From Aquimarina spinulae (GTDB taxonomy: Bacteria; Bacteroidota; Bacteroidia; Flavobacteriales; Flavobacteriaceae): DNA of 64,000 bases. Position numbers and translations under genes: made by a program. This document shows positions 1 through 64,000 of the stretch, piece after piece. The notes under the pieces were generated by a model. That model was not told the origin of the DNA. It made no database searches and saw nothing but the letters and a program-made list of their open reading frames with translations. Positions within the stretch are counted from its first letter, which is position 1; every line of letters starts with the position of its first letter. The stretch covers positions 981,501 to 1,045,500 of the forward strand of contig NZ_CALSBP010000002.1 of assembly GCF_943373825.1 (NCBI RefSeq), in the 5' to 3' direction.

Positions 1-351
1 GGTATGCATGCAAACTTTTCTAACGAAGTATTAAGAACCTGTGGTTCTAAAGAAGTTTATGAAACTATTTGTGAAGCATTTAGACCTGTTACCAAAGAAC
101 ATATTGCTGTATATGGTGAGTTTAATGATCAACGATTAACCGGTGAACACGAAACACAGTCTATACACGAATTCTCTTATGGAGTATCAGATAGAGGAGC
201 ATCTATAAGAATTCCTATTATTACCGTAGAAAAAGGATGGAAAGGTTGGCTAGAAGACCGTAGACCTGCATCTAACGGTGATCCATATAAAATTGCTGCT
301 AGAATTGTAACTACTGTTAAAACTGCAGATGTTGCAGCTGTAATGGCATAA
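1..351 (+). CDS. glnA: Glutamine synthetase, C-terminal part (cut by window start)
   Basis: This is the last 116 codons of a glutamine synthetase, which makes glutamine from glutamate, ammonia and ATP in the cytoplasm. The reading frame is open from base 1 (Gly-Met-His-Ala-Asn-Phe-Ser), so the start lies outside the window. The segments NDQRLTGEHETQSIHEFSYG and SDRGASIRIP, followed by EDRRPASNGDPY, are the conserved C-terminal active-site blocks of the eukaryote-like GSII type, which is common in Bacteroidetes. In the family the RGASIRIP and EDRRPAS arginines contact ATP and glutamate. A strong hairpin terminator follows 50 bases after the stop. The family call is secure. Whether the gene stands alone or sits beside a second GS cannot be seen. 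Confidence 0.95.
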   Translation, partial: GMHANFSNEVLRTCGSKEVYETICEAFRPVTKEHIAVYGEFNDQRLTGEHETQSIHEFSYGVSDRGASIRIPIITVEKGWKGWLEDRRPASNGDPYKIAARIVTTVKTADVAAVMA

Positions 352-400
352 TAACAATTTATTGTATGTAACTTAACTAACTAAGTTGGTTAAACACCAA

Positions 401-436
401 AAAACACCTTTAGGAATTTTCTAAAGGTGTTTTTTT
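401..436. terminator. Bidirectional rho-independent terminator
   Basis: A 13-bp perfect stem (401-413 with 421-433) closes a 7-nt loop, with A-runs on the left and T-runs on the right. It can therefore end glnA on the plus strand and the convergent antiporter gene on the minus strand. Confidence 0.9.
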
Positions 437-485
437 GTTCTTTATATAGAGATTACAATCCTAATTGTTCTCTAAACTTATTGGT

Positions 486-1439
486 TTATTCTATAAAAAC
501 CATTGCAATAAAAATGCAATATGCTGCAAAAATCAATACTCCTTTTGGGCGTCCCAGGATCATTTTTTTAGGTATAAAAGCCAATGGAAGTAAAATCATA
601 GCAAAACCAAGCATCCAATAAATATTTACATTCATTAGTGTTTCATCTTTTACTGCAATAGGTTGAATTAATGAAGTTATTCCTAATACCGAAGCAATAT
701 TAAAAATATTAGATCCTATAAGATTTCCGAGTGAAATTGCTTTTTCCTGTTTAAGTGCTGCAATAACAGAAGCAGCTAATTCTGGAACACTAGTCCCCAC
801 TGCAATAAGAGTAACTGCAATTACACCTTCGCTAACTCCCATTTTTTTGGCAATGGTTTCTGCTCCGCTTACCAATAATTCTGAACCAAAATATAATGCA
901 GTTCCGCCAATGAGTAACCAAATTATAATTTTAAAATTAGATGTTTTCTGAAGAGAATCATCGACCTCTTCTGCTGCAGTATTAGAAGATTTTCTAGCTC
1001 TTCGAATCAAAAGGAACAGATAAACCAGTAAAGATAATAACAACACAAGTCCTTCTAACTGAGTTAAAATTGCATCATTTTCTAAAAAGAGATATAATAC
1101 AAAAGATAACAATACCATTACCGGCCAATTGAATTTGTAAAAATCCTTGTCGATAGCCAAAGGGCCTATTATAGCAGTAATACCCAATACCAAACCAATA
1201 TTAGCAATATTAGACCCAACTACATTACCTAAAGATATATCTGATAATCCGTCTAATGCCGCCTGAATGCTTACTAATAATTCTGGAGCAGAGGTAGCAA
1301 AAGAAACTACGGTTAACCCAATAACCATACGAGACAATTTAAGTCTGAACGAAAGTGCAACAGAGGATCTTACTAAAAACTCCCCTCCTACAACAAGAAG
1401 TACTAGTCCTATAATAAGGTATAGTATACTGGCAACCAT
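486..1439 (-). CDS. Calcium/sodium antiporter, CaCA (YrbG-like) family
   Basis: An inner-membrane cation exchanger of about 317 residues, probably trading Na+ or H+ for Ca2+. The protein has about ten hydrophobic segments arranged as two homologous halves. Each half carries the family's alpha-repeat: VSFATSAPELLVS followed by GSNIANIGLVLG in the first, and AVGTSVPELAAS followed by GSNIFNIASVLG in the second. A hydrophilic, acidic loop (about residues 145-165) separates them. I chose the start at 1439 (Met-Val-Ala-Ser) rather than the in-frame Met at 1505. A promoter-like pair lies at 1458-1489, and the longer start would fall inside a hairpin just upstream. The family call is strong, but ion specificity cannot be told from sequence. 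Confidence 0.9.
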   Translation of the reverse strand: MVASILYLIIGLVLLVVGGEFLVRSSVALSFRLKLSRMVIGLTVVSFATSAPELLVSIQAALDGLSDISLGNVVGSNIANIGLVLGITAIIGPLAIDKDFYKFNWPVMVLLSFVLYLFLENDAILTQLEGLVLLLSLLVYLFLLIRRARKSSNTAAEEVDDSLQKTSNFKIIIWLLIGGTALYFGSELLVSGAETIAKKMGVSEGVIAVTLIAVGTSVPELAASVIAALKQEKAISLGNLIGSNIFNIASVLGITSLIQPIAVKDETLMNVNIYWMLGFAMILLPLAFIPKKMILGRPKGVLIFAAYCIFIAMVFIE

Positions 1440-1457
1440 AAATTTTAATTTTGTCTG

Positions 1458-1489
1458 CGAAGATACTATTATATAAAAACTTTTCTCAA
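1458..1489 (-). promoter_or_regulatory. Probable promoter of the antiporter gene
   Basis: On the minus strand TTG (1487-1489) is followed after 21 bases by TATCTTCG (1458-1465), one base off the Bacteroidetes -7 consensus TAnnTTTG. This leaves a leader of about 12 nt before the chosen start at 1439. Confidence 0.45.
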
Positions 1490-1522
1490 AAAAAATAGCA
1501 CCCATATTAATCGGGATGCTAT
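1487..1522 (-). terminator. Terminator-like hairpin upstream of the antiporter
   Basis: ATAGCA and CCC (1495-1503) pair with GGG and TGCTAT (1513-1522) with one bulged base. On the minus strand the stem is followed by a run of eight T. It would stop minus-strand transcription arriving from 1.5-1.98 kb, where no gene is visible. The hairpin overlaps the TTG of the antiporter promoter. Confidence 0.5.
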
Positions 1523-1953
1523 TCTACACAAATTACCAAAATCACTGGAGGGGAAAAGAAATTCTATTATTTCTTAATGTGCAATTCAAAAAGCAGGGTA
1601 CTAAACTAAACTCAAAAAAAAACACCCTGCTTTTAAAACTTAACCATACATATAAAGTAGAATATTATCAATACTACTCTATACATAATATACACTAACC
1701 ATTGTACTATCATGATAGCATACACCAACTTGCTCCCTATATTATTATCTGGTAGTTATAAAATATCTCTATTATCTCTTTTTGTAACAAAAAAATAAAT
1801 TAATACTAAAACTCAAATTCAATATATACTAATTAGCATAACTCAAATATAGTAGCGACGGTTCTAAAAATCGACCTCAAATACACGAACTATCATTTTC
1901 ATTACACAAATTGTCATTATTTAACAATAAAGCAATATTAATTTCATGTTTTG
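1523..1953. other. Gene-free stretch with one hairpin
   Basis: No convincing gene was found. An 11-bp stem (1589-1599 with 1624-1634) closes a 24-nt A-rich loop and is followed by T's. It resembles a terminator, but no plus-strand gene ends here. The rest is AT-rich DNA between divergent genes. Confidence 0.5.
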
Positions 1954-1961
1954 TAATTTTG
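1954..1961 (+). promoter_or_regulatory. -7 promoter box of the histidine kinase operon
   Basis: TAATTTTG matches the Bacteroidetes -7 element TAnnTTTG exactly. No TTG is present 20 bases upstream, so this rests on one box. It lies upstream of the Met codon at 1982 but downstream of the in-frame Met at 1946, which supports the later start. Confidence 0.45.
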
Positions 1962-1981
1962 TATATCAAATTTTGAGAATA

Positions 1982-3850
1982 ATGAGCCTTAAAAAGAATA
2001 GATTATTTTCTCTTCCTATATTTTTATTATGGGCTGCCTTTTCTATAGGACAAAATACTATTAACACTGCACAAAAAACATATCAAGATTCTACATTAAC
2101 CACCTTATACAAAAAATTAGAACTCTTAAAAACAACAACTGATAACGATAGTATCGCAAAAAACAGCTTACGTCTTATCAAAAATTATACGAGCAAAGAT
2201 TTAAAGAATAATTATATCGATGTCTTATTTGATTTAATCAATTATTGTGAAGATAATCATAATCTTGAATGCCTAATAGAGGCCTATATTTTGGTAGGAA
2301 TACAATATCGAAGGAAGGATCTCTATTTAGAATCTTTAGCCTATCACAACAAAGCAGAAGAATTGTCATCTAGTAGTAAAAAAAGAGGTTTCAAATGGCG
2401 TATTTACACAAACAAAGGGCTTTTACTTCGTGAGATATTAGAGATCGAACTTGCTAGAGAAAATTACAAAAAGTCGTTATCCTATGTTGATTCTACCAAT
2501 AGTTTTAGAAAAGGAACTTCTTTTTTAAATATGTCTTCGACATTTGAGGAAGTAAAAGATCATGATTCTATGGTGTATTATGGAAAAAAAGCTTTTGAGA
2601 TATTAAAAGAATATCCTCAAAGAGAATTACATTTCATAGCCGCAGTAAACAATATAGCATATGGATATATTAAACAAAATGAACTAGATAAAGCTTCCAA
2701 ACTTATAGCAAACCATATCGATTTAAGTAAAGACAAAAAAAATACAGGTAATGTTTTTCCTTCATATTTTTATAACACTTTAGGAGAGCTTAATTATAAG
2801 TTAAAAAAATACGATACTGCTATATACTATTATAAAAAATCTCTAGATACTCTAGATAACGGACACCCCCCATCAAACATCAAAAATCTTATTAGTTTAT
2901 CAGAAATTTATGAAATTAAAGGGGATTTAAAACTAGCTATTAAATATCTAAGAGCGAAAGAAAAATACTTAGAAAAGTTTGACCAGATTAGATTAAAACG
3001 AGAAGTTGCTAGATCGCAGTTTAACCGGGTTTTGCACAAAAAGAATAAAATAATCACTAAACTAAAAGAAGAAAATTTAGTCACTAATAAGAAGGCATAC
3101 AATACAAAATTAATCACTCTAGGAGTAGGATTAACAAGCCTTTTTATCATTCTTATATTTCTTGCAATTCATCAAAAAAGCAGGTTAAAAATATCATACC
3201 TAAATGAAGAGATAAGTGTAACGAGATTAAAATCTTTAAAATCAATAATGAACCCTCATTTTTTGTTTAATTCGTTTAATACTCTTCAAAGTTTTATACT
3301 ACAAAAAGATAAGTTTGAGGCTAGTGAACATATGCGACAGCTTTCGCAATTAATACGAAAAGTATTATCAAATTCTGAGAGTCTTTATATTAACTTTAAT
3401 GACGAATTAGAGATTATAGAAACCTATGTCGAATTAGAGAATAAAAGATTTGATAACCAATTCGAATTAGAAAAAATAATTGATAAAGATCTCATAACAT
3501 TAAACCCGAGAATTCCATCCATGATTATTCAACCTCATATAGAAAATGCTGTTATACATGGATTAGAGTGCAAAAAGATTAAAAAATTAAAATTATCCTT
3601 TCAGAAAAAAAATAATATAATACAATGTATAATAGAAGATAACGGAATTGGGAGAAGAAAATCAGCAGAATTAAAAAAAGCTGGAAAAAGAAAGCACCTT
3701 TCTATTACTTCTAAAAATACATCAGAAAGAATAAGTATACTTCGAAAGATTGGATATCAAAAAACTTCTTTAAAAGTAAAAGATCTTTTTGATGATCATA
3801 ATCAACCTAACGGCACAAAAATTATTATTAATCTTCCAATCATAAATTAA
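1982..3850 (+). CDS. LytS-type sensor histidine kinase with TPR sensor region
   Basis: A membrane sensor kinase of about 622 residues. An N-terminal signal segment (about 1-24, ending near SIGQ) is followed by tetratricopeptide-type helical repeats (about 30-370, for example the KKYDTAIYYYKKSL unit). A single membrane helix lies at about 376-396. After it comes a His_kinase (PF06580) block, MNPHFLFNSFNTLQ, with the phospho-accepting His near residue 426. The ATPase domain has IQPHIENAVIHG (N-box) and EDNGIG (G-box). The TPR part is presumably periplasmic and senses an unknown signal. The stop codon overlaps the ATG of the next gene by one base (TAATG), so kinase and regulator form a two-component pair. 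An upstream in-frame Met at 1946 is less likely because a -7 box lies between the two starts. Confidence 0.9.
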   Translation: MSLKKNRLFSLPIFLLWAAFSIGQNTINTAQKTYQDSTLTTLYKKLELLKTTTDNDSIAKNSLRLIKNYTSKDLKNNYIDVLFDLINYCEDNHNLECLIEAYILVGIQYRRKDLYLESLAYHNKAEELSSSSKKRGFKWRIYTNKGLLLREILEIELARENYKKSLSYVDSTNSFRKGTSFLNMSSTFEEVKDHDSMVYYGKKAFEILKEYPQRELHFIAAVNNIAYGYIKQNELDKASKLIANHIDLSKDKKNTGNVFPSYFYNTLGELNYKLKKYDTAIYYYKKSLDTLDNGHPPSNIKNLISLSEIYEIKGDLKLAIKYLRAKEKYLEKFDQIRLKREVARSQFNRVLHKKNKIITKLKEENLVTNKKAYNTKLITLGVGLTSLFIILIFLAIHQKSRLKISYLNEEISVTRLKSLKSIMNPHFLFNSFNTLQSFILQKDKFEASEHMRQLSQLIRKVLSNSESLYINFNDELEIIETYVELENKRFDNQFELEKIIDKDLITLNPRIPSMIIQPHIENAVIHGLECKKIKKLKLSFQKKNNIIQCIIEDNGIGRRKSAELKKAGKRKHLSITSKNTSERISILRKIGYQKTSLKVKDLFDDHNQPNGTKIIINLPIIN

Positions 3851-4593
3851 TGAATATCAAAACCCCACTAACATCTATTATCATTGATGATGAAAAAATG
3901 GCAAGGAATAGTTTAAAAGTTTTATTACATAATTATTGCCCTGAAATAAAAATAATTGGAGAGGGAGAAGATTTAGCTGCTTTAAAGAAACTATTAAGTA
4001 TAAAAAATCCGGATCTTATTTTTTTAGATATTCAACTAAGAAACACTACCATTTTTGATCTTATTTCTAACGTAGAATTATCAGGTTTTAAAATCATTTT
4101 TATTTCTGCGCATGATCAATATGCTTTAAAAGGGTATAAATATGATGCTGTCGACTATCTTTTAAAACCTGTAGACCCTGTTAAATTAAAAGAAGCTGTT
4201 AATAAAGCGAAAAGCCAAATTGAAAAAGAACAGGAATCAGAATACAAAAGAACAGGCATATATTCTTTACGGGATTCTCCACAGATTGTGTTATCAGATA
4301 TCAAAGGGTCCCATATCATTAAAACCAAAGATATTATGTATTGTATCGCAGAAGGAAATTACACCTCTATTATTTTACATAATCAGCCTCAAATAGTAGT
4401 TTCTAAAAATCTAAAGTTTTTTGAAGAAAAATTGAACTCCATAAACTTTTACAGAATTCATAAATCCAACTTAATAAATCTTAATTATTTAAAATTATTA
4501 AGTAATGATGATGGGGGGCATATTGTAATGAGTGATGGAAAAACACTATCCATCTCCAGAGATAAAAAACGTAAACTTCTTAAACGCATCTAA
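3850..4593 (+). CDS. LytR/AlgR-type response regulator (LytTR DNA-binding domain)
   Basis: A cytoplasmic transcription regulator of 247 residues, the partner of the kinase just upstream. The receiver domain (about 8-125) shows the acidic pair Asp13-Asp14, the phospho-acceptor Asp60 in LIFLDIQL, and Lys106 in YLLKPVDP. The C-terminal LytTR domain (about 150-247) contains the typical YCIAEGNYTSI, FYRIHKSNLINL and SDGKTLSISRDKKRKLL segments. The one-base overlap with the kinase implies translational coupling. Targets cannot be named; LytTR regulators of this kind often control envelope or surface functions. A terminator closes the operon 46 bases downstream. Confidence 0.93.
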   Translation: MNIKTPLTSIIIDDEKMARNSLKVLLHNYCPEIKIIGEGEDLAALKKLLSIKNPDLIFLDIQLRNTTIFDLISNVELSGFKIIFISAHDQYALKGYKYDAVDYLLKPVDPVKLKEAVNKAKSQIEKEQESEYKRTGIYSLRDSPQIVLSDIKGSHIIKTKDIMYCIAEGNYTSIILHNQPQIVVSKNLKFFEEKLNSINFYRIHKSNLINLNYLKLLSNDDGGHIVMSDGKTLSISRDKKRKLLKRI

Positions 4594-4638
4594 AAATACT
4601 TCTACTACTTATATTGTAGTGTATTTACTATAAAATAA

Positions 4639-4666
4639 TAAAAGACTGCCAAAAGGCAGTCTTTTA
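4639..4666. terminator. Bidirectional terminator
   Basis: AAAAGACTGCC (4640-4650) pairs perfectly with GGCAGTCTTTT (4655-4665) around a 4-nt loop. It separates the two-component operon from the convergent metallopeptidase gene. Confidence 0.9.
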
Positions 4667-4697
4667 TCTATATCTAAATATACCATCGATTACCAAA

Positions 4698-5558
4698 TTA
4701 GTAAAGGTAGTTTAATGCTACTCTATCCAGATTACTCCATTCTCCATCGGTATTAGCAGGATAACAAGCATTCATTATAGAATTTGGGTCACCACCAGGA
4801 CCAGCGGTTCCCGGAATATATACAAGACCATCATTACTTACTCCTTCATTACTATTTTCTCCACACGTTTTTCTGGTATCCCAATCTGTATGTCTAAATC
4901 CAACGCAATGACCAATTTCGTGCGCTAATAAATGTTCTAGTTGCTGATTTGTTTGCGTTAAATTAGCCCCGTTATTAATTCTAACTCTTGTAAAAGGGTA
5001 TCCATTACTAGGAAAACCTGCAATCCCTGCAGATCTGTTTGGATCTGGGTTTATGCTATTATCTACATATACCAAGATATCATTGGGTCCCCAGCTTGTT
5101 CCAAAAGATACGATGAATCTAATACTAAGATTTTCGTTATTGTAATTGTTAACGGCATATTGCAGACCTGTTCGTGCAGTAGCACTTAATCCATACTGAT
5201 TATTACCTGTGTACCCCACTACACGAATAACATTAGTTGATGTTACCAAATTATTAGTTCTATACTGTTTGTTTTGAATCCCCCCGTGAAGTCCCATATC
5301 CAAGATTTGAGATTTTGATAACATGATGTCATCTTCAATACGGTACATTGCTTTTTGGGTGCCGTCAATATCATTTACTATTACTTTTTCTACACCATTA
5401 GGATTAAAATGTAATGCTCTGATTTTGTTTAAAACATTTTTTTCAACAACTAAAGAGGATTCTTCTACAGGAGCATTAACCTGGTCTTTATCGCAAGACA
5501 CCAGCGTTAGTGTAATAGCCATTGCAGTGGCTATCACTAAAGATTTGATTCTTCTCAT
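4698..5558 (-). CDS. M57-like HEIGH zinc metallopeptidase, lipoprotein
   Basis: A predicted secreted, lipid-anchored protease of 286 residues. The N-terminus is a signal peptide ending in the lipobox LVSC (Cys22). The catalytic motif is HEIGHCVGFRH with His213, Glu214, His217 and His223, which fits the HExxHxxGxxH zinc signature of the family known as dual-action HEIGH metallo-peptidases. The segment KQYRTNNLV at about 96-104 recurs in the paralogue at 51.9 kb and may mark the propeptide/catalytic boundary (an inference). The C-terminus holds the conserved DRVALNYLY tail. The gene stands alone between a terminator and the BlaI operator region. The substrate is unknown. The two copies share domain order and length and are clear paralogues. 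Confidence 0.88.
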   Translation of the reverse strand: MRRIKSLVIATAMAITLTLVSCDKDQVNAPVEESSLVVEKNVLNKIRALHFNPNGVEKVIVNDIDGTQKAMYRIEDDIMLSKSQILDMGLHGGIQNKQYRTNNLVTSTNVIRVVGYTGNNQYGLSATARTGLQYAVNNYNNENLSIRFIVSFGTSWGPNDILVYVDNSINPDPNRSAGIAGFPSNGYPFTRVRINNGANLTQTNQQLEHLLAHEIGHCVGFRHTDWDTRKTCGENSNEGVSNDGLVYIPGTAGPGGDPNSIMNACYPANTDGEWSNLDRVALNYLY

Positions 5559-5666
5559 TCTAAATAAAAGTTAAGTTTGTGTTATTTTATTGTGATAAAT
5601 TTAACATTTCATTTGCTTAACGAAAAATTTTTTTATTAACAAATTGATGATAAGTCACATTTTTCT

Positions 5667-5681
5667 TACTGTAATACAGTA
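5667..5681. promoter_or_regulatory. 15-bp perfect palindrome, possible operator
   Basis: TACTGTA-A-TACAGTA is a perfect inverted repeat around one base. It sits in the shared upstream region of the minus-strand metallopeptidase and the plus-strand BlaI-like gene. It has the general TACnGTA...TAC(A)GTA look of BlaI/MecI operators but differs from the three dyads nearer blaI. Confidence 0.45.
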
Positions 5682-5762
5682 GTTTATACAAAAAAAAGTC
5701 GCTCCAAACAAGCATTTCTCTACTCCAAAAATGTAAAAATATAATCTCTTTCCTTCCTTAAT

Positions 5763-5818
5763 AACTACGAAAATAGTTAAATAACTATAAAAACAGTTGT
5801 GAAACTATAATTATAGTT
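5763..5818 (+). promoter_or_regulatory. Three 16-bp operator dyads spaced exactly 20 bp
   Basis: Dyads begin at 5763, 5783 and 5803. The third, AACTATAATTATAGTT, is a perfect 16-bp palindrome; the first two are imperfect versions (AACTA...TAGTT and AACTA...CAGTT). They are in register every 20 bp and the last lies between the promoter's TTG and -7 box. The position is ideal for autorepression by the BlaI-like product. Confidence 0.7.
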
Positions 5819-5827
5819 ATACTTTTG
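5797..5827 (+). promoter_or_regulatory. Promoter of the blaI-like/M56 operon
   Basis: TTG (5797-5799), 20-bp spacer, TACTTTTG (5820-5827): a perfect Bacteroidetes -33/-7 arrangement. The spacer is filled by the perfect operator palindrome. The leader is about 14 nt. Confidence 0.8.
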
Positions 5828-5847
5828 ATTCTTATTAATATTCTCCT

Positions 5848-6204
5848 ATGGAAAAACTTACTAATAAAGAAGAAGAAATCATGCAGGCATTATGGAAGCT
5901 AAAAAAAGCTTTCGCAAAAGAGGTTCAAGCCGAACTACATAATGCTGTACATTACAACACCGTATCTACGATTATACGTAATCTGGAGGATAAAAAGTAT
6001 GTAGGCCATCAAGCTTATGGAAAAACACATCAGTACTTCCCTATTATTACAAAAGAAGAATATCGTAGTAATTTTGTAAGCACAGCTATGAAACAATATT
6101 TTAACGACTCGTATAAAAATATGGTTTCCTTTTTTGCTAAAGAAGAGAAAATAACTGCAGATGAGTTAAGAGAGATTTTAAAAGTAATAGAAAAAGAAAA
6201 ATAA
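5848..6204 (+). CDS. BlaI/MecI/CopY-family transcriptional repressor
   Basis: A 118-residue winged-helix repressor. The N-terminal domain (about 1-75) has the family pattern EEEIMQALWKL, then VHYNTVSTIIRNLEDKKYVGH (recognition helix and wing), then GKTHQYFPIITKEEY. The C-terminal helices (about 78-118) would form the dimer interface that the M56 partner's signalling cleaves in the Bla/Mec paradigm. The gene is four bases upstream of the M56 gene and preceded by three phased operators, so autorepression is likely. In Bacteroidetes these pairs are abundant and usually not tied to beta-lactamase. Confidence 0.92.
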   Translation: MEKLTNKEEEIMQALWKLKKAFAKEVQAELHNAVHYNTVSTIIRNLEDKKYVGHQAYGKTHQYFPIITKEEYRSNFVSTAMKQYFNDSYKNMVSFFAKEEKITADELREILKVIEKEK

Positions 6205-6207
6205 GCT

Positions 6208-7746
6208 ATGGAAACCTTCTTAATTTATCTTTTTAAAGCCAGTATTTTACTTTCGACATTTTACGGAGTTTATTTTTTGCTGCTTAGAAAAGACACTTTT
6301 TTTACGATAAACAGGCATTTTCTATTGGTTGGTATCCTCACTTCTATACTATTGCCATTCATAGAGTTTACAACCATTAAGTTTATTGAAAATCCGGTTT
6401 TTCATGTAACAGGAACACCTCTACCTGCTTCAGAAAATGTAATTCCCGAAACTTTAAACTGGTGGCTAATTGGATCCATACTTTATGGCCTGGGAATTCT
6501 TATATTTTTATCTCGTTTTGGCCTTCAACTTCTATCCTTAAAGAAATTACTAGCACATCATCAAGGCAGGAAAAAAGACGGTTTCAACTTTATTGAAGTT
6601 GCTCAGGATATCGCTCCTTTTTCTTTTTTTAATACGATCGTATACAATCCGGCATTACATTCCAGAGAAGAATTAGATATGATTTTAAAACATGAAAAAA
6701 TACATGTTCAGCAATTTCATACTCTCGATTTAATACTAGTGAATCTTCTTCTCATATTTCAATGGGTAAACCCATTTGCCTGGTTATACAAAAAAAACCT
6801 GGAGCAAAACTTAGAATTTATCGCCGATCGAGAAGCTATAAATCAAATGACATCCAGAAAAGAGTATCAATTAACTTTATTAAAAGTATCATCAAATAAT
6901 TACTCTACCATTACTAATAATTTTTATCAATCATTAATCAAAAAACGAATTGTTATGTTAAACAAACAAAGTTCTCAAAGTAAGAAGTTATGGAAAATCA
7001 CTGTTATTCTTCCCTTGTTAAGTCTGTTTTTATGGAGTTTTAACACCCGGGAAGTTGTTAGAATCAAACAGGATACAAAAACGAATCAAAAAACTTCAGA
7101 GAGTATTGTATTTCAGAAAAAAAGGGAAAAGATTATTGAATTTATAGTCGACAAAAGCTCTTCAAAAGAAGATCTCAATAAAGTCAAAAACGCTTTAAAA
7201 AATGACTATAGTCTTGAGGTTAAGTTCTCTGGTATTAAACGAAATGATGCTCATGAAATTACGAGCATTAAAGTAGATATCTCTTCTAAAAAAGGAACGA
7301 CCAACTATGCCATATCTAATGACACCCCAATTAATTCTTTTGCCATTATATACAATAGCGAAACTGGTAAAATCGAAATTGGTCAATCCGGAAATAACTC
7401 AAATTACGTATGGGTGGTTGACAAGGATGGTAAATCTAAAAAAGGAAAAACAATGAAAATCCATACTGGAGATAAGAAAAATGAGTACATTTTTAGTAAT
7501 GGAGATCACAAAGATATTTATGAGATACACACCAATGACAACAAAACCTTTGCTTACATTACTGGTGATAGAGACGGTGAGCCATTAATATATATTGATG
7601 GAAAAAAATCGACCAAAAAAGAAATGGAAAAATTAAACTCTGATACCATAGAAATGATGAATGTCCTTAAAGGAAAATCTGCTATAAAAAAATATGGTGA
7701 TAAAGCAAAAAATGGAGTGATCGAAATTATTATCAAAAAGAACTAA
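6208..7746 (+). CDS. M56-family (BlaR1-like) membrane metallopeptidase
   Basis: A sensor-type membrane protease of 512 residues. N-terminal membrane helices (about 4-24, 38-55, 83-105) precede the cytoplasmic zinc site HEKIH (His162, Glu163, His166). The downstream block NPFAWLYKKNLEQNLEFIADREA is M56-typical. A further membrane helix at about 261-278 leads to an extracytoplasmic region. There is no penicillin-binding sensor domain as in true BlaR1. Instead the C-terminus is a lysine-rich region ending in KKYGDKAKNGVIEIIIKK, a motif also seen at the end of the protein at 8072-8884. It presumably inactivates the BlaI-like repressor on an unknown envelope signal. Confidence 0.87.
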   Translation: METFLIYLFKASILLSTFYGVYFLLLRKDTFFTINRHFLLVGILTSILLPFIEFTTIKFIENPVFHVTGTPLPASENVIPETLNWWLIGSILYGLGILIFLSRFGLQLLSLKKLLAHHQGRKKDGFNFIEVAQDIAPFSFFNTIVYNPALHSREELDMILKHEKIHVQQFHTLDLILVNLLLIFQWVNPFAWLYKKNLEQNLEFIADREAINQMTSRKEYQLTLLKVSSNNYSTITNNFYQSLIKKRIVMLNKQSSQSKKLWKITVILPLLSLFLWSFNTREVVRIKQDTKTNQKTSESIVFQKKREKIIEFIVDKSSSKEDLNKVKNALKNDYSLEVKFSGIKRNDAHEITSIKVDISSKKGTTNYAISNDTPINSFAIIYNSETGKIEIGQSGNNSNYVWVVDKDGKSKKGKTMKIHTGDKKNEYIFSNGDHKDIYEIHTNDNKTFAYITGDRDGEPLIYIDGKKSTKKEMEKLNSDTIEMMNVLKGKSAIKKYGDKAKNGVIEIIIKKN

Positions 7747-7770
7747 CTCAATCCAGATATAAATCTTTAA

Positions 7771-7799
7771 AAACTCACTTCCTTCAAGTGAGTTTTTTG
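7771..7799 (+). terminator. Rho-independent terminator after the M56 gene
   Basis: AAACTCACTT (7771-7780) pairs with AAGTGAGTTT (7786-7795) around a 5-nt loop, followed by T's. Confidence 0.85.
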
Positions 7800-7810
7800 T
7801 ATTTTTGACC

Positions 7811-7963
7811 ATGCAAAAACATTTCTTTTCGTTTATCGCCAAGCTTAATAAAGTAATTCTACCGAGTTTTACCAAAAAACGCCTGGATCTTGCTAAAGCA
7901 TCCAAATTACAACTTCTCATATTTGGATGGCGATTATATGTTACCAAAAGAGCTTTGGGGTAA
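7811..7963 (+). CDS. Small conserved flavobacterial protein (50 aa), often named SsrA-binding protein
   Basis: A 50-residue basic protein starting MQKHFFSFIAKLNKVILPS and ending FGWRLYVTKRALG. I recognise the pattern (FFxFLAKLNKxILPS...KxDLxKASKxQxxIxGWRxYVTxxAL) as a short protein conserved through Flavobacteriia. It is commonly mislabelled SsrA-binding protein; it is too short to be SmpB and has no SmpB domain. A perfect -7 box (TATTTTTG, 7800-7807) ends three bases before the ATG, so the transcript may be nearly leaderless, or the box may be chance within the terminator T-run. The function is unknown. Confidence 0.75.
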   Translation: MQKHFFSFIAKLNKVILPSFTKKRLDLAKASKLQLLIFGWRLYVTKRALG

Positions 7964-8071
7964 AACCATAGCCTAATCCATAAAAAATTACTTCTTTTTG
8001 CAACACTAGCAACTCTTTTTCGTAATTAAAGAAGAAGTAATATCATCTATAAATAACCAAAAATATGTAGT

Positions 8072-8884
8072 ATGAAAAAATGGATCATTATGGGAATCAG
8101 CATGCTAGGTATGCTCTCCTTAACCGCATTTACCACAAACTCTGGTAAGGATTTGATAATTGATAACATTAAACCTAACGAAATAACCGCGGTAATAAAC
8201 AAAGACACCTCAGAAAAAGAATTAGAGGATTTAAAAGCATTCTTTTTAGAAAATGGTATCGAATTGCTTATCAAAAAAATAGAATTTAATGATAAAAAAG
8301 AGATTACCAGCTTAAGTATTGTTCTTAAAAAAGGAAATTCGAAAAGTCAATATTCTTCCTCTTCTAAGACTCCTATTTCTAAAATAGAATTAGGCTATAA
8401 AGATGGTAATTTATATATCTCAAACTCTGGTATGTTTGACATTGCTGCCTGGAAAAATCAGTCGGGCTTTAGTCACATACAAATTGATATGGACAGCATT
8501 ATGAAGAAGCATAATTTTGTTTTCGATTTTGATGAAGAGAATGACTCTTTATTTTATAAAGGTCATTTTGATGCACAAAAACTAAAGGATCAAATCATGA
8601 AATCTTTTACTTTTGAAGAAGACGAAGATGGAAACTTCTTTTTTAACGGCCAGCAAATGCCACATTTTCAAAATTTCAAATCCAAAAGATATAATTTTGT
8701 AGACAATCCTGATATCGAAAAACTAATTATTATTGACGGAAAGGAAGCTGATTTTAACACCCTGGATACGCTTGCAAAGTCAAATAAGTTAGCCGAAGTA
8801 GATTTTCTTAAGCCAGAAACTGCCATTAGTATTTATGGTGACAAAGCCAAAGATGGTGCAATTATAGCCACTACAAAAGAATAA
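8072..8884 (+). CDS. Hypothetical exported protein related to the M56 protein's C-terminal domain
   Basis: A 270-residue protein with an N-terminal signal segment (about 1-22, MKKWIIMGISMLGMLSLTAF). The body is acidic with no recognised catalytic motif. Its first part (NKDTSEKELEDLKAFFLENGIELLIKKIEFNDKKEITSLSI) resembles residues of the M56 protein (DKSSSKEDLNKVKNALKNDYSLEVKFSGIKRNDAHEITSIKV) in spacing and pattern. Both proteins end in a YGDKAK(N/D)GxI motif similar to that in the plug of TonB-linked proteins. It therefore looks like a free-standing copy of the M56 extracytoplasmic domain and may act with the BlaI/M56 pair (an inference). A terminator follows. Confidence 0.75.
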   Translation: MKKWIIMGISMLGMLSLTAFTTNSGKDLIIDNIKPNEITAVINKDTSEKELEDLKAFFLENGIELLIKKIEFNDKKEITSLSIVLKKGNSKSQYSSSSKTPISKIELGYKDGNLYISNSGMFDIAAWKNQSGFSHIQIDMDSIMKKHNFVFDFDEENDSLFYKGHFDAQKLKDQIMKSFTFEEDEDGNFFFNGQQMPHFQNFKSKRYNFVDNPDIEKLIIIDGKEADFNTLDTLAKSNKLAEVDFLKPETAISIYGDKAKDGAIIATTKE

Positions 8885-8905
8885 ATTTCTTATAAAAAAT
8901 AATAT

Positions 8906-8934
8906 AAGCCTTCATCTTCTTGAAGGCTTTTTTT
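8906..8934. terminator. Bidirectional terminator
   Basis: AAGCCTTCA (8906-8914) pairs with TGAAGGCTT (8921-8929) with a T-run beyond. It lies between the convergent genes ending at 8884 and 8939. Confidence 0.85.
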
Positions 8935-8938
8935 GTCA

Positions 8939-9451
8939 TTAATATTTTAAAAGAGCAGATCTGGGAACATCGAGTTTATCTTTTCCGTTAAGAAATTCCA
9001 GCTCCATAATAAAATTGCATTGTACTACTACTCCACCTAGTTCTTTAACCAAATCACATACAGCTTTAGCGGTTCCTCCAGTAGCCAGTACATCATCATG
9101 AATCAATACATGTTCTCCGGCTTTGATAGCATCGATATGTATTTCTAATGTATCTTCTCCATATTCTAAGCCGTAACTCTTTGATTTTACATCATAGGGT
9201 AACTTTCCTTTTTTTCGAACAGGTATAAATCCTGCTTGTAAACGTTCTGCAATCATACTTCCTATAATAAACCCTCTGGCTTCTATACCAATTACCTTAT
9301 CAATTTTAATACCGTCTGGGCATAAATCAACTAATTGATCTGCGCAACTTACCAAAGCTTTGTGATTTGCTAATAAAGGAGTAATGTCTTTAAATAAAAT
9401 TCCAGGTTTGGGAAAGTCAGAAATATCTCTGATATAATCTTGTAAATTCAT
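8939..9451 (-). CDS. apt: Adenine phosphoribosyltransferase
   Basis: A cytoplasmic purine-salvage enzyme that converts adenine and PRPP to AMP and pyrophosphate. The 170-residue length is normal for the family. Visible signatures are the N-terminal IRDISDFPKPGILFKDITPLL, the EARGFI loop, and the PRPP-binding motif VLIHDDVLATGGTA. It is a single gene with about 380 bp of non-coding DNA upstream and a shared terminator downstream. The identification is secure. Confidence 0.97.
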   Translation of the reverse strand: MNLQDYIRDISDFPKPGILFKDITPLLANHKALVSCADQLVDLCPDGIKIDKVIGIEARGFIIGSMIAERLQAGFIPVRKKGKLPYDVKSKSYGLEYGEDTLEIHIDAIKAGEHVLIHDDVLATGGTAKAVCDLVKELGGVVVQCNFIMELEFLNGKDKLDVPRSALLKY

Positions 9452-9832
9452 TGGCCGAAAATAATGAAAATAAAAAAAAGAGGCTAAAAAAAGATGAAAA
9501 TCGCCTACAAAACGAAAATACTACACAAAATCACCCTTCAAAAGTTTCACTTTATAACAATAAACACGATTTTTAACTACATTTATTAACCAATATCAAG
9601 ATAAAACAATTACATTCTAAAACAATTATTATTCTTTTAGTTACAAAATCATAATCATTTTCACAGATTTCAGTAAAAATATTTTGCCCATAATTTTCTT
9701 TCAGATATATTAAAAAGACAATATAGAAATACCATTAATTTTAACTATAAAAATCTAGAAATCATGTAAACAAAACTACTTTCTTCAGTACCTAAAAATT
9801 AAATCAATTAATCATTTCTAAAACCATTTAAT
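9452..9832. other. Gene-free divergent region between apt and the SPFH gene
   Basis: AT-rich sequence of 381 bp that must hold both divergent promoters. I could not find a full TTG-N20-TAnnTTTG pair or any palindrome on either strand. Confidence 0.6.
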
Positions 9833-11170
9833 ATGCTAACATTTATAGGAATCGTGATGATTCTTACAGGAATCATAATGCTCATAATCAAACCCATTTT
9901 TTCAACTTTAAAAATTATAAATTGGTTCACCAAGTCACGTAATTTTAAATTAATTGGATTCGGTTTTGTGCTAAGTGTGATCTCTAATATGTTTTTTTAT
10001 GCAGAACCTGGTACCGCCTATGCAGTACAATACCCTTGGGGTAGTCAAAAAGCAGTAGTAAATCAAGGTATCAATACCAAAATGTGGGGACGTTTAATCC
10101 CTATACAATTCGAGCTTCCTATCAAATATGTAATTCCAAATAAAGATAGTGGTGAGCTTGGAGAACAAAGTAAATATGCTAATGTAGATGTGGCAAAATA
10201 CTGGGCATTTAGTGATGCCGTAAAAGCCAGAATTGCAACTTCGGTAGTAATTAGTATTAATACCGCAGATGAATCACAATTCTTATCTGTAGCAGACCGT
10301 AATAAAACCGAAAAAAACCTTATTCGATCACGTATCATCCCTAATATTGATCAATCGATTAAGAACACATGTAAATTAATGGATGCTCAGGATTATATCT
10401 CTGGACAAGCGTCTGATTTTGATCGATATTTTAAAGATCAATTAGAAAACGGTATGTATGTACTAGAAGAATACATAGCCAACGAAAACAGAGAATTAAT
10501 TGGGGATAGTAGCGTAGTGAGAACTATCGTGAATAAAGAATCTAAACAGAAACGTTTTAAGATCAAATACGTAAACGGAGAACCAGTACGAGAAAAAGGA
10601 AACTCTCTAAAAGCATATGGTCTTACAGTTGTACAAGCTGTGGTTACCGAAATTGATTGGGAAACTACCTTTGATAAACGATTACAATTACAAAAAGAAG
10701 AGGTAGCACAAACACAGTTAGAAAAACAACAAGCAGAGCGTGAATTCTATCGTGCTCAAAAAGAAACGGCAAAAGGTGAAGCAGAGAAAGCAACAGAACG
10801 TGCTCGATTAGAAAAAGAGCAAATTCAAAAAACTATCGAAGCCGAAACAAAAGCCAAAGTAGCAGAATTTAACCTTATCGAGGAGCGTAAGAATTATGAA
10901 GTTGCACAATTTAAAGCCAAAACACAAAAAACCATGGCAGATGCACAGTCTTATGAAAATGCTAAACTGGTAAGTGCCGGTCTTACTCCACAAGAACGTG
11001 CCGAGTGGGAATATAAGACTTCTGTAAACATAGCCAGGGAGCTTAAAGAGCTAAAACTACCTGAGATCTATATACAGGATGGTGGTAAACAAGATGCTAA
11101 TGGAAACTTATTACAATCATTAATTGGTGCAGATCTTGCCAAAAAGATGATGACCAGAAAAAGTCAATAA
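9833..11170 (+). CDS. SPFH/Band 7 domain membrane protein (flotillin/prohibitin-like)
   Basis: A 445-residue membrane-anchored scaffold-type protein. Two hydrophobic segments lie near the N-terminus (about 2-24 and 42-60). The SPFH/Band 7 domain spans about 60-290. A charged helical region (about 283-365, rich in KEEVAQTQLEKQQAER-type repeats) would form a coiled coil, as in flotillins. The C-terminus (LPEIYIQDGG...LIGADLAKKMM) is short. Such proteins oligomerise in the membrane, but the specific role is unknown. The gene is monocistronic, with a strong terminator after it. Confidence 0.88.
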   Translation: MLTFIGIVMILTGIIMLIIKPIFSTLKIINWFTKSRNFKLIGFGFVLSVISNMFFYAEPGTAYAVQYPWGSQKAVVNQGINTKMWGRLIPIQFELPIKYVIPNKDSGELGEQSKYANVDVAKYWAFSDAVKARIATSVVISINTADESQFLSVADRNKTEKNLIRSRIIPNIDQSIKNTCKLMDAQDYISGQASDFDRYFKDQLENGMYVLEEYIANENRELIGDSSVVRTIVNKESKQKRFKIKYVNGEPVREKGNSLKAYGLTVVQAVVTEIDWETTFDKRLQLQKEEVAQTQLEKQQAEREFYRAQKETAKGEAEKATERARLEKEQIQKTIEAETKAKVAEFNLIEERKNYEVAQFKAKTQKTMADAQSYENAKLVSAGLTPQERAEWEYKTSVNIARELKELKLPEIYIQDGGKQDANGNLLQSLIGADLAKKMMTRKSQ

Positions 11171-11216
11171 ATGAACTTACATATAGCATAGCTGTGCTTT
11201 AACACACATACTATCA

Positions 11217-11275
11217 AGCTACTCGAATCCTGTTTTTAGATCGTGTTTATCTAAAACCTGTCGGGTAGCTTTTTT
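11217..11275 (+). terminator. Two-tier terminator after the SPFH gene
   Basis: The outer stem AAGCTACTCGA/TCGGGTAGCTT (11217-11227 with 11261-11271) encloses an inner stem TTTAGAT/ATCTAAA. A run of six T follows. Confidence 0.85.
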
Positions 11276-11302
11276 CTATCTGCGAAAAAGTCTATATAAA
11301 TT

Positions 11303-11333
11303 TTGCCAGCAATATAAAAAACAACTATATTTG
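11303..11333 (+). promoter_or_regulatory. Promoter of tRNA-Arg
   Basis: TTG (11303-11305), exactly 20 bp, then TATATTTG (11326-11333). This is a textbook Bacteroidetes promoter, and the tRNA's first base is 13 nt after the -7 box. Confidence 0.85.
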
Positions 11334-11345
11334 CACCCGCAAAAA

Positions 11346-11419
11346 GGCCTCGTAGCATAACTGAATAGTGCACTTGATTACGGCTCAAGAGGTTGCAGGT
11401 TTGAATCCTGCCGAGGTCA
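11346..11419 (+). tRNA. tRNA-Arg (anticodon ACG)
   Basis: A 74-nt cloverleaf. The acceptor stem is GGCCTCG/CGAGGTC with one G-T pair, and the D stem is GCAT/GTGC. The anticodon stem is CTTGA/TCAAG around loop TTACGGC, giving anticodon ACG (A34 normally becomes inosine). The T stem is GCAGG/CCTGC around TTTGAAT. The discriminator is A and CCA is not encoded. The last 16 bases plus one flanking base reappear three times downstream. Confidence 0.95.
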
Positions 11420-11427
11420 CAACAAGC

Positions 11428-11459
11428 AAAAAACCACGTCCAAAAGACGTGGTTTTTTA
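11428..11459 (+). terminator. Terminator of tRNA-Arg
   Basis: AAAACCACGTC (11430-11440) pairs with GACGTGGTTTT (11446-11456) around a 5-nt loop, followed by T's. Confidence 0.9.
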
Positions 11460-11573
11460 TTTTATGGAAAAACTAAACGTAGTTTGAAGTTTTGGAATAA
11501 AATAAAGAACTAGAGTAATAACTCGTGGTTTCTTATTTGCAACAACGAGTTTTAATTAGGATCATTATTAAAT

Positions 11574-11900
11574 AATCCTGCCGAGGTCACGAATGAATCA
11601 CAAAAAATGTGAATTGCTAAGCGAGTTTCAGAAATGAAGCTCGCTTCTTTTTTGAAATAAAGCCAAGTGATTCTTTTTGTGATTCTCAAAGCGGAGCTTT
11701 GTCAGGAAAGGTTATAATCAATCCTGCCGAGGTCACGAATGAATCACAAAAAATGTGAATTGCTAAGCGAGTTTCAGAAATGAAGCTCGCTTCTTTTTTG
11801 AAATAAAGCCAAGTGATTCTTTTTGTGATTCTCAAAGCGGAGCTTTGTCAGGAAAGGTTATAATCAATCCTGCCGAGGTCACGAATGAATCACAAAAAAT
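11574..11900 (+). repeat. 146-bp tandem repeats seeded by the tRNA-Arg 3' end (two full units plus a partial third)
   Basis: Units start at 11574, 11720 and 11866. Each begins with a 17-base copy of tRNA positions 11404-11420 (T-loop end, T-stem and acceptor 3' strand). Full units are near-identical over 146 bp; the third stops after about 34 bp. Each full unit contains a 10-bp hairpin with a T-run (AGCGAGTTTC/GAAGCTCGCT), an outer inverted repeat GAATCACAAAAA/TTTTTGTGATTC, and a small hairpin CAAAGC/GCTTTG. No protein-coding gene is present. The structure resembles serial integration scars or a structured RNA or repeat element linked to the tRNA. Confidence 0.9.
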
Positions 11901-12195
11901 TGTTTTTAAAACAAATGACCTTATATCACAAACAAAAGTAATTTCATTTTCAGTACAATTTTATTTTAATTGTTTAATAACCAACACCTTATACACATGT
12001 AAATTACTGTTTTTAACCATGTGTGATAACCATAAAATTAATACTGTTTTATTCTTACTAAAAATATAATACTGATTATCAGCGTTTTAGACATCTAATT
12101 CTAACAAAAAAACGTTAAAAAAACCAACTATCTAATAACGAGTGATTTATCGAATTTGTTTAATTTAGAATACTAACTTTAATATATCAACACAA

Positions 12196-15100
12196 ATGAA
12201 ATCAATTAATTTAGCAACACTAGCTTTGCTATTGGTCTTCTCTATGATGACCTATGGGCAACAAAATGAAAACAAAGCTTTTTATCACGGAAAAATATCC
12301 TCTGTAGAGTATGTTTCTCCAATGTCTTCCAGACCTCATGATCTCCTACCACCTGATAATTCTTTTAAGGAAGCAAAAGACAAAAGATCATTAGGAAACA
12401 TGGTTGTATCTGGTAAAGATCCACAAACTACTAATGATTATTATGTAAAAAACAGGCATCAGAAATCGGCAAGTATGAGTCTAGCTGCTCCAAGCCTTGT
12501 ATTTGACACCTATTCATCTAATTCTCAACCAACAGATCCATCATTAGCTGTTGGGCCAAATCATGTGTTTGTTGTCTACAACACAGGGTTTATGATTTAT
12601 GATAAAGCAGGTAATCAATTAGTGGGGCAGACAGCTCCTAACCCTGCAATTTTTCCATCTGGAGGATGCTGTGACCTTACGGTTTCTTATGATAATGCTG
12701 CCGACAGGTGGGTATTGTCATTTTTGGGATCCGGAGCACAGGTAGCTATATCTGATGGGCCTGATCCAGTAAATGCCGGGTGGTATATATATAATATATC
12801 ATCAATCAGTGACTACCAAAAATTATCAATATGGAGTGATGGATATTATATTACGGATAATACTAGTAGTAATAACAAAATATGGGCATTAGAGAGATCT
12901 AAAATGTTAACAGGTGATTCTAATGCACAAATAGTAGGTTTCAATCTTCCGGGAATTGTTACTAGCGGTTTTTACAGTCCGCAGGCGTTAAACGTAACTG
13001 ATGCTAATTTACCAGCAGCTGGCGGTGCTACCATTGTATATATGCAGGATAATGCCTGGTCAGGAGTTTCTACTGATCATATCAAATTATGGACTGTTAA
13101 TGTAGATTGGAACAATTCAAATAATTCTACTATATCCAATCCACAGCAGATTAACACAACTTCTTTTATTGGTGTATTTGATGGAGGAAGTTTTTCTAAC
13201 TTAGCTCAACCTGGTGGAGGCGATACTATTGATGCATTACAAGCAACGATTATGAATCAGGCACAATTCAGGAAATTTGCTTCTCATAATTCTGCAATAT
13301 TCAATTTTGTAGTAGATACCGATGGTGGATCTGGTAAGCTTGCCGGAGTACGCTGGTATGAATTCCGTCAAAGTGGAGATAATCAACCATGGTCTTTACA
13401 CCAGGAAGGTACCTATACTGCTCCTGATGGAAGACACGCCTGGAACGCTAGTATGGCAATGGATGCACAAGGTAATATAGGTATGGGATATACATCTATG
13501 TCTGGTCCGAGTACCTCATCAACTGTTAGGGTAAGTTCATATTATACCGGAAGATTAAGTTCGGATCCTGCTGGTGTGATGACAGGAACAGAACAATTAA
13601 TCTCAAACGGAAATGGTAATATTCCTAGTTTACGTTATGGAGATTATAGTAAAATAGATGTTGATCCATCTGATAATTCTTCATTTTGGTTTATAACCGA
13701 ATACATGAAAAATGGTAGAAAAGGAGTTGTTGGAAAATTCCAAATACAATCAGGACCTGCTGATACGCAAGCGCCAACGAATCCAAGCAATTTGACAGCT
13801 AGCAATATCACTTCAAGCGGAGCAACTCTGAATTGGACAGCTTCTACAGATAATGTTGGTGTCACTCAATACAATATTTCTATAGGTGGTAATTCAGTAG
13901 GAACTTCTGCAAGTCCTACTTTTAATGTTACCGGTCTATCTCCATTGACCAATTATAGTGCATCAGTAACTGCACAAGATGCAGCAGGAAATATCTCTGG
14001 AAGTGCTACCGTTTCTTTCACCACCTTAGAAGGAAGTGGAGTAACTTATTGTGATTCTGCAAGTACTAATGTAAATGATGAATATATTGGTAAAGTACAG
14101 GTTAATACAATTGATAATTCTTCGGGAGCTCAGTTTTATTCTGATTTTACATCGGTTTCTACAACCTTAAAAGAAGGGCAAAGTTATGATATCACTGTAA
14201 CTCCAACCTGGACAGGAACTACATACTCAGAAGGATACGCTGTTTGGATTGATTATAACAATAATGGTGACTTTACAGACGCTGGAGAATTAGTATGGTC
14301 CAAAGCAGCTTCGACCGATACTAACAATACTGGATCATTTACGGTACCAAGTGGAACGGCTCAAACTTCAGTAAGAATGAGAGTATCTATGAAATATAAC
14401 GCTATTCCTACTTCATGTGAAACCTTCACGTATGGAGAAGTAGAAGACTATACGATCAACCTGGAACAGGGGACCACAGGAGGGGTAACCTATTGTGATT
14501 CTGCAAGTACCAATGTAAATGATGAATATATTGGTAAAGTACAAGTTAATACAATTGATAATTCTTCGGGAGCTCAGTTTTATTCTGATTTTACATCAGC
14601 TTCTACAACCTTAAAAGAAGGGCAAAGTTATGATATCACTGTAACGCCAACCTGGACAGGAACTACATACGCTGAAGGGTATGCTGTTTGGATTGATTAT
14701 AACAATAATGGTGACTTTACAGACTCTGGAGAATTGGTATGGTCCAAAGCAGCTTCGACCGATACTAACAATACTGGATCATTTACAGTACCAAGTGGAA
14801 CGGCTCAAACTTCTGTAAGAATGAGAGTGTCTATGAAATATAATGCTATTCCTACTTCATGTGAAACCTTCACGTATGGAGAAGTAGAAGACTATACGAT
14901 CAGCCTGGGGAATCGCTCGAATGAGCAGAATAGTGGAAATTTATTAAGAACGTTTACAGAAAACTCTCTTAACAATATTAAATTACATCCTAATCCTGTA
15001 AATGCTCAACTTAACATAAAGATTTTAAAAGGTAGGTTTGAAAGAATCACCATATTCTCTTCTACTGGTACAATTGTAAAAGAGATTAATCCGGAAATTG

Positions 15101-15201
15101 ATTCTTTATCCATAGATGTATCTAAGTTTGCTTCAGGAATGTACTTTGTACGATTCGTTGAAAACGGACTGGCAGTAACCAAAAGATTCATAAAGAAATA
15201 A
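12196..15201 (+). CDS. T9SS-secreted protein with fibronectin III and two GEVED domains
   Basis: A 1001-residue exported protein. The signal peptide covers about 1-21 (ends MTYGQ). A large N-terminal domain (about 90-515) has no motif I can name and looks like a beta-propeller or surface-layer fold. A fibronectin type III domain spans about 526-614. Two near-identical GEVED domains (about 617-755 and 765-903) each end FTYGEVEDYTI. The C-terminal T9SS type A sorting domain (about 930-1001) starts KLHPNPVNAQLNI and ends GMYFVRFVENGLAVTKRFIKK. It should be secreted through the outer membrane and attached or released. A catalytic site is not apparent, so it may be an adhesin or a protease-associated protein. 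Confidence 0.85.
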   Translation: MKSINLATLALLLVFSMMTYGQQNENKAFYHGKISSVEYVSPMSSRPHDLLPPDNSFKEAKDKRSLGNMVVSGKDPQTTNDYYVKNRHQKSASMSLAAPSLVFDTYSSNSQPTDPSLAVGPNHVFVVYNTGFMIYDKAGNQLVGQTAPNPAIFPSGGCCDLTVSYDNAADRWVLSFLGSGAQVAISDGPDPVNAGWYIYNISSISDYQKLSIWSDGYYITDNTSSNNKIWALERSKMLTGDSNAQIVGFNLPGIVTSGFYSPQALNVTDANLPAAGGATIVYMQDNAWSGVSTDHIKLWTVNVDWNNSNNSTISNPQQINTTSFIGVFDGGSFSNLAQPGGGDTIDALQATIMNQAQFRKFASHNSAIFNFVVDTDGGSGKLAGVRWYEFRQSGDNQPWSLHQEGTYTAPDGRHAWNASMAMDAQGNIGMGYTSMSGPSTSSTVRVSSYYTGRLSSDPAGVMTGTEQLISNGNGNIPSLRYGDYSKIDVDPSDNSSFWFITEYMKNGRKGVVGKFQIQSGPADTQAPTNPSNLTASNITSSGATLNWTASTDNVGVTQYNISIGGNSVGTSASPTFNVTGLSPLTNYSASVTAQDAAGNISGSATVSFTTLEGSGVTYCDSASTNVNDEYIGKVQVNTIDNSSGAQFYSDFTSVSTTLKEGQSYDITVTPTWTGTTYSEGYAVWIDYNNNGDFTDAGELVWSKAASTDTNNTGSFTVPSGTAQTSVRMRVSMKYNAIPTSCETFTYGEVEDYTINLEQGTTGGVTYCDSASTNVNDEYIGKVQVNTIDNSSGAQFYSDFTSASTTLKEGQSYDITVTPTWTGTTYAEGYAVWIDYNNNGDFTDSGELVWSKAASTDTNNTGSFTVPSGTAQTSVRMRVSMKYNAIPTSCETFTYGEVEDYTISLGNRSNEQNSGNLLRTFTENSLNNIKLHPNPVNAQLNIKILKGRFERITIFSSTGTIVKEINPEIDSLSIDVSKFASGMYFVRFVENGLAVTKRFIKK
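14041..14920 (+). repeat. 444-bp in-gene tandem duplication (GEVED domains)
   Basis: The DNA from 14041 recurs from 14485 with few, mostly silent changes (period 444 bp, 148 codons). Most of the second copy is nucleotide-identical, which points to recent duplication or gene conversion within the secreted protein's gene. Confidence 0.85.
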
Positions 15202-15667
15202 CCAAATAAACTTGTTTTTTTACGATAATAACTACCTGAAAATTGATAAAAAGTATTCTCAAACTTTAATTCATTTTTCAGGTAGTTTTTTGTGGAGTTA
15301 CGCCCCTTTATTCATCGTATTTTAGTTTGTGGAAAAACCAAATTACTATATCACAAATCATAACCGCCTATCGACTGGCTACACTTGTTATACTTAACAA
15401 ATCTCACGGAAAACAGGGTGAAATAAATACCCCAAAAGATTGTACTTAGCACAATAAAATGTATAACAAAATTTTTAGAGTCACTTAATTATTTTACTGA
15501 TTCTGAATATACTGAGCATAAATAATTCTTTACGCTCGGTCTCAAAAATAATTGTCTCAAGTTATTCTTGAAATATCTTATGTAGGATAAAATCGAAAAA
15601 TGAATATCTTTTAACAAAAATAAAAAATATTAAAACGTTTTTTTTAAGACGTTAACCCATATTTGAA
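15202..15667 (+). terminator. Gene-free stretch with terminator at 15230-15291
   Basis: A stem formed by AACTACCTGAAAA (15230-15242) and TTTTTCAGGTAGTT (15274 onward), followed by T's, ends the T9SS gene. The remaining sequence up to 15667 has no visible gene or motif. Confidence 0.75.
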
Positions 15668-16204
15668 ATGACAGAGAACTATATTTTAATCAAAACCCAT
15701 CAACAACAAGATCTTGAGAACATACTTTGCGATCTAGCGAATTTGTATCGAGATACAGAATATGTAAAAGGTATACAGCTCTACAGAAAAAAAGGGCAGA
15801 TAGAACTTTTTTTGATACGATTTACAAAATCACCAGATTTAGAAAAATTCAGTTATTTCGTTAATTATCTGGTTTACCCTATGGATATTCTTGAATTTCA
15901 ATCCAAAGTAAGAGGGTATTATAGAACGACTGATATTAATTCTTATCCAAAATTAAAAGGTGGTGATTGGTTAATGTTGTATGTAAATAGTGAGGATCAA
16001 TCACCAGATAATGTTTACATTACAAACGAAAACAACCAATCTTTTATCTATGATTTTGGTAAGCGGTTAAAACAATTAGATGATACGGTTGAAAGTTTTA
16101 CTGAATTTGCTGTTGACCCAAATGAGTATAATCATATAATTGATATTTTTCCTTCACCAGAAGTGGAGTCCACTAAAATTAAACCTTGGTGGAAATTTTG
16201 GTAA
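15668..16204 (+). CDS. Hypothetical protein, 178 aa
   Basis: I do not recognise this protein. It is soluble and acidic with no signal peptide or membrane segment. It has one run of aromatic and hydrophobic residues at 68-80 (FSYFVNYLVYPMD). The C-terminus is tryptophan-rich (KPWWKFW). Codon use matches the neighbours, and the ATG follows a purine-poor leader. It stands alone between two intergenic regions, next to decayed genes. Nothing in the context indicates a function. Confidence 0.6.
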   Translation: MTENYILIKTHQQQDLENILCDLANLYRDTEYVKGIQLYRKKGQIELFLIRFTKSPDLEKFSYFVNYLVYPMDILEFQSKVRGYYRTTDINSYPKLKGGDWLMLYVNSEDQSPDNVYITNENNQSFIYDFGKRLKQLDDTVESFTEFAVDPNEYNHIIDIFPSPEVESTKIKPWWKFW

Positions 16205-16458
16205 CATGAGCTAATAACATACATAATTTATATTTTCATCTTAAAAAAATAAAAATACACCAATAAATAAATCAATCAGTTCAGGTAATACTTGCTTTGT
16301 TCCGATTCATATATTAATCGTTGTATGCAATATTCCATAGGTTTTAGGTAGCCCGGAAAAAGTTGAGGACATAAATTACAGAAACCGAGCTACGACTCCC
16401 TTATTATTATATTCCTAGATATTAAATTTAAAAACCCATAACATAATAAATATATTAA

Positions 16459-16923
16459 ATGAAGATATTGATTATAATACTTTTTCTTTCATTGTTAATT
16501 GTTAATTGTTCAAAACGAAAACAATTACCTCTTATTGAAAAAATTGAACAATTCAAGGTTTCCAAATGTCAAAATGGTTGTGGAATTGATTCTATAGGAG
16601 TTTGAAAAAATGAAATTGAAAATGGTAATCTAAATGTTAGATTAGGGTACATAGTAAACTGTTCTTGGAGAGAAGCTTATTTGAAAAATGTTACTGAACA
16701 AAATGATACATTACTTATTGAATTAGATAAACCACAATTAAATGATGGAGGATATCCCGTAACGACTTGTGATTGCTTTTTTTATTTTAGTTTTGTTTTA
16801 AAGAATTATACGAATACTCCAAAGGTAATTCGTGTACTTGAATTATTCGAAAATAACAAATACTGGGATGAGAGAGATTTTGATCGATATGAGTTTCAAG
16901 AAACTATTATTGAAAAAAGATAG
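16459..16923 (+). pseudogene. Lipoprotein gene interrupted by an in-frame TGA
   Basis: An ATG at 16459 opens a frame with signal peptide MKILIIILFLSLLIVNC (lipobox IVNC, Cys17). The frame is broken only by TGA at 16603-16605 (codon 49) and then stays open to the TAG at 16921-16923, giving 154 sense-length codons in total. The downstream part (VNCSWREAY, then TTCDCFFYFSFVLKNYTN) reads as real protein, and one frame runs through both halves. A single nonsense mutation or a sequencing error best explains this. There is no sign of selenocysteine machinery here. I do not recognise the protein family. Confidence 0.6.
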
Positions 16924-17205
16924 AACTTTATACAACGCCAAGCATGATATTTTATCAATTAAATAATACCCCCATGTTCTTATATAGTACAAAGATTTCA
17001 CGATGAAAAGGTTATAAAATCAATGCCTATTAGTAAAGATACAGGAGTAGGAAACCCCCGAAAGCTTCTACTAAATTAAAAAGAACACTATTTTTTAAAG
17101 CTGTTTGCAAAAAGCTAGGAGATTTATTTGTAGAAATATCAAATGCCGATACGAATAATTTATATGAATAAGCACTACACATTACTTCATAATTAATAAA
17201 ATGCC

Positions 17206-17802
17206 ATGAAAATAAATTCTTACAGCACATATTTCAATGAATTGTTTAAACAAAAACTAGAAAATTTAAAACAAAGTGGGGATTACCACCTGGTCAAAGA
17301 ATTAATTCCAGAAAATGCAATAGAGGATAAGATAAGAGATTATATAAAAGAAGAATTAACTACTACTTTTAAGGTAGCTCATACATTAATAGAACAAGAC
17401 AAATCTGAAAAAGCAAATGCTTTTCTATTCCAATGTATTGGTTCAGACATTCCTCCTTTTATTCCTTCGACCTGTTGGATGAATGGATTTTCTTCTCTTG
17501 TATATAATGATGGGGAAATTAAAAAGAAAGGACAATTATTCGATTCTACAGGAGGGTTCGAGTTAAAATTATTACACCCATTATACGATACTTTAGAAGA
17601 TAATGAAGATTTATTGGAAATAGATATTTATGATGATTTGAAATGGGCACTTATATTTAAAACCTTTCAACTAATGGCTGAAGCAATTGAGTATACCATA
17701 CAAAGCGATTCGTTTTCAAAAATTCCCATTACAACACCATTTCATTTTTTGGCAACAGGCGGACATGATGAAAATAAAGAACTTCTCTTATTAATCGAAT
17801 AA
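17206..17802 (+). CDS. Hypothetical protein, 198 aa
   Basis: I do not recognise this protein. It is soluble with no signal peptide. The N-terminal half is helical and charged. The middle contains FIPSTCWMNGFSSLVYNDGEI and the C-terminus has ITTPFHFLATGGHDENKELLLL. The length and open frame suggest a real gene. About 280 bp upstream (16924-17205) contains an apparent coding fragment without a start that ends in a TAA before this gene (codons for KLGDLFVEISNADTNNLYE), so the neighbourhood includes decayed genes. Confidence 0.55.
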   Translation: MKINSYSTYFNELFKQKLENLKQSGDYHLVKELIPENAIEDKIRDYIKEELTTTFKVAHTLIEQDKSEKANAFLFQCIGSDIPPFIPSTCWMNGFSSLVYNDGEIKKKGQLFDSTGGFELKLLHPLYDTLEDNEDLLEIDIYDDLKWALIFKTFQLMAEAIEYTIQSDSFSKIPITTPFHFLATGGHDENKELLLLIE

Positions 17803-17996
17803 AAAGAACTTGAATTTAAATAGGTTCTGATCAGAATTACAATAGTGAACTATTTAATAATAATCAAAGATTTAGTACACTACTTTTTCATAAAATAAGT
17901 ATCTTTGAGATAGGGATAAAAACAAAAAACGACTAAAAAAATAATTGGGCATTATACCCTTTTTCTTTTTTAAATCTATTGGAATTTTAACGATTC

Positions 17997-18449
17997 ATGA
18001 ATACACAAAAACAAAAACATATAGAAGATATACTTAAGTCACATTCATTAAAAAAGACTTCGGCACGAATAGAAATGCTTAAAATATTTCTAAATTATGA
18101 TTACGCATTATCTGCAAAAGAAATAATTTCTCATATGAAGGTAAGTCATGACCGGGTAACCATATATCGAACATTAGGTGCTTTTGAAGAACATGGGATA
18201 TTGCATAAAGCTTCTGAAGATAGTCATGGCATACGATATGCAATGTGTAGTCATGAATGCCCAGAAGAAGTACATTCTGATGAGCATGTTCATCTTATTT
18301 GCGAAAATTGCTCACAGACTTATTGCCTCGAAGATATTAAAATTCCTAAAATCAAAGTTTTAGAAAAATTTCTGGCTCAAAAAATAAACTATACCATTAA
18401 TGGCGTTTGTAATGCATGCCTCTCTAGTTTAAAAACAACTAATGGATAA
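17997..18449 (+). CDS. Fur-family metal-responsive regulator (Fur/Zur-like)
   Basis: A 150-residue DNA-binding repressor. The winged helix (about 10-85) includes KTSARIEMLKIFL and VTIYRTLGAFEEHGILHK, the Fur-family recognition helix. The dimerisation/metal domain has HVHLICENCSQTYCLED, with His-x-His and a Cys-x2-Cys site, and a second Cys pair near the C-terminus (GVCNACL). The two CxxC pairs suggest a structural zinc. The Zur versus Fur choice cannot be made from this alone. The gene overlaps the methyltransferase start by eight bases. It lies about 600 bp from the end of the metallophore-like operon on the other strand and is a candidate regulator of it (an inference). Confidence 0.9.
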   Translation: MNTQKQKHIEDILKSHSLKKTSARIEMLKIFLNYDYALSAKEIISHMKVSHDRVTIYRTLGAFEEHGILHKASEDSHGIRYAMCSHECPEEVHSDEHVHLICENCSQTYCLEDIKIPKIKVLEKFLAQKINYTINGVCNACLSSLKTTNG

Positions 18450-19050
18450 TCCCTGGAACACTCATTATCATTATTTTGATCAAAAAAAACACCCTCCAGC
18501 GGCTACTCTACGTAATGCATTAGCTCTTTCTCAAAAACTACAAATTAACCCACAAGACAGGCTAGCTGTTGATTTGGGTTGTGGGAATGGTGTAGATACT
18601 TTTGCTTTACTACAGGGTAAATGGAATGTCCTTGCTATAGACAAACAAAATGAAGCCTTATTGCGAATTAAGGAAAATACTCCGGATACATACAAACAAC
18701 AGCTTCAGCTTAGTTTAAATTCTTTTGAAAACATAGATGCACTTCCTGATTGCCAACTTATTAATGCCACTTTTAGTTTACCATTTTGTCACCCCGATCA
18801 TTTTGATAGATTATGGAATATTATTACTTCTTCAATACCTAAAAAAGGAATTTTTAGTGGTCATTTTTTCGGCACCAATGATGCCTGGAGTTCTAATCCT
18901 GAAATGACTTTTCATACCGAGAAACAGATAAAAGCAATGTTTAATCATTTTGATCTTATTCATTGTAAAGAAATAGAAAAACAAGGCAAAACCATATCCG
19001 GAAAAGAAAAATATTGGCATGTATTTCATATAGTAGCTCAGAAAAAATAG
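18442..19050 (+). CDS. Class I SAM-dependent methyltransferase (TehB-like)
   Basis: A 202-residue soluble methyltransferase. The SAM-binding motif I is AVDLGCGNGVDT (about 43-54), followed by an acidic residue at the end of strand 2 (VLAIDKQ) and NATFSLPFC as motif IV. The opening block WNTHYHYFDQKKHPPAATLRNAL and overall size resemble TehB/thiopurine-type methyltransferases, which act on small toxic molecules. It overlaps the fur-like gene by eight bases and is probably co-transcribed. The substrate is unknown. The gene ends 22 bp before the convergent MATE gene, with no terminator visible between them. Confidence 0.85.
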   Translation: MDNPWNTHYHYFDQKKHPPAATLRNALALSQKLQINPQDRLAVDLGCGNGVDTFALLQGKWNVLAIDKQNEALLRIKENTPDTYKQQLQLSLNSFENIDALPDCQLINATFSLPFCHPDHFDRLWNIITSSIPKKGIFSGHFFGTNDAWSSNPEMTFHTEKQIKAMFNHFDLIHCKEIEKQGKTISGKEKYWHVFHIVAQKK

Positions 19051-19072
19051 GTCATTTATGCCTTATAATTTA

Positions 19073-20437
19073 TTATTTCTGAAACGCCACTCTTTTAGAA
19101 GTAGAACTTAACAGTTTTTTAAGTTCAATAGAAGATAGTATCCATAATACTAATGCATAGATTATATTTTCTATAACAAGCGTATAATATATCCCATTAA
19201 TACCAAACATTTTGGGGAAAACCCAAATTAAAGGTAGAAACAAAACAATTTGTCGGCTTATCGGGACTATACTGGCTAGTTTTCCTTTTCCTACTGATTG
19301 AAAAAAAATAATACTACTCGAGGCAATAGGCAATAGAAATAATACTGTCAAAATAATTCTTAGATTAAAGATTTCCTGAGTACTTAACACCATATCAGGA
19401 AGCATTAATTGAATACAAAATTCGGGAAAAATCAACACGGGAATCATAAAAACCAGTATAAATAAAACACCACCTATCCTAAATGTTTTTATAGCTTCTA
19501 TACATCTCGATATATTAGACGCGCCATAATTGATTCCTATTATAGGTTGCAAGGGTTGCAATAAACCTAATACGGGTATTGCCAAAAATGAAAATAACCT
19601 AAATGCAGCACTAAAAAAAGCAATATCATGAGCAGTACCATACCATGCTAAAGTTCTAAATAAAAAAAACTGTTTTATAACATTAGACAATTGCATAACA
19701 AAAGCAGATGTACCTACACTAATTACATCTTTTATGATGTCTTTTTCAATCTTAATACTAAATTTTCCAGTTGCAAACGATGCTTTTTTCTTAACAAAAT
19801 AGAGCGAAGTTGCAATCGCATATATAAGCATAGATATGATACTACTTAAGGCAGCACCAGCAATACCCATAGAAAAGGTATGAATAAATAAAGGGGTTAA
19901 TGTAATATTTATTACGACAGACATTATTGTAAATGTCATTGCTTGTCTAATTTTACCTTCGGATCTAATAAGCCCATTAGCAGAAAGGCCATGGATAGTA
20001 AAGAACACTCCCAGAATAGATATTTCAAAATAAGAAACCCCATAATCCAGCATAGCTCCCGTAGCCCCCATAAAAACTACTAATTGCCGAGTAAAAAGAA
20101 CACCTACAACCATTAATATCATCGAGCTTATAAGAGAAAGCGCGATCATATTAGGAATTACTTTTTGTTGTTTTTCTATATCATTGGCACCAATAGCTCT
20201 ACTCAAAACCGAAGACGATCCAGCTGCGATAAAAACAGTTACGCTGGTAATAACCAGAGTAAGCGGAAATAATAACGAAATCCCGGCGAATGCTTCTGCA
20301 CCAATAAAATAACTTACATATATAGCATCTACCAGAGAATTAATAGAAATTACCATCATCCCTAATATTCCTGGTAAAGAAAGTTTAAGCATCAATTTCC
20401 AGAGATTATCTTTTAGTATATCTGGTTGTTTCTTCAC
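19073..20437 (-). CDS. MATE-family efflux transporter
   Basis: A 454-residue inner-membrane exporter with about 12 hydrophobic segments in two related halves. Family features include KLSLPGILGMMVISINSLVDAIYVSYFIG at the start of half one and YGTAHDIAFFSAAFRLF...LQPIIGINYGA in half two. MATE pumps use Na+ or H+ gradients to expel small molecules. It is the last gene of the minus-strand operon beginning with the Cys-rich peptide, two bases after the DUF5916 gene stop. A MATE pump with a TonB-dependent receptor in a peptide operon recalls methanobactin loci (MbnM/MbnT), so export of the mature peptide product is a reasonable inference. Confidence 0.92.
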   Translation of the reverse strand: MKKQPDILKDNLWKLMLKLSLPGILGMMVISINSLVDAIYVSYFIGAEAFAGISLLFPLTLVITSVTVFIAAGSSSVLSRAIGANDIEKQQKVIPNMIALSLISSMILMVVGVLFTRQLVVFMGATGAMLDYGVSYFEISILGVFFTIHGLSANGLIRSEGKIRQAMTFTIMSVVINITLTPLFIHTFSMGIAGAALSSIISMLIYAIATSLYFVKKKASFATGKFSIKIEKDIIKDVISVGTSAFVMQLSNVIKQFFLFRTLAWYGTAHDIAFFSAAFRLFSFLAIPVLGLLQPLQPIIGINYGASNISRCIEAIKTFRIGGVLFILVFMIPVLIFPEFCIQLMLPDMVLSTQEIFNLRIILTVLFLLPIASSSIIFFQSVGKGKLASIVPISRQIVLFLPLIWVFPKMFGINGIYYTLVIENIIYALVLWILSSIELKKLLSSTSKRVAFQK

Positions 20438-20439
20438 GA

Positions 20440-22650
20440 CTAAAACTGTTTCAAAAAAGTAATTTTACTAATAAATTGTTGGTTCCTGTCTATGGGATCT
20501 AATGATGATTTTATTTGAGTATCGTTAAACACCAGGTAAATAAAAGACAAAGGCATATATTCCCAACTAAATCGTGCATTCCACCTTCCTTGTTTATTAA
20601 ATGAATTATACTGATAAAAGGTGGATAGTTGCATTCGGGGGGAGAGTGCTAAACGAAGGCTGGCAGAATACAAATTGGTTTCTAAATTTTCTCTTAGTAT
20701 TCCTATTTTCCTAAGATTATTATATTCATAATCTGCAGTTAAAGCAATATGAGGTAAAGGAGCGTATCGCATACCAGCTGTAATTGTATTTCTATTTCCA
20801 TTATAGAAACCTCCCCATTCATATTTAAAAGAAGCCGACAATTTTCTTGATCGATCAGAATTATATCGAACAAATTGTCGGGTATAGAAATACCTTTTTT
20901 GCTCGATAGCTAATCCCAGAGGTTTGAAATCAAAATTTATATTTTGCCATGATGGTGTAACCGAGTATTCTACAAAACTGTTGTCTTTAAAAAATACATA
21001 TACAGGAAAAAGATACAGGCTTGCCTGCTGAAACTTTTCGGGATTTTGAAAATCATGATAGTAATTTGCAAAAAAACCTGGATCCCAACGACGAATCCAT
21101 GGAAGCTTTTTAGGTCTTACAATAAAATACCCTCCAGGATTGTGTTTTATAACATCATTCTGAAAGACAAAACCTGTACCTGGATTATAATTCTTGCTTA
21201 CAAAATTTGTAGACCACCCCCAATACATCTTATTGCTTCGATATCCAGAAAAAACACTCCCTGCTTCTCCCCACCTATTGGTTTGTTTATCATATGTAGA
21301 CGAAATTAGATAAGAAATTGTCCATTTATTTTTTATTCGAATTAAACCATCTATAGTTGCTGTTGTATTATTGTTTTCTTCGACATCTAATACTTTACTA
21401 TTTTCATCTAAGCGATGATTGATCATAACACCTACATTGTTTTCTTTTCCAAAATTCTGGAGGTAACGAAATATTCCAAAATTCGCACTGGGTGCATTAT
21501 CGGTATTTCTTTGATGGATATATAACCCTGCCAGAGTTCTTTTATCGTTTCTATCGGTAAAACGTGTTCCTACATTAATCGGAGCAGGAACGGCATTAAA
21601 TTTACCTTCTAACCCAATTTTTCTACTAAAAAAAGGACGAACCAAATTATTGGAGGCTCCTGCCCAAATCCCTGAGTTTTCTAAGAAAAATTGCCTTCGT
21701 TCTGGAAAAAATATATTAAACCTATCAAGGTTGTTAACTGCTCTATCTACATCTGCCTGTGCAAAATCTGTATTAACAGTTACATCTAAGACCGATCGTG
21801 GACTTATTGCCCATTTTGCATCCCCTCCAAATTTTAGTTTACTATCAGAGTTTTTTTCTCCTTCTGCATTAGTCGTAGTGTATTGATATAAAGAATAAGG
21901 TTCTATTCTAAGGTTTGCTCCAGAACTGGGAAGTTCTAACCCTTTTAATTGCGCAGCATATGTCATCCTATACGGAGAAAAAGATTGCGGGATGGCAGGA
22001 AAAACGGTTCGCTCATAATCTCTTCTTGCCAATCTGCTAAATGTAATTCCCCAGGCAACATCTTCTTCTTTTTTCTGACTGTCATATCGAATAGATGTAA
22101 AAGGTATGGCAAACTCTGCATAGTATCCTGTATCGGTTCTATGGGTGCGCACAGACCATAGTGCATTCCAATCATTATCGGTACTATTATCATTAAAATT
22201 CTGTAAGTCTCGTTGATTACCATACGGAGTGGTTTGAAACGAGACACAGTATTGTTTGAGATTTTGAGGATCTAATTGAATACTAAAAATATCATTCTCA
22301 CCATCTCTAAAATCTCTTCTTAAATCTTGTACACGAACTCCTTTTCTCCCTAATGAGTCTTCACAAAACACGCCTACGTATAACTGTTTCTCATCAAATA
22401 AGACACGTACTTCAGTTTTATACGTATAAACTCCTCCCTGTCGGGGTTCCATTCGAAAAAAATCTTTGGTAACAGGAGCTTCCTGCCAATCAGACTCGTT
22501 TAATTTGCCATCGATTTTTATAGAACCCTTTGCACGTTTTGCAAAAACCTGGGGAGGATCACTAGGGGGTGGAAAATTTTGATTTGTATGCTGTGCAATA
22601 CCAATCATATGTTGCATAATAACTACTACGATACAAAGTAAATTTCTCAT
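20440..22650 (-). CDS. DUF5916 outer-membrane protein with N-terminal CBM9-like domain
   Basis: A 736-residue protein with a signal peptide (about 1-20, ending GIAQ). The N-terminal CBM9-like domain (about 35-225) has KGSIKIDGKLNESDWQEA and LFDEKQLYVGVFCED. The rest (about 240-736) is a predicted beta-barrel rich in alternating aromatic strands, ending in ISKITFLKQF, typical of DUF5916 proteins. Members are common in Bacteroidetes and most have no defined function. The ATG overlaps the upstream permease stop by four bases. In this operon it may form part of an envelope-spanning path with the ABC permeases and TonB receptor (an inference). Confidence 0.85.
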   Translation of the reverse strand: MRNLLCIVVVIMQHMIGIAQHTNQNFPPPSDPPQVFAKRAKGSIKIDGKLNESDWQEAPVTKDFFRMEPRQGGVYTYKTEVRVLFDEKQLYVGVFCEDSLGRKGVRVQDLRRDFRDGENDIFSIQLDPQNLKQYCVSFQTTPYGNQRDLQNFNDNSTDNDWNALWSVRTHRTDTGYYAEFAIPFTSIRYDSQKKEEDVAWGITFSRLARRDYERTVFPAIPQSFSPYRMTYAAQLKGLELPSSGANLRIEPYSLYQYTTTNAEGEKNSDSKLKFGGDAKWAISPRSVLDVTVNTDFAQADVDRAVNNLDRFNIFFPERRQFFLENSGIWAGASNNLVRPFFSRKIGLEGKFNAVPAPINVGTRFTDRNDKRTLAGLYIHQRNTDNAPSANFGIFRYLQNFGKENNVGVMINHRLDENSKVLDVEENNNTTATIDGLIRIKNKWTISYLISSTYDKQTNRWGEAGSVFSGYRSNKMYWGWSTNFVSKNYNPGTGFVFQNDVIKHNPGGYFIVRPKKLPWIRRWDPGFFANYYHDFQNPEKFQQASLYLFPVYVFFKDNSFVEYSVTPSWQNINFDFKPLGLAIEQKRYFYTRQFVRYNSDRSRKLSASFKYEWGGFYNGNRNTITAGMRYAPLPHIALTADYEYNNLRKIGILRENLETNLYSASLRLALSPRMQLSTFYQYNSFNKQGRWNARFSWEYMPLSFIYLVFNDTQIKSSLDPIDRNQQFISKITFLKQF

Positions 22651-24086
22651 GTTTTCTTTTTTTTCATGATTGTAAAACCTATTCCGAAAAATAAGATCGT
22701 CGCGATACTAACTTTTACTATTCCTAATAAAATAAGAGTACTCCATTTTACTTCATCTGTTTTGATTTTGAAGGATGGTAATCGCGAATAGTCCTCACGT
22801 CGTATAGGTTTATCCCAAAACAATTTCTGAAAATAGAAGTTTGAAATATTACGATGGAATGATTCGATAGAAGTATGAAACTGATGAAAGGTATTAAGAT
22901 CTGTTTTTGCAATATGAATAAATATACTCTGCATATTTACCGCAGGATTTACCCAATGAAAATCTGATATCCATTTATTTCTCTGATATACCTGATTGTT
23001 ATATTGATCTACATCTTCTTTACTATGCATATCTTTTAAGGATGTTAGTGCTGCATATGCTTTTGCAAGTGTGTTATTATGGATAAGGCTATCTGATCCC
23101 TGAAGGTGTGGATTATGTGCTAAAAATTCTTGAATAACTTCTTTGGCTTCGTTTTGATCTTCTTCATTTTCGAGACTTGTTCTGCGAGTAATTTCTGCTA
23201 GTGATGTACTGTCTAATGGATACCTGGTAGTTACCCATACGTTAAGCACTGCAGGGATTATTATAAGAAAGAGCAGCCATACTCCAGCTGCCGTAATCGC
23301 CGTAAAAGACGAATTCATTTTAAAACTTACAATAAAGAAGAGTACTGCAAACCAAAATGCGCAATACATAATAACGCTAAGTATCCAAAAAAGAGCCGAC
23401 AGGCTATTCTCAGAATTCATAATATTACCAGAAGTGGTTAGCCCTATCATAGAAATAAGAAGTGCTAATCCTGTAATAAGGAAGAAATATAATATGAGTC
23501 GTACTATAATAATTCTCCTGATGTTTACAGTTTGTATATGTAATAATGGTAGTACTCCACTCTCTTTTTCGCCAGAATATAAGCCATAGGAAAATGCTAT
23601 AATCAATAAAGGAAAGAGGTAAATTAGTACAAATGATAAATCAAAATTCCCAACGTATAGTTTTACGGGATTTGCGATCTCGTTTTCAAAAAGTTGATAG
23701 TGTAAACTCATTCCTGTAAGACGGTAATAATAAGGATGTAAATCGCATTGTCCAATTGCCAAAGCAGCATAATCATGAGGGTGTAAAATCGCATGATAAC
23801 CATGTCTATGCCATGCATAGGCGGCGTCTGAAGCAATTTCTAGTTTCTTTTTTTGTGTTACAGAAGCTAATTCTTCTTTAAAACTTGCCTGATATTGATG
23901 GAATTCGGTTTTTTCAATTTCCATTACATCCTGGATAGTATCCCGTTGTACTTTTATCTCTGATTGCCCATAATAAATTGAATAAAGGCCCAGTAAAAAA
24001 GTACAGCCCAGCATAACTATCTGAAAAGTATTTCTGGTAAAAGCAATCCACTCATAACGCAATAATGTTATTGTTACTTTACTCAT
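22647..24086 (-). CDS. ABC transporter permease, DUF3526 family (second)
   Basis: A 479-residue membrane protein. There is one N-terminal helix (about 24-40), a large extracytoplasmic loop (about 45-150), and helices at about 150-290. A second long loop (290-440) ends in a helix near the C-terminus. The EKESGVLPLLHIQTVNIRRII segment after the third helix is the coupling region typical of ABC-2 permeases with DUF3526. It is paralogous to the next gene upstream and both overlap their neighbours by four bases, so the two permeases likely form a heterodimer served by the ATPase at 25521-26222. Confidence 0.85.
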   Translation of the reverse strand: MSKVTITLLRYEWIAFTRNTFQIVMLGCTFLLGLYSIYYGQSEIKVQRDTIQDVMEIEKTEFHQYQASFKEELASVTQKKKLEIASDAAYAWHRHGYHAILHPHDYAALAIGQCDLHPYYYRLTGMSLHYQLFENEIANPVKLYVGNFDLSFVLIYLFPLLIIAFSYGLYSGEKESGVLPLLHIQTVNIRRIIIVRLILYFFLITGLALLISMIGLTTSGNIMNSENSLSALFWILSVIMYCAFWFAVLFFIVSFKMNSSFTAITAAGVWLLFLIIIPAVLNVWVTTRYPLDSTSLAEITRRTSLENEEDQNEAKEVIQEFLAHNPHLQGSDSLIHNNTLAKAYAALTSLKDMHSKEDVDQYNNQVYQRNKWISDFHWVNPAVNMQSIFIHIAKTDLNTFHQFHTSIESFHRNISNFYFQKLFWDKPIRREDYSRLPSFKIKTDEVKWSTLILLGIVKVSIATILFFGIGFTIMKKKKT

Positions 24087-25516
24087 AATACTGGTTTCTT
24101 TTTATGTGATGAATAGTTAAGAAGAAAGAAAATAACCACCCCCCAGCAACATAAGGATAATAGTTCTATTAGATATTGGCGTAGTATCTCATACGCAGAC
24201 ATTGTCTTATAGTGAAAACCTTTAACCGTTTTCCATAAATTTTTACCTGCTTTATATTCATAAAACTCGCCATACTTAGAGTTTTGTGCCATATCAAGAT
24301 TCATTTTCCGAACTAATTCTCTGCGATAATTTTCTGTTATTTTTTGAAAATGAATAGAAGTATTGAGATCGGTAGCAGCAAGCCCCATAGATACATTACG
24401 TACGGCTAAATATGGAGTAATAAAACTGGATAAGCTACTGATTCGATTCTGATGATTAAAAATATCGATTAACCTTTCCCAATGTATGTCATATACTTTA
24501 TTGCCATAATCTTCTCCGGCTTGCATTCGCATTCCTTCAAAATTTAGAGGTAGTTTATGAATTGAATCTACTTTATAGTGCTGTAAATATTCTTTTTTTA
24601 ATTGCTGCTCTCGGGCAATTTTTGGATTTTTTCCATCTAAGCCATTTCTAATATCTTTTTGAATAGCTTCTCTATACATTTTCATAGAAGGTAAAGGATA
24701 GAAGCTTTCTCCAAAATTAGCCGTTGTTTTTGGGATAATAATGGTAAAAAGAATCCAACAGGTTAATAGGGTAAGTAACGCATTTCTTCCTGTTGATGAT
24801 TGCATAGATACCCATACCGAAAAAGCAACAAAAATCGATAAGTATATGGCATACACTATTAGTAGAAATAATACTCGTAACCCAACATCAGGGATACTAC
24901 CAGAATCTGTTATCACGGTAGATAAAATAAAAGCGATTACAAAAAACGGAATCACTATAGCAAAGAGAATACTTACATATGCTATTATTTTCCCTTTAAT
25001 TATAGAGGAATAAGATACTCCCTGGCTTATTAATAATTTGAGAGTTCCATTTTCTCTTTCTTCGGTAAATGCAGTAAATGCCAAAAATATAATGAGTAAA
25101 GGAATTAATATTTGAAATACCATTGCTGCACTAAGTTCTCCAAACCGAATCATACTGCTATGATCTTGTGCCGGACGAAACATAAATTCGTGTTGGTAGT
25201 GAGCTTCAAGGTATACAGAAGTTCCTGTATAGGTATCTAATCCAAAATCAAATAAGCTTAGTATAGTTTTTGGTTTAAACACAAAAGTCCCATAATGAGC
25301 AGCTATATGAGGGTGTTTGTCACCTTGCTCTAACCATTCTGTTCTATTTTCTTGTTTAGCCAGTTCTATAATAACTCGTTGTTGATTATAGGCTACATAA
25401 CCTGTGTATAGGGCGATACTAAGTAACCCCATGATTACTATAGCAAGAGCAGCTATTAGCTTTTTCCGCAATGCGATTTGTATTTCTTTTTTGGCAATCA
25501 GTAGTACTGCATTCAT
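24083..25516 (-). CDS. ABC transporter permease, DUF3526 family (first)
   Basis: A 477-residue ABC-2-type permease. The N-terminal KKEIQIALRKKLIAALAI leads into helix 1 (about 20-40), then a long extracytoplasmic domain (about 45-140). Several helices follow, with the conserved cytoplasmic block TEERENGTLKLLISQGVSYSSIIKGKI. A second external domain spans about 280-440 and a final helix ends near 468. It has the same architecture as the following paralogue (22647-24086), with a four-base overlap. It starts four bases after the ATPase gene. NosY and related permeases of this family accompany periplasmic maturation or export systems; the substrate here is unknown. Confidence 0.87.
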   Translation of the reverse strand: MNAVLLIAKKEIQIALRKKLIAALAIVIMGLLSIALYTGYVAYNQQRVIIELAKQENRTEWLEQGDKHPHIAAHYGTFVFKPKTILSLFDFGLDTYTGTSVYLEAHYQHEFMFRPAQDHSSMIRFGELSAAMVFQILIPLLIIFLAFTAFTEERENGTLKLLISQGVSYSSIIKGKIIAYVSILFAIVIPFFVIAFILSTVITDSGSIPDVGLRVLFLLIVYAIYLSIFVAFSVWVSMQSSTGRNALLTLLTCWILFTIIIPKTTANFGESFYPLPSMKMYREAIQKDIRNGLDGKNPKIAREQQLKKEYLQHYKVDSIHKLPLNFEGMRMQAGEDYGNKVYDIHWERLIDIFNHQNRISSLSSFITPYLAVRNVSMGLAATDLNTSIHFQKITENYRRELVRKMNLDMAQNSKYGEFYEYKAGKNLWKTVKGFHYKTMSAYEILRQYLIELLSLCCWGVVIFFLLNYSSHKKKPVL

Positions 25517-25520
25517 CTTA

Positions 25521-26222
25521 TCAATTGTGCATATGTTTCAAATACATTTTTTCAAGATCCTGAAAACTAACGTCTTTGGATTCAAACTTTTCTAACAATA
25601 CCCCTTCTTTCATTATACCAATGTGTGTACCTGTGTCTTTTGCTCTAAAAAGATCATGTGTTGCCATTAATGTGGTTACTCCTCTTTCTTTCATATTTAA
25701 TAATAGTTCAGAAAATTCATTACTGGCTTTGGGATCTAATCCAGATGTAGGCTCATCTAGCAGTAATACTTTTGCTCCTCGAGCTCGGGCCAGTGCAATA
25801 CCCACTTTTTGGCGCATTCCTTTAGAGTAACTACTTACTCTTTTGCGTATAAAATCTTTCTGCAAGCCAGATTGTGTTAATAATTCTTCCAGCTCACTTT
25901 TGTTTTGATTTCCTCCGCCTAATCCACAAAAAAAATGGAGATTTTCTAGCCCGGTCAGGTTTTTGTATAACATCAGGTTTTCGGGAATATAGGATAGCAA
26001 TTGTTTGGTTTCCTTAATATGCATGGTGACATCCATATTATTGATCATAGCTTTACCATGAGTTGCATCTATAAAATTTAGAAATAGATTAATAGTAGTC
26101 GATTTCCCTGCTCCATTTGCTCCTAACAGGCAAAAAATTTCTCCTTCTTTTATCGTAAGATTTAAAGATTTTAGAGCAGTGAAATCTCCATATTTTTTTG
26201 TTAAATCAATTGCTTCAAGCAT
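25521..26222 (-). CDS. ABC transporter ATP-binding protein (CcmA/NatA type)
   Basis: A 233-residue ATPase. Walker A is GANGAGKST and the Q-loop region is LLSYIPENLMLYKNL. The signature is YSKGMRQK (a variant of LSGGQ common in ABC-2 exporters), Walker B is VLLLDEPTSGLD, and the switch histidine lies in ATHD. It is the motor for the two DUF3526 permeases encoded immediately downstream. It begins seven bases after the DUF4374 gene. ABC-2 systems of this type act in export or in energising membrane processes. Confidence 0.93.
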   Translation of the reverse strand: MLEAIDLTKKYGDFTALKSLNLTIKEGEIFCLLGANGAGKSTTINLFLNFIDATHGKAMINNMDVTMHIKETKQLLSYIPENLMLYKNLTGLENLHFFCGLGGGNQNKSELEELLTQSGLQKDFIRKRVSSYSKGMRQKVGIALARARGAKVLLLDEPTSGLDPKASNEFSELLLNMKERGVTTLMATHDLFRAKDTGTHIGIMKEGVLLEKFESKDVSFQDLEKMYLKHMHN

Positions 26223-26229
26223 TTTTACA

Positions 26230-27414
26230 TTATTTTAGAGTGATTAACCCTGTTATATAACCACTGGTGCTTTTCATTTTCTTTGAAACATTACCCGAAC
26301 TAATTTCATAACTGTACAAAGCATCTTCTTCTGTACCTGCAATGGCAAAAAGAACCTCATTATCAGAAACTTGTTTCATAAATGATGTTCGAGATGCTGC
26401 AAATGTATTAGGTAGAGAGGCCTCTAAATCCCCTAAATCTTGAGCTTTAGAAAGATCAATTTTTCGATATCTAAAAGAAGGATTAGCTCCATCTGTACCA
26501 AAAAAGTTATCATCATTTTCTGAAACGGTAGTACATACCATTCCATTACTAAAATGATATAATCCAAAACACGTATTACCAGTGGCAGCTTTCAGATCGA
26601 AAAAATAATCTGCGTCAAATTCTGTTTCTCCTGCTTTGATTCTAAGAACACCACTAGGTTTACCACTAAACAGCCCCGAAGCCTGAACATAAATATTTCC
26701 TTGAGCATCTGTAGTCATAATTTCGGCAGTAAGTGTATTAAAAAGTGTGGCTGTACGATCATCTGTTATAATTTTACTTAAGGTGTTTGTATTTAAATCT
26801 ACCACAGCAATCTTAGCAGAACCTGATCCTCCAAAATCATTAAGTGCGATAAATAAATTGGTATCTCTTATAATCATATCGGAATAAAAAAGGCCATCCC
26901 CAGCATCTTTTAGATTTATTTCTCCTGTAATTCTCATCGTAGTAGGATCAAATTGAATAACTTTAGATATTCCACCTCCAACTGTAGCGTAACCTGTAGT
27001 TTCATTAAGGATCTCGAGAGAAGAAAAAGAATTAGATCCTGGAATTATTATTTCTTGATCCAAAACCGCTTTACCAGTTTTATCAAACACAAATTTTTTC
27101 ATAGTTGCGGGAGCACCAAAACCTGCTGTAAACATCGATTTCCCGTCTGAGTATATAGAAGAAAACTGTCCTACTTCTGTACCATTGGTATTATCTATCG
27201 AAGTTTGATTAAGATCTGTAAGTCCTTGTAAAAATGTCGTTTTTACATCTCCTGCACCTGATACTATGGCCAGGCCATGGTTTATTTTTACCGTTGTTTC
27301 TTCTGGAGGAATAGAATTATCATCGCTTTTACATCCTGATAGTATACTTATTGTTGTAAAAATAAATCCTGCAAAAAGTATGTGTGTTGCTTTTTTTAAC
27401 GTGTTCGTGTTCAT
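26230..27414 (-). CDS. DUF4374-like surface lipoprotein
   Basis: A 394-residue lipoprotein. The signal peptide ends in the lipobox ILSGC (Cys28). The body is repetitive beta-structure resembling a beta-propeller, with segments such as FSSIYSDGKSMFTAGFGAPATMKKF and RSSFMKQVSDNEVLFAI-type blades. DUF4374 lipoproteins are typically encoded beside TonB-dependent receptors for iron-type compounds in Bacteroidetes, and here it is 16 bases downstream of one. A role as a substrate-binding surface partner of the receptor is a reasonable inference. I assigned the family from pattern and context, not from a search. Confidence 0.75.
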   Translation of the reverse strand: MNTNTLKKATHILFAGFIFTTISILSGCKSDDNSIPPEETTVKINHGLAIVSGAGDVKTTFLQGLTDLNQTSIDNTNGTEVGQFSSIYSDGKSMFTAGFGAPATMKKFVFDKTGKAVLDQEIIIPGSNSFSSLEILNETTGYATVGGGISKVIQFDPTTMRITGEINLKDAGDGLFYSDMIIRDTNLFIALNDFGGSGSAKIAVVDLNTNTLSKIITDDRTATLFNTLTAEIMTTDAQGNIYVQASGLFSGKPSGVLRIKAGETEFDADYFFDLKAATGNTCFGLYHFSNGMVCTTVSENDDNFFGTDGANPSFRYRKIDLSKAQDLGDLEASLPNTFAASRTSFMKQVSDNEVLFAIAGTEEDALYSYEISSGNVSKKMKSTSGYITGLITLK

Positions 27415-27430
27415 TACTATAGTTTTTGTA

Positions 27431-29806
27431 TTATGATTTAAATAGTGAGGTTTTTAATTTAATATGCCATGATCTTCCTGGTTTTTGAACTCCAAAATTA
27501 TCATAGGCTTGTTGATCAAATATGTTGTGAGTTTCGAGAGTTACAGTATATTGCTTATGCTTTCCTGTGTATGCAATCCCTATATTATGAAGCCATTGAG
27601 TTGGTACGACTAGTTTATCTTCTTTTCGTCCATCAATCTCCCAATATCTAAAAAATTCTTCTACATAACGGGTAGACCACCATACTTGTAATTGGTCATT
27701 AGGTTTCATCAAACTATCTCTGATAATTTGAATTTCTCCGTTTCCGAACAGGTACGGTTTATTTGGTAATCGAGCCCCAAAATAGCGATCATTAGATACT
27801 CCTGAAGCTTCTTTTTTGGATCGGTTTCGTAAATCCTGAAAAGTGCCATTTAGTGTAATATTTAACCATGATAATGGCCGCATGCTAATTTCGCCTTCGA
27901 CTCCTATAATTCTTGTTTTTAATAAATTTTGATAGGTACTCAAAACAGGAGGAGGAACTGCTTGAAGTATAATAATATTCTCTATTTCTCTAAAAAAACC
28001 ATTAGCTTCTACACTCCATGTTTCTTTTTTAAAACTCCCACCAAGATTAATATTATGACTTCTTTCGGGTTTTAAATTAGGATTGGCCGCTACTGCGACA
28101 CTAAAATCTCCTAAAGTTTCAATTCTATCTGGTAACCTTGTGGCATACTCATAAGATAGTTTACTTAAAAAATTGCGATTAGGTCTCCAGGAAAAGGATT
28201 GACTTCCTCCAAATTCTGTATTTTGCTGTTCTATCTCATCGATTTCATTATTTTCAATTTCAAAACCTTTTGCGTTATAGTGATATAATTTTACAGCACT
28301 GTGACTTACTATTTTTTTATCCAGAAAATCTTTTTCCAGACCTATCCCACTAACAATTTTATTGATATACACAGGGTTTTTATAGTAATCATTTCCATAA
28401 AACGCAGCTGCAACGGGATCTTCTCCTGATCGTTCAAAAAAGGAAGCCACACCATTAAAGAGAATGCGTGAAGTAGTATTGGCATTATATTGAAGATTAA
28501 TTCTTCCCGAAATATTATCCCCGGTAAGTTTTAATTTATTTTGAGAAGGTGTGATCTCACCTCCAGAGGTTCTCTGCCCAATAACTTCTCCTCTCCAATT
28601 GTATATATTAAGTGTTGTATCATTAAAATTGGTAATGATTCTATTGTACCCTATGTAAAGATTAGCATCAAGATTTTTTATAAGATCTTTTTTTTCATAT
28701 TGTAATGCATTATTATGTACAGAAACTTTGTTAAGTGCTTCTCCATAAGGTTGTCTCATTTCGAAATTATGCTGAATCTCATCATATAAATTTGCATAAG
28801 AAAAATTGAGTGCTATATAATCTGCCCAGGATTGGTCTATCAACCCTACATCACCTTTTATCATATAACTTCTAAAAGCATCATGAAATTTTTTTGCAGA
28901 AATTGATTCCGGATTACCTTGTTCATTAATAAGTGTTACATCGTTTAGTCTGTAATTATTATCTGAATACGTATAATACCCTGTTAACCCAGCTGTTAAA
29001 CCAGAGGGCATTACTTTTCTCGCATTTACTGTTGCCTGCCATGTATTAAATGAACTATACGCTACAGATGTGTCAAAAAAATCATACTTCTCTTTTCTTG
29101 TAACTATATTAATAGCACCTCCTAATGCATCTGCTCCCATACTTACAGGAACTGCACCTTTATATACTTCCATTCGTTTAATAAGGTTAACAGGAAGCAT
29201 AGCCAGAGAGGGGCCTATTCCTAACTCTTCTACTGGAAGTAAAAAATCCATAGGAACTCCATTCACAAATAGTTTTACTTGCCTGCCGCTTAACCCTTGA
29301 ATAGATACTTCGGTGGCATTTCCAACTCCCCCACTCTGTCTTATCTGTACTCCCGGTACTGTACTTAAAAGATCAGATGTAGTGACAGATCTATTATTAA
29401 GTTTTTTGGCTTCTATAACAGATACTGTTGTTGTGCTATTTCTAATTTTTGTCGCTTCAGATGTACTTAATAGTGTTACTTCACTTAATTCATCAAGTTG
29501 TTTAGCTAGGCGAATTGTTACTTTTATTTTGGGTTGATTTTTAAGTAGTGTTATCGTTTTTTGTTGCGTTTGGTATCCTATATGAGATATTACAATTTGG
29601 TAGTCCCCTGATCTTAAATGTTCTATCCTAAAAGTACCTGAATCATCGGATACAGTACTTTTATTCATTTCAGGAATATATATATGGGCAGTAGATAAAG
29701 GAGTTCCTTTTTCGTTGGTTATCGTACCAGAAATTACTCCTTCCTGACCTATAGAAATGATTGGGATTAGTAAAAAAACAATTATAAGATATGAGATATA
29801 TTGCAT
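27431..29806 (-). CDS. TonB-dependent outer-membrane receptor
   Basis: A 791-residue receptor that imports a ligand using TonB energy. After a signal peptide (about 1-20) comes a carboxypeptidase-regulatory-like domain (about 24-100, SGTITNEKGTPLSTAHIYI). The plug (about 115-235) has TTSDLLSTVPGVQIRQSGG and ALGGAINIVTRK. A 22-strand barrel ends near YDNFGVQKPGRSWHIKLK, with a terminal aromatic-type residue pattern. It resembles siderophore and cobalamin-type receptors rather than SusC (no partner SusD). Inside the operon it could reimport the peptide product or a metal complex, as MbnT does for methanobactin (an analogy, not a demonstration). Confidence 0.92.
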   Translation of the reverse strand: MQYISYLIIVFLLIPIISIGQEGVISGTITNEKGTPLSTAHIYIPEMNKSTVSDDSGTFRIEHLRSGDYQIVISHIGYQTQQKTITLLKNQPKIKVTIRLAKQLDELSEVTLLSTSEATKIRNSTTTVSVIEAKKLNNRSVTTSDLLSTVPGVQIRQSGGVGNATEVSIQGLSGRQVKLFVNGVPMDFLLPVEELGIGPSLAMLPVNLIKRMEVYKGAVPVSMGADALGGAINIVTRKEKYDFFDTSVAYSSFNTWQATVNARKVMPSGLTAGLTGYYTYSDNNYRLNDVTLINEQGNPESISAKKFHDAFRSYMIKGDVGLIDQSWADYIALNFSYANLYDEIQHNFEMRQPYGEALNKVSVHNNALQYEKKDLIKNLDANLYIGYNRIITNFNDTTLNIYNWRGEVIGQRTSGGEITPSQNKLKLTGDNISGRINLQYNANTTSRILFNGVASFFERSGEDPVAAAFYGNDYYKNPVYINKIVSGIGLEKDFLDKKIVSHSAVKLYHYNAKGFEIENNEIDEIEQQNTEFGGSQSFSWRPNRNFLSKLSYEYATRLPDRIETLGDFSVAVAANPNLKPERSHNINLGGSFKKETWSVEANGFFREIENIIILQAVPPPVLSTYQNLLKTRIIGVEGEISMRPLSWLNITLNGTFQDLRNRSKKEASGVSNDRYFGARLPNKPYLFGNGEIQIIRDSLMKPNDQLQVWWSTRYVEEFFRYWEIDGRKEDKLVVPTQWLHNIGIAYTGKHKQYTVTLETHNIFDQQAYDNFGVQKPGRSWHIKLKTSLFKS

Positions 29807-29875
29807 ATAGAAGTGGTAGACGATTTATTGTATTTAAGTATGTATTCTGGTTTTTTAAGAATAGAATGTCATTTT

Positions 29876-30796
29876 TTATAAAGTAATTTCCTGAATCAAT
29901 TCTTCTGAACTCATTTCCTCAAAAATTACTTTTTCTTTCTCAGACATTTGATCTTTATGAAGTAATCCATTTGATCTATCCCATAACTGCTTTGTTTCGG
30001 CAGTTAATTGATAGGCTTCATCTATATCTTTTTTTAGCAAACAGGTTAATCCATCATTTTTACGTAATTCGAGTATTTGTTGGTTTCGTAATAGATAAGA
30101 TGATGATAAATTGGTTAGAGAGATCACTTCTCTTTCTTCATTGTATAATAGAAATTCTTGATCCGAAGAAAGCTCTAGCGTTGTTTCTTGTAGCGGTTCG
30201 ATTTCAAAAACACGTACTTTAGTTTCTAATTCTTCTTGTGTATTTTGATAACATTCAACAATTTTTACAGGAGTCTTCTCTGGTGAATGATTCATAATTA
30301 CAGCTTTCTTTTTTTCACCTTCTATAATCTTATCCAATGTTATTTTTTCAACAAAAAAGAAATCATCAGCTGCGGTTTTAGAATGCTTTATTTCTCCAGA
30401 ACTATGTACTTCTGAAACAAGGGTGTATTTCCCTAAAGGTGCATCCTTAGGAATTGTGTATGTAAAATAATAATGTCTTCCGGATTGAATATTCTTGAGT
30501 ATTTGTATTAATCGTTCTCTTTTACAAGCTCCGCTCAAATAATCTGCTAATAACAGTAACGGAACATTTTTATTTAAATATTTAAGTGTTTGTTTTTCCT
30601 GTTTTGTTTCTTCGTTTATAGGGTCTGGTAATCCTAAAACATGTTCTTCAAAAAGCATCGTAACATTTCCGTTAGGGTCTTTAACACCAATTCTAACCCA
30701 AGGAAACACATGTACATTTTTTAAGGCAGAGATATTAAAGTTCCAGTGAATAGTAACGGTCTTACCAGGGATAGCTCTTTTTGGAAAAATACTCAT
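29876..30796 (-). CDS. Unknown 306-aa protein with an Ig-like N-terminal half
   Basis: I do not recognise this family. There is no signal peptide or membrane segment, so it is probably cytoplasmic. The first half (about 1-152) looks like a beta-sandwich: GKTVTIHWNFNISALK, WVRIGVKDPNGN, and GRHYYFTYTIPKDAPLGKYT. The middle (about 155-235) is another beta region. The C-terminus (about 255-306) has the pattern YQLTAETKQLWDRSNGLL followed by an acidic helix, loosely recalling the end of a PqqD-like recognition domain used to bind RiPP leaders. That last point is weak. The gene starts two bases after the WH...HH gene and is 69 bases from the TonB gene. It is a candidate for handling or maturing the Cys-rich peptide. 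Confidence 0.7.
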   Translation of the reverse strand: MSIFPKRAIPGKTVTIHWNFNISALKNVHVFPWVRIGVKDPNGNVTMLFEEHVLGLPDPINEETKQEKQTLKYLNKNVPLLLLADYLSGACKRERLIQILKNIQSGRHYYFTYTIPKDAPLGKYTLVSEVHSSGEIKHSKTAADDFFFVEKITLDKIIEGEKKKAVIMNHSPEKTPVKIVECYQNTQEELETKVRVFEIEPLQETTLELSSDQEFLLYNEEREVISLTNLSSSYLLRNQQILELRKNDGLTCLLKKDIDEAYQLTAETKQLWDRSNGLLHKDQMSEKEKVIFEEMSSEELIQEITL

Positions 30797-30798
30797 GA

Positions 30799-31278
30799 CT
30801 ATTTTCTTAATGCTTTAAGCTGTTCTTTACTATATTGGCTTGCATACTGCCTGAACCATTTTTCAACTGTTTTTTCGCCCAAATAATCATAGGTCACAGA
30901 TAGTAAAAACTCTAACTTTTTTAAATACTCTTGTTTAGCTTTTTCCGGGTCTTTCATCATATTTCTTTTACGATCTTCTTTTTCCTTTTTTGAAGCAGGA
31001 ACATGATGAAAATAAGCTGTGTTAAAGTACTCCTTACTAAACTCGTGATATTGAGGAGTAAAAAGAATCATATTATGCCACATTTCGTCGATAATCAGAA
31101 GATCATCTGGTATAAAAACTCCTGGAATCTGACTTATAAATAGAAATTTGAGGGTTTCATTAAAAATGTCCCGTACTTCTTCGGTTTCTAACTGGTACAT
31201 ATCATTAAACCTCGAAATAATGTCTTCGTTTCTAAACTCAAGAATATTTGCTAGCTGTTTTTTATCTAATTTTTTCAT
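30799..31278 (-). CDS. Small protein with WH...HH motif (glycine-rich-domain protein-like)
   Basis: A 159-residue helical, soluble protein. Its centre reads IIDEMWHNMILFTPQYHEF followed by AYFHHVPAS. This matches the D-xx-WH-xx-L-x-T-xx-Y ... HH-x-P pattern I associate with bacterial relatives of GRDP/DUF1399 proteins. The aspartate, tryptophan-adjacent histidine, and His-His pair could bind a metal (an inference). No catalytic role is established to my knowledge. It is the first gene after the Cys-rich peptide gene and the leaky-terminator-like hairpin, the usual place for a RiPP maturation factor. Confidence 0.7.
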   Translation of the reverse strand: MKKLDKKQLANILEFRNEDIISRFNDMYQLETEEVRDIFNETLKFLFISQIPGVFIPDDLLIIDEMWHNMILFTPQYHEFSKEYFNTAYFHHVPASKKEKEDRKRNMMKDPEKAKQEYLKKLEFLLSVTYDYLGEKTVEKWFRQYASQYSKEQLKALRK

Positions 31279-31295
31279 GGTTAAAATGTTTCCTT

Positions 31296-31325
31296 AAAAC
31301 GGTAGTACGACAAATCGCACTACCG
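31296..31325 (-). terminator. Weak terminator/attenuator between peptide gene and downstream operon
   Basis: On the minus strand CGGTAGTGCGA pairs with TCGTACTACCG (11 bp, one G-U) around a TTTG loop, followed by only four T's. It lies in the 58-bp gap after the peptide gene stop. Such a partial terminator would give more peptide mRNA than operon mRNA. Confidence 0.65.
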
Positions 31326-31336
31326 CAATACAATGT

Positions 31337-31447
31337 CTACAATGTAGATGAACAATGTCCACAGTTACTACAATGCGTACCTCCAACTGGATTTGCTGAT
31401 TTTTCGGCCAGAATCTGAGAGATTAGTGCTTCTTTGTTAATTTTCAT
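31337..31447 (-). CDS. Short Cys/His-rich peptide, candidate RiPP precursor (36 aa)
   Basis: A 36-residue peptide starting MKINKEALISQIL, with a leader-like helix (about 1-19) and a Gly22-Gly23 motif. After it comes the tail THCSNCGHCSSTL: three Cys (26, 29, 32) and two His (25, 31) within eight residues. This fits a leader, a double-glycine cleavage site and a core peptide with unusual metal-binding or modification potential. It is the first gene of the ten-gene minus-strand operon ending with a MATE pump. No LanB/LanC, radical SAM or DUF692 (MNIO) gene is near, so the modification, if any, is not a known class. The annotation as a real gene rests on reading frame, position, composition and operon logic. 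Confidence 0.75.
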   Translation of the reverse strand: MKINKEALISQILAEKSANPVGGTHCSNCGHCSSTL

Positions 31448-31463
31448 GATTACATAAATTAAG

Positions 31464-31469
31464 ATTATA
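31464..31469 (-). promoter_or_regulatory. Possible -10-like TATAAT box of the peptide operon
   Basis: TATAAT on the minus strand lies 16 bases before the peptide's ATG. The usual TAnnTTTG box is absent, and no good -33 element is visible, so the promoter may need an activator bound at the palindromes upstream. Confidence 0.3.
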
Positions 31470-31506
31470 CCTACTCTATTTTTTAAGGTTTTCGGCTCGC
31501 CCTTTG

Positions 31507-31559
31507 TTGCAACAGTGTTGCAAGATAGAGAACCTGTTTTTCAGAAGCAACAATGTTGC
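31507..31559. promoter_or_regulatory. Two GCAACA-N-TGTTGC palindromes upstream of the peptide gene
   Basis: A perfect 17-bp dyad TTGCAACA-G-TGTTGCAA (31507-31523) and a perfect 13-bp dyad GCAACA-A-TGTTGC (31547-31559) are centred 38 bp apart. They lie 60-112 bp upstream of the peptide start. The shared half-site GCAACA marks a pair of regulator sites. The binder is unknown; a dimeric activator is plausible given the poor promoter. Confidence 0.7.
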
Positions 31560-32144
31560 ATTTAAAGAAATGTTAAAAAAATGATTTCAATTGTTAATGG
31601 CTTAGTCCCATTTTTTGGTGAGTTTTCGAAACTTTATGTTATTAACTCGATCGATGAAATCTAGCAAATACCCTAATGATGAATCCATTATCTTAGTGTA
31701 TTCTTCGTTTTGATTATGTCAAATTTTAATACATTTAAATTAGGTTATCAAAGCTCTTTATAATTTTAGATCTATACTTTTTGAGAATACATTGAGGGAA
31801 TTAATTTTATTTGTAGGATTGAAATATGTTAATTGGTTTATATAAATAAAGTTTTAGTAATACATGCAGATAATGATTTAAAATTTCTATTATAAAACAT
31901 ATGGTTCTTGTACTAAAATGTTAATGTAAATCGTTAGATTTTACTTCTATTTTTTTTAAGATTTCTAATACTTTATTATAATTTGCTCTAAAGTTGTGCG
32001 TTAATTACAATTAATCAACTTTTAGTGGTTTGCATAATTTTTCTAAACACGCAACAGGTTAAAATAACACTTAATAATAACCGCAAATAACTTATTATCA
32101 ATCTATTAGCATTATTTAAATTTTTAAAAAACAACATTCACAGT
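31560..32144. other. Gene-free divergent region
   Basis: AT-rich sequence between the peptide operon and the HAD gene. A 28-codon frame at 31582-31665 has no support. No repeats were found other than the two palindromes at the left edge. Confidence 0.6.
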
Positions 32145-32822
32145 ATGCAAATTAAAAAACAATACAAGGGGATAATTTTTGATTTAGACGGAACCCTTTT
32201 AAATACATTAGGAACATATAGTCATATCATGAATGAGCTTTTGGAAAAAAATAAATTTCCGATTCATACCATGAAAAACTATCGTGAATTTATTGGAAAC
32301 GGAGCAAAAAACTTTGTAACCCTATCCGTTCCTTCTGAGCATAGAACTGAAGAATTGATAGCGCATTTACTCCATGAGTTCCATTTGCAATATGAAAATT
32401 TATACACTCAACATTCTGAAGCATATGCTGGCATAATGGATGTATTAATAGATTTACAATCTGCCGGAATAACACTCGCTCTATTATCTAACAAATTACA
32501 TGATTTAACTCTTAAATGTGCAAGCCATTTTTTTCCAGATATCAAATTCAGTCATATTATAGGTCAGTCTGATAAATACAAAAAACCAGACCCCAGTGGG
32601 GTTTTGGATCTATCGAAATTATTAAAAATCCCTCTGGATCAATTAGTATTTGTTGGTGATACAGACGTTGATATAATCACAGCTCAAAATGCGGGTGTTG
32701 ATAGTATTGCAGTAACATGGGGATTTAGAGATGAAAAAAACCTGGTATCCTTATCTCCTAATTACATGATAAGAAGTCCAAAAGAACTCATAGAATTCCT
32801 GCCATTTTCTAAACAAATTTAA
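32145..32822 (+). CDS. HAD-family phosphatase (phosphoglycolate phosphatase-like)
   Basis: A 225-residue soluble hydrolase of the haloacid dehalogenase superfamily. Motif I is FDLDGTLLNT (nucleophile Asp, acid/base Asp), motif II is ALLSNK, motif III is the lysine in KYKKPDP, and motif IV is FVGDTDVDIITAQNAG. The helical cap after motif I fits subfamily I (Gph/PGP-like), which acts on small phosphate esters. The gene is monocistronic, ending at a large hairpin. The exact substrate cannot be assigned. It lies between the peptide operon and the isonitrile cluster. Confidence 0.9.
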   Translation: MQIKKQYKGIIFDLDGTLLNTLGTYSHIMNELLEKNKFPIHTMKNYREFIGNGAKNFVTLSVPSEHRTEELIAHLLHEFHLQYENLYTQHSEAYAGIMDVLIDLQSAGITLALLSNKLHDLTLKCASHFFPDIKFSHIIGQSDKYKKPDPSGVLDLSKLLKIPLDQLVFVGDTDVDIITAQNAGVDSIAVTWGFRDEKNLVSLSPNYMIRSPKELIEFLPFSKQI

Positions 32823-32900
32823 ACAACCCTAACACATTTTTTAGGAATATGATATTCTTTCTTCTTGATAATACATCAAATAAACTTTAAATCTTCTCAA

Positions 32901-32957
32901 AAAAAGAGCTTTATTTAGCTGTATCAGATTGTGATACAGCTAAATAAAGCTCTTTTT
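32901..32957. terminator. Very long perfect hairpin (26-bp stem) between convergent genes
   Basis: Positions 32901-32926 are the exact reverse complement of 32932-32957 around a 5-nt loop. The A-runs and T-runs at the ends make it work as a bidirectional terminator. A 26-bp perfect stem is much longer than the 9-13 bp of the other terminators in the window. Confidence 0.85.
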
Positions 32958-33088
32958 GGGCACAAAACTACTATAGAAGTCGAACTAGAATTTTATCACT
33001 TAAAAATATAGTATAAGTCTCAAAAAATGTCCTACTTGTACTCGTAAATCTCTACCTTGCTGAAAAGTCCTTATGCTAGGAGCTATTG

Positions 33089-33295
33089 CTAGTTACTGGT
33101 TTTATTAATTATTTTTAGCTCTCTTACTGTCTTCCCTCCAACGGCCATGTCATCATCCGGGATTTCTTTTATTGAAACTAGGAATAATTTTTTTGGAACA
33201 CCTGTAATATCTGCAGATATTTCTGTTAATTGTTCAATTAGTTTCTGCTTAATTTCTTTTTCGAGTTTAGTTGATTCAAATGATATGTATGGCAT
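33089..33295 (-). CDS. 4-oxalocrotonate tautomerase-like protein
   Basis: A 68-residue protein of the tautomerase superfamily. After removal of the initiator Met the N-terminus would be Pro, the catalytic base of the family (MPYISFES). The block LIEQLTEISADITGVPKKLFLVSIKEIPDDDMAVGGKTV matches 4-OT length and order. The VGG turn is present, but an Asp occupies the region where the family often has Arg (EIPDDDM). It lies 137 bp downstream of the SnoaL-like gene on the same strand and may belong to the isonitrile cluster. Function in that pathway is not established. Confidence 0.8.
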   Translation of the reverse strand: MPYISFESTKLEKEIKQKLIEQLTEISADITGVPKKLFLVSIKEIPDDDMAVGGKTVRELKIINKTSN

Positions 33296-33432
33296 ATTGT
33301 TTAGGTTTTTGCTTTAGAATAAAACGGTTTATATTAAGTTTCTATTTTGTCTTTCGAACTATACTTTGCCTATTATTTTTGTACCTCCTGCCCGCTTTTA
33401 GATTGGCATTAAAAATCGAATCTTTGGTATTT

Positions 33433-34239
33433 TTACTTACATGCATTTAGGGATGATACCATCTTAAAGTTAAACATAGTATTGTTATTAGCAAGGTTTT
33501 GGGTTTGGATATCTTGATAAATGCTCCAATGTGCTACGATCTTTTCTTCTTCTAATCTAAACAGATCATATAATGCAGAATTTTTTCTGGCAAAAACTCC
33601 TTCACTAATGGATAGAACAAAGTTTCCTTCTCCAAAAACGGCATGCTGTTTTTTATAACGAGGAAAAAGTGATTCATCTTGAATTGCATGAATAAGATTC
33701 TGAACTCCATCTGCCAGTGCTACATTATGTTGATGAAAATTAGTTTGAAAAAAATTTGGTATGGTTTCTACTATCGTTTCTACATTTTTGTTTGTTAGCG
33801 TACTAAATAGCTCGGTGATTATAGATTTATTACTTTCTGTTTTCTTTAGGTCCTTTATTTTGGTCTCACCGTCAAATAAAGATCTACCAGATAAGTTTGG
33901 GGGAGCTATTGCTGTCATAACATTCCAGTGTTCGGCAATTAAGCCATGGTAATCAAAACGAATGATATGAAAAGCTACTGCCTCATTAAACCCAAAAGGA
34001 GTAGCATTTATCCATTTGTGATGCATAATTATGTGCTGATCATCTTCTAACATGCGTATATTTTCAATTTTACTACCATACTCTTTTAATTTAGGTATCA
34101 TAGAAATAAAAGCTGCTCTTCCCGACGGAACCCTAGGATTGTGTTGGATATAGTTTTCATGAACCATTTCCTTTATTATTGATTCATTGTACTGGCTAAC
34201 CGCAGTATGATACGCTTTAGCCTTTTCTTTATTGTTCAT
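33433..34239 (-). CDS. NTF2/SnoaL-like protein with two domains
   Basis: A protein of about 268 residues from the Met at 34239; an in-frame Met at 34326 would add 29 residues. Each half has the SnoaL/NTF2 pattern: first SIIKEMVHENYIQHNPRVPSG, then HQHNVALADGVQNL, with HHKWINA and DLFRLEEEKIVAHWSIYQDIQ at the ends of the halves. SnoaL-like proteins cyclise, hydrate or bind small molecules. I prefer the later start because a purine-rich stretch precedes it. It lies 76-163 bp after the FAD monooxygenase, probably in the same operon. Confidence 0.8.
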   Translation of the reverse strand: MNNKEKAKAYHTAVSQYNESIIKEMVHENYIQHNPRVPSGRAAFISMIPKLKEYGSKIENIRMLEDDQHIIMHHKWINATPFGFNEAVAFHIIRFDYHGLIAEHWNVMTAIAPPNLSGRSLFDGETKIKDLKKTESNKSIITELFSTLTNKNVETIVETIPNFFQTNFHQHNVALADGVQNLIHAIQDESLFPRYKKQHAVFGEGNFVLSISEGVFARKNSALYDLFRLEEEKIVAHWSIYQDIQTQNLANNNTMFNFKMVSSLNACK

Positions 34240-34402
34240 ATACTTTTTCTTTATAAGTTGATCTACATTTTTGTATGTGGTTAAATTAAAAATTGCAGCA
34301 ATGAGATATATTAACCCGTTGTGCATTTGAGATGCTTTAATTCAAAATTTGTCAATTCGAGAGGCTATTCTGAAAAACCACTCGAATTGACACTCTTTTT
34401 AG

Positions 34403-35878
34403 TTACACCATTAATGAGACACTATTTTTTGAATATTTACGAACAAGGTCTTTAATTAAGGAATCTGTTTGGTCTAGTGAACCAACAGATTCGATATAAG
34501 AATCAGGTCTAACCAAAATAGTCTGATCCTTATAGTATTTACTATCTGTCCAAAATCCATGTTGCGAATCATTGGAATGAATTTGTATTACTTTCACAAA
34601 ATCTGGTAATTCTAAATCTATTTTTTGATTGCCAAAATAAAGAAGCGTAAACCTGGTATAATCAAGAAGGGAGTACAATTGATTTTTCTTTTCTCCCTGA
34701 TTCACTTCGATATCATAAATTCTTGTTCCCGCCATTCCATTCTCACTATAGCGAATGCCCATACCTGTAATATTTCCTGCTCTCTTTTCTACAATCTTAA
34801 CATAATCTTTTGCATGGGTACCAGAGTTTGAATATTTTGTAGAACGCACAAGTTCTCCAGAACTCTGAATTACACTAAGAGCAACTGGTTTTCTCTCGGT
34901 TTCATATAAATTGAGCAGACTTTGATCAGCACCATGATTTTTTATCATATTCAATTTCCAAATTAAGTTAAATGAATCCGCCAGGCCGGTATTTAAACCT
35001 TGCCCTCCATTCACAGAGTGAATATGGCAAGCATCTCCGGCTAGAATTACACGGTCTTGAATAAGATAGTTTTCTGCAACAGATTCTTTTACAGAAAATT
35101 GAGAAAACCAAACCAGCTCTTTTATCTTAACTGTATGTGGTGACATCGCGAAATTAATTTTTTCCATAGCATCTTCTATAACAAAATCTTTGCGATCCAT
35201 TCTGATATAGAACCTATCAATATTTCCTTCCCTGGGAATCCAGGCAACATCTGATGTTTCTGATTGGAAAACTATAATTTCGGGAACTTTTGTAAAATCA
35301 GTTTCGAATACAGCATCAATTACTGCCCATACAATTTGAGGCCGTGTAATCTCGAAAGGTATATCGAAGTAATTACGAACAAAAGAATGAGAGCCATCTG
35401 CTCCTATAAGATAATCTGATTTTATTACATCTCCATTAGAAAGAGTACTGATACACCCCTCTTCTGTAACCTGAATATCTTCTAATGTTGTTTGTCTTAC
35501 TACAGGTGCATTAATTGATGTAAGTTTTTCATCTAAGAGTTTCTCTACAAATGCTTGTCCCAGCATCAAAAAATGTTTGTGAAAACAACCTTCAAGCTCA
35601 TCCCACCAATACGATTGTCGTGATACAAACTTTCCCTTTTCCCATATCGAACTTGTATTACAAGGCAAGCCCAGAGGATAGAGTTCTTTAAATAAGTCAG
35701 CAACTTCAAGTAGTTGTAGTGTTCTCGCATTAAGAGCATCTGCTCTTCCTACTTCTAGCGGGCCTTCAGATTTATCTATAATGATTGTTTTTAATCCCGA
35801 GAGCTCTGCTAGATATGCACAAGCTAGCCCAACCGGTCCGGCTCCTACAATAAAAATATCTGTTTCTTTTGTTATCAT
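34403..35878 (-). CDS. FAD-dependent aromatic hydroxylase (PheA/TfdB type)
   Basis: A 491-residue flavoprotein monooxygenase. The N-terminal GxGxxG motif is IVGAGPVGLACAYLA with an acidic residue after strand 2 (IIIDKSEG). The DG motif is YLIGADGSHSFVR, and the GD motif for FAD ribityl binding is VILAGDACHIHSVNGGQGLNTGLAD. A thioredoxin-like C-terminal domain is shorter than in TfdB. It hydroxylates aromatic rings using NAD(P)H and O2 in related enzymes. Here it overlaps the IsnB-like gene by four bases, so it probably hydroxylates an aromatic isonitrile product such as one derived from tyrosine (an inference). Confidence 0.9.
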   Translation of the reverse strand: MITKETDIFIVGAGPVGLACAYLAELSGLKTIIIDKSEGPLEVGRADALNARTLQLLEVADLFKELYPLGLPCNTSSIWEKGKFVSRQSYWWDELEGCFHKHFLMLGQAFVEKLLDEKLTSINAPVVRQTTLEDIQVTEEGCISTLSNGDVIKSDYLIGADGSHSFVRNYFDIPFEITRPQIVWAVIDAVFETDFTKVPEIIVFQSETSDVAWIPREGNIDRFYIRMDRKDFVIEDAMEKINFAMSPHTVKIKELVWFSQFSVKESVAENYLIQDRVILAGDACHIHSVNGGQGLNTGLADSFNLIWKLNMIKNHGADQSLLNLYETERKPVALSVIQSSGELVRSTKYSNSGTHAKDYVKIVEKRAGNITGMGIRYSENGMAGTRIYDIEVNQGEKKNQLYSLLDYTRFTLLYFGNQKIDLELPDFVKVIQIHSNDSQHGFWTDSKYYKDQTILVRPDSYIESVGSLDQTDSLIKDLVRKYSKNSVSLMV

Positions 35879-36708
35879 TTTGTATATATAAGATGTGGAT
35901 TATCTGGTGTTTTCCCTAGTAATTGTACTCTTCTAAGGTGTCTGGGAGCGCCTTTGGTAAAAGGTTCGCGACCATGTAATAAAGTGCTATTATCAGAAAA
36001 TACAATATCTCCTGTTTCCCATCGATGGGTATAGAGATATTCTGGAGCGTAGAGCGTTTTATTAAGATTTTGAAGAAAATCTCCGATTTCCTGTTTTGGA
36101 ATCCCCTCGACTTCAAAGCCTGGATGATTAACAAACGATTCATCGCTATGATTTGGAGGTTCACAATAGCGAATTACAGAGTACTCTTTTTCCTGGTGTT
36201 TATTAAGGAGCGGAGCAATCGTTTTGCTATCATAAAACTCCATTTTTCGTGAATACACACAACTTACTTTACTCCAAGATTCTTTAGTATTTTCTGAGAC
36301 TTCTTCTAAAATCATTTTTGTATTGGTAAAAGTTGTTCCTCCTCCATTATCAATTCCAGGAGAACTTACACAATGAAATACTTGCGTCTCGGGAACTTGT
36401 TTACGATACATACCATCCCAATGAAGAGGAATATAAGTATTGTCAAAAATATGGTCTCCGGGATTATCCTGAACAACAAGTTCCAGAACTTTTCCGAAAG
36501 GCCACAAACAAATTTCTCCGAATTTTTCGCAATAGTCAGAGAAATCTTCGGCGCTGTCAAAACTCTGAAACCCTCTCAAAACAATTAGATGTTCTTTTGA
36601 TAGCACACTTTTCAGTTCATTTATATCTAAATCCCGAATATCTTCCTTTCCGTTAATGGGCTCAATTAATAAACCAAATGGATTTAATTTTGTGGTTCTA
36701 AAATTCAT
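35875..36708 (-). CDS. isnB: Fe(II)/2-oxoglutarate oxygenase, TauD/TfdA family (IsnB/PvcB-like)
   Basis: A 277-residue non-haem iron oxygenase. The iron ligands are visible in HWDGMY (His-x-Asp) and LLHGREPF (second His), and the 2-oxoglutarate arginine is in RHLRRVQLLG. In isonitrile pathways PvcB/IsnB uses this chemistry to desaturate and decarboxylate the aromatic isonitrile carboxylate. It is 45 bp after the IsnA-like gene and overlaps the monooxygenase by four bases. The family is clear; calling it the IsnB partner follows from the neighbour, not from a unique motif. Confidence 0.87.
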   Translation of the reverse strand: MNFRTTKLNPFGLLIEPINGKEDIRDLDINELKSVLSKEHLIVLRGFQSFDSAEDFSDYCEKFGEICLWPFGKVLELVVQDNPGDHIFDNTYIPLHWDGMYRKQVPETQVFHCVSSPGIDNGGGTTFTNTKMILEEVSENTKESWSKVSCVYSRKMEFYDSKTIAPLLNKHQEKEYSVIRYCEPPNHSDESFVNHPGFEVEGIPKQEIGDFLQNLNKTLYAPEYLYTHRWETGDIVFSDNSTLLHGREPFTKGAPRHLRRVQLLGKTPDNPHLIYTK

Positions 36709-36753
36709 ATTTTACTCTTTTAACTTTGTTTTTCTAAACTAGTATTCTACACC

Positions 36754-37773
36754 CTAATTTTGAGGCATCAATTCGTAGTGGCTAGAGTGTCCGTTTTCGT
36801 CCTGAACTAATTTTGCATTTAACTTTTTAACTTCCCGGTGCTTCATAAGTACAAATTCGTTACCAGTATGTACAGCGACTGCGTGCCAGGGCGTCATCCA
36901 TGTTTCCCTTCCCAGAAGTTGAATTCCAATTTTTTTAGAACCACAGATCTGAGGGTGTATCGATAGGCGTATTGCTTCGGGAAATTTTTCTGCAATCAAA
37001 TCGGTCCAGGCATTACTTCTTATAATTGCCTGATACGCTTTTACTTTACATTCTTTTTGAATTGAGCTTTTAGATCTTGTTTGTCCAGGAAACATTAAAT
37101 CTTCAACAAGAAAACGTGTAAGCCCGAGGTACATACGATTAGCTTCTTTTTCTTCTGCATTGCTCGATCTTGCCCCTCCATTTTTTACTTTATCTTTTAA
37201 GCTATCCAGATCTTGTCCATACTTTTTTACAAGCTCATAACGGGCTTGATCAAAATCACTTTTAATATCTATATCATCAAGGTTAAAAGTAGAAAGCGCT
37301 GTAAGGTTTAACTCTTCAATAAGGCGATCAATTTCAATTTGATAAGAAGTTACATGCTTTTCAGAAATCCCTACAATATCGCTAAAAACTCTACCATCAG
37401 AACATATAATTAACTCTGCTCCTGGCTCGTAAATACTTTGAATTTGTTGACAGAGATCATTTAAAAATGTAAGAGCTTGCTTTTCTGCCATGTCAGGAAG
37501 ATACCCTAAAACTTTTGCCGGATTAGGAGATTTACCAGGAAATGCCGGTAAGACAAATCTAATTTTCTTTTTTTGCTTAATGGCCATAGAAACTTTATCC
37601 AAGTGTGGATTGTGACAACTTAAGCATGCAGGAGAATCGCAGCTATCTTCGGATACCATCATTCGCCGAAATTGCATGACTTTGGTTAAAATATTTCTCG
37701 CTTGATCTGTAACTTGGTCAGAGTGACTAGATGATGTGTAAGGTTTACTTAGTTCATTATCTAAAATTTTCAT
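36754..37773 (-). CDS. isnA: Isonitrile (isocyanide) synthase, PvcA/IsnA/DIT1 family
   Basis: A 339-residue enzyme of the PvcA/IsnA family. It converts the amino group of an aromatic amino acid into an isonitrile, with ribulose 5-phosphate as carbon source. Recognised blocks are FVLPAFPGKSPNPAKVLGYLPDMAEKQAL, ELIICSDGRVFSD, IRLSIHPQICGSKKIGIQLL and WMTPWHAVAV. The N-terminal SPACLSCHNPHLDKV (Cys-rich) is unusual. It heads an operon with IsnB and an FAD hydroxylase, so the locus is a small isonitrile biosynthetic cluster. The amino acid (tyrosine or tryptophan) is not clear from sequence. Confidence 0.9.
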   Translation of the reverse strand: MKILDNELSKPYTSSSHSDQVTDQARNILTKVMQFRRMMVSEDSCDSPACLSCHNPHLDKVSMAIKQKKKIRFVLPAFPGKSPNPAKVLGYLPDMAEKQALTFLNDLCQQIQSIYEPGAELIICSDGRVFSDIVGISEKHVTSYQIEIDRLIEELNLTALSTFNLDDIDIKSDFDQARYELVKKYGQDLDSLKDKVKNGGARSSNAEEKEANRMYLGLTRFLVEDLMFPGQTRSKSSIQKECKVKAYQAIIRSNAWTDLIAEKFPEAIRLSIHPQICGSKKIGIQLLGRETWMTPWHAVAVHTGNEFVLMKHREVKKLNAKLVQDENGHSSHYELMPQN

Positions 37774-38664
37774 AATAAGGTTTTAAGAATTAATTTTCTA
37801 TTTTACGTGTCGATTTCTCTCATCTTAATTTTTTTAATGTATGCTCATCATGGCATATATAACACTCTATACAGAAAGGATATTCATATCCTAATCAGTA
37901 AGGTGTATGCATATGCTCTCCTTCTACAATCATTTTTTAACGATAGCTAATCCTTCTTAAACCTCTTTTACAATGGCAAAGACTTATTCTCTTGCAAATA
38001 GAGCTTTGGTTTCACTATTTTCAAGAATATTTACTATTTCTTGGCACTACCAAATACGATCTGATATCACCAATGTTATTTTTTAAAACGCAATTCTTGA
38101 TTGCAGTCTTATATTTTCTGCAATTCATACATTAGCCGTACGATTCGAATTAAATCAAAACGATAAAATGTTGTCTCTTCTTCATAAAGAAAAGCAACCT
38201 TGTTCCTAAACTATTTAATCTAATAACAGGAAGCCTCTGCTATTGTCTAAACACCATACATTTTTTAGTATACATACTATAATTTTTATGTACTAAACTC
38301 ATCTTTATTGAACGTATGAGTATATCTCTAAATCAATATTTACTAAATATTAAAACGTTGCATATCTTATAAGATCGTCTTATCAAGGCCATCTTTTTTG
38401 AATCTAACTTTTATAAAAATCATTATACAAGATTATATTTAGTGATTTTTATTTTTCTAATTAGTGATTAGTATTCGATAACAAAACGATATATTTTTAA
38501 TCAAACATGCTATATTTTATAACCTAGCATGGTGTATTTACCTGTTATTTTTTATAAATATAGTTGAATTTTTAACTATAAAAAATTCTCTTGGTGCTTT
38601 TGCAACCGCTACCAGAATATAACTCGTTTTCTATTATAATAGTATAACAGCTCACAAAAATATT
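37774..38664. other. 891-bp gene-free stretch upstream of isnA
   Basis: No gene was found. A 16-bp dyad AGGATAT-TC-ATATCCT (37877-37892) lies 104 bp upstream of the isnA start and could be an operator. The sequence is otherwise AT-rich and full of stops in all frames. Some stretches look like decayed coding sequence, but I cannot assign any. Confidence 0.5.
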
Positions 38665-39540
38665 TTAATTTATATCTGTAAGTATTTCGGTTTCCAATTT
38701 TTCTATAAGGGTTTTTAATTCCTGAATAGCATTTATATCTTTTTTATCAATTGCCATATTAATTGCAGATATAATCCTTCCTTTTATTAATTTAAGTCTA
38801 TCATTTTTTGGTAAAAATAAGGGATCTACTCCTTTAACAAATTCGATATTTCCTTTTTCACTATTATCTAATTCATCTAATTTGTTTTCTATATTTTGCA
38901 AGACGTCTTCTTGCGAAACTTTTATTTTATGTCTCAAATCAGATTCGTTAATAATAACCCAGTCTTCTATTCCTTTTACCTTAAGTAAAGTGTATAAATC
39001 TGATTTCTTAATTTTTATTTTCCCCGACAATATCTGGTTTTTGAGCTTATTATTGGTTATCCCAATAAGGTCAATAGCTTTAGCAAATCTAGAGTCTCTT
39101 TTGATAGTACTTTCGCTTACTTTATATTGTTCTGCAAGTATTTTGGATGTTGAAGGTTCAATTTGACCCTTCGAAAGAATATTAGCATACCCTCCTTTTT
39201 TTTTCTTGACACTTAGATATTTAAGTCCTCTATAATAACTCAATTGATCGGGGTTAAGATTTCTTCGTCCTAGTTGATGATTTATCATCCACGACTTCAC
39301 TTCTTCTATCGAAGAAAAAGAAAACTTGCTTATTCTATAATCTATCTCGTTTTCTTGGCAAATTTTATGCCGATTATGTCCATCTATTAATACTAAATCA
39401 TCTTCTCGCTCCCAAACCGACAATGCTTCTTTACATCCTTCTAAAAGAATATTTTCTTTTAATTGTTTAAATTCTTCTTTAGATAATGGTACAATAAACT
39501 CTTCTAATTCTTTTAAAACTCTAATATTCTCTTTGTTCAT
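38665..39540 (-). CDS. ParB/RepB-like DNA-binding protein
   Basis: A 291-residue protein. The ParB/sulfiredoxin-like domain (about 15-85) has LKENILLEGCKEALSVWEREDDLVLIDGHNRHKICQE. A helix-turn-helix region follows (about 115-155, KILAEQYKVSESTIKRDSRFAKAIDLIG), then helical dimerisation sequence to the end. A ParA partner is absent. Such orphan ParB-like genes are often left by plasmids or integrative elements, or regulate nearby DNA. It is isolated between two 0.9-kb gene-free stretches. Confidence 0.82.
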   Translation of the reverse strand: MNKENIRVLKELEEFIVPLSKEEFKQLKENILLEGCKEALSVWEREDDLVLIDGHNRHKICQENEIDYRISKFSFSSIEEVKSWMINHQLGRRNLNPDQLSYYRGLKYLSVKKKKGGYANILSKGQIEPSTSKILAEQYKVSESTIKRDSRFAKAIDLIGITNNKLKNQILSGKIKIKKSDLYTLLKVKGIEDWVIINESDLRHKIKVSQEDVLQNIENKLDELDNSEKGNIEFVKGVDPLFLPKNDRLKLIKGRIISAINMAIDKKDINAIQELKTLIEKLETEILTDIN

Positions 39541-40396
39541 TTTTTATTTTGAGTTATTTAAAAAGTGTTCTTAGTTTATATCTTCATCTTGTTTAACGAG
39601 ACCTAACTAACCATAATTCATTTCATATTAAAAAAAGCAAGTTCACATCAATATTAACTACTATATTTCAATACATTAGCAAGTTTCAGAAATAAAAAAC
39701 AGGCTTCCCTTTACATAACGAGATTAGTTTTGATTTTTTGAAATCCATAAAGGATTATAAGTACTCCTGTTTCAAAACTCAAAATTATAAACCTATATCT
39801 GTAGTATAAAACAAAGATATAATAGAATTAGAGATTATCCCATATTTACCATTAATTGTTCCATATCTACCATTGGTTAAATCCTATTTATCACTATAAA
39901 ACCTTGATTTCTATTCCAAAAACTAATCTCTTTTGAGATGATCAACATGAAATAGCACAGAATTTCTACAAACACATCATACGTTTTAACCTACAAAAAC
40001 TCAAAGCTTTTTCTTACAAAATAGTCATTAAGTTGTCATTGCTATAAAACCACAAAATAATTACGTTATCAATAAATGTGAAACAATAATGGCACAAAAG
40101 TGCAATACAAATCATCTTGATCTTTATATTTTAGTCTTCAATTAACTTTTAAAACCTAAAAAATGACATATACCAGATTTTATATTTGTAGCACTTATTC
40201 TTTAGTTATAATGAACTAATTAATAACTTTTCTAGAACAAGAAAAATATACCTCAACCCAATTTTATTGGCCTAAACAACATATGAAGATTTTGATAAAT
40301 TAATAAAAGAAAAGGCTTCTTTGTTTTTTCTATTTGTGATTATTTATTAATACTCGTTCTGATATATAAAAAGGCCGTAAAACATCCTTAACTATA
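39541..40396. other. 856-bp gene-free stretch with paired direct repeats
   Basis: No gene was found. CCATATTTACCATTAATTG (39840-39858) and CCATATCTACCATTGGTT (39861-39878) form a direct repeat with a 21-bp period. It lies about 300 bp upstream of the ParB-like gene and could be its binding site (an inference). Confidence 0.5.
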
Positions 40397-40786
40397 ATGA
40401 ATATTAAAGAAAAGGTTTCATTAGATTTAAAAATTAATGACAATGATCCTGATTTGATTTCGGGCTGTATAGAAATAGAGTTTCGTACAGAAAAAATAAG
40501 ACATTACTTCTCTTCGATTACACTAAAAGAGACAGATTTTATTCATCTATCCTTTTTTATAGAGTGGAAAAACTGCTTATCAACATCTTGTTGTTGCTAT
40601 ACTGTATTTTCTGGATCTGTAAATTTAACACAGCAGCATTTTTTTGATCTAAAATGGATGTTCGTTTGTCCAAAAAACAAGTTATCTAAAGAAGGAAAAT
40701 ATACGCTCTATTCTAATAAAAAAAATCAATTTTCAAATTCATATCATAACAATTATGATATTCCTTTCATTGTAAATTATGGCTGA
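40397..40786 (+). CDS. Hypothetical protein, 129 aa
   Basis: I do not recognise this protein. It is soluble with no signal peptide. The middle carries a Cys-rich cluster (NCLSTSCCCYTVFSG). The pattern VSLDLKINDNDPDLISGCIEIEF at the start suggests a beta-strand fold. The ATG and open frame are consistent with a gene, but codon use is typical and there is no supporting context. Confidence 0.5.
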   Translation: MNIKEKVSLDLKINDNDPDLISGCIEIEFRTEKIRHYFSSITLKETDFIHLSFFIEWKNCLSTSCCCYTVFSGSVNLTQQHFFDLKWMFVCPKNKLSKEGKYTLYSNKKNQFSNSYHNNYDIPFIVNYG

Positions 40787-40931
40787 ATACGTATCCTTTA
40801 TGTATAGAGATTACAATGCTAAGATGTAAAGAAGTATATTGAGTAAAAATTTACATTTTTTGACACTTCTTTTACATTTTTTTTCACCAGTTACCTGACA
40901 TCTGTTTTAGTTTTACAAAAAAACATCAACT

Positions 40932-41519
40932 ATGAAAAAAATAATTCTAGTAGTGGTAATAATTTTTTTAATTCCTACAACTTATGCACAACAAGATTTA
41001 AGAATAGATACTGGTAAAAGTATTATTAATTGGCAAGGTTCTGATCTTCTAAATTTGAATACACATAATGGAACGGTAAAACTTAAAAACGGTGTTATAC
41101 GTAGAAAGGGAATTCTTATTACAGGAGGAGAATTTGAAATTGATATGAATTCTATTATCAATATAGGTGATCAATATAACGAAATGTTGATCACCCATTT
41201 GAAGAGTAAAGACTTTTTTAACGTTAAAAAACATCCAATTGCTAAATTAGAAATTATTAATACCCGGTATATAAATGCTACAAATTTGGATGTAATTGCA
41301 TATCTAACTATCAATGATATAAGGCACATCATACAGTATCAATCTACTATCGAAAACATCAATAATCAAGTATTGATGAAGTCTAAATTTGTAATTGATA
41401 GAACATTGTGGAAAATCAACTATAAATCCAAAAATTTCCTTATTAACCTGAAGGATGATATCATATCAAACACTATTGATTTTGAAGTATTTGTAGTAGC
41501 AAATCAGGATGGATGTTAA
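40932..41519 (+). CDS. YceI-family periplasmic protein
   Basis: A 195-residue exported protein. The signal peptide (about 1-19) ends PTTYAQQ. The mature protein has the YceI lipocalin-like pattern: DTGKSIINWQGSDL at the start, GGEFEIDMNSIINI, HLKSKDFFNVKKHPIAKLEI, then DVIAYLTINDIRHIIQY. Members bind polyisoprenoid-type lipids. It converges with the serine hydrolase gene, four bases apart. No terminator lies between them. Confidence 0.87.
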   Translation: MKKIILVVVIIFLIPTTYAQQDLRIDTGKSIINWQGSDLLNLNTHNGTVKLKNGVIRRKGILITGGEFEIDMNSIINIGDQYNEMLITHLKSKDFFNVKKHPIAKLEIINTRYINATNLDVIAYLTINDIRHIIQYQSTIENINNQVLMKSKFVIDRTLWKINYKSKNFLINLKDDIISNTIDFEVFVVANQDGC

Positions 41520-41523
41520 CAGT

Positions 41524-42855
41524 TTATTTACCGACCTTTACTCCTTCCCATTGCACTCCCTGAAAATCCATCAGAATGTAATAATTTCCTGATTTGTTTT
41601 TTACAAATTTTATTGATTCTTCAGAAGTCTTATCGCCAAAAAACACATTTTCGCTTTCTGGATAGAGTACTCCATTATTTTGTTCTTTCTGATACAAAAA
41701 CAAACTATCTTTTTCTACTTTAAGAGTAATTAAAAGATGACCAGCATCTACAAAATCATAAGTCCCCTCATATTTTTTAAGCACAAGAGGAGAAAGGTTG
41801 ATCGATTTACGAAGTACTGCTTTTGGCATTTTCACCTTCTTGCTCTCAAGTATATTTTCTAAATCACTTATCAATTGCTCAAAAGGAATTTCATCATAAT
41901 TTGTTAAGAAAACAATACTATAATCCTGTGAAAAGTTTCTATAGATATAGGCTCGTTTACCTCTTGTACCTCCTGCATGCGAAATACTATGATCATGAAT
42001 CAAAGAGGCATGGTCTTCTTTGTTTAAGATCGTAAGAAATTGAGCCAAATCATCAACAGACGAATGTAAATTACCCATTCTTACTTCGTCCTGTAAAAAA
42101 GAATCAACACTTTTAATGTTTTTTTCATCATCGACATAATGTCCATAGGCATAGCTTTTTAAATGCCTAAGATCTGCATCAAAATTACCACCTGAACGCT
42201 TCATTTTTAACGGCTTGAAGAAATTTTCTTTCAAAAATAAAGAATACGAGCTTTTATTGGTTTTGCCTATAATATAGTATAACAACTGAAAACCTATATT
42301 AGAATACCGTATCTCAGAACCTGGCTCAAACTCTAATTTCTCTTTTGAAGCCAGAGTCACTATTTCGTCTGGAGAAAGTTCTAATGTATTAGATATTGAA
42401 GTATCAAATTCTCTGGGTAAACCCGAACTATTGTCCATAAGATGTTGAATAGTTATACGCTCTCCATTAGGAAAACCGGGCAAATATTTACCAATGGTAT
42501 CACTACGGTTAATTTTACCTTCGTTTTCTAGCCGAAGTACACTTACTTTGGCAAATAATTTAGAGACAGAACGAAGATCAAATTGACTTTCTACATTTAC
42601 ATATAATTTAGACAGCGTATCCGAAGAGATATTATATGCTTTTCTCAAAACAGTTTTCTTGCCCTTCTTAAGTAATACCACTCCATTAAATTTCTTTAAC
42701 TCGGTAAGCTTTGTCAAATACATATCGCTTTTTAGAAATAGCGAATCATTGGGCTTGTTTTCATGATCAACTTTTGAAACCTTTGTTTCTTTAGTTTTAG
42801 AACATGCTACTAAAAATATTGCTAATACTACCAGTTTTAATAAAATACGAGTCAT
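41524..42855 (-). CDS. Beta-lactamase-fold serine hydrolase, lipoprotein
   Basis: A 443-residue class C-like serine hydrolase. The lipoprotein signal ends LVAC (Cys18). The catalytic SxxK motif is SVSK in DLRSVSKLFAKVSV, YxN is YSNIGFQ, and the third motif is HAGGTRG. A C-terminal beta-domain (about 350-443) has the lipocalin-like appearance of many such proteins (LKKYEGTYDF). It probably acts as a peptidase or esterase in the envelope; beta-lactam resistance is not implied. It is transcribed away from the AraC gene. Confidence 0.88.
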   Translation of the reverse strand: MTRILLKLVVLAIFLVACSKTKETKVSKVDHENKPNDSLFLKSDMYLTKLTELKKFNGVVLLKKGKKTVLRKAYNISSDTLSKLYVNVESQFDLRSVSKLFAKVSVLRLENEGKINRSDTIGKYLPGFPNGERITIQHLMDNSSGLPREFDTSISNTLELSPDEIVTLASKEKLEFEPGSEIRYSNIGFQLLYYIIGKTNKSSYSLFLKENFFKPLKMKRSGGNFDADLRHLKSYAYGHYVDDEKNIKSVDSFLQDEVRMGNLHSSVDDLAQFLTILNKEDHASLIHDHSISHAGGTRGKRAYIYRNFSQDYSIVFLTNYDEIPFEQLISDLENILESKKVKMPKAVLRKSINLSPLVLKKYEGTYDFVDAGHLLITLKVEKDSLFLYQKEQNNGVLYPESENVFFGDKTSEESIKFVKNKSGNYYILMDFQGVQWEGVKVGK

Positions 42856-42918
42856 TTTCTTTTTTATTGCAAAGCAAATACAATTAGCGTATTAAAAATT
42901 GTAAAAATGGAACCTTAT

Positions 42919-43716
42919 CTAATGACGGAATAAAAATTCTGGTAGATCATTAAAGAATTGCATAGGTGTTACACCGCATACTTTCTTAAAATCCCTATTA
43001 AAATGTGATTGATCAAAATAATCGTATGTATAACACAGTTCGGTCATAGAAATATGTTTATTTTTAATTTTAAATTTAACCAAATCCATAATCCGTACTG
43101 TAATGATAAACTTCTTCAAACTATAAAGCACTTCTTGCTTAAAGATTCTATTTAAATATTGGCGGGTTTTTTTATATTTTTCACTCAACAGGTTTACCGA
43201 TGTCATTCCTTTTACATTATAGATATACTCACAAATATCTTTTACAAAAAGGGCCGAAGAGCTAAGGATAAGGTTTTGTTCTTTTATAAAATCATCTGCT
43301 ATGGTACACCTATCACTTATCAATATATCTTTAAAAAATTGCTCTTGTACTTCTAGTATGCCTGTTTTTTCCAGACTTAGGTCAATAATCCCAGAAGTAT
43401 CTAAGTATGAAAAAAAATGCGCATTTGCCCATGGTTGTACCTTAATTGTAAAAAAAGTAAGTGATGTTTCAAATTTTAAAGTATAAGGAGGGGATAGATC
43501 ATGAATAGTAAATACTTTAAAAGGGATAGGAAAAGTGGATTGTTTCTCTCCATACGTTAGCACACTATTACATTCTTTAAAGAAAACAAAATCATAACAA
43601 CAATCATCGATCACTGGTACATACTTAACCGTTGTATCCATCTTTTTTGAAAAGTAATAATACTCTTTTATCAAGTGTTGTAAAGATAAATCAGCAAGTT
43701 CGCTTTTAATAATCAT
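42919..43716 (-). CDS. AraC-family transcriptional regulator
   Basis: A 265-residue regulator. The N-terminal domain (about 1-150) includes VPVIDDCCYDFVFFKE, similar to DUF6597 sensor domains. The C-terminal double helix-turn-helix (about 165-255) has SVNLLSEKYKKTRQYLNRIFKQEV and the second helix MTELCYTYDYFDQSHFNRDFKKVCGVTPMQF. It is divergent from the sigma-factor operon, 172 bp away, so it could regulate that operon or the serine hydrolase downstream. The ligand is unknown. Confidence 0.9.
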   Translation of the reverse strand: MIIKSELADLSLQHLIKEYYYFSKKMDTTVKYVPVIDDCCYDFVFFKECNSVLTYGEKQSTFPIPFKVFTIHDLSPPYTLKFETSLTFFTIKVQPWANAHFFSYLDTSGIIDLSLEKTGILEVQEQFFKDILISDRCTIADDFIKEQNLILSSSALFVKDICEYIYNVKGMTSVNLLSEKYKKTRQYLNRIFKQEVLYSLKKFIITVRIMDLVKFKIKNKHISMTELCYTYDYFDQSHFNRDFKKVCGVTPMQFFNDLPEFLFRH

Positions 43717-43888
43717 AGTATTCTAATCATTGTAAACCATCATAGCTATCAAATCTGGATGGTATATAAATTTTGTCAAAAAAAAAAATATTATCCTTTT
43801 CTGTCACATTTTTGATCTCTTAGTTGTCATCATATAATAATACATTTATATACTAAAGAAACATATTTATTCATACATTAAAAAACCA

Positions 43889-44743
43889 ATGTTTGATTTC
43901 GACACATATCAGGAGTTTTTATTTCCATTTGCCTATAACATTCTAGGATCTACCGACGATGCAAAAGACGCTATTCAGGATACTTTAAACGCCTTTATTT
44001 TGCTTCAAAACAAAAACATAGATAATCCCAAAGCATACTTGATCAAATCGGTTATTAATACTTCGATCAATAAAAAAAAGCGTCAGAAAAAATTTGTTTC
44101 AGAAAATATCTACCTTCCAGAACCTATTGCTACCGATACCGCTGATAATGATTTATACTTAAAAGATATCGTTTCGTACTCATTATTGATTTTATTAGAT
44201 CAATTAACTGTAAAAGAAAGAGCTGTTTTTGTGCTGAAAGAAGCATTTAATTATTCTCATAATGATATCGCCATAGTTCTTTCTAGCACTCCTGAGAACT
44301 CGAGAAAATTGTTAAGTCGGGCAAAGACTAAATTAAAAAAAACCAGTCAAAAGAATTTGATCTCTAAAACTAAAAATACAGAAGAATATCTTAATAATTA
44401 CAGTACTGCGATACGAGAAAGAGATATCAAAAAGTTAGAGCAACTTTTTGCAAATGATATTACCATGATTGCTGATGGTGGTGACAAAATTAAGGTTCTT
44501 AGAAATTTCACCAGCGGAAAACAAAGCTGTATCAAACTGATTCTTGAAGTTTTTAATAAATTTCAATCGCTACAAAACACCAGATATATTGAAGTTAATC
44601 ACCAACCAGCAATAGCCTATTTTGATAACGATATATTATCATCTTGTCAAGTATTTTCAATTAATCAAGATCAAAAAATTTATAAAATTAGTTCTGTAGT
44701 TGATCCAGAAAAACTCAAAAATATTGCAAAAAAGATATATTAG
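43889..44743 (+). CDS. ECF sigma factor with SnoaL-like C-terminus (SigJ-like)
   Basis: A 284-residue sigma-70-family factor. Region 2 is FPFAYNILGSTDDAKDAIQDTLNAF (about 10-34). Region 4 is DQLTVKERAVFVLKEAFNYSHNDIAIVLSSTPENSRKLLSRAKTKL (about 108-154). The C-terminal NTF2/SnoaL-like domain (about 170-284) is the feature that marks SigJ-type ECF factors, in which it controls activity without an anti-sigma factor. It heads a three-gene unit with an azoreductase and a cupin, 53 bp and 6 bp apart. Confidence 0.9.
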   Translation: MFDFDTYQEFLFPFAYNILGSTDDAKDAIQDTLNAFILLQNKNIDNPKAYLIKSVINTSINKKKRQKKFVSENIYLPEPIATDTADNDLYLKDIVSYSLLILLDQLTVKERAVFVLKEAFNYSHNDIAIVLSSTPENSRKLLSRAKTKLKKTSQKNLISKTKNTEEYLNNYSTAIRERDIKKLEQLFANDITMIADGGDKIKVLRNFTSGKQSCIKLILEVFNKFQSLQNTRYIEVNHQPAIAYFDNDILSSCQVFSINQDQKIYKISSVVDPEKLKNIAKKIY

Positions 44744-44796
44744 CGTCACGTTTTCATATTGTGATTTGTCATACAGGTAAATGACATATATATACC

Positions 44797-45411
44797 ATGA
44801 AAACATTATTAAGAATTGATGCAAGCTCTAGAACGCAAGGGTCTCATTCTAGAGAATTGGCAGATTACCTCGAAACAAAATGGAGAACATTATATCCATC
44901 AGGTAAGGTTATTTATAGAGATCTTGTAACTTCTGTTATTCCGCATATACATAACACAACAATTCAAGGGTTTTATACTCCAAAAGAACGTATGTCTCAG
45001 GAATTTTTTGCAGCTACTGCTCTATCTGATGAACTAATCAAAGAATTAAATGGCGTAGATGAAATATTGATAAGTAGTCCTTTATACAACTTAAATATCC
45101 CGTCTAATCTTAAGGCATATATCGATCATGTTGTTAGAATAGATCACACTTTTGGAATACACAAAGATGGCTCTTATCATGGATTATTAAAAGATAAAAA
45201 AGCTTACCTGGCACTAGTAAAAGGAGGTACTTATGTAGGTACTGCTATGCAGGCTTATGATTTTCAGGAACCCTATCTAAAAGCAATACTACATCATATG
45301 GGGATCATGGTGAAAAACATTTTTTCTCTTGAAGGAACCAGCAAAGCAGATATTCTACAGCATAATATCACAAACATTCATAAACAAATCGATACTATTT
45401 TTAAAAACTAA
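44797..45411 (+). CDS. azoR: FMN-dependent NADH-azoreductase (AcpD/AzoR family)
   Basis: A 204-residue flavodoxin-like reductase. The FMN phosphate loop is IDASSRTQGSHSRELAD (about 7-23). The isoalloxazine region is SSPLYNLNIPSNLKAYIDHVVRIDHTF, which matches AzoR. Family members reduce azo dyes, quinones and nitroaromatics using NADH. It lies between a SigJ-like sigma factor and a cupin, so it is likely part of a response to reactive electrophiles (an inference). Confidence 0.92.
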   Translation: MKTLLRIDASSRTQGSHSRELADYLETKWRTLYPSGKVIYRDLVTSVIPHIHNTTIQGFYTPKERMSQEFFAATALSDELIKELNGVDEILISSPLYNLNIPSNLKAYIDHVVRIDHTFGIHKDGSYHGLLKDKKAYLALVKGGTYVGTAMQAYDFQEPYLKAILHHMGIMVKNIFSLEGTSKADILQHNITNIHKQIDTIFKN

Positions 45412-45417
45412 AATACC

Positions 45418-45933
45418 ATGAAAGAAGATTTTTTTAACGATACACTAGAAAATAAAGAAGTACTAATCCTGCCCGATGAAGGAGAAACATTTACTATGAA
45501 TAGCATTTCTTTTACTTTTAAACTAACTAGTGAATTATCGAATGATCAATTAGGAGTTTATGAAATAGTTTTAGCACCCCGAGCCATTGGTGCCAAGTTA
45601 CATTATCATAGATTTATGGACGAAACTTTTATAGTAAATAAGGGAACACTCACTCTTTTTACAGGAACTAAAGGCGATAAACATCTAATTGGTCCTGGTA
45701 CTGTAGCATATGCTCCTAGATTTACCCCTCACGGATTTCAAAATGACACCGATGAAGAAGTCCGGCTTACCCTACTTTTTAATCCTTCACAAAAAAGAGA
45801 AGGTTTTTTTAGAGGGTTATATGAAACGCTTAACAGTGACACTATTGATCCTGAAAAATATTTAAAACTTTATAACAAATACGATAGTTTTCCTGTCGAT
45901 ACTTCTAATATGTTACCTATTAGAGATCATTAA
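45418..45933 (+). CDS. Cupin-domain protein
   Basis: A 171-residue protein with one cupin fold. Motif 1 is GAKLHYHRFMDETFIVNKG and motif 2 is GTVAYAPRFTPHGFQND, providing the His/Glu metal ligands. Small single-domain cupins of this type often act as dioxygenases or quercetinase-like enzymes. It ends the sigma-factor unit and starts six bases after azoR. The substrate is unknown. Confidence 0.87.
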   Translation: MKEDFFNDTLENKEVLILPDEGETFTMNSISFTFKLTSELSNDQLGVYEIVLAPRAIGAKLHYHRFMDETFIVNKGTLTLFTGTKGDKHLIGPGTVAYAPRFTPHGFQNDTDEEVRLTLLFNPSQKREGFFRGLYETLNSDTIDPEKYLKLYNKYDSFPVDTSNMLPIRDH

Positions 45934-46175
45934 TTTTAAAGTGATTGGTCATGTTTTCACTTGTTTTCTATCTTTTGCCAGAGATGAATACATTAAAAAT
46001 TGATAAAAATCGATACAATTTCATAGATTGTAATAGCAAACAGCATAAATTTGCAATATTGATTATATGTTAAGTGGTAAAAGTATTTTTGTATATGCAT
46101 TTTACACAACAACAACTCAATACACTAACAAACAGATAGTTAAATTAAATAAAGAAAAATTTAACAGTAAAAAAT

Positions 46176-46206
46176 TTGCTTTACTAGACGACTGGTCATA
46201 TTTTTG
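46176..46206 (+). promoter_or_regulatory. Promoter of the TetR gene with operator in the spacer
   Basis: TTG (46176-46178), exactly 20 bp, TATTTTTG (46199-46206). The operator copy GACGACTGGTCA (46187-46198) fills the spacer next to the -7 box, an autorepression layout. It also shows the TetR start lies after 46206. Confidence 0.85.
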
Positions 46207-46225
46207 TCGTCCCAAAATGAAAATA

Positions 46226-46822
46226 ATGTCGAAAACCATAAAACATGAGATCAAAGCCGATTACCTTTTAGAAAAAGGGATGGAAATCATTTGGTCTAAA
46301 GGTTACAATGGTACTAGTGTAAATGACATTGTTAAGGCAGCTGATGTTCCTAAAGGTTCTTTTTACTTCTATTTTGATAGTAAAGAAGATTTTGCAATTA
46401 AGGCTTTGGACAAGTATTTTACAACGCAGGTTACTCCTGCTTTAGTGATTTTACGTGACAAATCATTTTCTGCAAAACAACGTCTGATTAATTTTTATGA
46501 ATATAGAATTGAAGTAGTAAAAAAAGAATTAGAATGCAAAAATGGATGTATGGCTTGTAATCTAAGTAATGAAATGGCCGAACATAATGAAAACATACGA
46601 GAGGCTGTCTTAGAAAAACATGATACAATAAAGACAGAAATTATTAAAGTTGCCATAGAAGCTCAAAAACAAGGAGAAATAGATGCTTCGATTGATGTTG
46701 CAAACATGGTAGATTTTATTGAAGATGCTGGTAAAGGAGCAATGACAAGTATGAAAGAGACCCAAAGTGCTTATCCAATGGATAATGTAATGAATATGAC
46801 CAGGCAGTTATTTTTAAAATAA
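46226..46822 (+). CDS. TetR/AcrR-family repressor
   Basis: A regulator of about 198 residues from the Met at 46226. In-frame Mets at 46067 and 46217 were rejected or less preferred because the promoter runs to 46206. The N-terminal helix-turn-helix has ADYLLEKGMEIIWSKGYNGTSVNDIVKAADVPKGSFYFYFDSKEDFAIKAL, a textbook TetR domain. The C-terminal ligand domain has a Cys-containing NGCMACNLSNEMAEHNE (TetR_C type). It controls its own promoter and, by three more operator copies before 47096, the transporter operon downstream. Confidence 0.92.
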   Translation: MSKTIKHEIKADYLLEKGMEIIWSKGYNGTSVNDIVKAADVPKGSFYFYFDSKEDFAIKALDKYFTTQVTPALVILRDKSFSAKQRLINFYEYRIEVVKKELECKNGCMACNLSNEMAEHNENIREAVLEKHDTIKTEIIKVAIEAQKQGEIDASIDVANMVDFIEDAGKGAMTSMKETQSAYPMDNVMNMTRQLFLK

Positions 46823-46844
46823 TTTTTTTTGATATATATATATA

Positions 46845-47076
46845 TAGACGACCGGTCAATTGTTAATATTTAAATAATCCTATAATATGATGTAAACCAT
46901 AATTTAGTAAATCAAACAACAAATAATAGTCGACTGGTCAATTATAAAACTTAAATGTTTTAAAAAAAAATTATCAAAGACCATGTCCTAATATCAATAT
47001 CCGAATCGTCTAAACATAAAAACTCATAATAATCTGTACCATATCATCTTGTACCATATCACAAGTCGACTGGTCA
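46845..47076 (+). promoter_or_regulatory. Three further TetR operator copies upstream of the transporter
   Basis: GACGACCGGTCA (46847-46858), GTCGACTGGTCA (46929-46940) and GTCGACTGGTCA (47065-47076) share the core G(A/T)CGAC(T/C)GGTCA with the copy in the tetR promoter. The core GACCGGTC or GACTGGTC is a near-palindrome. No clear -7 box is visible before the transporter gene. Confidence 0.75.
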
Positions 47077-47095
47077 ACTAACAACTAATAATTAT

Positions 47096-49483
47096 ATGAA
47101 TGCACTAAAAAAAGCAGGTAACGCTACCAATGCGTTTGCAAAGAAATGGGCAGAATTTGTAATCAAATTCAAATGGCCTGTATTAATTTCCACATTAGTC
47201 ATTGCAATGGGGCTTGGTTCACAAGGTAATATGGAATTTGATGGTGATTATCACGTATTTTTCAGTGAATCTAACCCAGAGCTTGAAGCTTTTGACGCCT
47301 TGCAGGATAAATACACCAAGGATGACAATATTGTTATTGTACTCTCTCCTTCTAATGGCGATATATTTACAAAAGAGAACCTAATTGCTATTGAAGAACT
47401 TACAGCCGAAGCTTGGAACACTCCCTACTCTTCTCGTGTAGATGCAGTAACAAATTTTCAGCATACGAGTGCCCAGGGTGATGATTTATACGTAGACGAT
47501 CTATCGTATGAATCTGCTTCTAAAACTGATTCAGAAATTAAAGCGATTAAAGAAAAAGCATTAAAAGAACCTCTTTTGGTAAATCGTCTGCTTAATGAAA
47601 AAGGGAGTGTTACTGCAATTAATGTAACAGTACGACTCCCAGGAAAAGATAGTGCCAAGGAGATACCAGAAGTGACTGCTTTTGTTAGAAAATCAATTTC
47701 TGATTTTCAAGAAAAATATCCAAATTTTCAGATACACTCATCGGGATTAGTACCTCTTAATACTGCTTTCTTCGAATCTTCGATGAGAGATATGATGTTA
47801 ACCCTGATTATGTTGGTTATTGTAATCTTAACTACACTCATTCTTACCAGAAACTTTTTTAGCACTCTAGCTACGTTAATTGTTGTACTATTTTCTATTA
47901 TGAGTGCAATTGGTTTTGTAGGGATTATGGGAATTAAGCTCACTCCGCCATCTTCTGTTTTTCCTACAATGATATTAACTTTGGCTGTGGCAGATAGTAT
48001 TCATATCCTGATTACTATGCTTCAAAAAATGCGTAAAGATGGATATACAAAAAAGGAGGCTCTTGTCGAATCTATGCGTCTTAACTTCATGCCGGTTTTC
48101 ATCACTAGTTTAACTACGGTTATAGGTTTCTTAACCATGAATTTTGGGGATGTACCTCCGTTTTGGGATCTAGGAAATATTACCGCTTTTGGAATGACAA
48201 TGGCCTTTTTCTATTCTACTACAGCATTACCAGCACTTATGGCGATTCTTCCTGTAAAGGTGAAAGAAAAAAAAGGCATTCTTATAGAAAAGTCGAGCTG
48301 GTATACTAATCTTGGACATTTTGTAGCAAAACAACCTACAAAACTTGCAATAATCTCTATAATAGTAATTGGTGCCTTTACATTTCTGGCTACCAAAAAT
48401 CGATTTAATGATGAGTTCATCAACTATTTTGATGAAACAGTACAATTTAGAAGTGATACTGATTATATAAGCGAAAACTTAACCGGAATTTATAATGTTG
48501 AATTTTCTGTTGGAAGTGGAGAAAGCGGAGGAATCAATAACCCAGAGTATCTTAAAAAATTAAATGATTTTGAAGATTGGCTTAACGAACAACCTGAAGT
48601 GATTCATGTAAACGCATTTAGTGAGGTTGCCAGAAGAGTAAACCGATCAATGCATGGAGATAATGAATCATATTATAGGGTTCCTAATAGTCGTGAAGAA
48701 GCAGCACAGTATTTATTGCTATACGAACTTTCTTTACCATTTGGATTAGATCTTAATAATCAAATTAATGTAGATAAATCTGAAAGTCGGGTTACTATAA
48801 CACTTCAGAATATCTCTAGTGCCGAGATGATTGCTTTTTCAAAAAGAGCCGAAAAATGGTTACAGGACAATACCCCAAAACCTATGCATACTATTGGAGT
48901 AAGCCCAACACTTATGTTTTCTAAATTAGGCTTTAGACAAGCAGATAGCATGCTTAAAGGAAATATAATTGCGCTAATATTGATCTCTCTGGTATTAATG
49001 TTCGCGCTAAGAAACTTTAAACTTGGTCTTCTAAGTATCATTCCTAATGTTACTCCGGTTTTTATCGGGTTTGGATTTTGGGCAATGTACAAAGCTCAGA
49101 TTAATACAGGAATGGTTATCGTTTTTGGGATGACTCTAGGGATAATAGTAGATGATACTGTACATTTTATGAGTAAATTCTTAAGAGCTCGCAGAGAATT
49201 AGGCTATGATGCTAGGCAAGCGGTTATCTACGCGTTTGAAACCGTTGGAAAAGCATTAGTAACTACTACAGTGGTACTCCTGGCTGGGTTTGCTGTACTA
49301 TCCACCTCATCATTCGCTTTAAATAGCTATATGGCGAGAATTACGGTTATTATTATTCTGTCGGCCTTAATCATCGACTTTATATTACTGCCTGCTCTAC
49401 TAATTCTTATTAGTAAAAAAGATAAGGTTACTACAGAAACACCAGTAAAAGAATTAGAACCACAAATGCAACTTGATAAATAA
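47096..49483 (+). CDS. MMPL/RND-family transporter
   Basis: A 795-residue inner-membrane transporter of the RND superfamily with two repeats. Each half has one membrane helix, a large periplasmic loop, then about five helices. The first half contains VADSIHILITML and the second VDDTVHFMSKF, the charged transmembrane motif of MMPL-type pumps. Relatives such as HpnN move hopanoids and other lipids. It is followed by a LolA-like protein and an outer-membrane protein, so the set is probably a lipid or hydrophobic compound exporter, repressed by TetR. Confidence 0.9.
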   Translation: MNALKKAGNATNAFAKKWAEFVIKFKWPVLISTLVIAMGLGSQGNMEFDGDYHVFFSESNPELEAFDALQDKYTKDDNIVIVLSPSNGDIFTKENLIAIEELTAEAWNTPYSSRVDAVTNFQHTSAQGDDLYVDDLSYESASKTDSEIKAIKEKALKEPLLVNRLLNEKGSVTAINVTVRLPGKDSAKEIPEVTAFVRKSISDFQEKYPNFQIHSSGLVPLNTAFFESSMRDMMLTLIMLVIVILTTLILTRNFFSTLATLIVVLFSIMSAIGFVGIMGIKLTPPSSVFPTMILTLAVADSIHILITMLQKMRKDGYTKKEALVESMRLNFMPVFITSLTTVIGFLTMNFGDVPPFWDLGNITAFGMTMAFFYSTTALPALMAILPVKVKEKKGILIEKSSWYTNLGHFVAKQPTKLAIISIIVIGAFTFLATKNRFNDEFINYFDETVQFRSDTDYISENLTGIYNVEFSVGSGESGGINNPEYLKKLNDFEDWLNEQPEVIHVNAFSEVARRVNRSMHGDNESYYRVPNSREEAAQYLLLYELSLPFGLDLNNQINVDKSESRVTITLQNISSAEMIAFSKRAEKWLQDNTPKPMHTIGVSPTLMFSKLGFRQADSMLKGNIIALILISLVLMFALRNFKLGLLSIIPNVTPVFIGFGFWAMYKAQINTGMVIVFGMTLGIIVDDTVHFMSKFLRARRELGYDARQAVIYAFETVGKALVTTTVVLLAGFAVLSTSSFALNSYMARITVIIILSALIIDFILLPALLILISKKDKVTTETPVKELEPQMQLDK

Positions 49484-49512
49484 TAAATAAAAACAATAAA
49501 GAATCTATTACT

Positions 49513-50286
49513 ATGAGAACATTAATTTTAGCTGGACTTGCAGTACTAAGTACTATAACTTTAACAGCACAAAATGCAGAAGAACGAGGTTTGCAAATTG
49601 CCAAAGCAGCAGATCAGGCAGATCAAGGTTTCAATAGTTCTATTGTAAACCTAAAAATGACCCTAAAAAATAAAAATGGGCAAACCAGTGAACGGTTATT
49701 AATTACCCGAACTTTAGAACAAACAACAGACGGAGATAAATCACTGATTGTTTTTAATAGTCCAAAAGATGTGAAAGGAACCTCGACATTAACTTTTACT
49801 CACAAAATTGGAGCAGATGACCAATGGCTTTTCTTACCTTCAATCAAAAGAGTAAAAAGAATATCTTCTAATAATAAATCCGGCCCTTTTGTAGGTAGTG
49901 AGTTTGCATACGAAGATCTTTCTTCGCAAGAAGTAGAAAAATACGGTTATAAATTTCTGGAAGAAAAAGGAAATTTATTGATGGTAGAACAAGATCCGGT
50001 TGATCCAAAATCTGGTTACACAAGAAGAATTGTTACTTACAATAAAGACAAAGGATATCGAATAGAAAGGGTCGAATTCTATGATCGTAAAAACTCACTA
50101 CTCAAAACACTTACTTATGGTGATTATAAATTATATAAAGGAAAATTCTGGAGAGCATTAACTCTTCATATGGTAAATCACCAAAGTAATAAAGAAACCG
50201 TATTAAAATTTAGTGATTATAATTTTGAAGCAGCACTTGCCGATGAAGATTTTACTCAAGTTGCTCTAAAACGGGCTGGACAATAA
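49513..50286 (+). CDS. LolA-like outer-membrane lipoprotein-sorting protein
   Basis: A 257-residue periplasmic protein with a signal peptide (about 1-19, ends TLTAQ). The mature part has the LolA/LolB-like pattern: FNSSIVNLKMTLKNKNGQTSERLLITRTLEQ, DQWLFLPSIKRVKRISSNNKSGPFVGSEFAYEDLS, and GYRIERVEFYDRK. These proteins often accompany MMPL pumps and would carry the hydrophobic substrate across the periplasm. It starts 29 bases after the transporter gene, in the same operon. Confidence 0.88.
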   Translation: MRTLILAGLAVLSTITLTAQNAEERGLQIAKAADQADQGFNSSIVNLKMTLKNKNGQTSERLLITRTLEQTTDGDKSLIVFNSPKDVKGTSTLTFTHKIGADDQWLFLPSIKRVKRISSNNKSGPFVGSEFAYEDLSSQEVEKYGYKFLEEKGNLLMVEQDPVDPKSGYTRRIVTYNKDKGYRIERVEFYDRKNSLLKTLTYGDYKLYKGKFWRALTLHMVNHQSNKETVLKFSDYNFEAALADEDFTQVALKRAGQ

Positions 50287-50567
50287 ATATAAATAAATGA
50301 AAAACACTAGACTCAGTTTGTGTGATATCTAATAGTAGTTCTTTTGGTTACTTTACTGAATCTTTATTGTTATCCCAATCTGGTCTTGTGTTTTTCCTTA
50401 TACAAAATAAGCTATAGTGATACCAATCTTTTTTAGCTTTTGCTTAATCAGATCGTATTACGAATATCAAAACCCGTTTTTTATTGCTTTACTTTTTATC
50501 ATCCATATTAGAACATTAATCACAGTTCTTAATCTGGTTAAAGGCCAGAAAATAAAAAAACGAATAC

Positions 50568-51776
50568 ATGAAGATTAAATCTATCTATTACATAATTCTA
50601 CTACTATGCATTGGCAATACAATATATGCTCAAAATGAAAAAGCTAAAAAGGTAAACCACGATTTTGAGTTAGAATTAGAAGGAGAATATCGCTATTTCT
50701 ATGATAATGCTCTTTTTGAAGATCAGGAAGATCATTTTCCTTCTCTAGCGATACGACCAGAATATAAAGCTGAATGGAATGCCGGATATGAAAGCATCAA
50801 CTTTAAAGGTTTTTTTAGACTAGATGTTGATGATGAACGAACGCATTGGGATATCCGAGAACTTTATTATCAAAAAGCTAAAAAAAACTGGGAATTTAAT
50901 CTTGGACTCAAAAAAGTCTATTGGGGTGTAGCCGAAAGCAATCATTTGGTTGATATTATTAATCAAACCGATGCTGTTGAAACTTTTGATGGAGAAGAAA
51001 AATTGGGCCAACCCATGGCTCAGTTTACATGGATTACCGAAAAATTTGGAACTTTTGATTTCTTTTATCTCCCTTATCATCGTAAACGCACTTTCTCTGG
51101 TAAAAAAGGAAGATTACGGTTCCCGGTAGTAATTGATAAAGATGACCTGAATTACGAAAGTAGCGCAAAAGAATGGAGACAGGATGTTGCCATTCGCTGG
51201 AAACACTATTTTGATATTTTTGATATTGGTATCTCTCATTTTTATGGAACCGGTAGAGAGCCTCTTTTTGTATTTGATACTACAGGAAATATCAACGCTT
51301 TTTATCCCGTAATACATCAAACCGGTCTAGATTTGCAAATTACCCATGATGCTTTTTTATGGAAACTAGAATCTATTTATCGTCATGCAGATGCTCAGAA
51401 TTTCTTTGCTATGGTAGCCGGCCTCGAATATACATTCTCTAATATTGATGGAAATGGACTTGATATCGGAGTTCTAGGAGAGTATTTATATGATGAGCGA
51501 GACGAACTGGCACTAAACGCATTACAAAATGATGTGTTTTTCGGAAGTCGTATTGCTTTTAATGATACCCAGGATACATCAATACTAATCGGGGGAATTA
51601 CGGATCTAGAATCTAGCACTACTATTTTTAGCCTCGAAGCTTCAAGGCGTTTTGGTAGTAGCTGGACTGCAGCAATTGAAGCCCGTATTTTTAATGAAAT
51701 TGATGATAGTGAATTGATCTTATCAAATTTTAGAGAAGATAGTTTTTTTAGAATCTCTATTTCTAAATATTTTTAA
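50568..51776 (+). CDS. Outer-membrane beta-barrel protein (402 aa) of the MMPL locus
   Basis: A 402-residue protein with a signal peptide (about 1-21, ends IYAQ). The body alternates aromatic and polar residues typical of an outer-membrane barrel: FKGFFRLDVDDE, WEFNLGLKKVYWGVAESNHLVDIINQTD, and the C-terminal SFFRISISKYF. It is likely the third partner in the lipid export set with the two upstream genes, 281 bp after the LolA-like gene. The 281-bp gap has no visible gene. Confidence 0.8.
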   Translation: MKIKSIYYIILLLCIGNTIYAQNEKAKKVNHDFELELEGEYRYFYDNALFEDQEDHFPSLAIRPEYKAEWNAGYESINFKGFFRLDVDDERTHWDIRELYYQKAKKNWEFNLGLKKVYWGVAESNHLVDIINQTDAVETFDGEEKLGQPMAQFTWITEKFGTFDFFYLPYHRKRTFSGKKGRLRFPVVIDKDDLNYESSAKEWRQDVAIRWKHYFDIFDIGISHFYGTGREPLFVFDTTGNINAFYPVIHQTGLDLQITHDAFLWKLESIYRHADAQNFFAMVAGLEYTFSNIDGNGLDIGVLGEYLYDERDELALNALQNDVFFGSRIAFNDTQDTSILIGGITDLESSTTIFSLEASRRFGSSWTAAIEARIFNEIDDSELILSNFREDSFFRISISKYF

Positions 51777-51800
51777 AAAGACAAAAACCATATAAATGAA

Positions 51801-51830
51801 AAAGCCATCCCTAGTTAACAGGATGGCTTT
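51801..51830. terminator. Bidirectional terminator
   Basis: AAAGCCATCC (51801-51810) pairs with GGATGGCTTT (51821-51830) around a 10-nt loop. It lies between convergent genes. Confidence 0.85.
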
Positions 51831-51864
51831 AATAAAAAGTTCAAAGCTTATCTATAACTAATTC

Positions 51865-52716
51865 TTAGTACAGGTAGTTTAAAGCAGTTCTATCTCTGTT
51901 ACTAAACTCTCCATCTTCACTTCCATCAAAACAAGAGATCATAATAGAATCTGTATCTAAACCACTTTGTCCCCACTGATTAGCAGTTGGAGTCCCAGGA
52001 ATATGGATAGCTCCTATACCAGCAGATCCTTCATTACTATTATCACATCTTCTTCGAGCATAATCAGTATGTCTGAATCCTAAACAGTGTCCCATTTCAT
52101 GACCCATTAAATGCTCCATAGCATTATTACTTAAACTGTTACTACCTGCATTAATCTGAATCCACTTATATGGTCTTCCTCCACTAGGAAAACCTGCAGA
52201 TCCTCCTGCACCCGAAGAACCATTATTATATACTACCATATCAGCACTGGTAGATGCAGCAAAAGATAGACTGAAACTTAGTGTATTATTTAATGCATTA
52301 TAATTGTTAACAGCCCACTGAAGTCCTGTACGCATTTTACTGGTTAAAGCATATCCAGATCCTGTATACCCGATAATGCTAATATTTCTATTACCACTAG
52401 ATACAAGATTATTTGTTCTGTATTGCTTGTTACCATTTTCTATTTCTGCCAGTTTTTGTTCTGCCAATTTATTAATTGCCAAAATAAGATCGCTAGATTG
52501 TATAGCTTCTTCTACTGACCCATCTGGATGTTTTACCGTCACATATTCAGCTCCAGTAGCATTCACTCCTGCATCATGTAATGCCTGAATGTGAGCTTTT
52601 GAAACTTGTTCTGTAACAGCTTCTGGTTGTGTCTCGTTAGAAACTTCTTTTTTTTCACAAGATGTTGTAAATCCTGCAACGATAGCGCAAAGCGCTAATA
52701 CTTTGATTTTTTTCAT
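51865..52716 (-). CDS. M57-like HEIGH zinc metallopeptidase, lipoprotein (paralogue)
   Basis: A 283-residue second copy of the peptidase at 4698-5558. The lipobox TTSC holds the predicted lipidated Cys20. The zinc motif is HEMGHCLGFRH (His206, Glu207, His210, His216). The same KQYRTNNLV boundary and DRTALNYLY C-terminus are seen. Like its relative it stands alone behind a terminator. The upstream DNA (52717-53200) has no visible gene. Confidence 0.88.
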   Translation of the reverse strand: MKKIKVLALCAIVAGFTTSCEKKEVSNETQPEAVTEQVSKAHIQALHDAGVNATGAEYVTVKHPDGSVEEAIQSSDLILAINKLAEQKLAEIENGNKQYRTNNLVSSGNRNISIIGYTGSGYALTSKMRTGLQWAVNNYNALNNTLSFSLSFAASTSADMVVYNNGSSGAGGSAGFPSGGRPYKWIQINAGSNSLSNNAMEHLMGHEMGHCLGFRHTDYARRRCDNSNEGSAGIGAIHIPGTPTANQWGQSGLDTDSIMISCFDGSEDGEFSNRDRTALNYLY

Positions 52717-53200
52717 TTTAATTAAGTTGAATTTGTGTAGTTATTAAAAACTAAAAATAGAGTAGTTATGCCCTATTTTAAATACAATTATGTAGAAAGC
52801 TTTGAACTTTTCTAAATTTTTGCGGTTTGAAGATATGATATTTTTTCGGAAAAATTAGTTAATTTTTTAAACTATTTATTACAAATACGGTAAAACCGTA
52901 AGATTCTTCTAATAAAAATACAAAAAAAGCAATTTTTAAATAACACAAAAAATCGATCAAATGCACAATTCTTATACTTTCTTAATATGTTAACAAGGTG
53001 TTAAAACAAGAGATGAATAGGGATGTTAAAGAAAACTTAATTAAATATCAGAAGCACGAGGTGAAGAAAGTTTTTTCCTACATATCATAAAGTTTAAATT
53101 TAAAAAAATAGTGTTTTAAATATTTAACAAAAATTAAAAAAACATATTCATATAAAACAACTTTAGTATCTAATTTATTCTTAGTGACACAATTTAAGGC
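52717..53200. other. Gene-free region between the HEIGH peptidase and clpS
   Basis: AT-rich upstream region of the minus-strand peptidase with no coding frame or palindrome that I can support. It contains several A/T runs only. Confidence 0.55.
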
Positions 53201-53226
53201 ATAAAAAAAGTCCATAATATGGACTT
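53201..53226 (-). terminator. Terminator after clpS
   Basis: On the minus strand AAGTCCAT pairs with ATGGACTT around a 3-nt loop (53208-53226) and is followed by a run of T's, 39 bases after the clpS stop. Confidence 0.8.
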
Positions 53227-53264
53227 ATGATGTTATAAAACGAAAAATTTTAATCTATATTCGA

Positions 53265-53540
53265 TCACACAATCTCTGCACTAAGACCTGCATCTAATAA
53301 TTTAGAACACCGTGGTACTAATTCTTCATAAACACCTGTTTTTACAGTACATTTCCCTTTATAGTGCACTAACATAGCACATTGCTCTGCTTGTACCGGT
53401 GTATGTTCACAAGTATAAATAAGAGTTTCTATAACATGATCAAATGTATTTACATCATCATTATACAAAACAATCTCGTTATTGCTTTGGTCAACAGATT
53501 TTTCTAAAACTTCTTCTAAAACTTTCTCCTGGGTACTCAT
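53265..53540 (-). CDS. clpS: ATP-dependent Clp protease adaptor ClpS
   Basis: A 91-residue adaptor that delivers N-degron proteins to ClpAP or ClpCP. The core IVLYNDDVNTFDHVIETLIYTCEHTPVQAEQCAMLVHYKGKC matches the ClpS fold (NDD.NT.D.V, then MLVH.KG). It lies 62 bp downstream of prmA on the same strand and ends at a terminator. It is secure. Confidence 0.95.
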   Translation of the reverse strand: MSTQEKVLEEVLEKSVDQSNNEIVLYNDDVNTFDHVIETLIYTCEHTPVQAEQCAMLVHYKGKCTVKTGVYEELVPRCSKLLDAGLSAEIV

Positions 53541-53602
53541 AAGGGGGTAATTGTTTTATGCAAATATAATAACTTAGAGTATTATATGCATTAATTAAAA
53601 GA

Positions 53603-54442
53603 TTATTTTAACTCATAAGACGCTGCTATCCAATTATTTCTATTGAAATTTTCTATAAAATCAAGATGATTCTTTGTACATTCTTTTGTAATCATATCTA
53701 AATCTTCTTTATAAAAACCACTTAAAAATAATTTACCCTTGGAGTTTAAGGATTTTACATATTGTTGAATATCATTTAGTAATATATTGCGATTGATATT
53801 AGCAATAATAACATCATAGCTTTTTCCTGATAAAAGTGAGGCATCACCCTCATACGCAGTAATATCTTCGCAATTATTACGCTCTACGTTTTCTACAGTA
53901 TTTAAATAACACCAATTATCAATATCAATAGCATCTGTAGGTCCGGCACCTCTCATTTTAGCGAGAATTGCCAAAACCCCAGTACCGCATCCCATATCTA
54001 ATACTGTTTTATCATTTAGGTCTGTTTTCAAAATATGTTGGATCATCATATGTGTAGTCTCATGATGCCCTGTACCAAAAGACATTTTGGGTTCGATAAT
54101 AATATCATATTTTGTATTTGGTTTTTCATGAAAAGGCGCTCTTACACTACAAGTATCATCTACAACAATGGGATTAAAGTTCTTTTCCCATTCTTTATTC
54201 CAGTTTATTTGCTCTATTTCTTCAATGGTATATTCTATGTCAAATTCTCCAGAATTTAATACATAAACCCCTTCCAAAATATTCTCTTCCCAATCTATAC
54301 TTTGAATAAAAGCATTAACTCCGTTCTCGGTTTCTACAAAGCTTTCGAATCCAACATATCCCAATTCTGCAATTAATATTTCTGTAGCTGGTTGTAGTGG
54401 TGAGACCTTAAAATAATACCCAATGTATTTTGTATTTGACAT
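53603..54442 (-). CDS. prmA: Ribosomal protein L11 methyltransferase
   Basis: A 279-residue SAM-dependent methyltransferase that trimethylates L11. The SAM motif is VLDMGCGTGVLAI, with IDIDNWC following, and the acceptor motif is IIANINRNILL. The N-terminal domain (about 1-110) is the L11-binding part. It is co-oriented with clpS. The identification is strong. Confidence 0.93.
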   Translation of the reverse strand: MSNTKYIGYYFKVSPLQPATEILIAELGYVGFESFVETENGVNAFIQSIDWEENILEGVYVLNSGEFDIEYTIEEIEQINWNKEWEKNFNPIVVDDTCSVRAPFHEKPNTKYDIIIEPKMSFGTGHHETTHMMIQHILKTDLNDKTVLDMGCGTGVLAILAKMRGAGPTDAIDIDNWCYLNTVENVERNNCEDITAYEGDASLLSGKSYDVIIANINRNILLNDIQQYVKSLNSKGKLFLSGFYKEDLDMITKECTKNHLDFIENFNRNNWIAASYELK

Positions 54443-54507
54443 ACTAATCTTTAATTATTTTGCAAAGTTACTCTTTTACCTTAATGCTGGCATCAAAAGT
54501 AAGTCTA

Positions 54508-54542
54508 AAAAAAAGCACCCCATCTTGCCATGGAGTGCTTTT
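54508..54542 (-). terminator. Terminator after tpiA
   Basis: AAAAGCAC and CCAT pair with ATGG and GTGCTTTT (13 bp with one mismatch, loop CTTGCC), with A/T runs outside. It separates tpiA from prmA. Confidence 0.85.
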
Positions 54543-54559
54543 ATACATTCTGTTAATTC

Positions 54560-55312
54560 TTAAATAGCATTTACTATTGCAGAAAAATTTTCTGCATCTA
54601 ATGAAGCTCCTCCTATTAATCCTCCATCTACATCGGTTTTTGCAAAAATTTCCTGAGCATTATTAGGCTTTACACTTCCTCCATATAAAATAGAAACCTC
54701 ATCAGCAGTTTCCTGATCATAAGTATTCGCTATGGTTTTTCTTATAAACGCGTGCATTTCCTGAGCTTGTTCTGGAGATGCAGTTTCTCCTGTTCCTATT
54801 GCCCAAACTGGTTCGTATGCAAGGATTACATTTTTCCAGTTTGCTTTATTAATATGAAAAAGACCATTTTTTAATTGCTGTTCTACAATAGAGAAATGAT
54901 TATCACTTTTTCGATCTTGCAATTCTTCTCCAAAACAGAAAATTATAGTCATCTCATGTTGTAATGCTGTATTAACTTTATGAGCTAGTAATTGATCTGT
55001 TTCTCCAAAATAAGCTCTACGCTCACTATGTCCCAAAATTACAGTCTCTACTCCAATACTTTTAAGCATATCTGCAGAAATTTCTCCCGTATACGCGCCA
55101 TTTTCTGCTTCATGCATATTTTGTGCAGCAACAGTAATTTCTGAGGATTTTAAAACTTCAGTTGCACTATACAGGTTAGTAAATGTAGGCGCTACAATAA
55201 TTTCTGCTTCAGACGATGCCTTAAGTTTGGTTGTTAACTCAGATAGCAATGTCTTGGTTTCTGCCAGATTCTTATTCATTTTCCAGTTTCCGGCTACAAT
55301 TTTTTTTCTCAT
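54560..55312 (-). CDS. tpiA: Triosephosphate isomerase
   Basis: A 250-residue glycolytic enzyme interconverting dihydroxyacetone phosphate and glyceraldehyde 3-phosphate. The active-site residues are visible: Lys in NWKMN, His in GHSERR, and Glu in YEPVWAIGTG, and the phosphate-binding loop ILYGGSVKPNNA. Length is normal. It follows the DppB-type and BT_3928 genes on the same strand, with 65 bp between. Confidence 0.97.
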   Translation of the reverse strand: MRKKIVAGNWKMNKNLAETKTLLSELTTKLKASSEAEIIVAPTFTNLYSATEVLKSSEITVAAQNMHEAENGAYTGEISADMLKSIGVETVILGHSERRAYFGETDQLLAHKVNTALQHEMTIIFCFGEELQDRKSDNHFSIVEQQLKNGLFHINKANWKNVILAYEPVWAIGTGETASPEQAQEMHAFIRKTIANTYDQETADEVSILYGGSVKPNNAQEIFAKTDVDGGLIGGASLDAENFSAIVNAI

Positions 55313-55377
55313 TAATTTAAAATTTATGTTTTTGGTTAATAGTGTGGTTATATATTACATTAGGAGTTATTAATAAC

Positions 55378-56451
55378 TCAAACCCTAATTCTGGGGTCAA
55401 GCCATCCATATATAATATCGACAAATATATTGATTAGTATAAACATGGTAGCAATCACCAATACAGCTCCCATTATGACAGGAAGATCCAACGTATTTAG
55501 AGCATCTACAATCTCTTTACCTAATCCGTTCCATCCAAATATATATTCTACAAATACTGCTCCAGCCAGCATAGATGCAAACCATCCCGAAATTGCAGTA
55601 ACAACTGGGTTTAATGAGTTTTTTAATGCATGTTTTCTTATCACCTGAAACATCGAAAGCCCTTTTGCCTTTGCCGTGCGAATATAATCCTGCCCCATCA
55701 CCTCGAGTAATGAATTACGCATGAGTTGAGAAACAACAGCAAGTGGTCGAATCCCCAATACTATTGCAGGAAGAATTAGGTTTTTCCATTGGATATAACT
55801 CCCTTCTCCAAAATCATCGACTTCATATAAACTACCTGTCATATTTAAATTGGTAAATTCTTGTAACACATATCCAAACAACCAGGCAAAAATAATTGCA
55901 CTAAAAAAAGAAGGAACACTCATTCCTAAAGTACTTAACAATTGAATCATTTTATCCGGCCATTGGTCCTTGGTCAAGGCACCTATAATTCCCAATAAAA
56001 TCCCTATAATGATGGCAATACATATAGCAGAGATTGCCAAAACCGCTGTATTGGGTAACGTTTCTTTAATTACCTCACTTACTTTTTTACCACTTTTTTG
56101 AAAAGATTCTCTTAAATATGGAAATTTAAGTATTGTAGCAACATCACCTATCTTAAATAACTGGTTCCCGTTATATTTTTTAGTGTCGAAATATGAAAAA
56201 TGATCAGGATTTGTACTGTGAAATGATATAGGAGAAAGGTCATTTATATAATATAAATATTGCTTTGATAATGGCTTATCAAAACCATATTTCTTCCTCA
56301 CATTTTTTAACTGTTCTTCGGTCTCATTTTGCCCGAGCATCATCTGAGCAGGATCACCGGGAAGAATTGTAAATAATAAAAAAATAACAGTCACCACTCC
56401 CAATAAAGTAAGCAAAGCATATCCTATTTTACTGATGAGATACCCTGCCAT
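55378..56451 (-). CDS. ABC transporter permease, DppB/OppB type
   Basis: A 357-residue inner-membrane permease. Six membrane helices follow an N-terminal helix and a periplasmic insert (about 45-125). The EAA loop is VMGQDYIRTAKAKGLSMFQVIRKHALKNSLNPV, characteristic of peptide/nickel permeases. Partners (ATPase, second permease) are not adjacent; Bacteroidetes often split this system. It overlaps the BT_3928 gene stop by one base. Confidence 0.9.
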   Translation of the reverse strand: MAGYLISKIGYALLTLLGVVTVIFLLFTILPGDPAQMMLGQNETEEQLKNVRKKYGFDKPLSKQYLYYINDLSPISFHSTNPDHFSYFDTKKYNGNQLFKIGDVATILKFPYLRESFQKSGKKVSEVIKETLPNTAVLAISAICIAIIIGILLGIIGALTKDQWPDKMIQLLSTLGMSVPSFFSAIIFAWLFGYVLQEFTNLNMTGSLYEVDDFGEGSYIQWKNLILPAIVLGIRPLAVVSQLMRNSLLEVMGQDYIRTAKAKGLSMFQVIRKHALKNSLNPVVTAISGWFASMLAGAVFVEYIFGWNGLGKEIVDALNTLDLPVIMGAVLVIATMFILINIFVDIIYGWLDPRIRV

Positions 56452-58115
56452 TATTGATTAGAGTTTTCTTTTATTTTTTTTACTTCTTCTAATGTATACA
56501 TTTTGTAAGGAACACCTAAGAGGCGTTCGCTATATTCTTCTATTGTTTCAGTAAAACCAGCTTCTTTTCTTCTTTCATTTACAGATTCTGGATCTTTAAT
56601 TGGCCATATCAAAGGAATTGGTGTTTTGCTATTAGAATTTAACGTCATTCCTTGTGTACCATAAATCTGCTCTAATTCTTGCTGCATTAGGTGCCGATCT
56701 TCCATCATTGCTACCGATGCCATATCCAGCTCTCCTTTTTCTCCAGCTTCTTTTATAAGAGGTAAATATACTCCTATCTTATCTGAATGCTGAATTACTA
56801 ACCAAGCCGCTATATTTGTCCCTTCGCCAACCAAAGTTTTACCAGGATACCCATACTTTTTAAAAACTTCTTCTATAAATATTGTATTGGTACTATCTAT
56901 TATTTTTTGTTCTTCCCAGGAAATTTCTCCAGAACTTCTTCCGTCCTGATCCAACTTCATAATACTATCTAACTGTGCTTTTAGCAGTACATTAATCTTA
57001 GGTTTCGAAGGTTCTACTTTTTCCAGGTTAAGTTTCTCTGCATCATTCCAGTGTAACTTTTTTACTATAGTCCCCTTTTTAAGTTTTACAATCCCAGGGT
57101 TAGATCGTAATATGGTTTTTAAGGCTGTTTCGTCTGTAGTATAAAATTCAAAATCAAGACCATATTGTTGTTGTACCTGCGCTATATCTTTTGGTGTAGA
57201 AGCGGTAAGACCTATCACATCATATCCTTGAGATATCGCTTTATTGGTTATTTCTTTAACTGCATAAAAGCCTTCTGCTTCACTTTTAGATAAGTTATAC
57301 CCTACTATTAATATCAGGTTTTCTTTTTCGAGAAATTCTGCTGTATAATCCGTATCATTTTTTTCTATTGCAAAGTCATGAATTGGAGGTTCATATCCTT
57401 CGTCTACTGTTTCGGTTTCAACTTCGATAAATTTACCATCTACTTTGGGATAATCTCCACTTGTGGTAATAATTTTCTCCTCTCCGTTAACATTAAATTT
57501 CCAGTGATAAGCAAACTCTGCTTTTGGGGCTCCTTCTGGTATTTCCATCCCTTCCTGAATATTAACTCCTTCTTTATATGCTCTAAAATCAAAAGCTGGT
57601 AAATGCATTAAAACATAATACGCAAAGGCTAAACAAGCCGTAAAAGTTGCAAAAACAACCCATTTATGTACTGCAAGAGGTTTAATCGGTGTTATATACT
57701 TTCTTCCAAAGAACAATATCAATATTAAAACCAGTAAAATTACATCTTTGGTAAAGGATTCCCAGGGAGTTAATGGTAATGCATCACCAAAACATCCGCA
57801 ATCTGTAACTTTATTAAAATACGCCGAATAAAAGGTAAGAAACGTAAAAAAGGCAATCATTAATAACAATGACCATACTGTAAATTTTGGCAAATATCCC
57901 AATAACAATGTAATACCTAATACGATTTCAAAAATCACCAAAAAAATCGCTATTAATAAAGCAAAGGGAATTAAAAATTCTAAGTTCAGTACACCTTCAC
58001 CAAAATATTCCTGAAGCTTGTATGAAAACCCAACAGGGTCATTAAGCTTTATAAACCCTGAAAACAGAAAAAGTGCTGCTACAAATATTCTTGAGAAAGA
58101 AACCAATATTTTCAT
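56451..58115 (-). CDS. BT_3928-family protein (DoxX-like plus thioredoxin-like)
   Basis: A 554-residue membrane protein. The N-terminal DoxX-like unit (about 1-170) starts VSFSRIFVAALFLFSGFIKLNDPVGFSYKLQEYFG and has four helices. The next region (about 180-370) has a thioredoxin-like fold but no CxxC, and the C-terminus is helical. BT_3928-type proteins are widespread in Bacteroidetes and unassigned in function. It is co-oriented with the DppB-type permease. Confidence 0.87.
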   Translation of the reverse strand: MKILVSFSRIFVAALFLFSGFIKLNDPVGFSYKLQEYFGEGVLNLEFLIPFALLIAIFLVIFEIVLGITLLLGYLPKFTVWSLLLMIAFFTFLTFYSAYFNKVTDCGCFGDALPLTPWESFTKDVILLVLILILFFGRKYITPIKPLAVHKWVVFATFTACLAFAYYVLMHLPAFDFRAYKEGVNIQEGMEIPEGAPKAEFAYHWKFNVNGEEKIITTSGDYPKVDGKFIEVETETVDEGYEPPIHDFAIEKNDTDYTAEFLEKENLILIVGYNLSKSEAEGFYAVKEITNKAISQGYDVIGLTASTPKDIAQVQQQYGLDFEFYTTDETALKTILRSNPGIVKLKKGTIVKKLHWNDAEKLNLEKVEPSKPKINVLLKAQLDSIMKLDQDGRSSGEISWEEQKIIDSTNTIFIEEVFKKYGYPGKTLVGEGTNIAAWLVIQHSDKIGVYLPLIKEAGEKGELDMASVAMMEDRHLMQQELEQIYGTQGMTLNSNSKTPIPLIWPIKDPESVNERRKEAGFTETIEEYSERLLGVPYKMYTLEEVKKIKENSNQ

Positions 58116-58273
58116 CTACGTATATATTTATTTTTTCAAAAAGCCAATAGAACTAATGTAACACCTATTTTGATTACCTGTTCTTTATATATTAACTATA
58201 ATATTTTAGTATAATTTGCACAAGATAATATGATTAATTCTTGTTCCTTTTAGTTTAACAGTATTTTATATAT

Positions 58274-58819
58274 CTATTTATTTGCCTCTCCTAAATGAAT
58301 CATAGCAAATACCGCATAATTAATCATATCCTGGTAGTTTGCATCGATACCCTCGCTTACCAACGTTTTTCCTTTATTATCTTCTATTTGTTTTACCCTA
58401 AGTAATTTCTGAATAATAAGATCTGTAAGAGAACTCACTCGTAAATCACGCCAGGCTTCTCCATAATCATGATTTTTATTCATCATTAATTCCTTGGTAA
58501 TTCTAATATGCTTATCATACAACATAACTGCCTCTTCTGAAGACAAATCGGGTTGTTCTGCAACTCCTTTCTCTAGTTGTATCAAAGCCATTAAACAATA
58601 ATTAATAATCCCTATAAATTCTGAAACTTCACCTTCATTTACCTTGCGTACTTCATTTTCCTGAAGGCTTCTAATTCGTTGTGCTTTAATAAAAACCTGA
58701 TCGGTTAAGGATGGTAATCTTAGAATTCTCCACGCACTGCCATAATCTATCATCTTTTGATTAAATAGATCTCGGCAATTACTAATTATGGTATCATATT
58801 GTGTGGATGTATCTTGCAT
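58274..58819 (-). CDS. DUF1599-domain protein
   Basis: A 181-residue soluble protein with two similar halves. Each half has the pattern CRDLFNQKMIDYGSAWRILRLPSLTDQVFIKAQRIR (first) or ELMMNKNHDYGEAWRDLRVSSLTDLIIQKLLRVKQIE (second), the DUF1599 signature. It is divergent from folP, 169 bp away, and often precedes folate genes in Flavobacteria (my recollection). Function is unknown. Confidence 0.88.
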   Translation of the reverse strand: MQDTSTQYDTIISNCRDLFNQKMIDYGSAWRILRLPSLTDQVFIKAQRIRSLQENEVRKVNEGEVSEFIGIINYCLMALIQLEKGVAEQPDLSSEEAVMLYDKHIRITKELMMNKNHDYGEAWRDLRVSSLTDLIIQKLLRVKQIEDNKGKTLVSEGIDANYQDMINYAVFAMIHLGEANK

Positions 58820-58988
58820 AAAACTGTTGAATTTTGCGTAAATTTCGCTTTAATATGGGAATTAAAAAAATCATAGTTAAAGTTTAAAAGTAAAAAACAC
58901 GAAATGTGACCTCACAATTTTATAAATTCCAACCAAAATATAGGCTTGCCCCTTAAAACAATAATCATAAACAAATGAAATCTCAAAA

Positions 58989-59813
58989 ATGACAATCAAT
59001 TGTAAAGGCTCATTAATCGATTTATCTACTCCAAAAGTAATGGGTATCCTTAACCTAACTCCTGATTCTTTTTATGATGGAGGGAAATATAAAAATGAAA
59101 ACGAGATATTAAAACAAACAGAGCAAATGCTTATCGAAGGTGCTTCTTTTATTGATTTAGGAGCCTATTCCTCAAGACCAGAAGCAGATCATATTTCTAT
59201 TGAAGAAGAAGAAAAAAGAATCCTGCCTATAGTATCATTGTTGGTTAATGAGTTTCCTGAAATCTTATTATCTATTGATACATTTAGAAGTGAAATTGCA
59301 AAAGCATGTATTGAAGCTGGAGCTGCATTAATTAATGATATTTCTGCCGGAAACTTGGATAAAAACATGATCTCAACAGTTGGTATATTAGGAGTCCCAT
59401 ACATCATGATGCACATGAAAGGAACCCCGAAAACCATGAAATCATTAAATAAATATGATAATCTAATTCATGAAATGAATATATATTTTGCAGAAAAAAT
59501 TGCGGAAGCAAAAAAACATGGTGTGAATGATATGATTATTGATCCTGGGTTTGGTTTTGCTAAAGACACTCATCAGAATTTCGATCTTTTAAAAAATCTA
59601 AAACTCTTAGAGGTACATAATTTACCTATACTAGCTGGGGTTTCTCGAAAATCAATGATATACAAAACACTAAATAGTACTCCGCAAGAAGCACTAAATG
59701 GCACTACATCTCTTAACACTATTGCCTTGCTTAACGGAGCCTCTATCTTAAGAGTGCATGATGTTAAAGAAGCTGTAGAATGTGTTCATCTGGTAAGTGC
59801 TTATTCTAATTAG
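58989..59813 (+). CDS. folP: Dihydropteroate synthase
   Basis: A 274-residue folate-pathway enzyme joining para-aminobenzoate to hydroxymethyl-dihydropterin pyrophosphate. The motifs are MGILNLTPDSFYDGG, LINDISAGN, DPGFGFAKD, and the final RVHDVKEAVE. The identification is secure. The gene is followed by a 212-bp region with a direct repeat, then cdaA. Confidence 0.96.
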   Translation: MTINCKGSLIDLSTPKVMGILNLTPDSFYDGGKYKNENEILKQTEQMLIEGASFIDLGAYSSRPEADHISIEEEEKRILPIVSLLVNEFPEILLSIDTFRSEIAKACIEAGAALINDISAGNLDKNMISTVGILGVPYIMMHMKGTPKTMKSLNKYDNLIHEMNIYFAEKIAEAKKHGVNDMIIDPGFGFAKDTHQNFDLLKNLKLLEVHNLPILAGVSRKSMIYKTLNSTPQEALNGTTSLNTIALLNGASILRVHDVKEAVECVHLVSAYSN

Positions 59814-59847
59814 AAACTACCTACAAATGAATTTAACTTATCATTAC

Positions 59848-59987
59848 TTTGAATACGCTGTTTTATACCGCTTTTCAAAACAAGGTCATAATTACTATAT
59901 AAAACTAATTGGATCCCGATATACATCGGGATTAGTTCAACCAGTTATTTTGAATACGCTGTTTTATACCGCTTTTCAAAACAAGGT
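59848..59987 (+). repeat. 39-bp direct repeat flanking a hairpin, between folP and cdaA
   Basis: A 39-bp sequence at 59848-59886 recurs exactly at 59949-59987 (offset 101 bp). Between them lies the stem ATCCCGAT/ATCGGGAT (59913-59920 with 59925-59932). Each copy also has TTTTGAA...TTCAAAA at its ends. No gene is present. It could be a small duplicated element or regulatory region for cdaA. Confidence 0.85.
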
Positions 59988-60025
59988 TTCACTAATTTTT
60001 CTATTTTTACAAAAACACCAGACAT

Positions 60026-60802
60026 TTGGACTTAATAAACCTAAGAATATTAGATATACTTGATATTGTACTTGTTGCCTTATTATTGTACTATATCTAT
60101 AAGTTAGTTAAAGGTACTGCAGCTATCAATATTTTTATAGGAATAGTTATGATTTATCTAGTATGGAAACTTACGCAATTCCTTGCTATGGAAATGTTGA
60201 GTAGCGTTTTGGGTGAATTTATTGGTGTTGGAATGTTTGCCCTAATTGTAGTTTTTCAGCAAGAAATACGAAAATTCCTTTTAATGATTGGTTCTACTAA
60301 TTTTGGAAGAAGGCGTAAATTTCTCAGGCAATTAAAATTTATTAGAGATGCACCCGAAGATAGTGTTACCAATGTTACCGCTATTGTAACTGCTTGTAGT
60401 GAAATGGCAAAAACTCATACCGGGGCACTTATTGTTATTAAAAGAAATACATCTCTGGATTTTGTTAAAACATCGGGAGATACTATGGATGTTCTTGTAA
60501 ATACTCCTATAATCGAAAGCATTTTTTATAAAAACAGCCCTCTTCATGATGGGGCCATGATTATAGAAGACAATAGCATAGTAGCTACCCGAGTCATTTT
60601 ACCAGTTACCAATGATAATAATATGCCTTTACGTTTTGGACTAAGACATCGTGCTGCTGTAGGTATTAGTGAAAAAACCGATGCTTTAGCTTTAGTAGTA
60701 AGTGAAGAGACTGGCAAATTATCATATATCAAAAATGGGGAATTTGTGATATTTAAAACAGAAGAAGAATTAATAGATAAAATAAAAAGGGATTTAGTTT
60801 AA
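60026..60802 (+). CDS. cdaA: Diadenylate cyclase CdaA (TTG start)
   Basis: A 258-residue membrane enzyme making the second messenger c-di-AMP from two ATP. Three N-terminal membrane helices (about 12-80) precede the DAC domain. Its catalytic motifs are LHDGAMII (DGA) and RFGLRHRAAVGIS (RHR). The start codon is TTG at 60026; the sequence DLINLRILDILDIVLV after it fits the family N-terminus, and no ATG is near. The stop overlaps the DUF3667 start by one base. Confidence 0.93.
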   Translation: MDLINLRILDILDIVLVALLLYYIYKLVKGTAAINIFIGIVMIYLVWKLTQFLAMEMLSSVLGEFIGVGMFALIVVFQQEIRKFLLMIGSTNFGRRRKFLRQLKFIRDAPEDSVTNVTAIVTACSEMAKTHTGALIVIKRNTSLDFVKTSGDTMDVLVNTPIIESIFYKNSPLHDGAMIIEDNSIVATRVILPVTNDNNMPLRFGLRHRAAVGISEKTDALALVVSEETGKLSYIKNGEFVIFKTEEELIDKIKRDLV

Positions 60803-61587
60803 TGAATAATTTAATTACTATTACCAATTGCAAAAATTGTGGCCAACAAATTGAAAGTCATAATTTTTGTCCCGATTGCGGTGCAAAAAAGATTACAAAA
60901 CGAATTACTTTTAAAAATCTGATTTCAGAATTTGTTGATCGTTTTCTTAATTTGGATAATTCATTTATTAAAACATTTACTCATTTATTCACAAAACCAG
61001 AAGAAGTAATCGATGGCTATATCCATGGGCTTAGAAAACGATATGTAAATGCTTTTGGATATTTTGCTATTACCATAACAATTACAGGAGTTTATTCTTT
61101 TATAGTAAAAGATAGGTTAAAAGAAATTATGCAGTTTGGTGATAATTTCACTGCACAGCAAGCTGAAATACAAAGCTCGATATTTGACACCACTACGCAA
61201 TACCAGTCTATGCTAAGTTTTTTAATGATTCCTTTACTAGCTTTATTATCCCGACTGGTCTTTTTAAATTATAAAAAATATAATTTAACAGAGCATTTTG
61301 TAATCTACCTATATGGTTACTCTCATATTGTAGGGGTTATGACGCTCGTTTTACTACCGTTAACATTTATGGTAGATAGTTTCATGATTGTAGGTTTGGT
61401 ACAGTTCCCTATATATATATTTTATATGGCTTATGTTTTAAAGAGGCTTTATCAAATTAGTATAAAGAAAATCCTGATCAAAACACTATTGTTTCTTATC
61501 TACGGTGGAATACTATACGTTATTGTAGGGTTAGTAATTTTTTTACTAATGGTTCTATCGGGAAAAGTAGAAATCCCTACTAAATAA
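60802..61587 (+). CDS. DUF3667-domain membrane protein
   Basis: A 261-residue membrane protein with an N-terminal zinc-ribbon-like CKNCGQQIESHNFCPDCG (two CxxC) and a DUF3667 block ISEFVDRFLNLDNSFIKTFTHLFTKPEEVIDGYIHGLRKRYVNAFGYF. Four membrane helices follow. It is translationally coupled to cdaA (TAATG) and might be a partner, but function is unknown. It converges with the exporter gene, 15 bp apart. Confidence 0.88.
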   Translation: MNNLITITNCKNCGQQIESHNFCPDCGAKKITKRITFKNLISEFVDRFLNLDNSFIKTFTHLFTKPEEVIDGYIHGLRKRYVNAFGYFAITITITGVYSFIVKDRLKEIMQFGDNFTAQQAEIQSSIFDTTTQYQSMLSFLMIPLLALLSRLVFLNYKKYNLTEHFVIYLYGYSHIVGVMTLVLLPLTFMVDSFMIVGLVQFPIYIFYMAYVLKRLYQISIKKILIKTLLFLIYGGILYVIVGLVIFLLMVLSGKVEIPTK

Positions 61588-61602
61588 GAACAGCAAAACT
61601 TC

Positions 61603-63366
61603 TTACTCGGTTACATCTGCAAATTGTACTTCGTATAAATTTCTGTAATACCCATTTTCGATTTGGAGCAATTCATTATGATTACCTTGTTCTACAATTT
61701 TACCTTGATCCATTACAATAATTTTATCTGCTTTTTTAATAGTCGCTAATCGATGGGCAATAACAATAGAAGTTCTTCCTTTTGTAATTTTGTTTGTTGC
61801 GTTCTGAATCAATTGTTCACTATGCGAATCTATCGATGATGTAGCTTCATCTAACACCAAAATACCTGGATTAGTAACATACGCTCTTAAAAAAGAAATA
61901 AGCTGGCGTTGTCCCGAAGAAAGCATAGCGCCTCTTTCTTTTACATTATAGTTATACCCATCTGGAAGACTCATAATAAAATCATGAATCCCTATCTCTT
62001 TTGCAGCCTGACACACCTGTTCTTCTAAAATCTCTTCATTATTCAAAGTAATATTATTAAGAATCGTATCTGCAAATAAAAACACATCCTGGAGCACCAC
62101 TGCAATATGGTTTCGCAATGATTTTAACTCAATAGTTTTAATATCGATATCGTCGATAGAAATCACTCCTCCACCTATTTCATAAAACCTGCTAAGCAAA
62201 TTAATAATAGTAGATTTCCCCGCTCCTGTTGCTCCTACTATTGCTACAGTCTCTCCTGCTTCAACATTAAAAGAGATTCCTTTTAATACTTCTTCATTTT
62301 CGATATAGCTAAATCGTACATCATCAAATGTAATTTTACCTTTTATCTTTTCTAATAACTGCGTACCATTATTCTCAATTTTAGAATCTGTATCCAAAAT
62401 GGCAAACACGCGATTGGCGGCCACCATTCCCATCTGTAGTGTATTAAATTTATCTGCTATCTGCCGTAAGGGTCTAAACAAAATTTGAGAGAGCTGGATA
62501 AATGCAATAACCAGTCCCAGAGTAACCTCATCTCCTTGTGCAGCTTTTAATCCTCCAAACCAAACAATCAATCCTATGGTTATAGAGCTGGACATCTCTG
62601 CAATAGGAAAAAATATAGAGTTATACCAAACAGTTTTTATCCAACCTTTTTTATGTTTTTCATTAATTTCTTTAAAATTAGAATATTCAATTTCTTCTCT
62701 TGTAAACAATTGAACGATCTTCATTCCTGTAATTCGTTCCTGTACAAATGAATTAAGATTAGAAACCTGGGTTCTTACTTCCTCAAAAGCTACTTTCATC
62801 TTTTGCTGAAAAATTCGCGTAGCATAGACAACCAGAGGCAACACAACAAATACCAGCAATGCAAGTTGCCAACTCTGGTAGAGCATATAACATAAAATTG
62901 CTAGCATTTTTAACAAATCACTTATAATCATAAACAACCCTTGACTAAAAATACTGGCTATAGTTTCGATATCACTTACAGCCCGAGTCACCAATCTACC
63001 TACAGCAGACTGATCATAATATTGTTTTTTAAAACCAAGCATATGCTCAAACAATTTCACTCTAATATCTCGAATTACTTCTTGCCCTAACCAGTTAGCA
63101 AAGTAGATAAACAAGAATTGGGTGATCACATCCAGAAACAAAACTCCCAGCATTAAGCAAATAAAATAAACCAATAGCTCGCCATCTTTAGGAATAATAG
63201 TTCTGTCTATTGTCTCTCTAAGTAAATAAGGATTAACAATAGACAAGATAGCCAACAAAATAGCCGAAAAACCTACAAAATAAAAAGTCAGTCGGTAAGG
63301 ATTAGTATATGTAATCAACCGTCTGAAAAGTTTAAAATCAAAAGCTTTACCACTCTTTTCTGCCAT
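61603..63366 (-). CDS. ABC exporter, MsbA/LmrA-like half transporter
   Basis: A 587-residue protein fusing six membrane helices (about 15-310) to an ATPase domain (about 340-580). Walker A is GATGAGKST, the signature is LSSGQRQL, Walker B is ILVLDEATSSID, and the switch His is in IAHRLATI. Such proteins export lipids or drugs as homodimers. It starts one base before the truA stop, so the pair is co-transcribed. Confidence 0.93.
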   Translation of the reverse strand: MAEKSGKAFDFKLFRRLITYTNPYRLTFYFVGFSAILLAILSIVNPYLLRETIDRTIIPKDGELLVYFICLMLGVLFLDVITQFLFIYFANWLGQEVIRDIRVKLFEHMLGFKKQYYDQSAVGRLVTRAVSDIETIASIFSQGLFMIISDLLKMLAILCYMLYQSWQLALLVFVVLPLVVYATRIFQQKMKVAFEEVRTQVSNLNSFVQERITGMKIVQLFTREEIEYSNFKEINEKHKKGWIKTVWYNSIFFPIAEMSSSITIGLIVWFGGLKAAQGDEVTLGLVIAFIQLSQILFRPLRQIADKFNTLQMGMVAANRVFAILDTDSKIENNGTQLLEKIKGKITFDDVRFSYIENEEVLKGISFNVEAGETVAIVGATGAGKSTIINLLSRFYEIGGGVISIDDIDIKTIELKSLRNHIAVVLQDVFLFADTILNNITLNNEEILEEQVCQAAKEIGIHDFIMSLPDGYNYNVKERGAMLSSGQRQLISFLRAYVTNPGILVLDEATSSIDSHSEQLIQNATNKITKGRTSIVIAHRLATIKKADKIIVMDQGKIVEQGNHNELLQIENGYYRNLYEVQFADVTE

Positions 63367-64000
63367 CTATATTGTATATATTTTATTAGGATATTCTACA
63401 GCTGTTAAATAAAGCCCATGAGCAGGAACCGAATATCCGGCCTGACTCCGATCTTCACTTTTAATAATAGTTATTAAATCCTCATTATTTAATTTATGTT
63501 CTCCAATCTCGATAAGTGTCCCCACAATTGCTCTAACCATATTTCTAAGAAAACGATTGGCCGAAATCTTAAAAACTAATTGATCACCATGATTTTCCCA
63601 GGTTGCATTTGTGATTGTACAATTATACGTTTTTACATCGGTTTTGGACTTACTAAAACATTTAAAATTAGTATAGTTTAACAGTAATTTAGCAGCTTCA
63701 TTCATTAAATCTATATCCAATGGTTTTTTAAAATAATAAGATTTATGAATACTAAAAGGGTCTTTTATTAATGTAATATAATACTCATACGACCTACTTA
63801 CTGCATCAAACCTGGCATGAGCATTTTGGTGCACACGACATACATTCTGGATTGCAATTTCTGCCGGTAAAATTGCATTAAGTTTATATTTAAATTGCTC
63901 TGTATCTAATATATCTCTGCAATCAAAATGAGCCATAATTTGTTTTGCATGAACACCAGCATCTGTTCTTCCTGCTCCAACCACATCAATTTTATCGCGT
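63367..64000 (-). CDS. truA: tRNA pseudouridine synthase A (N-terminus beyond window)
   Basis: The C-terminal 211 or so codons of TruA, which makes pseudouridine at positions 38-40 of tRNA anticodon arms. The catalytic Asp lies in GAGRTDAGVHA, and downstream motifs are FDAVSRSYEYYI and RFLRNMVRAIVGTLIEIG. The frame continues past base 64000 (codons for R-D-K-I-D-V before VGAG), so the gene is cut by the window edge. It is secure. Confidence 0.95.
   Translation of the reverse strand, partial: RDKIDVVGAGRTDAGVHAKQIMAHFDCRDILDTEQFKYKLNAILPAEIAIQNVCRVHQNAHARFDAVSRSYEYYITLIKDPFSIHKSYYFKKPLDIDLMNEAAKLLLNYTNFKCFSKSKTDVKTYNCTITNATWENHGDQLVFKISANRFLRNMVRAIVGTLIEIGEHKLNNEDLITIIKSEDRSQAGYSVPAHGLYLTAVEYPNKIYTI

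Follow-up and report, generated by a model that had tools for sequence, protein, structure and literature searches.

The 64,000-nucleotide stretch of the Aquimarina spinulae genome analysed here (contig NZ_CALSBP010000002.1, positions 981,501 to 1,045,500; referred to below as the window) contains a run of ten minus-strand genes, from 31447 to 19073, that begins with a gene of only 36 codons. A first-pass annotation, made by a model from the letters and their reading frames, had described a short Cys/His-rich gene at the head of a ten-gene run with almost no gaps, and had proposed it as a candidate RiPP or metallophore precursor. The layout agrees with this description. The peptide ORF (31447-31337, minus strand) starts with ATG and encodes the 36 aa sequence MKINKEALISQILAEKSANPVGGTHCSNCGHCSSTL, whose tail HCSNCGHC does hold three Cys and two His in eight residues. 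Successive genes of the operon are separated by gaps of 58, 2, 69, 16, 7 and 4 bp; the next two pairs overlap by 4 bp each, and 2 bp separate the final pair. The features of the locus are as follows.

31546..31560, no strand assigned: palindromic box 1, one mismatch to TGCAACANTGTTGCA; putative Zur box
31521..31527, minus: TANNTTG, candidate -7 promoter element overlapping box 2
31507..31523, no strand assigned: palindromic box 2, TTGCAACACTGTTGCAA, perfect; putative Zur box, 38 bp from box 1
31468..31505, minus: DUF805b RNA (Rfam RF02914), 5' UTR element; 40.2 bits, gathering cut-off 35.6
31337..31447, minus: putative precursor gene, 36 aa; leader KEALISQIL, core HCSNCGHC
31299..31326, minus: hairpin between the peptide and WH genes; -18.8 kcal/mol, z -3.6
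30799..31278, minus: WH protein, 159 aa, PF27765, all-helical, putative maturation protein; invariant DEMWHN and HHxP
29876..30796, minus: 306-aa protein with an N-terminal beta-sandwich and a faintly PqqD-like C-terminus
27431..29806, minus: TonB-dependent receptor with a CarboxypepD_reg domain, XusA-like
26230..27414, minus: DUF4374 lipoprotein, XusB-like
25521..26222, minus: ABC transporter ATPase
24083..25516, minus: ABC-2 permease with DUF3526
22647..24086, minus: second ABC-2 permease with DUF3526
20440..22650, minus: CBM9/DUF5916 protein, probably outer-membrane
19073..20437, minus: MATE family exporter
18442..19050, plus: class I methyltransferase, convergent with the MATE gene, conserved neighbour
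17997..18449, plus: Fur-family regulator adjoining the methyltransferase gene, conserved neighbour

The order peptide, WH, 306-aa protein, receptor, lipoprotein, ABC genes, outer-membrane gene and MATE recurs, with local changes, in Aquimarina, Fulvivirga, Tenacibaculum, Algibacter, Flavivirga, Reichenbachiella, Pedobacter and Mucilaginibacter. The methyltransferase and Fur-family pair also stands beside the MATE gene in all five further loci for which the far end was fetched (four from Aquimarina and one from Fulvivirga). The hairpin between the peptide and WH genes has a z score below -2, against mononucleotide shuffles, in 37 of 37 sequences tested; its sequence varies among relatives while its pairing is kept. 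Intergenic hairpins of this kind often raise the output of a precursor over that of the enzymes encoded behind it. Just upstream of the peptide operon (33433-37773, minus strand) lies a second small-molecule cluster, with genes for a PvcA-type isonitrile synthase (PF05141), a TauD dioxygenase, a FAD-binding hydroxylase and a SnoaL-like protein.

The peptide gene and its linkage to WH

The tail pattern HCxNCGHC was found in 13 of 66 Aquimarina genomes, which are exactly the 13 that carry a close copy of WH (at least 67 percent identity), and in none of the remaining 53. Six further genomes of the genus contain only weak WH matches (28-33 percent) and lack the tail pattern. Since pattern and close WH coincide in the same genomes and are joined by relatives elsewhere (Fulvivirga, Tenacibaculum, Pedobacter and others), the peptide gene is not a chance reading frame: it is real and conserved. 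Related operons without the peptide gene, or with its frame broken, would have spoken against the first-pass annotation, and none was seen in the genus, as all 13 genomes with close WH have the peptide.

A profile search of species genomes, 84,980 in all from bacteria and archaea, gave 71 loci with WH homologues. The first-pass annotation had proposed asking whether similar short genes always precede the WH gene, and the answer is positive for 66 of the 71 loci, spread over several phyla, when the upstream ORF is defined by an ATG start, a length of 25-110 aa, at least 2 Cys near its end and a position within 400 bp 5' of the gene. Applied to 799 other genes of the same loci, this definition is satisfied for 109. 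For three of the five loci that fail, the contig extends only 115-176 bp on the 5' side, the others being L046 and L063; one of the 66 positive loci (L053) probably owes its ORF to chance. This linkage supports the reading of the peptide as a putative precursor, and the arrangement of a short, conserved, encoded peptide adjoining candidate maturation genes is that expected of a RiPP.

The features of the peptide that are held fixed were examined in 38 core loci, of the Bacteroidota operon type, in which the 306-aa gene is present and enough upstream DNA is available. Two His-Cys pairs (HCx4HC) are kept in 37 of these, the middle Cys (HCxxCGHC) in 32, and Gly-Gly immediately N-terminal to the core (GGxHC) in 21. 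Thus the two His-Cys pairs, four residues apart, are the fixed part of the peptide and the Gly-Gly is not. The Gly-Gly motif noted in the first-pass annotation is not general, and it argues only weakly for a double-glycine leader in this operon. Codon differences between pairs of 19 loci are mostly synonymous in the core (806 synonymous versus 347) and not in the leader (873 versus 1141). A candidate leader pattern around KEALIxxIL matches 51 of the 66 peptides versus 5 of the 109 background ORFs, the pattern having been written after the peptides were seen.

The closest named relatives of the WH protein are from Aquimarina; within the family few genomes carry the gene, 6 of 299 with this one included. 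No solved structural relative of WH was found. Short Cys peptides also precede the WH relatives of Shewanella, Alteromonas, Marivirga and cyanobacteria, in these cases without the 306-aa gene, and some Shewanella have three to five peptide copies before WH. Peptide and WH are therefore the smallest unit shared by all locus types, which points to WH as a protein that acts on the peptide. There is a fair chance that it defines a new class. For the 306-aa protein, a 24-column alignment of the C-terminus to PqqD has P 1.6e-4 and a probability of 50, and PqqD is absent among the Pfam matches listed and in a PDB profile search. Leader-recognition domains of the PqqD type occur in many RiPP systems, although they are not a requirement.

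Pfam and NCBIfam searches of the ten operon proteins gave no match to the known RiPP maturases LanB/C/M, YcaO, radical SAM and MNIO/DUF692, the NCBIfam result for the ABC ATPase referring to its best 25 matches. The first-pass annotation had made this statement for the whole window; it holds for the ten operon proteins and some of their neighbours. Nor was a leader peptidase recognised among the ten genes. At an Epilithonimonas locus (L049) a prolyl-oligopeptidase-family gene (10444-11358) lies directly 3' of WH, and its product could be a leader peptidase. Relatives of this gene are present in Chryseobacterium and Flavobacterium loci. After WH, an Alteromonas locus (L058) has an HlyD-type protein and an ABC exporter with a C39 peptidase, and a C39 exporter (Peptidase_C39) also stands beside WH in the cyanobacterium Tolypothrix (L065). 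In marine Gammaproteobacteria (L058, L059, L062, L064, L067, L068 and L070) WH follows one to five copies of a peptide gene; the encoded peptides combine a double-Gly-like leader with a Cys core, of which FCxELC is an example.

Palindromic boxes and the DUF805b RNA

Two palindromes flank the candidate promoter of the peptide operon. The TANNTTG sequence is the consensus of the Bacteroidota promoter -7 element, and it overlaps the second box in 10 of the 18 core loci (of 38) that have paired boxes, 37-41 bp apart. Of 38 core loci, 27 have the general form GCAA[CT]N3[AG]TTGC in the 450 bp upstream, versus 25 of 2485 windows elsewhere. With at most one mismatch, the stricter form TGCAACANTGTTGCA is found in the 600 bp upstream at 20 of 38 core loci, at 1 of 30 other loci and in 14 of 1917 windows. 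Since the box is found at so few of the non-core loci, and since most of the peptides there have no HC pairs, WH itself need not be concerned with metal. In 12 cluster-bearing genomes, which were chosen from the 71 because the palindrome had already been seen before the operon, TGCAACANTGTTGCA occurs 50 times (the operon's own sites included) versus 2 for the reversed pattern. The genome of A. spinulae has 24 sites versus 8 at up to 2 mismatches.

The nearest genes were read in 40 fetched regions around box sites, a subset of all sites; four of these regions are the operon itself in other genomes. The box stands before genes for CobW-type GTPases in A. longa (L131) and Mucilaginibacter (L141), with Pfam cobW confirmed in both, and before ZIP transporter genes in two Fulvivirga (L123 and L127, Pfam Zip confirmed). 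It is also found at Fur-family genes that face MerC-like genes, both in A. spinulae (L149) and in Aquimarina Aq78 (L135), and a perfect box lies at a Fur-family gene of genome G144 (L095). Further MerC-like genes and TonB receptor genes are near boxes as well. Pfam matches to FUR were obtained for L149 and L095 and to MerC for L124 and L140, so that cobW, Zip, FUR and MerC are each represented twice. The operator is thus shared with zinc-uptake genes, as in a Zur regulon. CobW and ZIP genes are typical Zur targets, expressed at zinc starvation, and the position of the palindrome before them makes it probable that it is the Zur box of these bacteria; the boxes would then bind a zinc sensor.

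Other sites fit less readily. Perfect boxes precede S8 (subtilase-family) peptidase-like genes in Aquimarina (L128, L129, L133 and L146, with Pfam checked for L129 and L146), which have no obvious tie to zinc uptake, and some sites lie inside genes. In A. spinulae itself no CobW or ZIP gene was seen in the flanks read around sites with 0-1 mismatch. The box is absent from the 450 bp upstream in 11 of 38 core loci. Three of these (L043, L044 and L045) have it at about 0.8-0.94 kb. L027 and L029 each have three variant boxes in the gap that separates a Fur-family gene from its neighbour, which is a MerC gene in L029, where the boxes are upstream of the operon, and a pyridine-nucleotide oxidoreductase gene in L027. 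For the remaining six (L018, L028, L030, L032, L035 and L042), three patterns gave no box within 4.2 kb.

Behind the boxes, the 5' UTR of the peptide gene contains a DUF805b RNA, a cis-regulatory family (RF02914), above the gathering cut-off; its place here differs from the family in general in following zinc-type boxes and preceding a peptide gene. The RNA is found before the peptide in five of seven further core loci (L016, L018, L024, L032 and L042) and scores below cut-off in the other two (L039 and L044). In L032 it occurs twice, before each of two tandem peptide copies. In this tandem duplication (L032:9579-9793, Tenacibaculum ovolyticum) each peptide gene has its own RNA. Seven loci of other types include one with the RNA, L049, where it is present in two copies. 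Above-cut-off matches are found at eight places in the A. spinulae genome and at none in 14 control genomes. One of the eight ORFs behind these RNAs is this peptide, two more are likewise short Cys-bearing peptides, and the other five encode larger proteins of secreted or lipoprotein-like appearance. Judging from these ORFs, the RNA seems to mark genes for exported products in this genome, suggesting that such products share a control exerted through it. The locus offers a clear set of target genes for this unexplained RNA. The RNA ends roughly 15-35 nt before the start codons (L198-L205 in the genome, and 31468-31505 in the window).

The receptor and lipoprotein pair

The receptor profile matches the solved structure 9gbc_A with an E value of 1.8e-163 over positions 1-777 of 779, the next solved relative scoring 8.6e-23. 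Chain B of 9gbc is a DUF4374 protein, and we read this entry as the XusAB complex of PMC13142918. The lipoprotein profile has a full-length match to XusB (9hqe) with E 1.4e-11; designed beta-propellers score nearly as well (2.3e-10), though without a single passing stretch. The match of the lipoprotein to DUF4374 (PF14298) is a narrow pass, at 25.8 bits with a cut-off of 25. PMC13142918 describes XusAB as importing iron-siderophores, including foreign siderophores.

Of 39 core loci, 34 have the receptor and lipoprotein genes downstream in the same orientation. The five exceptions are two loci truncated by contig ends (L012 and L019), the decayed L033, L036 with the pair on the opposite strand and L041 without the lipoprotein. 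Outside the core type (32 loci) only L048 has genes of both families. The pair resembles XusAB(C) of Bacteroides thetaiotaomicron in combining a TonB receptor that carries a carboxypeptidase-like N-domain with a DUF4374 surface lipoprotein. It differs from that system, which is known for iron, in standing in one operon with the putative precursor of its ligand, a putative maturation protein and exporters, behind zinc-type boxes; moreover, no XusC-type PepSY protein was matched among the ten operon proteins.

A putative zinc metallophore and its alternatives

Taken as a whole, we favour by a slight balance of probability the reading that the operon makes a ribosomal zinc metallophore, matured by WH, exported and re-imported through the XusAB-like pair. 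At zinc shortage, a Zur-type repressor of the Fur family would leave the two palindromic boxes around the promoter, and the hairpin behind the peptide gene may allow the peptide to be made in excess over the downstream proteins. WH, perhaps aided by the 306-aa protein, would recognise the leader at KEALIxxIL and modify or otherwise mature the HCxxCGHC core. Once its leader had been removed, the peptide would be exported by the ABC transporter, the MATE protein or both. Outside the cell the two His-Cys pairs could bind Zn(II), and the XusB-like lipoprotein would catch the metal complex for import by the XusA-like receptor. The suggestion of a metallophore has gained from the zinc-regulon-like boxes and the XusAB-like pair; as to the metal, zinc is now a better guess than copper.

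Several known systems share parts of this arrangement. Methanobactin is a copper-binding RiPP whose short Cys-bearing precursor, TonB receptor and MATE exporter are encoded in one operon, and the same three components are together here, the MATE protein giving a weak match to the MbnM model (23.1 bits, cut-off 285). The operon differs in having a WH family protein in place of any match to MbnB (MNIO/DUF692) and in boxes that point to zinc. The system would be a kind of ribosomal metallophore that works like the methanobactin type and departs from it in the enzyme, since no MNIO protein was matched among the ten operon proteins. MNIO-modified Cys peptides such as the bufferins are likewise ribosomal, Cys-bearing and tied to metals, and are described in PMC12452194 as buffers against copper stress, whereas the present operon is of a shortage type and has no MNIO match. 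Double-glycine peptides with C39 exporters share the leader-core layout, and the WH relatives of L058 and L065 stand beside such exporters, but the ten operon proteins gave no Peptidase_C39 match, and the Gly-Gly is not general among core loci.

One competing explanation concerns the metal. The product could be a ribosomal copper or iron metallophore, comparable to methanobactin or a siderophore, under a Fur-family regulator that senses another metal or the oxidative state. A Cys/His core could bind Cu(I), iron-siderophores are the ligands of XusAB in PMC13142918, and for the Fur-family protein beside the operon, as for a 126-aa one beside a box, the Fur, Zur and PerR models score about equally and all below cut-off. 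We consider this explanation unlikely because the same box stands before ZIP and CobW genes in relatives, and because the ten operon proteins contain no match to the MNIO/DUF692 enzymes.

The remaining explanations keep zinc and change the role of the peptide. It may be an antimicrobial or a signal, secreted at zinc shortage, which would enter target cells or come back by way of the receptor, metal binding being secondary. The bacteriocin-type C39-peptidase ABC exporters beside WH in Alteromonas and a cyanobacterium, where the peptides lack HC pairs, would suit such a function, as would the occurrence of the DUF805b RNA before two other short, exported-looking Cys peptides in this genome. The frequency of the receptor-lipoprotein pair and of the HC pairs at core loci fits the uptake of a metal complex better, however, and no recognisable immunity gene is present among the ten operon proteins, so that we judge this role improbable. 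Still more improbable, in our view, is that the peptide binds or senses zinc without modification, with WH and the 306-aa protein as chaperones or sensors and no RiPP chemistry at all. Two His and two Cys could bind Zn(II) unaided, and the searches for known RiPP maturases gave no match. Yet WH remains a close partner of the peptide even where the other genes differ, its invariant W, H, D, E and HH residues resemble an enzyme or metal site, and the peptides share a leader pattern apart from the core, the latter with the reservation that it was drawn from the peptides themselves.

If the zinc metallophore reading is true, genome mining could be used to find a zinc scavenger of ribosomal origin and simple mutation of its gene to study it, a XusAB-type receptor would gain a ligand made by the same cell, and WH would represent a new type of protein for peptide maturation. 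The known zinc scavengers staphylopine, pseudopaline and coelibactin are built enzymatically from small units and are not encoded as peptides. A search of the open-licence literature found no published report of the present system. A wider reading, which we put forward tentatively and on balance doubt, is that a hitherto undescribed class of ribosomal peptides with Cys cores, present in Bacteroidota, Gammaproteobacteria and cyanobacteria, is defined by WH as its maturase, and that the Bacteroidota branch makes the first known gene-encoded zincophore, with a dedicated XusAB-type receptor and joint control by zinc box and DUF805b RNA.

Some smaller features of the relatives of this locus may be mentioned. 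In L033 and L037 the operon looks decayed, with a short WH, a 306-aa gene that is split or missing and no receptor; both loci retain the whole peptide gene, the box and the Fur-family gene. In L018, L027-L030, L032 and L035 the peptide gene is preceded, about 0.9-1.1 kb upstream of WH, by a gene for a His/Cys protein of 100-115 aa, which belongs to no Pfam family in the one case scanned. By eye, a similar His/Cys protein is encoded near the Fur-family gene and box of L095.
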